From positions 1 through 26,757 of the IMG/VR virus record IMGVR_UViG_3300025789_000131: a stretch of 26,757 bases of DNA; one strand, written 5' to 3'. This DNA comes from a virus. Positions 1 to 26,757 of the stretch are shown here, piece by piece (the stretch's first letter is position 1; each line of letters starts with the position of its first letter). Under the pieces are notes generated by a model. It made no database searches, was not told the origin of the DNA, and saw only the letters and a program-made list of their open reading frames with translations. The position numbers and the translations under genes are program-made.

Positions 1-1
1 A

Positions 2-889
2 GCAGGTGCTCAAGTGGTTGCAGATACTGCTCCAGAATCTAAACCATCAGCTGCAACTACTAATGACGGATCTCCGTCATCGGCAAATAAAACAATTGAT
101 TTAAATCTTGTTGGTATGATTAAAAATCCGGACTTATCATCAAATTATAGAGCATCTATAAACGGTTTAAATTTACAATCAAATCTTGGATTAGCATCAT
201 CGGTAAATGCAGCTTCAAGTTTATTAAATGCGCCTGCTAATGCACTTGCTAACTATTCCGTCAATGCTAATTATGGGCTGGCATCGGCATTAACTCCAAA
301 AGCATTAACTAATGCGGCTGAGGTTGGTAGTAATGCGTTAAGTTCAGTTGGTGCAAAAGTTAACGGAGCTCTTAATGGTGTAAGTGCTATAGATAAAGCA
401 TTTAATGTAGAAACCAATAAATTGTCAGGATTAGGTGGAGTATTAACAAGTAAGATATCTGAGTCATTACCGAATCTATATTCAATTGTACCTAATATAC
501 AAGCAGTATCCAATCAAATGAATGTTGGAAATTTAACAAAAGATCAAATGCAAAATTTACCAGCACTAAATCCTACTTATAGTTTTAACAATGTTTCTTG
601 GATCAATGGAAACCCAGTGACTAAGTCTAGTGCGTTATCATCAAGTCCTAATTCTTTAGGTAATCTAACTCAACTACCACAAGTTGATCAAACAGCTAAT
701 GCAGGAACTTTAAATTCTGGATTAGGATTATTACCGACTAATACATCGCCTTCACGTGAAGGAGTACAACTAGCAATTAATAATAATTTAGGTATTAATT
801 CAAGTCCTATTGATTATTCAGTAGTGTCTAATTATGGAAGTAAAACAGATAATAATCTAAGTCCTTTACTTTCAGCTATCAATAAATGA
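2..889 (+). CDS. Ser/Asn/Ala-rich putative structural protein (5' partial)
   Basis: The reading frame is open from the first complete codon (base 2), so the true start is almost certainly upstream; the GTG at 14 has no convincing ribosome site and is probably an internal Val codon. The visible 296 residues are low in complexity, dominated by Asn, Ser, Ala, Leu and Gly, with almost no Cys, Trp or His. The first 30 residues look disordered. The middle (about bases 170-520) has short repetitive stretches rich in Ala/Leu/Asn that could form helices. No signal peptide, catalytic motif or known family is recognised. It lies 12 bases upstream of the gp5-like hub gene, with which it is probably co-transcribed, so a structural or hub-associated role is inferred from position only. 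Confidence 0.75.
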   Translation, partial: AGAQVVADTAPESKPSAATTNDGSPSSANKTIDLNLVGMIKNPDLSSNYRASINGLNLQSNLGLASSVNAASSLLNAPANALANYSVNANYGLASALTPKALTNAAEVGSNALSSVGAKVNGALNGVSAIDKAFNVETNKLSGLGGVLTSKISESLPNLYSIVPNIQAVSNQMNVGNLTKDQMQNLPALNPTYSFNNVSWINGNPVTKSSALSSSPNSLGNLTQLPQVDQTANAGTLNSGLGLLPTNTSPSREGVQLAINNNLGINSSPIDYSVVSNYGSKTDNNLSPLLSAINK

Positions 890-901
890 GAGAGATAAAA
901 T

Positions 902-3289
902 ATGGCATTTGAAGAACGTGCAAGAGCGAAACCGGCTAACTCAGGTCCGTTTATTGCAGAAATTGTAAATCATTTAGATCCGTTAAAAATGGGAAGATTA
1001 GAGGTCGCCATTAAAGATGGTATGCAAAACTCTGTGTCCAGTCCCGGAGAGACTTATATTGCGATGTATGCAAGTCCATTTCATGGAGCTACTTCTGTTA
1101 GGTACGAAGGCACAAATTCTAAAGACTTTAACGACGTACAAAAAAGTTATGGATTTTGGATGATACCCCCTGATATAGGAAGTAAGGTGTTAATTATATT
1201 TGCTAACTCGGATCCTAATCATTGTTATTGGATTGGATCTGTTCAGGATACGTATCAAAATCATATGATACCTGGACTTGCGGCCAGCAGTAGTACTAAT
1301 ATGACTTCTCAGCAACAACAAAAATATGGTGAAGTAACTTATTTGCCTGTTGCAGAATACAATAAATCAACTGAAAGATTAAATGATCCTAATATTGACA
1401 AAAAACAAAAGCCCATACATCCTTTTGCAGATAGATTATTGGCACAAGGGCTGCTACTAGATAATATACGTGGGGTTACGTCAAGTAGTGCACGCCGTGA
1501 AACACCGAGTGCAGTTTTTGGTATAAGTACCCCAGGGCCTTTAGATCCAAATGGGCCTAAGCGTCCTATCGGTACTAAAAAGACATCATTAGCACCAGTT
1601 AGCAGATTAGGCGGAACAACATTTGTTATGGATGATGGCGATGTTAATGGACAAAATGAATTAGTAAGAATACGCACAAGAACAGGGCATCAAATATTAT
1701 TACACAATAGTGCTGATTTAATTTATATAGGAAATGCTGCTGGAACTGCTTGGTTAGAAATGTCTAGCAATGGTAAGATAGATATATATGCGGCAGATTC
1801 TGTTTCCATACACAGTGAAAATGATTTTAATTTTAGAGCTGATCGAGATATTAATATTGAAGCTGGCAGAAGCCTTAATTTAGTTTCTGGGTCAGGAGAT
1901 TTTAATATAAACGCACTAGGCAATAATAAATCTTTGAATATAGTAGCCAATACAATAAATGTTAATTCTCAGAATAATTTTAATTTAGTAACTGTCGGCG
2001 ATGTAATAATGGCAGCCAGCGGTAATTATGGACTAAGTGTAAATTCAGCAACAAATATTTTATATGGCAGTGATGTATATCAAAGTAGCCTTGCTACTTA
2101 TAATATTATCTCTGAAGGTATACTGGCTCTTAAATCAAATATTGATATATCATTGAGTGGAGTTACTTCAGTATCATTATCGGCCCCATCATTAAATTTA
2201 AATGGAGTGCCAGCTACTGAACCGCCAAACCCTAATACACTTGATTTAACGGTTGCAACTCCTTTAGATTATTTTACAGTGCCGACTAAATCACCAAAAT
2301 CATCGTGGTCTAACAAATACTATTCTTATAATCCTATAACATCTATAATGAATAGAATACCGAGTCATGAACCATGGGATCAACATGAAAGTACTGATCC
2401 ATCAAAATTTGTACCTGCTAAAACAGATAGATCAATTGGAACAACTGTTAGTGCTAGTAGTAATTTAACAGCACCGACTCTAGTAAAAACATTGCCAGCA
2501 TCTGTCCCAGTAGTTAACGCATTACCTGGAAAAATTAATGCAAGTGGAATTAGTAGTGGGTTCTTACCATCAGTTACCCCTGGGGATTATGCGTCTCTTG
2601 CAGCCAGTGGACAAGCAGGTCAAGCCGCAATTAAGAAAGCCGCAATACAATTAGGATTAACTGGAAAACAAGCCCTAGCGGCATTATTAGGAATTGCGGG
2701 AGGCGAAAGTCAATGGCAAACGGTTACTGAAAGTTTTAATTATAAGACTGCTGATAGATTATTAGAAATTTTCCCATCAGTCTTTAAGGGAGATAGAAAT
2801 CTTGCACAACAATATGTTGGAAACCCTAACAACGCATTGCCTGAGTTTTTATATGGATATCAAACTGCAAAAGGCAAAGGACTGGGAAATACTCAGCCTG
2901 GTGATGGAGCAGCATTTGTTGGTAGAGGATTTATACAATTAACTGGTAGAAGTAACTATACAAGATACAGCCATTTGTTATATGATAACAAATGTTTTGG
3001 TTCTTCAGGCAAACCTACAACTTTAATAGATACTCCTACTATGTTAAATGATTTAAACATTGCGGCACAGGCCAGTGTCTTATATATGTTAGATAGAGTT
3101 AAAGTATCTCAAACTAGTGATGATTATTTTCAAGCAGCCTTAAATGCTGTTGGGTTTAATGCTCCTGATATACTTACTAAAAAGACTGGACTGTATCAAT
3201 ATTTCTTAACTACTTTGACATCATCTGATAATGGTAACGTAGTAACAGATTCATCTGGTATGCCAGTTTTATCAGGTACAATTAACTAA
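902..3289 (+). CDS. 5: gp5-like baseplate hub/needle with C-terminal GH19 lytic domain
   Basis: Central spike of the contractile tail, predicted to pierce the outer membrane and cut peptidoglycan. Residues about 10-130 resemble the gp5/VgrG OB-fold (FIAEIVNHLDPLKMGRLEV near the start). Residues about 241-300 are a VgrG-like stretch (FVMDDGD, RTRTGHQILLH), followed to about 445 by short repeats of the kind DINIEAG/SLNLVSG/DFNINA typical of a trimeric beta-helix. A Pro/Ser/Thr-rich linker (about 445-575) leads to a GH19 chitinase/lysozyme domain (about 578-760). Its GGES at Glu602 aligns with the catalytic HES/HET Glu of the family, and GRGFIQLTGRSNY at 674-686 is a hallmark motif. T4 gp5 is about 575 residues and carries a GH24 lysozyme between OB-fold and needle, so both enzyme family and position differ here. 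A GAGAGAG purine run at 888-894 serves as ribosome site for the ATG at 902. Confidence 0.9.
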   Translation: MAFEERARAKPANSGPFIAEIVNHLDPLKMGRLEVAIKDGMQNSVSSPGETYIAMYASPFHGATSVRYEGTNSKDFNDVQKSYGFWMIPPDIGSKVLIIFANSDPNHCYWIGSVQDTYQNHMIPGLAASSSTNMTSQQQQKYGEVTYLPVAEYNKSTERLNDPNIDKKQKPIHPFADRLLAQGLLLDNIRGVTSSSARRETPSAVFGISTPGPLDPNGPKRPIGTKKTSLAPVSRLGGTTFVMDDGDVNGQNELVRIRTRTGHQILLHNSADLIYIGNAAGTAWLEMSSNGKIDIYAADSVSIHSENDFNFRADRDINIEAGRSLNLVSGSGDFNINALGNNKSLNIVANTINVNSQNNFNLVTVGDVIMAASGNYGLSVNSATNILYGSDVYQSSLATYNIISEGILALKSNIDISLSGVTSVSLSAPSLNLNGVPATEPPNPNTLDLTVATPLDYFTVPTKSPKSSWSNKYYSYNPITSIMNRIPSHEPWDQHESTDPSKFVPAKTDRSIGTTVSASSNLTAPTLVKTLPASVPVVNALPGKINASGISSGFLPSVTPGDYASLAASGQAGQAAIKKAAIQLGLTGKQALAALLGIAGGESQWQTVTESFNYKTADRLLEIFPSVFKGDRNLAQQYVGNPNNALPEFLYGYQTAKGKGLGNTQPGDGAAFVGRGFIQLTGRSNYTRYSHLLYDNKCFGSSGKPTTLIDTPTMLNDLNIAAQASVLYMLDRVKVSQTSDDYFQAALNAVGFNAPDILTKKTGLYQYFLTTLTSSDNGNVVTDSSGMPVLSGTIN

Positions 3290-3295
3290 TAAATA
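3288..3295 (+). promoter_or_regulatory. Putative T4-late-type -10 element upstream of gp25
   Basis: AATAAATA overlaps the hub gene's stop codon and differs by one base from the T4 late promoter box TATAAATA. It is followed by TCATT and then the gp25 ATG. No Shine-Dalgarno sequence precedes that ATG. If the box works as in T4, transcription would begin at or next to the ATG, giving an almost leaderless message. The same 16 bases, AATAAATATCATTATG, recur before the gene at 19525. Function is inferred. Confidence 0.4.
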
Positions 3296-3300
3296 TCATT

Positions 3301-3738
3301 ATGCCGTATAAATCAATTGAAATTACAAATGCCAATGCTGTTTATCAACAAGCACCTAAAACTAGTCAGTTCTATGTAGGATTTTCTAGCGTTGATATTT
3401 CAAATACGAAATCTAAACTTTATGATTTAGCTATTATTCAACAAGATATCATTAATACATTTAAAACACGCAAAGGTGAGAGGGTAATGAATCCGACCTT
3501 TGGAACAGTTATTTGGGACCTAATAATGGAACCAATGACTCCGCAAGTTTATGATTTATTGGCAAATGATATTAATACAATATGTAGTAGTGATCCTAGG
3601 GTAACTCCAGTCAAACTTAACTTAACTGAAAAACCAGGCGGTTATATAATTGAAATTACGTTATTATTAGTTGGCACAGATCAGTCTTCTTCTATGAAAT
3701 TAACGTTTGATCAGCAAAATGGGCTAACGGCGCAATAA
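3301..3738 (+). CDS. 25: gp25-like baseplate wedge protein
   Basis: Small baseplate wedge subunit of the GPW/gp25 family, which links the wedge (gp6) to the sheath and is related to TssE of type VI secretion systems. The diagnostic stretch is KGERVMNPTFGTVIWDL at about residues 57-73, followed by EPMTPQVYDLLANDI; the rest alternates strand and helix as expected. At 145 residues it is close to T4 gp25 (132). The family has a lysozyme-like name in older annotation but no catalytic site is seen or expected. The gene lies between the gp5-like hub and gp6, keeping the T4 25-6 order. The ATG has no ribosome site but sits 5 bases after an ATAAATA element. Confidence 0.92.
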   Translation: MPYKSIEITNANAVYQQAPKTSQFYVGFSSVDISNTKSKLYDLAIIQQDIINTFKTRKGERVMNPTFGTVIWDLIMEPMTPQVYDLLANDINTICSSDPRVTPVKLNLTEKPGGYIIEITLLLVGTDQSSSMKLTFDQQNGLTAQ

Positions 3739-3758
3739 TATACCCAGTTTATTTCCGC

Positions 3759-3766
3759 CATAAATA
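3759..3766 (+). promoter_or_regulatory. Putative T4-late-type promoter box upstream of gp6
   Basis: CATAAATA lies in the 47-base gap between the gp25 and gp6 genes, the longest gap in the window, and matches TATAAATA in seven of eight positions. It ends 19 bases before the gp6 ATG, so a start about six bases downstream would leave a leader of roughly 12-14 bases. The gp6 ATG lacks a clear Shine-Dalgarno sequence. Function is inferred from resemblance to the T4 late box. Confidence 0.4.
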
Positions 3767-3785
3767 CGGTATAGATTAAAAAATT

Positions 3786-6700
3786 ATGACTATCCCTGCA
3801 ACAAATTCAAAACTACTAGTAACTGAAAATTGGCAAAAAATATACCAATCTTTCCCTAATGCGGAGTTTCAAAGTTACGATTTTGATACACTAAGACGTA
3901 TTTTAATTTCATACCTTCAAGAAAATTATCCTGAGGACTTTAATGATTTTATTGAGAGTAGTGAATATATTGCGTTAGTTGAATTAATTGCTTATTTAGG
4001 ACAAAATTTAAGTTTTCGTATTGATTTAAATGCACGTGAAAACTTCTTAGAAACAGCACAGCGCAGAGACAGTATATTAAGGTTAGCACAACTAGTTAGT
4101 TATATACCTAAACGTAATGTTCCGGCCAGTGGATTATTAAAAATATCTGCAATTGCTACTAGTGAAAATGTATCAGATATTTCAGGAACAAACTTAGCTA
4201 ATAATACTATTGTTTGGAATGATCCAACTAACTCTAATTGGTATCAACAATTCATAACAATTATGAATAGTGCTATGCCAACTGGTATGACATTCGGCAC
4301 TCCAAATGATCGAGGAACAGTTGGGGGAATTTTAACTGAGCAGTATATTTTAAACAGTTCAAATACAGATTTACCTATATACAGTTTTACACAAAATATT
4401 AATGGATCTAATACAGATTTTGAAATTGTCCCAGCCACATTCGCTGGGCAAAATTATGTTTATGAAGCTACACCAAAACCAGCTGGTCCGATAGAAATAT
4501 TATATCAAAATGATAATCAAGGATCAGGCAGTCCTAGTACTGGTTTCTTTTGTTTGTTCAAACAAGGTTCAATGGCATTGAGTAACTTCTCAATCAGCAA
4601 TCCTGTACCAAATGAAATAGTTGGAATTAATGTTAGTAATATTAATAATTCAGATGTTTGGTTATGGCAATTAGATACTTCAGGAAAAGCCTCAACATTA
4701 TGGACTCAAGTTCCTGCGATCACCGGAAACAATGTCATTTATAATAGTATTAGTCAACGTGATAGAAACATTTATAGTGTAAGCACACGTGATCAAGATC
4801 AAATCGATATTACATTTTCTGATGGTAATTTTGGAAATTTACCTAGTGGAAATTACAGTTTATATTATCGTCAAAGTAATGGGTCAACGTATTCAATATC
4901 TCCAGAGCAAATGTCTGGTATTGTTGTTACTATTCCTTACATTGATAAAATGGGATTGAATCAAACACTTACATTGATATTAACTCTTGAATATACAGTA
5001 AGTAATAGTGCTCCGACTGAATCAAATGCAACTATACAAAAAAATGCTCCGCAAACATATTATACACAGAACCGTATGGTTACTGGAGAAGATTATAATA
5101 TTGCACCATTAACCTATACAACGAATGTTCTTAAGGTTAAAAGTATTAACAGAGTAAGTAGTGGAATCAGCAAGTACTTTGATTTGAATGATGTCAGTGG
5201 AAAATACAGTAGCACAAATATATTTTGTGATGATGGGTCTCTAAGCAAATTAACAACTAGTACGAATTTTACATTTAGTTTTGCAGGACAAAATGATATA
5301 TGGGCGGCTATTAAAACTAAATTAAATCCTTTAATTTTAAATCCTGCGTTATATGCATTTTATTTAGACACTTATAGAACATACGCTCCAATTATTGTTA
5401 ACAGTAGTTTATTGTATAAGTGGAAATTAATTAACTCTGTATCTGGCCAGAGTCGAGGATATTTTACAGGATCAACAAATGGAATAAATTCATTCCCTAT
5501 TCCAGTAGGACCGTTATATTCTTCTATATCATATTCCATGTATTATATTACATCTGGGGCTATGATTAAATTTGCTGCACCTAAAGACATTAATAATCAA
5601 ACCCAATACTTTTTACCTGATGGGACTGTTGTAGGACAGGCTGCGTATAATACATCAGAATTTTATTGGACAACTGTGCAACAGGTTATTGGTACAGGAT
5701 CCAATAATGGATTAGGCGTATTGAGTGATGGAACCGGGCCTATTATTTTTACTAACATTATTCCAGATGGATGTGTTCCGGTAGAGATTGTACCGGCATT
5801 TGTAAACTCATTAAACTATACATTTGAAAGCAACATCGTTAATTTATGTTCACAGCAGGTTACATTTGGTTTAACATTTGATTCTTCATATAGAAATTGG
5901 AAATTTATATTTGGTGGGGATTTAAACATCAATTATGTAAGTCCAAGTGCAATGTTTAACTATTCGGGAGATACATCAGGAACTAACAAAGATGCAAGTT
6001 GGTTAATAACATTTACTTGGCAGCCAGCATCACAAACATACCTAGTCACTGCAAAAATTACACAATATCTATTTCAAAGTGCAAATCAAACAGGCTTTTA
6101 TGTAGATACATCTTCAGTTAATTTTGATTATATAAACAACACGGTTGTTAGAGATAAAATTAATGTATTATCAGTAAATTCGAGCCCCACAACTGGATTT
6201 CCATTATCAACTGATTACTTGTGGCAAATTGATGGAACACTAGTAGAATCAGATGGTTATATTGATCCATCAATGGTATTAATAAGTTATTATAATAATT
6301 TAGATAGCCAACAATTTAGTCAAATCACTAATCCTGATATCTTTAATAATATTGTTGCAAATAATACTACTACTGTTACTATTAATGGATCTAACATGGT
6401 TTTACCCGGACGTAGTGGATTAAAATTTCAATATCAACATAATCCAAGTAATGATTTCCGTATTGACCCATCTAAGAGTAATATCATAGATGTGTATATG
6501 TTAACTGCTGATTATAATTCTGCATTTAGGAATTGGCTAGTAACAGGTATAGGTACTGAACCGTTACCACCAACAAGTTTAAGTTTAGAGAATAATTATT
6601 CTGCTAATTTAGAACCTATTAAAACAATTAGTGATCAAATTATATATCAACCGGCATCTTATAAAATTTTATTTGGTAAATCAGCAGATGAAAATTTACA

Positions 6701-7034
6701 GGCAACGTTTAAAGCAGTTAAAAGTGCATCAAGTACAATGAGTGATAATGCCATTATTTCTCAGATATTGGACGCCATTAATAATTTCTTTAGTTTAGAT
6801 AATTGGGATTTTGGACAAAGTTTTTATTTTAGTGAATTATCAACGTATGTAATGAATTTGTTAACACCTGATATTACTAACTTTTTAATAATTCCAAATA
6901 GTACAGGATTTGGTAATTTGTATGAAATATCTTGTCAAGCCAATGAAATTTTTATCAATGGCGCGACAGCAGAAAACATACAAGTTATAAGTGCAGCCAC
7001 TGCATCACAATTGAACATTAGTTCTGGAAGTTAA
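3786..7034 (+). CDS. 6: gp6-like baseplate wedge protein, enlarged
   Basis: Core wedge protein whose dimers close the inner ring of the baseplate. The first 120 residues match the T4-like gp6 N-terminus (YDFDTLRRILISYLQENYPE, LVELIAYLGQNLSFRIDLNARE, ETAQRRDSILRLAQLVSYIPKR). The motif RMVTGEDYN near residue 430 and the following YFDLNDVSGKYSS stretch are typical of the family's middle region. The C-terminal part has GRSGLKFQYQHNPSNDFRID, YKILFGKSADENLQATF and a final helical/strand region matching gp6 dimerisation segments. It has 1082 residues against about 660 in T4; much of the extra length appears to lie between about residues 500 and 860. A GGAAG ribosome site for the next gene lies at its 3' end, and only two bases separate the two genes. 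Confidence 0.9.
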   Translation: MTIPATNSKLLVTENWQKIYQSFPNAEFQSYDFDTLRRILISYLQENYPEDFNDFIESSEYIALVELIAYLGQNLSFRIDLNARENFLETAQRRDSILRLAQLVSYIPKRNVPASGLLKISAIATSENVSDISGTNLANNTIVWNDPTNSNWYQQFITIMNSAMPTGMTFGTPNDRGTVGGILTEQYILNSSNTDLPIYSFTQNINGSNTDFEIVPATFAGQNYVYEATPKPAGPIEILYQNDNQGSGSPSTGFFCLFKQGSMALSNFSISNPVPNEIVGINVSNINNSDVWLWQLDTSGKASTLWTQVPAITGNNVIYNSISQRDRNIYSVSTRDQDQIDITFSDGNFGNLPSGNYSLYYRQSNGSTYSISPEQMSGIVVTIPYIDKMGLNQTLTLILTLEYTVSNSAPTESNATIQKNAPQTYYTQNRMVTGEDYNIAPLTYTTNVLKVKSINRVSSGISKYFDLNDVSGKYSSTNIFCDDGSLSKLTTSTNFTFSFAGQNDIWAAIKTKLNPLILNPALYAFYLDTYRTYAPIIVNSSLLYKWKLINSVSGQSRGYFTGSTNGINSFPIPVGPLYSSISYSMYYITSGAMIKFAAPKDINNQTQYFLPDGTVVGQAAYNTSEFYWTTVQQVIGTGSNNGLGVLSDGTGPIIFTNIIPDGCVPVEIVPAFVNSLNYTFESNIVNLCSQQVTFGLTFDSSYRNWKFIFGGDLNINYVSPSAMFNYSGDTSGTNKDASWLITFTWQPASQTYLVTAKITQYLFQSANQTGFYVDTSSVNFDYINNTVVRDKINVLSVNSSPTTGFPLSTDYLWQIDGTLVESDGYIDPSMVLISYYNNLDSQQFSQITNPDIFNNIVANNTTTVTINGSNMVLPGRSGLKFQYQHNPSNDFRIDPSKSNIIDVYMLTADYNSAFRNWLVTGIGTEPLPPTSLSLENNYSANLEPIKTISDQIIYQPASYKILFGKSADENLQATFKAVKSASSTMSDNAIISQILDAINNFFSLDNWDFGQSFYFSELSTYVMNLLTPDITNFLIIPNSTGFGNLYEISCQANEIFINGATAENIQVISAATASQLNISSGS

Positions 7035-7036
7035 TA

Positions 7037-10000
7037 ATGACAACATCAACAGTTCAGTCAGTTAGTTTATTACCGATATATTTTCAAACTAATAAAAATT
7101 CTAAATTTTTATCAAGTACAATTGATCAATTAATACAGCCAGCACAATTAGAAAGATTAAACTCATACATAGGTTCTACATCAACTCCAACATATCAATC
7201 TGGGGACGTATACCTTACAGAATCTTCAGCATTAAGACAAGCATATCAGTTAGATCCTGCGCTAGTTACTTATGATCAAAATAGTAATATTCAATCAGTA
7301 GTATCTATAGATGATTTAGTAAATGAAATATCAATAGATGGCGGAATTACTGACAATTTTGATAGATTGTTTAGGGATCAAATACATTCTTATTATCCTC
7401 AAATTAATTGGGACAAGTTAATAAATTATCAAAATTATTATTGGTTAGCAGCTGGTCCTATGCTCGTAGAAATTGATCAAAATCATTTGGATGTAGCAAA
7501 CACGATTGTAGGACAAACATCAGCACAGGTAACAGTAAATGGCACTGCTTTAACATTATTAAATGGTATGCTAGTTACCTTTATTGGTAACGGTGTTGAA
7601 CCACAATACAAAAATAAAGAATTCTTTGTTGAAGGAACTGGGACATCAATCACATTAGTACCATACGATGATTTGATCACTCCTGAAATTATAGCCAGCA
7701 ACAATAATCCAGATTTATTTGATTCTCAAAATTTTGACAATTATGTATTTGATAATAATCAAAGATTGCCAATTACTCCAGAATATATTACAATTAACAG
7801 AGCCAGTATAGATAAAAACCCATGGTCTAGATATAATCGATGGTTTAGTAAAGATGTAATAACTGCAAGTAATTTAATTAATAATCAACCATTATCATTT
7901 AATCCATCTCTTCAAGGCAAACGTCCAATTATTGAATTTAATGCTGATATACAACTTTACAATTTTGGTTCAGTTGGTGTTAGCCCAGTTGATTTAATTG
8001 AAACAAACTCAACTGATGCTTTAAACAATATTGAAGGATATATATTTCCTGGAACAACTTCTATATCTAGTTTGACTATAGATGGGGTTAATTTGGAATA
8101 TGGTCAGCGTGTTATATTTTCTGCTGATATAAATCCATTAGTAAAAAATAACATTTATAAAATAGATATTGTACAAATAGGAAATAGTTATAAATTAGTT
8201 TTAATACCAGATACTGCTACAATTATAGGAAATTCTGTTACAATTACAAAAGGTAATGTTTACAGTGGAACATCCTGGCATTTTAATGGATCAACATGGG
8301 TCTATTCACAACAGCACACGATGATAAATGAAGGTCCGCTATTTGAATTATACGATAATAACGGGATTTCTTATAGTGATACTCGATATTATCTATCTAA
8401 TTTTAATGGGAATAAAATATTTGGTTATAGTATAAATTCTAATAATCCAGTAGATCCAGTATTGGGAATGTCATTAGATTATAGAAATGTCAACGCTATT
8501 GGTAGTTTCTTATTTAAAAACTATTTTACTGATAACGCTATTGCTTTATCAGTTAATAATATCAATAGTGTTGTTGTTCCTGATAGTCTTACTAATATTA
8601 AAGTTGGGTCGACTTTGGTTAATATTTGGAGACCTACAACGCCAAACACTATTGACATTAATGGATCAACTGGATATTATAATGTTCCATTAGGATTAAC
8701 TAATAATCCATTAAATGGCCCAATCAGTGCATTTACGCTATCAGATTTAGATCAGCACGTACAAACTAACACCCGATTAATAACAAATGCTACACCGTTG
8801 TCATTTGCTATGATGTTTCTTGGTAAGAAAGAACATAATGTAGTTGATGCAATTAATAAGTCATCGGCATTATACAATTATTTTAAATTATCATTAATTA
8901 ATCAAGCATCTTTAATTTCTAATGTTATAGATCCTGCAAGTGCATTAGATGAAATTTTAATAACTATTAATTCAAGCAAAACAGATCAAAGTCCATATTA
9001 TTTGTCAGATATGGCTCCTTATGGTGTAGATAAAAAAGTATTAACATATACTGTATCTAATACTGCAACTAGTTACTATTCATTAAGTAATGAGTTTTCA
9101 TTAACTACGGCTACATTTAGAAGTGTTATAATATATCTAAATAACAATCAATTAACATATGGAGTTGATTATACTTTTGATCCAGTTGATGCATATGTTA
9201 TTATATCAGCTACTTTGGCAGTAGGTGATGTTATTACTATTAATGATTATAATAATACTCGTGGAAGTTTTATCCCGCCAACTCCTACTAAATTAGGATT
9301 ATATCCTGCGTATGCTCCGAAAATTTATTTAGATGACACTTATGCAAATGCACCTGTTAATGTAATTCAAGGACATGATGGAAGTATAATGGTTGCATTC
9401 AATGATTATCGAGATGCAATAATACTTGAATATGAGTTAAGAGTTTATAACAACATTAAAGCTCAATATCAGCCAAAGTTATTTGATATAAACATTTCTA
9501 ATCCAGGAGCATTTAGAGATTTTGCTGAATTAAGTGATTATAGCTATCAAGAGATAACTGATATATTAGAACAAGATTTTATTAAGTGGGCTGGATCTTA
9601 TGGGGTTGATTATACCACTAACAATACATATGATAGCACTAACCCATTTACTTGGAATTATAAAAACTCTTTTAACACAGAATTAGGCTTGCCCATTAGT
9701 GGAAATTGGCGCTCTATTTTTAAATATTTTTATGATACTGATAGACCTCATACTCATCCTTGGGAAATGTTAGGATTTACTAACCAACCAGATTGGTGGG
9801 AGACTTTATATGGTATTACCCCATATACTGCTGGTAATTACATAATGTGGGATGATATAGAGGCGGGTAATATTGCTCAAGGTGATAGAGCTGGCATCAA
9901 TCTACAGTATGCACGTCCAGGATTAAAGAATTTTTTACCAGTTGATTATACTGGAATTTTATTAGACCCGGTTAAGATTGGATTAGTTTCAGCTCCTCAG

Positions 10001-13000
10001 ATTGCTGATCAAAAGAACAATTGGGTAGTTGGTGATCAAGGACCTACTGAGACTGCTTGGAGACGCAGTAGTTTTTGGCCATTTACTGTTCAAAGATTAT
10101 TGGCATTAACTAAACCGTCATCATATGCATCGTTAATGTATGATCCAATTAACATGAGTGTTGATGTTGCTGGACAATGGACTTATGGAAGTAGTAAAAA
10201 GTTTTTACAATTACCTAATATGCCAATTCATGGAGAAAACGGAGTCCCTACAAGTGGATACTCAGTGTTTGTAAGTGAAGTCGGACAGCAACGCACACAA
10301 AATTACATTACAGAATTAAGGCAAGATTTACAATACGTTAACTTTAATTTATTTTATAAAGTTGGCGGGTTTGTAAATAAAAATACATTACAAATTATAG
10401 TTGATGCATATAGCCCAACTACTAATGATCCTGGGGCATTGTTGCCAAATGAAAGTTATTCATTAATTTTAAAAACTAGTAACCCGATCAGAAGTATTGG
10501 TATTTCTGGAATAATAGTACAGCGTTCTGATAGTGGGTTTATTGTCAAAGGGTATGATCAAGAAAATCCATATTTTAATTGCTATCCGGCAGTTAGAAAT
10601 TCTGCATCTCCAAAAATAACTATTGGTGGAGTTAGTTCCTCATATGTTACATGGACTCCGGCAGGAACTACTGGTGCAACTGGTTTGTCTGCTTTAGATA
10701 CGATTTCAGCTAAATCCTCCCCATCGACTGTATTTTATCAAGCAGGACAAATTGTACAATATGGTTCTAATTTTTATAGAGTTACCGTATCGCATCAAAC
10801 TGAAGCAACTTTTAATTCAAATTTATACCAAATTTTATCTGATTTACCTACGGTTGGCGGAGCTACTGTACAGATAGCAACTAAATTTAATAAAACTGCT
10901 GTTCAAATACCATATGGTACTACATTTACTTCTATACAGCAGGTGTATGATTTAATAGTTGGATATGGTCATTGGTTAGTTGATCAAGGTTTTTCATTCG
11001 ACCAATTTAACCAAGATTTAGGCACAACTGTAGATTGGAATTTAAGTGCTAGAGAATTCTTGTATTGGAGTACACAAAATTGGAATTCAAATAGTGTAAT
11101 TACATTAAGTCCGTTCGCAGATCAATTGACTTATCAATATAAGGATTCAGTTGTAGATAATATTTTTAATAGTTTTTACAATTACAGTATTACAAAAGCA
11201 GATGGAACTCCTTTTGATCAAAAGAGTTTATTTGTAACTCGTCAAAATGGAATCTTTAATCTCAATGTAATTAACACTGATGAAGGAATTTATTTTGCTA
11301 GATTAAATTCAATACAAAAAGAACATGGTATTGTATTTGATAATACTAGTATATTTGGTGATGTTATCTATGATATAGAAACTGGTGAAAGACAAGAAAG
11401 AATGAAATTAGTTGGCTTTAGAACCGCTAATTGGAACGGTGATTTCTTTAGTCCAGGATTTGTATATGACGAAGCAACGATCGAAATATGGAAACCATAT
11501 ACTAATTATTTGGCTAGCAGTATTGTAAAATATAATGGAATATATTATAGCGCAATTAAAAACATTACTGGTGGTGAATTTTTTGTATTCACACAATGGA
11601 GTCAACTAGGTAAGAAACCAGTAGCTGGATTATTACCTAATTTTGATTATAAGATTAGCCAGTTTAATGATTTTTATAGTTTAGATACTGACAATTTTGA
11701 TGCCGGGCAACAACAAGCGGCACAAAATTTAACCGGCTATGTTCCTAGACCATATTTAAATAATATTTTTACAGATCCAGTATCACAATATAAATTTTAT
11801 CAAGGTTATATTAGAGAAAAAGGTACATTAAATGCCATAACAAAATTGGCAAAAGCCAGCTTACATACATTGAACAGCGAAGTTGAATTCAATGAAGAAT
11901 GGGCATTTAGAGTTGGACAATATGGATCTTTTACAACTTATAAAGAATTTGAAGTTCCATTAATAGAAGGTACTTTTTTAGAAAATCCACAAATTATTAG
12001 TTTTACTGAGTCGATACCAGAAAATTCAGATAATTTAATTTACTATGCTACCCCTGACAAATTAACAATTAGTCCATTCCCTGGTACAATACCATCAATT
12101 GCAACTACTAGTTCTAGTATTCCTGCATTTAAATTAAATCATTCTGGATATGCACAACTTAATGATGTAAGTGCAACTGCTTATAATTTAAACAGTATAT
12201 TAGATATTGCTAATAATGATCAAATAATTGACAATACTACAATTTGGTTGGGATATAAACCAAATGGTGATTGGGACATTTATCGATATGAGCGTGATCC
12301 TGTTGAAATTATTAGTGCTTCATCAGACACTGTATTAAATCAAATTACACTCAATACAAATTATGCACATAATTTAACTGCAACTCAATTAATATCAATA
12401 GTAAATTTTAATAGTGATATTGATGGGATATACCTTGTACAATCAACGCCAACATTAACATCTTTTGTAATATCAAATACTACTGGCATTTTAAACACCA
12501 CCCCTACAAAAAATAACGGATTATTGTTTGTTTTTAACAGCACAAGATTTTTGACATTTGATAATATTCCATCTGATGGGAAATTATTCAAATATCCTCT
12601 TGGTACAAATCTTTGGGTAGATAGCGGAAATGGCACTGACAATAATGGTTGGGCAGTTTACAAAAAAATTATAAATCATAATCATCATTTATTTGCAAGT
12701 TATGATACTGTGCCTACATTTGAGGGATTGGGCTATAGTATTAGTCGTCCTAAGGGCAGTGGTATTATGGTCCTTGGAGCACCCACATATGCAAACACTA
12801 TTCTATCATCACCTATCTCAGGTAACGTAATTGTTTATGAAACAACCTATGGAACATTAAGTCCATTTTTACATTATCAAATGTCTGGAGCAGGAACTGA
12901 ATTTGGTCATGCAGTAGTGTATGATGATATTCCTTTTAGTACTTCGACTTATGGATTAATTTTTGTAGGAGCTCCTGGGTCATATGCAAACAGTGGCTCA

Positions 13001-16000
13001 GTAAGAATTAGTAGTATTAATCAAATATACGAAGAACATACACAACTAAATTTATACAATCCGCAAATTGTTTCTAGCCATAGATTTGGGTCTAGTATAT
13101 ATGTACAGCGCAATGCTTCGACTAAAAAGGTATTAGTTGGTGCTCCTGGAACAACCGGGGATTCTTCAACACCTGGTGCAGTTTATTCTTATATAATTTC
13201 AAGCACTGCTACTGTAAAAGTAAACTCTGTTTCAGAATTAAGTTTGTCATATAGTCTTACTAATGGATCTGAATGGGGGCATACAATAGTAGGTTCAGAA
13301 AATGCTGAATATATTGCAATTAGTGCTCCGGGTACTAGTACTGGCATAGTTGCTATTTTTGTTAATGGCGTTCAAACTCAAATTTTATCAACATCAACAT
13401 CTGAACGTTTTGGTGATTCAATGGCAATGAGTCCTGATGGTTCTTATCTAGCAATTGGTGCTCCAAAGACAAACAATCAAGATAACAATAGTTTAGGCGA
13501 AGTAAGAGTATATACGTTAACTAATGGTACATACGTTTTAGATCAAATACTTACTAATCCGGTTGATAATCCTGCTTTGACTTTTGGATCTGCTTTAGAT
13601 TTTAATGAATCAGCAACTAAATTGGCAATTAGTGCAATAGGCACTGATACATCAGTGTACACTACATTTGATAACAATGTAACTACTTTTGACGTAGCAA
13701 CAACGTTTTACAATGAAGTAATTGAAAATTCTGGAAGTGCTTATCTATATTCTAGACGTGATAAACGATTTGTTTATTCTGAAGAATTGACAACTAGTAC
13801 AATATATGATACTATAGATTCAACTGTAAGCATTACTGGAACTAATTACGGAACATCGATCTCAGTTGATGATGATTTTATATTAATTGGTGCTCCGTCT
13901 ATTAGTGCTAGCAGTAGCAGTGGAGTTCATCAATTTTTAACAGTTGATCCAACAATTCTTGGATGGCAACAACTTAGAGTACAGGATGATTTAGTCTTAA
14001 TAGATTCAGTTCAAAAAATAAGTCTAGTTGATACAGTAAATGAGGATGTAATCAATTATTATGATTTTGTGGATCCAATAAAAGGCAAAATTTTAGGTAT
14101 TGCAGAACAAGAATTAACATATAAATCGGCAAATGATCCTGCTGTATATAGCATTGGTACTGATACAGTTAGTGTCAATGCCAATGTTAATTGGTTAGAA
14201 AATCATACAGGACAACTATGGTGGGATGTTAGTACTGCAAGATTTATTTGGTATGAACAAGGTAATTTAGAATATCGTAGAAACAACTGGGGTAAACTAT
14301 TCCCAGGGTCAACTATTGATGTCTATGAATGGGTTGAATCCTCGTTGTTGCCTAGCGATTGGGCAATTAAGGCTGATACATCTGTAGGACTAGCACAGGG
14401 CATTAGTGGACAACCTAAATATCCGGATAATAGCGTACTTTCAGTAAAACAGGTTTATGATCCAGTAAGTGGCGGGTTTAGTAATTTGTATTATTATTGG
14501 GTAAAGAATAAAACTACCGTCCCTTCAGTAAAAAATAGAAGAATAAGTGCATATTCTGTAGCAAACTATATTTCAAATCCTACAGCTTCTGGAATTCAAT
14601 ATTCTGCAATGTTGTCATCAAGTTCAATAATGTTGGCAAATTTAGGAAGTGAATTAGTATCAAATCAAATTAGTTTGAATCTTGCTATTGATAATACCAA
14701 TAATACTGTGCCTAAACATACAGAATGGGCATTGATGCAAGAGGGCGTTGAAACAAGCTATGTACCAAAATTACTTGAAAAGAAATTGATTGATAGTTTA
14801 GTTGGTCGAGATGTTTTAGGAACACCAGTCCCTGATCCTAGATTATCATCTAGATCAAAATTCGGTGTTAGTATTCGACCACAACAAACATTGTTTAGTA
14901 ATAGATATGAAGCATTAAGAAATATTGTTGAATTTGCTAATAGTGTTTTGATTGGCATACAGGTTACTGGAAATTACAATTTTGCTAATTTAGATGCCAA
15001 AGAATCAGCACCGACTCAATATCCAATAGTTGAAGACCCTAGCGAGTTGACTTATGAGTTTATTCAAAATGCCACTACTGCAACAGTATTATCTGATTCT
15101 TTAGGAAATGGTAATTGGGCAGTATATTCATATCAAAATAATGAATGGGTTAGAGTTAGAACTCCTAGTTACAATGTTTCACAATATTGGAGTTATACAG
15201 ATTGGATCAGCTCTTCATATAATAAAAATATTGCATTAACTGCGATAGTTGATTCTACTTACGAATTAAATCAATTAAATTTATCAGTTGGACAATATGT
15301 TAAAGTTAAAAATCGTGGCGATGGCAATTTTGTAATATTAGAAAAAAATGCTAGTAACAATCAAGGAACATATGGCAATAATTTTAATTTAGTATATGTA
15401 CAAAATGGAACTATTCAATTTTTAGATACTGTGTGGAACAAGGCCTACGGTTGGGATGAGTATTATTCTTATAATCAAACATTATTTGATCAAGCTCCAG
15501 ACTTAGAATTAAACTATATATTATCAGCATTAAAAGATGATTTGTTTATTAATGATTTAAGAGTAAATTGGAATTTATTATTCTTTAAAGCAATCAAATA
15601 TGCGTTTACTGAACAAAAATCAATAGATTGGGCATTTAAGACGTCCTTTATAAATGTAACAAACTTTGCAGGAACATTAACACAGCCCCCTGTTTATAAA
15701 TTACAAGATAGTTCATATTATGAATCTTATATCAGTGAAGTAAAGCCATACCATACTCAAATTAGAAAATTTACAACTAAGTTTGAAAATACTGAAACAA
15801 CCAATATATTAATATCAGATTTTGACTTCCCAGCATATTATGATTTTAATAAGAACTCTTTTGTACCTGCGTCAGTATCTGCAACAAACATTACATCAAA
15901 TCCAGTTAGAACAGTTTCTGGTTCAATCTTATTTGATCGAGTAGGAGTCCATAATCGTATTGGTGCATTAGTTGTTTCTGATAATTTTATTACAAACAAT

Positions 16001-19000
16001 GTATCTATTAGATATCAATTGAGTTGGTTAGCACAAGCAGATAGATCTACGATATCTGTATATTTTAATAATAGTTTAGTATTACCAACTGATTATACTT
16101 TAGAATATTATACTAGAGAATATAATGGATACCATAAAAAATATAATGATTTAGTATTTGTTAATGCACCTAATACAGGCACTATTACAATTAACTATCA
16201 TAAGAGTGTGGATTTAATGACAGCATCAGAACGCATACACAATTTCTATGAACCAGATGTTGGAATGCCAGGAACACAATTAGAACAACTAATGGTTGGA
16301 GCAGCTGATCCTAGAACACAATTTGGTGGGCAGTATGAAGGTAAAGGGTTTACTAATTTATATGGAGGATTTACTCCAGATACAGAAGTTAGCTCTGGCG
16401 GGTTATTAAACGCTGATGGTATAGATCCTGCTGAAAGAATAATAGATGGCGGATATAATTTTATATCTACACATTCGGGAGTAGCTCCGGAGGAATTGGT
16501 CCCTGGACTTGTTGCGGATACACTTGGAATCCAAGTGTATACTAAGCCAATGGATCAAACACCGACAATGATTACTGGCACTATTCCTGTTAATATTGCT
16601 GATTACAATCCTTATGACAATTATTATTATAACTTGTCAATATTACCGCCTACAATTGACAGCATATTAGTTTCATATAACGGAAATAATCTTGAATATG
16701 TTCCTGAAGAATTTGTGGGTGGTAATATATATTGGTCATTTGCATCAAAAAATCAGTTTGGAATTGATTGGGGAAATTCTAAGTTAGTTATTCCTGCTCA
16801 ATTAGAATCTGGAGTGTTGGGATATTCGATTATTAATGTTGGTGACTCTAATACAAATGGGGTTGGGGTTATTGAGAGCAGATCAAAATCAGTTTATAAT
16901 GCTACTTCAACCGAAATTACATGTACCGTTGATTATTCAGAAGTTAATAGTGCGTATGTTACAGTAAACGGGGTTCCAATAACTAATAATCCAACAGATT
17001 ATAACACTCTTTATGCATTGGGTTATTATACATTCTATAGTGTTGCTATATCGAGTAAAAATGGAAATGCGGCATCAGTGTATGTATATAATATGCCACT
17101 AGGCAGTAATGCAGTAGAAGTTTGGTTATTCAATTCAAATCAAAGTAATTTTAATAAACTTACAGAAGAACATTTTATAATAGGTAATATCCCTACATTT
17201 GCTCCTGATGGAAATGGATATAATCAATCAGTGGCGTTATTATACCCGCCAGAAAATATTGGCCCACCAAGTAGCCAGGCAATTGTTGAATATACCCCTC
17301 TTGGCGGCACTACTATTAGATTACTGCCACCGAGTGTTGTTTATTATCCCGTAACAACTACGGCAACTACTACCTATCCAGCAATAGATATTAATGGACC
17401 GTTCACGGCATTTACTGCAACGCAAGGTTTGCTTATTACTACTATTATTGATAACATCAATGTATACCATAATGGAACGCAGTTAACTTTAGGACAGGAC
17501 TTTATTGTTAATACTACAAATACTACCGTTACTGTTCTTAATACTACATCTATTTCGGTTGGCGATACAATTGCAGTGGAATCATTTGTTAATAATAATG
17601 TCAGTAACTCGTTACCTAATAATCACTCTTATTCATATGATTATATGATAACAAATCAAGGAAACTTATTGTTATCGCCTAACTACAGTAATTCAACTAA
17701 TTTTAGTCTTAAAGTAATTACATTTAGTAATCAAGATAGATTAAACATAGAAACGAAAACATTTATAGGAAACCCTAATAGAATATTCACACTTGATCGA
17801 CCAGTGCTAAATGAAAATTATATTTGGGTAATGTATAATGATCCTAATGTAGGATTGAGATCATTAATTAATGGAGTAGATTTCCAAATATTAAGTGATC
17901 ATATTACTGTATTAATCAGCGATACCTATGTAATAACCCCTAGCGATACTATTTTTATAATGAGTTTTGCTAATCCAACTATACCTGATAATATTTTAGG
18001 TTATAGAATAGCCAATGATTTCTTAGGTAATAAAACATTTACTAGAATTGCTAATCAAAATTCAACTTACTTAACTAAACCTCTATCATTTACTGATACT
18101 GAAATTTATGTTGCTGATTCAACAATATTGAGTCCAGCAGATCCATTAACTAACTCTCCAGGCGCTATTTTAATTAATGGAGAAAGAATTGAATTCTTTG
18201 TAAATGAGAACAATACATTAAGTCAACTTCGACGAGCTACTCGTGGTACAGGCCCGGCATACTATTCTGAAGAGGGTACTGTAGTAATTGATCAAGGAAT
18301 TGATCAAATCATAAATATTTCTCCAGGAAATGTGTACTCTGATCAAATACTATTACAAAACACATATACTTCTGCTAGTTTAAACAACACATATGTGATT
18401 AGTACATCGACTATGCGATATATTAATACAATTACATCTTCAACAATTAGATGTGACGGTATCGTATTAAACACAGTTCCAGCTGCATTACCAGTAGATC
18501 CGTATACAGGGTATTATGGACCTAATAATATTCGTTTATATACAATAAACACCGCAAGTTTTAGAGCTGTTGATCAATTGATTGTTAAGTATGGTGGAAG
18601 ATATTTAATAAAAGACGTATATTATTCACAGGATACAACGGTCTCTTATGATGGAATATCAGTATCTCAAATTGTTGGATCAGTAGCTACTGCTGCAGAT
18701 TTGGTAAATGTTCCTGTTTATTTAGGAAATGCTTATGTCTGTGAAGATACAAATTATGTATGGGTATGTGTTCCAACACATTTTAATGAATCTTCTATTC
18801 CAAATTTTGTTGATTCTGGACTGAGAAGAAGAATGCCAGATTTTACAATTGATACAAGCACTCAAGTATTAACATTAAATACATCAAATATAACACTTCA
18901 AGTAGGTGCATTATTGACTGTTTATAAACAACAAGCTGGCCCAAGTTGGAATGATCTTGATCCAGCAAATACAATAACAAATACTTTATCGTTATTAAAT

Positions 19001-19144
19001 AGCACAGGTACTATTGCTACATTCTTAAAAGAAGGTCCTGCTGTATTACCAACTGATTATTTCTATGGTGGTAATTTAGATCTGTTAGATAATTCCGGTG
19101 CAGTACTTTTAGATCAAAACGGAGCCCCATTAAGAGGATTTTAA
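7037..19144 (+). CDS. Giant (4035-residue) baseplate/tail structural protein with embedded beta-propeller
   Basis: One uninterrupted frame of 12.1 kb, starting two bases after gp6 with a GGAAG ribosome site at 7026-7030. It occupies the place of T4 gene 7 onward, but no gp7, gp8 or gp10 similarity can be recognised by eye. The N-terminal third ([13 protein letters not shown] near residue 135, [15 protein letters not shown] near 745, [20 protein letters not shown] near 904, [20 protein letters not shown] near 1014) resembles large virion proteins of marine T4-like phages. Residues 1896-2305 form seven FG-GAP-like repeats. [17 protein letters not shown] is near 2897 and a [14 protein letters not shown] segment near 3061. 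The C-terminal 700 residues contain repeated beta modules of the form V.VYxNxxxL..G.DY...GD.I and a module ending LRRATRGTG near 3734. No membrane segment or enzyme motif is seen. Likely an outer wedge or host-contact component, inferred from position and composition. Confidence 0.88.
12715..13956 (+). repeat. Seven FG-GAP-type repeats: predicted seven-bladed beta-propeller domain
   Basis: Within the giant protein, residues about 1896-2305 hold seven repeats of the pattern (F/W/Y)G.(S/A).........(I/V).(I/V)(G/S)AP followed by a G(S/A/E)V.(V/I)(Y/F) strand. They begin near residues 1897 (GLGYSIS...VLGAP), 1956 (FGHAVV...VGAP), 2016 (RFGSSI...VGAP), 2079 (EWGHTI...ISAP), 2124 (RFGDSM...IGAP), 2182 (TFGSAL...ISAI) and 2270 (NYGTSI...IGAP). 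Spacing is 45-88 residues, mostly about 60, as for propeller blades. The pattern fits the FG-GAP_2 type rather than calcium-binding integrin repeats, since the DxDxDG loop is not visible. Repeat six has lost the final Pro of GAP, and the longest gap follows it. Confidence 0.8.
18082..18260 (+). repeat. Module shared with the 1068-residue appendage protein
   Basis: This stretch of the giant protein reads [12 protein letters not shown], then [14 protein letters not shown] and [12 protein letters not shown]. The protein encoded at 22031-25237 has a parallel series at 24101-24255: TATDTAMTVTDVTFF, SGIVYVDNELISY and GQLLNLTRASS. The shared pattern is a TDT strand, a G.I.(I/V)(D/N)(G/N)E.I.(F/Y) strand pair and an L..L(T/R)RA turn. 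It probably forms a small beta-rich linker in fibre-like proteins. Confidence 0.6.
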
Positions 19145-19146
19145 AA

Positions 19147-19506
19147 ATGTCATATATTAATCAATTACCAGTTACTACTAATACTGCATCTACGTATTTT
19201 TTAGTAACAGATAACGGTGTAACTAAGCTGTTTAATTATTCAGCTTTAGCAAGCGAATTAGCAACTACAGGGCCGACTGGGCCGACTGGTACTACTGGTC
19301 CAACTGGGCCGACTGGCGCTACAGGGCCGACTGGCGCTACTGGACCAACTGGACCATCACCTGCGTTTACATCAGTCCCCCCACCTGCCTCCTCAACTAG
19401 TGTAGGTACAGTGGGACAAGTGGCCTACGATGACACCTATGTTTACATTTGTGTAGCCGCAAACACTTGGAAACGGGTTTATGCCCCAGCATCCAATACA
19501 TTTTAA
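19147..19506 (+). CDS. Short collagen-like fibre/attachment protein
   Basis: A 119-residue protein in three parts. Residues 1-41 form an N-terminal region ([20 protein letters not shown]) resembling attachment ends of phage fibre proteins. Residues 42-71 are ten uninterrupted Gly-X-Y triplets (GPT, GTT, GAT, GPS), expected to fold as a collagen triple helix. Residues 72-119 form a C-terminal piece with [20 protein letters not shown] and TWKRV, a recurrent C-terminal module in phage tail proteins that may help trimerise the collagen stretch. The ATG lies two bases after the giant gene's stop, with AGAGG at 19133-19137 inside that gene as ribosome site, so translation is probably coupled. The product is likely a trimeric virion decoration or fibre joint; its exact place in the virion is unknown. 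Confidence 0.82.
19270..19359 (+). repeat. Collagen-like Gly-X-Y tract
   Basis: Ten consecutive nine-base units encode GPT/GAT/GTT/GPS triplets. The tract is noticeably GC-richer than its surroundings because of Gly (ggg, ggc, ggt, gga) and Pro (ccg, cca) codons. Synonymous codon variation between units shows the tract is maintained as protein sequence rather than being a fresh slippage expansion. Confidence 0.92.
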
Positions 19507-19511
19507 AATAG

Positions 19512-19519
19512 AATAAATA
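19512..19519 (+). promoter_or_regulatory. Putative T4-late-type -10 element upstream of the 213-residue protein gene
   Basis: AATAAATA in the 18-base gap between genes, followed by TCATT and the ATG at 19525. It is identical over 16 bases to the site before gp25, and again no Shine-Dalgarno sequence is present. If active as a late promoter, the transcript would start at or near the ATG. Function is inferred. Confidence 0.4.
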
Positions 19520-19524
19520 TCATT

Positions 19525-20166
19525 ATGGAACAGAAACAACCAAATAATACCCCAGTTCAAAAGCCTAACGAGAATGGAAACATTGCTGTTAGGGGACATA
19601 TTAAGATCTATAATCCAGAATCTGGCGAAATCTTTGTTGATAAACCTAACGCCATTAATTATGAAACGTTTAGCATGGCAATGGCACAGAGTTTAAGCAA
19701 TCAAGGATTTGGTACTATCGAAGGTATGGCTTTTGGTAACGGCGGATCTAGAGTGGACGATACTGGAATTATAACATATCTTACACCAAATGTAATTGGA
19801 ACTTCCGCTGCATTATACAATCAAACATATTATAAAGTAATTGATTCTAATTTGAGTTATAATTTGGATCCTGCTAGAAATTTTATGGAACCACGTCACG
19901 TTGCTGGTGCATTTTATAGCGATATTTTAGTTAGCTGTTTGCTAGATTTTGGGGAGCCTAGTGGTCAACAGGCTTTTGATAATGCTACAAATAGTGATGG
20001 AACATACATATTTGATGAATTAGGATTACGTGCATATAGTTCTAGTGGCCCTGGAGCAGGCCCATTATTGACTCATGTTATTTTTCACCCAGTCCAAAAA
20101 TCATTGAATCGATTAATTCAAATTGATTATACAATTCGTATACAGAGTTTAAGCACTGGAGTTTAA
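19525..20166 (+). CDS. Unassigned structural protein, 213 residues
   Basis: No family is recognised with certainty. The first 20 residues are polar (Gln, Asn, Pro, Lys) and look disordered. The body begins with a beta-like segment (GHIKIYNPESGEIFVDKPNA), then NYETFSMAMAQSL and IEGMAFGNGG. The C-terminal part has FDELGLRAYS, then LLTHVIFHPVQKSLNRLIQI ending in DYTIRI. The order FDELGL, a short loop, LLTHVIFHP and a final strand recalls the F(N/D)E(L/I)GL...K...L.I...I layout near the ends of phage tail-collar or fibre-base domains, but this is only a pattern match. It sits between two fibre-type genes and is probably an adaptor or baseplate component. Its start lacks a ribosome site and follows a late-promoter-like box. 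Confidence 0.8.
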   Translation: MEQKQPNNTPVQKPNENGNIAVRGHIKIYNPESGEIFVDKPNAINYETFSMAMAQSLSNQGFGTIEGMAFGNGGSRVDDTGIITYLTPNVIGTSAALYNQTYYKVIDSNLSYNLDPARNFMEPRHVAGAFYSDILVSCLLDFGEPSGQQAFDNATNSDGTYIFDELGLRAYSSSGPGAGPLLTHVIFHPVQKSLNRLIQIDYTIRIQSLSTGV

Positions 20167-20169
20167 TAA

Positions 20170-22005
20170 ATGGCCTATACAATCCTAAATAATGATGGCA
20201 CACTACTTGTTAGAGTAGCTGATGATTCTATTGATCAATCAACTAGTGTCACTTTTATTGGAAGGGATTACCCAGGCTATGGACAATACTATAATCAAAA
20301 TCTAGTAACTTTACTTACTAATTCAGCAAGCGTTAATTATAATCCGCCAGGAAATCCTCAACAGGGTCAACTTTGGTATGACACTACTTTTAATAGATTA
20401 AAAGTTTTTGATGGTGCATCATTTGTAACAGCTGGAGGAGCAGTCGTATCAACAGCTCAGCCTTCTGGGTTAATTGCTGGCGACTTTTGGTATGATTCTG
20501 TCAACAAAACATTAAACTTTTTTAATGGTGCAGGATATGATTCAATATACTCATATCCAATTAATTCAGTTACTGGATGGGTAATACCTAATCCAGTAGT
20601 ACTTGATAATAATACTCCGGGTGTTCCTCAACAAGTTACTTTAATTGAAAATTATAATAATGTTATAGGCTTGTTAAGTGAATCCACGTTTGTTGCTAGT
20701 ACTAATGATAGTTCTAGTCCTTCTAGATTTGCTAATGCAGGATCTGGTGCTTATCAAGTTTATCAAGGATTGAACATACTTGGAAATATTTCTTCTACTG
20801 CATCAATTTACAGTAATTTTTTAAGTGTTACTTATGATGTGACTGTTGGTAGAAATTTAACAATTAATGGTACGTTTAATGCACAAAATATATTAGCAAC
20901 CAATGCAACTATTAATCAAAGATTTGTATCATTAGGATACACCGATCTTGTAAATTTAACAGTTGTTGGGCCTTCAAATCTACAATCAGTAACTGCTACA
21001 AGTTTGACAGTTACTGGACCATCAACTTTACAAAGTGTTACAGCTACATCACTATGGGTAGCTGGTGTTTCTACTATAACTGGTATATTATATGCTGGTA
21101 GTGATGTTTATGTCACCGGAAATTTATATGTTGATGGAACACAAACTGTTATCAACAAAACAAACGTTACCAGTGGTGATGCTACAATTACATTATCAAC
21201 TGGTAGCAATACTGCATTAGCATCTGCAAATGCAGGTTTACAAATTGGATCTACCTCAAGCCCATATATTAGTTGGTTATATGATGGTGTTGCAAATTGG
21301 AAAACAACTGGTGGAATTTCTGTAACTGGCCAAAGTACACTAAATGCGTTAACTGCGACACTTACAACTGTTACACAATTAACAGTGTCAGGTAATGAAA
21401 CAATTGGTGGTACTTTGGGAGTAACTGGACAAAGCACATTAGGTGCATTGACTGCTACTCTAACAACTGTTACACAATTAACAGTATCTGGAAAAACTAC
21501 ATTGGGTGCATTGACTGCTACTCTAACAACTGTTACACAATTAACAGTATCAGGCAATGAAACAATTGGTGGTACTTTGGGAGTAACTGGGCAAAGTACA
21601 CTAGGTGCATTGACTGCGACACTTACAACAGTTACTCAATTGACAGTATCTGGACAAACTTTAATAACCAGTACTACATTGTCTACGTCAACTAATACTG
21701 GGGCATTAGTTATTACTGGTGGTGTTGGAATTGGGGGTGCGTTATATGTGGGAAGCACTACTACACATTATGGTCATATATTACCAGCACAAACCAATAC
21801 ATACAATTTAGGTAGTCCGACCCAACAATGGGGTGCATTATACGTTAACACCCAAACAATATATATGGGCGGAATAGCCGTAACCGTTATTAATACAGGT
21901 TCAACTGCAACGTTAACTGTAGGCGGATCACAGGTTATAACAACTGCAACTGTGGCAAATTATACAGCTGCGAGAAGTTTGGCATACGCCATAGCTTTTG
22001 GATAA
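20170..22005 (+). CDS. Tail fibre protein with internal beta repeats (fibre 1)
   Basis: A 611-residue fibre protein. Residues 1-85 are an N-terminal domain (TILNNDGTLLVRVADDSIDQ, TFIGRDYPGYG, QGQLWYD) that is clearly paralogous to the start of the protein at 25253. A second GDFWYD unit follows near residue 103. The shaft (about 270-500) is built of V(T/S)G.STL..LTATLTTVTQLTVSG repeats. Between them is a module with GNLYVDGTQTVINKTNV, then SPYISWLYDG and NWKTTGGISV, common in fibres of marine T4-like phages. The C-terminal end has HILPAQTNTYNLGSPTQQWG, the usual beta unit near fibre tips, followed by about 60 further residues with no obvious receptor-binding fold. GGAG at 20158-20161 inside the previous gene is the ribosome site. 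Presumed trimeric and involved in host recognition. Confidence 0.88.
   Translation: MAYTILNNDGTLLVRVADDSIDQSTSVTFIGRDYPGYGQYYNQNLVTLLTNSASVNYNPPGNPQQGQLWYDTTFNRLKVFDGASFVTAGGAVVSTAQPSGLIAGDFWYDSVNKTLNFFNGAGYDSIYSYPINSVTGWVIPNPVVLDNNTPGVPQQVTLIENYNNVIGLLSESTFVASTNDSSSPSRFANAGSGAYQVYQGLNILGNISSTASIYSNFLSVTYDVTVGRNLTINGTFNAQNILATNATINQRFVSLGYTDLVNLTVVGPSNLQSVTATSLTVTGPSTLQSVTATSLWVAGVSTITGILYAGSDVYVTGNLYVDGTQTVINKTNVTSGDATITLSTGSNTALASANAGLQIGSTSSPYISWLYDGVANWKTTGGISVTGQSTLNALTATLTTVTQLTVSGNETIGGTLGVTGQSTLGALTATLTTVTQLTVSGKTTLGALTATLTTVTQLTVSGNETIGGTLGVTGQSTLGALTATLTTVTQLTVSGQTLITSTTLSTSTNTGALVITGGVGIGGALYVGSTTTHYGHILPAQTNTYNLGSPTQQWGALYVNTQTIYMGGIAVTVINTGSTATLTVGGSQVITTATVANYTAARSLAYAIAFG
21340..21654 (+). 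repeat. Tandem repeats in the shaft of fibre 1
   Basis: Four copies of LTATLTTVTQLTVSG start at bases 21349, 21448, 21511 and 21610, at intervals of 99, 63 and 99 bases. Copies one and two are thus repeated as copies three and four at an offset of exactly 162 bases (54 codons). Copies two and three share a 47-base perfect match (21442-21488 and 21505-21551). The spacer GNETIGGTLGVTGQS follows copies one and three; copy two is followed by the short GKTT spacer. Confidence 0.92.
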
Positions 22006-22030
22006 TTAATGATATACAGGAAAGAATAAA

Positions 22031-25000
22031 ATGGCAAAACAGCATCTAAGAACATACGCTTTTACTCCCGGAGCAGCCGGTGCGGGTACTATTGAAATTC
22101 CAGGTAAATGGGATTTAAATCAAATTACATTGATTACAAATGTGACAAAAAATGCGATTATTTACAATTTTGCCGATCCAACATATAACAATACTACAGC
22201 AGTTTTTAGTAGATCCAATAGCGCGAATTTCCCACAAATTACACAAACTGCTGATGGAACTACAATAATTACCTTAGGGTATTCTACAATTGGTATGTCT
22301 AGTACTGATCAATTGCAAATTTTTGTTGAAAGATTAGAAACAATTACTCGTCCATGGCCAATGGGTACTGATGCATTTGAACGTATGCGTGTAGCAAGCC
22401 CAAGTAGTATGATTGACTCAGACTTTGAATATGGTATGCAACCGACCAAGTGGCAAACTATTGAGATGGTTAGATCAACCCCCAGTATCTATGAAATTCC
22501 TGGCACAGATTTAATTCTTAGTGCAATAACTACTGATGCGTCAAATCTTGGGCCAGTAACTGTTGAAAGTTTAATTACAGTTACTGCTAAAAATCCACAT
22601 TTATTAACTACAGGTACTGCTATCACAGTTCAAAATTTAGATAATACTGTTAATGGGTACGCTAGGGCAGTTGGTTCATTTGTTGTTAATGCGGTATTAA
22701 ACCCATATCAATTCAACTATTACGCAAAAGCACAAGTTGGAACTTCAGTTGGTCAATCTTTAATAACTGGTGGTTCTGTAGTTAGACAAGCAGGGTTTTA
22801 TACAAATTCTGGACAAACACCTACTTTTGCTACTACTGGGTCAAGCTCAACATCAACTGGAACAGTTACTTTAACTTTCCCAACTAATCATGGGTTTGTT
22901 CCTGGTGATGGTCTTATTGTTATTGTTAGCAGTGACAACGGAACTAATAATCATACATTGTGTCAAGGCCCATTTGTTATTACTAGTGTAACAAGTGTAA
23001 CAAGTTTAACATATAACGCTAGGAATACTGGTACAATTACTGGTATTGTTACTGGAACAATTTATACTAGACCAGATGCATTTTTCCAACATAGACCATT
23101 AGACGGCGGAGTTATGTTGGGTGCTGGCGGACCTAATTACGGATCTCAAGCAGTACGTATGAGTAAAAAGTATATTCGTTATCAGTCTGGTAAGGCAGTT
23201 AATTATAATACAGGTGCTCAATTTGCTCCTAGTTATAATCTTCAAAATGTTACAGCAACTAACACAATAGTTGGGTCAACAGTTTATGTAACAACAGATG
23301 ATATTGATCATGGATTACAAGCTGGTGCAACTATCATGTTAAATGGTATTACTGGTGCAACTGGTTTTTCAGGTACATATACAGTTGCTAGTATTATCAG
23401 TGAGCGGCAATTTACTTTTACTGCAACACAAGTATTGAGCACAACTACACCACAATTAAGCGATCCGTCTACAATGAACCATGTTAATTGGGTTGGGGCA
23501 ACTATTCGAGCCGGTACATTTGATGATCAAAATGGTATATATTGGCAATATGATGGACAAACTATGGGGGTGGGGCGTCGTTCAAGTACATTCCAAGTAG
23601 CAGGAACAGTTAATGCTACTCCTGGATCAAATTTGATTACTGGCGTAAACACACGATTTGATCAACAATTAGTTGCCGGTGATAGAGTAGTATTAAAAGG
23701 AATGAGTCATTGCATTACAGCAGTTACAAGTTCAACTTATATCTATGTTAACCCTCCATATAGAGGTAGTACTTCTACTTCTGGAGCTAAAATGACTAGA
23801 ACAATTGAAACTGTAGTTCCTCAGGCTCAATGGAATATGGACCGTTGTGATGGTAGCAATAGCCCATTCAATCCTAGTGGATATAATATACTACCATATA
23901 AAATGCAAATGGTTGGATTACAGTGGACTTGGTACGGTGCTGGATTTATTGATTGGATGTTACGTGGCCCAGATGGAAACTACATAACAGTTCATAGAAT
24001 GAAAAACAGTAACATTTATTATGAAGCATACCAACGTTCAGGTAATATGCCAGTACGTTATGAAGTTCAAAACGAAGGTGCACACAGTCCTCTTGCATAT
24101 GCTATGACAGCGACTGATACAGCTATGACTGTTACTGATGTGACATTTTTCCCTAGTTCTGGAATAGTGTATGTTGATAATGAATTGATTAGTTACAACG
24201 GAAAGAGCACCAGTACTGGTGTTGGGCAATTATTGAATCTAACAAGAGCAAGTAGTTTGAGTTATTTCTATGCAGGTGCTAATCGTACTTTCTATGCAGG
24301 AACTGCGACATCTCATTCAAATAATACCGGCGTTATTTCGGTAGGAGTTACTGCTACTCCGACATTAAGTCATTGGGGTTCCGCGTTCTTAACAGATGGC
24401 GGATTTAATGATGATGTGGGATACATCTTCAATTATAATGCATTAAATGTTAATATATCTACTGTTAAACAAACTGCATTTGCTATTCGTCTTGCACCAA
24501 GTGTAAGTAACGCAGTTACTGGCGATTTGGGTGTTAGGGACTTGGTTAATCGTGCTCAGATGAAATTACAAGCTCTAGAAATTACTGCTGGTGGTGGATC
24601 TTCATTAAACAGCGCATTAGTTATTGAAGGTGTTATTAATCCAAGTAATTACCCAACTACTGTGACTAATATTGCTTGGTATAATTTACAAGGTACTATT
24701 CAAGCTGGTAATTTATTAGGTACAGGTCAACCTAGCTTTGCACAAGTTGCGCCTGCTGGTGCTATTGGATACAATAATACAGCTACCTATACAACTACTG
24801 CTGGTGGAACAATAAGTTCTGGATCTTTAGTAATATCAGTAGCCAGCACCGCTAGTATACAAATTGGTGATGCAGTATCTATTATTGGTGCTGGAGGTAA
24901 CAGTTTAGTGTCTGGAAATACTATTGTTACACAAACAAGTGGTACATTCATTATTCTAAATGCCCCAACAATTGGTACTATTAATAATGGTGCTACTCTT

Positions 25001-25237
25001 AACTTTTATAGAAATACTTGGGCACAGCCTGGTGAAACTATATTCTCATTCATATCAAGTCCTGCTAATAAAGACTCAATTGATTTGACATTGTTAAAAG
25101 AGTTAACGAATACCCCATTAGGCGGCAGAGGTTGTTATCCAAACGGTCCAGATACATTGTTTATTAATGTTTATTTGACTCAAGGAACGCCGGTATTGGC
25201 TAATTTAGTATTACGTTGGGCTGAACCACAAGCATAA
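22031..25237 (+). CDS. Large modular virion appendage/baseplate protein, 1068 residues
   Basis: The N-terminus (HLRTYAFTPGAAGAGTIEIP, then ERLETITRPWPMGTDAFERM and MIDSDFEYGMQPTKWQ near residues 130-145) resembles conserved large structural proteins of marine T4-like phages; the (F)ERMRV motif also occurs in other phage appendage proteins. Three similar beta modules follow at about residues 177-235, 277-337 and 411-470, each with a (P)H(L/G)(L/F)..G..I strand pair. Residues about 520-580 form a GTVNATPGSNLITGVNTRF module. About 595-690 is a Trp/Tyr-rich core (WNMDRCDGSNSPFNPSGYN, MVGLQWTWYGAGFIDWML). About 690-740 is the TDT/ELISY/LTRA module shared with the giant protein. The end is a conserved-looking beta domain. 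An AGGAAAG site (22018-22024) six bases before the ATG is the strongest Shine-Dalgarno in the window, suggesting high expression. Exact T4 counterpart not identified. Confidence 0.87.
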   Translation: MAKQHLRTYAFTPGAAGAGTIEIPGKWDLNQITLITNVTKNAIIYNFADPTYNNTTAVFSRSNSANFPQITQTADGTTIITLGYSTIGMSSTDQLQIFVERLETITRPWPMGTDAFERMRVASPSSMIDSDFEYGMQPTKWQTIEMVRSTPSIYEIPGTDLILSAITTDASNLGPVTVESLITVTAKNPHLLTTGTAITVQNLDNTVNGYARAVGSFVVNAVLNPYQFNYYAKAQVGTSVGQSLITGGSVVRQAGFYTNSGQTPTFATTGSSSTSTGTVTLTFPTNHGFVPGDGLIVIVSSDNGTNNHTLCQGPFVITSVTSVTSLTYNARNTGTITGIVTGTIYTRPDAFFQHRPLDGGVMLGAGGPNYGSQAVRMSKKYIRYQSGKAVNYNTGAQFAPSYNLQNVTATNTIVGSTVYVTTDDIDHGLQAGATIMLNGITGATGFSGTYTVASIISERQFTFTATQVLSTTTPQLSDPSTMNHVNWVGATIRAGTFDDQNGIYWQYDGQTMGVGRRSSTFQVAGTVNATPGSNLITGVNTRFDQQLVAGDRVVLKGMSHCITAVTSSTYIYVNPPYRGSTSTSGAKMTRTIETVVPQAQWNMDRCDGSNSPFNPSGYNILPYKMQMVGLQWTWYGAGFIDWMLRGPDGNYITVHRMKNSNIYYEAYQRSGNMPVRYEVQNEGAHSPLAYAMTATDTAMTVTDVTFFPSSGIVYVDNELISYNGKSTSTGVGQLLNLTRASSLSYFYAGANRTFYAGTATSHSNNTGVISVGVTATPTLSHWGSAFLTDGGFNDDVGYIFNYNALNVNISTVKQTAFAIRLAPSVSNAVTGDLGVRDLVNRAQMKLQALEITAGGGSSLNSALVIEGVINPSNYPTTVTNIAWYNLQGTIQAGNLLGTGQPSFAQVAPAGAIGYNNTATYTTTAGGTISSGSLVISVASTASIQIGDAVSIIGAGGNSLVSGNTIVTQTSGTFIILNAPTIGTINNGATLNFYRNTWAQPGETIFSFISSPANKDSIDLTLLKELTNTPLGGRGCYPNGPDTLFINVYLTQGTPVLANLVLRWAEPQA
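24101..24255 (+). repeat. Module shared with the giant protein
   Basis: Encodes TATDTAMTVTDVTFF, SGIVYVDNELISY and GQLLNLTRASS, parallel in order and spacing to 18082-18260 in the giant gene. Likeness is at protein level; the DNA has diverged. Confidence 0.6.
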
Positions 25238-25252
25238 AGAAGAAGATAAACA

Positions 25253-26497
25253 ATGCCATATATTATAACAAAAACTAATGGAACATTATTAGCTACTATA
25301 CAAGATGGAACTGTAGATAATTCTACAAGTTTAACTTTTATAGGTAAAAACTTTTCTGGATATGGATCTCCAATAGAAGAAAACTTTGTTGGTCTTCTGG
25401 AAAATTTTAATAATTCCACGGCCCCTACCAAACCTATCCAAGGTCAATTATGGTTCAATCAAACTACGAAACAAATGAATGTTTGTTATGATGGTAAGAA
25501 TTTTAAAGGTATCGGTAGTATTACAGTTGGATCAACCTCTTCTGTTGCAAATCCTGTTACTGGAGATTTATTTTGGACTGGTGGATCTTTATATGGATAT
25601 GATACTGTTAATGGTTACACCCTAGTTGGCCCAGTTGCCGGTAGTAATTATAGTTCCTGGAAATTTGGAAGAGAATTAAGCAATACAATTACTCAAAATG
25701 CATATTTTCCAGCAATACTAGGCATAGTTGGAAATAAGCCTATGGTAACATTTTCCAATGCTCAGTATTTCCCAGATGCAAGTACTGATATTGGTGTAAA
25801 TTCTCTGAATACATTTACTATGGTACAGGCTGGTTTAACTCTTCCGGGAGTAATTTCTGGCCAACCCCCAGTACCTGGATCTAATACAATATCTGCTCCG
25901 GGATCTTCAATTAATTCTGGTTACTACTTTTGGGGAACATCTGCTGAATCGTTGGCTAGTGTTGCGGTTGAATTAACAAATTCTTCAGCAAACATAAATG
26001 GATTTGTACCATTTACTACTAATAATGCCGCAACTGGAGTTCAAACTTTATCAACATCACCAAATTTTTATTTTAATCCATCTACCAATGTATTAAATGT
26101 AACAGCTACATCTGCATATTATGCTGATTTGGCAGAACGTTATGAAGCTGATGAAACATATGAAGTTGGCACTGTATTAGTTTTAGGTGGTTCTAAAGAG
26201 GTTACCACTACTACAAAATATGGTGATGTAAGGGTAGCGGGCATAGTAAGTGAAAAACCAGCATATTTAATGAATAAAGACGCTGGAACCGACGCAACTC
26301 ACCCCGCAATTGCACTAAAAGGCCGTGTTCCTTGCAAGGTTTATGGCAATATATCTAAAGGGGATCTTTTAGTTACTAGTGCACATGCCGGATATGCAGA
26401 AGCATATACATACGAAAATAACCCAAATGCAGTCATAGCAAAAGCCATCGGAACGAATTCGGATGGCTTTGGCGTTATTGAAGTATTAGTAGTCTAA
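25253..26497 (+). CDS. Tail fibre protein (fibre 2) with conserved C-terminal domain
   Basis: A 414-residue protein. Residues 1-85 ([44 protein letters not shown]) match the N-terminus of fibre 1 closely, and a GDLFWTGG unit near residue 105 parallels its GDFWYD unit, so both probably attach to the same kind of virion site. The middle (about 120-285) is Ser/Asn/Gly-rich with no clear repeats. The last 125 residues (from about 289: [58 protein letters not shown]) form a domain found at the ends of many phage fibres. It recalls C-terminal chaperone/peptidase-G2-like regions of appendage proteins, though no catalytic residues can be assigned. GAAGAAG at 25239-25245 is the ribosome site. The stop overlaps the thyA stop on the other strand. 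Confidence 0.87.
26441..26470. terminator. Possible bidirectional hairpin terminator inside the end of fibre 2
   Basis: AAAGCCATC (26441-26449) and GATGGCTTT (26462-26470) are perfect 9-base inverted arms around a 12-base loop. On the - strand the hairpin lies 24 bases past the thyA stop and is followed by four T's, the layout of a short intrinsic terminator. On the + strand it lies 24 bases before the fibre stop and has only three T's, so it would be weaker there. The arms also encode KAI and DGF in fibre 2. Function is inferred. Confidence 0.45.
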
Positions 26498-26757
26498 ACT
26501 GCCATTGGGGCTCGAATAGCTTCGTGACTTTCATATCCAACTAACTCAATATCGTCCATAGTAAAATGAGTGATCATTTGAATACTTGGATTTAGTTGTA
26601 ATGTTGGTAATGGTAATAATTCACGTGATAACTGTTCTTTAACTTGATCAAAGTGATTAGTATAAATGTGTGCATCGCCCACACTAATAATCAAATCACC
26701 TACATCCAAATTACATGCTTGAGCAATCATATGTGTTAATAACGCATAACTGGCAAT
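26494..26757 (-). CDS. thyA: Thymidylate synthase, C-terminal part (cut by window end)
   Basis: Converts dUMP to dTMP using methylene-tetrahydrofolate, supplying thymidine nucleotides for phage DNA synthesis in the cytoplasm. The last 87 residues are visible and the frame is open to the window edge. They begin [20 protein letters not shown], directly after the position of the dUMP-binding Asn of ThyA. Then come [12 protein letters not shown], whose His and Tyr match E. coli His207 and Tyr209 that contact d[30 protein letters not shown] and the ending IRAPMAV, equivalent to the conserved APVAI tail. The only gene on the - strand, it converges on the late fibre genes, with its TAG sharing bases with the fibre's TAA. 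No intron is seen in this part, unlike the split T4 td gene. The ATG at 26728-26730 is an internal Met, not the start. Confidence 0.96.

Follow-up and report, generated by a model that had tools for sequence, protein, structure and literature searches.

The 26,757-nucleotide stretch of viral DNA analyzed here, termed the window, encodes a giant virion protein of 4035 residues (7037–19144; all features given lie on the + strand), in which a seven-bladed β-propeller of the integrin type (FG-GAP_2; residues ~1879–2306, 12671–13954) is inserted into one hairpin turn of a β-domain. We assign a probability of roughly 0.55 to the reading of this disc as an exposed head for adhesion or docking.

Genomic context of the giant protein

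The giant-protein gene is preceded in the window by genes for a baseplate hub/tail lysozyme-like protein (902–3289; phrog_13211, E 1.7e-46; phrog_181 endolysin, E 1.4e-24), a gp25-like baseplate wedge protein (3301–3738; PF04965, E 2.9e-9, above cut-off) and a gp6-like baseplate wedge subunit (3786–7034; phrog_10646, E 1.8e-276). This order, hub/lysozyme – gp25 – gp6 – giant protein, places it in the gp5-gp25-gp6 wedge cluster of myophages, and the window phage is probably a jumbo myophage. The phrog_10938 "virion structural protein" profile matched along the scaffold in four stretches (E 0, 1092.6 bits), and homologues are present in 57 jumbo-phage records, where that of PA5oct is marked ESI-MS/MS, indicating its detection in virions by mass spectrometry. 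Based on the gene order and the PA5oct data, the giant protein is probably a baseplate component, presumably of the wedge; the description as a phage baseplate protein in a first-pass annotation of this DNA thus holds at the level of synteny and homology. Profiles of the regions flanking the propeller yielded no match to solved structures in a PDB sequence search, and a link between the scaffold and a baseplate protein of solved structure, for example T4 gp7, was therefore dropped. The propeller is preceded by a β-domain (residues ~1754–1845; 12296–12571) weakly resembling the E1 FCCH and endosialidase β-barrel domains, as indicated by a PF12195 match under the cut-off in the relative L084 (E 6.3e-5) and by a weak fold match between E1 enzymes and a propeller-less relative (E 2.5e-5, TM about 0.2).

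Seven blades with a family-wide deviation in blade 6

With the window sequence and its five closest relatives left out, a blade profile detected exactly seven FG-GAP blades in the 4035 residues (1891–2300) and no others. Their i-E values ranged from 6e-6 to 3e-18, compared to 0.12 for the next best place in the protein, and their scores from 12.7 to 51.9 bits, compared to a top score of 8.5 bits in 200 shuffled copies. The residues 1891–1937 (12707–12847; LG…GAP, i-E 6.1e-6), 1950–1999 (12884–13033; FG…GAP, 4.5e-10), 2011–2059 (13067–13213; FG…GAP, 6.2e-11), 2067–2120 (13235–13396; WG…SAP, with SAP in place of GAP, 6.2e-12), 2116–2175 (13382–13561; FG…GAP, 3.3e-18, the strongest FG-GAP_2 match), 2182–2260 (13580–13816; FG…SAI, 2.9e-8) and 2265–2300 (13829–13936; YG…GAP, 7e-8) form blades 1 to 7, respectively. 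The FG motifs lie at residues 1898, 1956, 2017, 2080, 2125, 2183 and 2271, and the resulting spacing of 58, 61, 63, 45, 58 and 88 agrees with the seven repeats about 60 residues apart that had been noticed at the outset, at 12715–13956, close to the modeled domain.

In FG-GAP repeats, FG marks where strand 1 starts and the GAP-like motif where strand 2 ends. GAP or SAP is present in six repeats and SAI in one, blade 6. In 25 aligned relatives the same position reads SAL, TAL, SAI or SSx; the departure is family-wide and not a local decay. The repeat without GAP had been recognized correctly in the first-pass annotation. The long exposed loop proposed after this repeat corresponds to 31 residues between strands 2 and 3 of blade 6 (2203–2233; 13643–13735; between the DSSP strands 495–502 and 534–541 of the model), which are poorly ordered with pLDDT <50 over most of their length (model 507–526); the loop measures 30–60 residues across the 25 relatives. 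A TFD-TTFD loop motif holds for the aligned relatives only and was discarded as a universal signature, as a loose pattern matched just 71 of the 126 propeller-bearing proteins described below. Pfam FG-GAP_2 (PF14312), an FG-GAP repeat of bacteria and viruses, scored 28.4 bits on a 700-residue piece of the window protein, above the cut-off of 23, and 22.1 bits, just below it, on the whole protein; 24 of 25 relatives were matched at E ≤ 0.1, the best at 7e-14.

Predicted fold and relation to integrins

The AlphaFold2 model shows a closed seven-bladed propeller of 7 × 4 strands with a pTM of 0.79 and blades mostly at pLDDT 85–97. Together with the blade profile, the model bears out the complete integrin-like propeller initially proposed, and tandem repeats, curated-profile score on the 700-residue piece and closed predicted fold identify it as an FG-GAP (FG-GAP_2) domain. 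An amino-terminal strand (1881–1887; 12677–12697; DSSP strand 181–187 of the model) would close blade 7 in a velcro manner, since blade 7 has just three later strands and the alignment of integrin chains begins at their residue 1.

Structural comparison of the model with integrin αM resulted in a Z-score of 38.6 over 355 residues with an rmsd of 2.9 (model 179–614), and the α heads αM, αX, α4, αV and αIIb gave Z-scores of 34.8–38.6 over ~350–365 residues at 18–20% identity. Foldseek matched the model to PDB entries at E 4e-11, and the family profile matched integrin α4 by sequence at E 2.1e-15. Among the matches listed, comprising 50 solved structures, all are integrins. Common to the integrin α head and the phage propeller are the seven four-stranded blades, the FG and GAP motifs and the closure by the first strand. 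In contrast to the integrin α subunit, a type-I membrane receptor with thigh and calf domains and a β-subunit partner, the phage propeller has neither a thigh domain nor a β subunit, lacks GAP in blade 6 and is embedded midway in a phage structural protein, whose chain runs on into the conserved wedge scaffold. A motif search of residues 1861–2340 detected no DxDxDG calcium-loop motif of integrins. The window propeller would work like an integrin α head and is no member of the integrin α subunits.

The propeller is inserted into a hairpin turn

The propeller is flanked by the two strands of a carrier hairpin, GWAVYKK (1871–1877; 12647–12667; DSSP strand 173–177) and GWQQLRVQ (2309–2316; 13961–13984; DSSP strand 610–615), homologous to W[AT]VY and W..[YI]R.Q of propeller-less relatives, respectively. 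Whereas the window reads NNGWAVYKK followed by ~430 residues and the second strand, propeller-less relatives have a two-residue turn in place of the ~430 residues (L138, EGAWTVYRYLSGNWLPYRQQEYKI; L103, INGWTVYQYLNHAWMPIRTQTYDV; SCTP-2, NRWAVYYFNSGKWNLDYKEQDV; PA5oct, NDWAVAVVSGSTITNIRSRQNLV). In the model of a propeller-less relative, strands 182–187 and 190–196 are likewise joined by a two-residue turn, and profiles align across the second half of the hairpin. The propeller is thus a domain insertion in one hairpin turn of a β-domain.

The giant proteins (phrog_10938) of RaK2, CBB, PA5oct, SCTP-2 and Vibrio 2.275.O share the scaffold before and after the insertion at roughly 25–35% identity and are devoid of the propeller, PA5oct and SCTP-2 keeping a plain hairpin at the site. 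FG-GAP_2 had no match in the whole genomes of these five phages. An insert of SCTP-2, taken by eye for a LamG jelly roll, gave no Pfam match, and this assignment was abandoned.

Distribution and evolution of the propeller

For the family sample, at least 160 distinct giant proteins were collected among the matches listed (599 candidates per scan). Requiring 250 profile positions for a call, 126 of the 160 sampled proteins carry the propeller, 22 have a short slot and 12 contain other inserts; a looser criterion raises the count to 135 of 160, including short slots that match just the pre-propeller domain. On an unrooted tree of the flanks, propeller presence changes once (SH-aLRT 100), compared to a mean of 29.3 changes for shuffled presence and absence, where none of 500 shuffles was as low as the observed one. 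In the sampled family the propeller was gained or lost only once, and within a diverse clade all sampled members kept it, six or seven blades being detectable in 116 of the 126 members. It is thus present or absent as a unit in homologues, a point that the first-pass annotation had proposed to check; neither the hairpin site nor the one-time change in presence had been foreseen there. On the propeller-less side of the tree other inserts were gained or lost repeatedly, and slot length spans 134 to 1664 residues.

The propeller shows 32% identity compared to 52% and 63% for its flanks, being lower in 299 of 300 pairs, and this faster evolution suggests that it is probably exposed. Furthermore, some relatives carry carbohydrate-binding-module (CBM)-like inserts in those propeller loops that connect GAP to the third strand and that form the ligand face in integrins; PF02839 was matched in the relative L034 with 32.8 bits, above the cut-off. 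These inserts would point to putative ligand binding. The CBM pattern search caught just some of the copies, and the window's own propeller contains no CBM. A restriction of inserts to the ligand face applies to the CBM-like modules; as a general rule it was rejected, as inserts of L064 and of the L084/L065 type occupy strand 3–4 loops on the opposite face.

Propellers in other phages

Both virion propellers and phage-encoded FG-GAP proteins are already known, and the initial view of the propeller as a rarity in virions was overstated. FG-GAP repeats occur in gp320 of Atu_ph07, annotated as hemagglutinin, and in Phosso proteins, both from jumbo phages akin to the window phage via the giant protein. 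There, they are encoded by genes separate from that of the giant wedge protein, and the slot of the latter is occupied by a different insert. Structural matches to the propeller were also obtained in uncultured Caudovirales. A tblastn search of GenBank phages with two propellers as queries gave no match; given the profile and structural matches above, a claim of absence from all GenBank phages was withdrawn and limited to this slot in the examined isolates, where the propeller is missing in seven of seven compared proteins. The literature searched, including few subscription papers, contained nothing relevant on FG-GAP propellers in phage virions.

The T7 gp12 nozzle and the crAss001 gp44 muzzle are seven-bladed tail propellers carrying additional domains within or between blades (PMC6702177, PMC10172136). 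Both form hexamers closing the ejection channel of short-tailed phages, a platform or ring-joining domain beside the propeller of the hexameric nozzle characterizing the gp12/gp44 family, whereas the giant-protein gene belongs to a myophage wedge cluster. Neither appeared among the structures listed as matching the piece with the propeller.

Discussion

In the reading that we favor, the first and last strands of the propeller would close on each other, so that both ends exit side by side and would fit the two-residue turn with the host β-domain undisturbed. Two short linkers should then hold the disc clear of the wedge. As a rigid body, it would present a fast-changing surface by its strand 2–3 and 4–1 loops, supplemented by accessory CBMs in some relatives, and these may face host surface polysaccharide or a neighboring fiber. 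Several observations speak against an adhesion head, namely the lack of the calcium-loop motif and of any ligand contact legible in the sequence, the inserts of other relatives on the opposite face and the window propeller being without a CBM.

The single tree change and the six or seven blades of most members would also fit a structural part; phage adhesion modules, by contrast, frequently move from one lineage to another. We regard it as a serious possibility, short of an even chance, that the propeller is a dock or strut, a rigid spacer packing on wedge neighbors or anchoring tail fibers without itself binding a host ligand. Its retention throughout a diverse clade and its nearly constant blade number agree with such a role, as do the inter-subunit contacts and gate of the T7 gp12 propeller and the gating of the crAss001 muzzle by gp44 (PMC6702177, PMC10172136). 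However, a propeller evolving much faster than its flanks, set in a hairpin turn that implies protrusion from an otherwise complete domain, receiving CBMs in some relatives and missing from many others, is less expected of a strut. The variable slot length and the other inserts in 12 propeller-less relatives could alternatively suggest that complete adhesion modules (propeller, GY-repeat, other) replace one another freely at a hot spot to change host range. Since one change on the flank tree suffices, the propeller was not swapped in and out, and other inserts came or went repeatedly on the propeller-less side alone, rendering this explanation improbable. Still less credible is an enzymatic propeller, such as a glycan hydrolase or lyase degrading capsule or biofilm: although the tail of phage K1F has a propeller endosialidase (PMC10607447) and a domain weakly like the endosialidase β-barrel precedes the window propeller, every one of the 50 solved structures listed as matches is an integrin and hence a non-enzyme, and no Pfam enzyme family matched the propeller region.

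A broader version of the adhesion-head reading, which we hold to be rather doubtful, would have one ancient insertion found a large lineage of uncultured jumbo phages, with the disc as main baseplate adhesion head that later received CBMs on the integrin-ligand face.

The propeller is a stable, fast-changing and probably exposed part of the giant protein, and offers a clear example of an adhesion fold like that of integrins within a phage tail machine. Its empty site is identifiable, so that a probable binding head can be followed through gain or loss as a single domain insertion. The propeller is one stable architectural trait by which a broad group of uncultured jumbo phages can be recognized. 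As a defined domain that folds independently, it is suited to expression and ligand tests and provides a practical handle on the attachment of phages without isolates.

Identification and predicted fold of the FG-GAP propeller

The ORF 7037–19144 (+) encodes a giant protein of 4035 residues, in which a motif search located FG motifs at residues 1898, 1956, 2017, 2080, 2125, 2183 and 2271. A GAP or SAP motif comes after each of them except in blade 6, which carries SAI. With a blade profile from which the window and the five relatives nearest to it had been left out, we detected exactly seven blades (12.7–51.9 bits) and no further significant site in the giant protein, whereas shuffled copies scored 8.5 bits at best. 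Pfam FG-GAP_2 matched the excised window piece with 28.4 bits, above the cut-off, and the whole giant protein with 22.1 bits, slightly below it; 24 of the 25 relatives matched as well. These data corroborate the first-pass annotation, which had described seven FG-GAP-type repeats, one of them devoid of its GAP motif.

The AlphaFold2 model, based on an alignment of 25 relatives, reached a pTM of 0.79 with pLDDT values mostly in the range of 85–97 in the blades. A leading strand (model residues 181–187) is followed by six four-stranded blades and a final three-stranded one, the predicted pattern being that of a propeller whose first strand closes it. VIA-align returned integrin alpha chains as top structures, where alpha-M (Z 38.6, rmsd 2.9, 355 residues) spans model residues 179–614, corresponding to residues 1879–2314 of the giant protein, and Foldseek was consistent with this result; the closed seven-bladed propeller proposed earlier is thus also obtained by structure prediction. 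The structural matches include FG-GAP proteins of uncultured Caudovirales and giant viruses. On the sequence level, the family profile matched integrin alpha-4 with an E-value of 2.1e-15, followed by alpha-M, X, 6, L and E. Although similar to integrin alpha chains in fold and by profile, the window propeller lacks their DxDxDG calcium loop in a motif search and is therefore integrin-like in fold, not an integrin.

Insertion into a conserved scaffold

Sequence comparison showed that the stretch W[AT]VY....W..[YI]R.Q..[VI]D is continuous in propeller-less relatives. In the model of one of these, strands 182–187 and 190–196 are connected by a two-residue turn, with the pLDDT dropping from ~88 to 66 over the hairpin. 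The modeled window equivalents of the two strands are residues 1873–1877 and 2310–2315, with the propeller in between. The second strand and the scaffold after it align between the profiles of both groups; the W-VY strand is too diverged to be recognized by eye in RaK2, CBB and Vibrio 2.275.O. In Atu_ph07, Phosso and the related sequence L053 (entries L012, L015, L053), GY..P.V.V.GG.G.GA repeats replace the propeller in the same slot.

Both flanks recur in the phrog_10938 family of giant proteins from jumbo phages (PA5oct, RaK2, CBB, Atu_ph07, Phosso, SCTP-2), in which the PA5oct homologue was detected by mass spectrometry according to its record. As hub/lysozyme, gp25-like and gp6-like genes precede the giant gene, we infer that its product is a baseplate component; the earlier baseplate label is thereby retained at the level of gene order, with no solved structure matching the flank profiles. 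The hub protein (902–3289) has an endolysin-like carboxy-terminal region (phrog_181, residues 575–728). Directly after the giant gene lies a 119-residue collagen-like protein with GPT/GPTG repeats (19147–19506), and a probable fibre gene (611 residues) contains 162-bp tandem repeats (21345–21660). Ahead of the propeller, a β-domain (12296–12571) weakly resembles E1 FCCH and the phage endosialidase β-barrel, and seems to reappear in a 1068-residue structural protein (22031–25237).

Distribution and precedents

Viral contigs, scanned by similarity to a few queries, and seven phage isolates together contributed at least 160 distinct giant proteins in which both anchors were present; of the 160 among the matches listed (three flank scans included), 126 carried the propeller, 22 a short slot and 12 other inserts. 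A tree was calculated from 110 rows and 555 columns of flanking sequence alone; along it, the propeller status of the sampled members changes once, on a branch with a support of 100, compared to a mean of 29 changes for shuffled labels. The propeller is present or absent as a unit, and on this unrooted tree the single change may be a gain or a loss. All seven isolate proteins fall on the propeller-less side. Propeller-bearing contigs extend up to 328 kb (L232), indicating a lineage at least partly composed of jumbo phages. Giant-protein homologues in Endomicrobia and Gammaproteobacteria MAGs (CALJEJ010000038.1, L110; NZGL01000017.1, L111) probably reflect phage contigs inside bacterial bins, which are possible host hints.

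Seven-bladed propellers are found in the tail proteins T7 gp12 and crAss001 gp44 (PMC6702177, PMC10172136). Atu_ph07 gp320 (NC_042013.1, 243018–244199; L125), a 393-residue FG-GAP protein annotated as 'hemagglutinin', adjoins a tail sheath gene. In the Sinorhizobium phage Phosso (PV764938.1, 48338–68978; L124), most of 42 FG-GAP_2 matches fall in two neighbouring 'hypothetical' ORFs of ~3182 and ~3702 residues, which suggests several propellers strung in one protein; small FG-GAP ORFs are located at 92–94.5 kb. The rarity in virions implied before is thus overstated: propellers in phage tails and FG-GAP repeats in other phages are already known, and the window propeller is a new variant thereof. 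In the literature library searched, no paper was found that describes a baseplate protein of a phage with such an FG-GAP propeller.

Functional implications

The mean identity among the 25 aligned relatives was 32% for the propeller versus 52% and 63% for the two flanks, the propeller being lower in 299 of 300 pairs. In integrins, the ligand face is formed by the strand 2–3 and 4–1 loops. In the aligned relatives, the strand 2–3 loop of blade 6 comprises 30–60 residues with low-quality prediction, and in other members CBM5/12-like modules occupy strand 2–3 loops, after the GAP motif and ahead of the third strand, one of them exceeding the Pfam cut-off (L034). On the opposite face, strand 3–4 loops of other members harbor extra domains. 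The CBM5/12-like modules, nested within propeller blades as a domain in a domain in a domain, were observed in the related sequences L034, L041, L129, L137, L139, L153, L162, L176 and L233.

The constancy of the unit among members would suit a purely structural strut, a reading we consider possible with perhaps one chance in three, whereas the fast divergence, the blade-6 loop and the CBM5/12-like inserts favour an exposed binding or docking head. The propeller in the giant protein is real and well supported, and its function is predicted: judged from sequence and model, it may serve as an exposed adhesion or docking head, with a probability of roughly 0.55.
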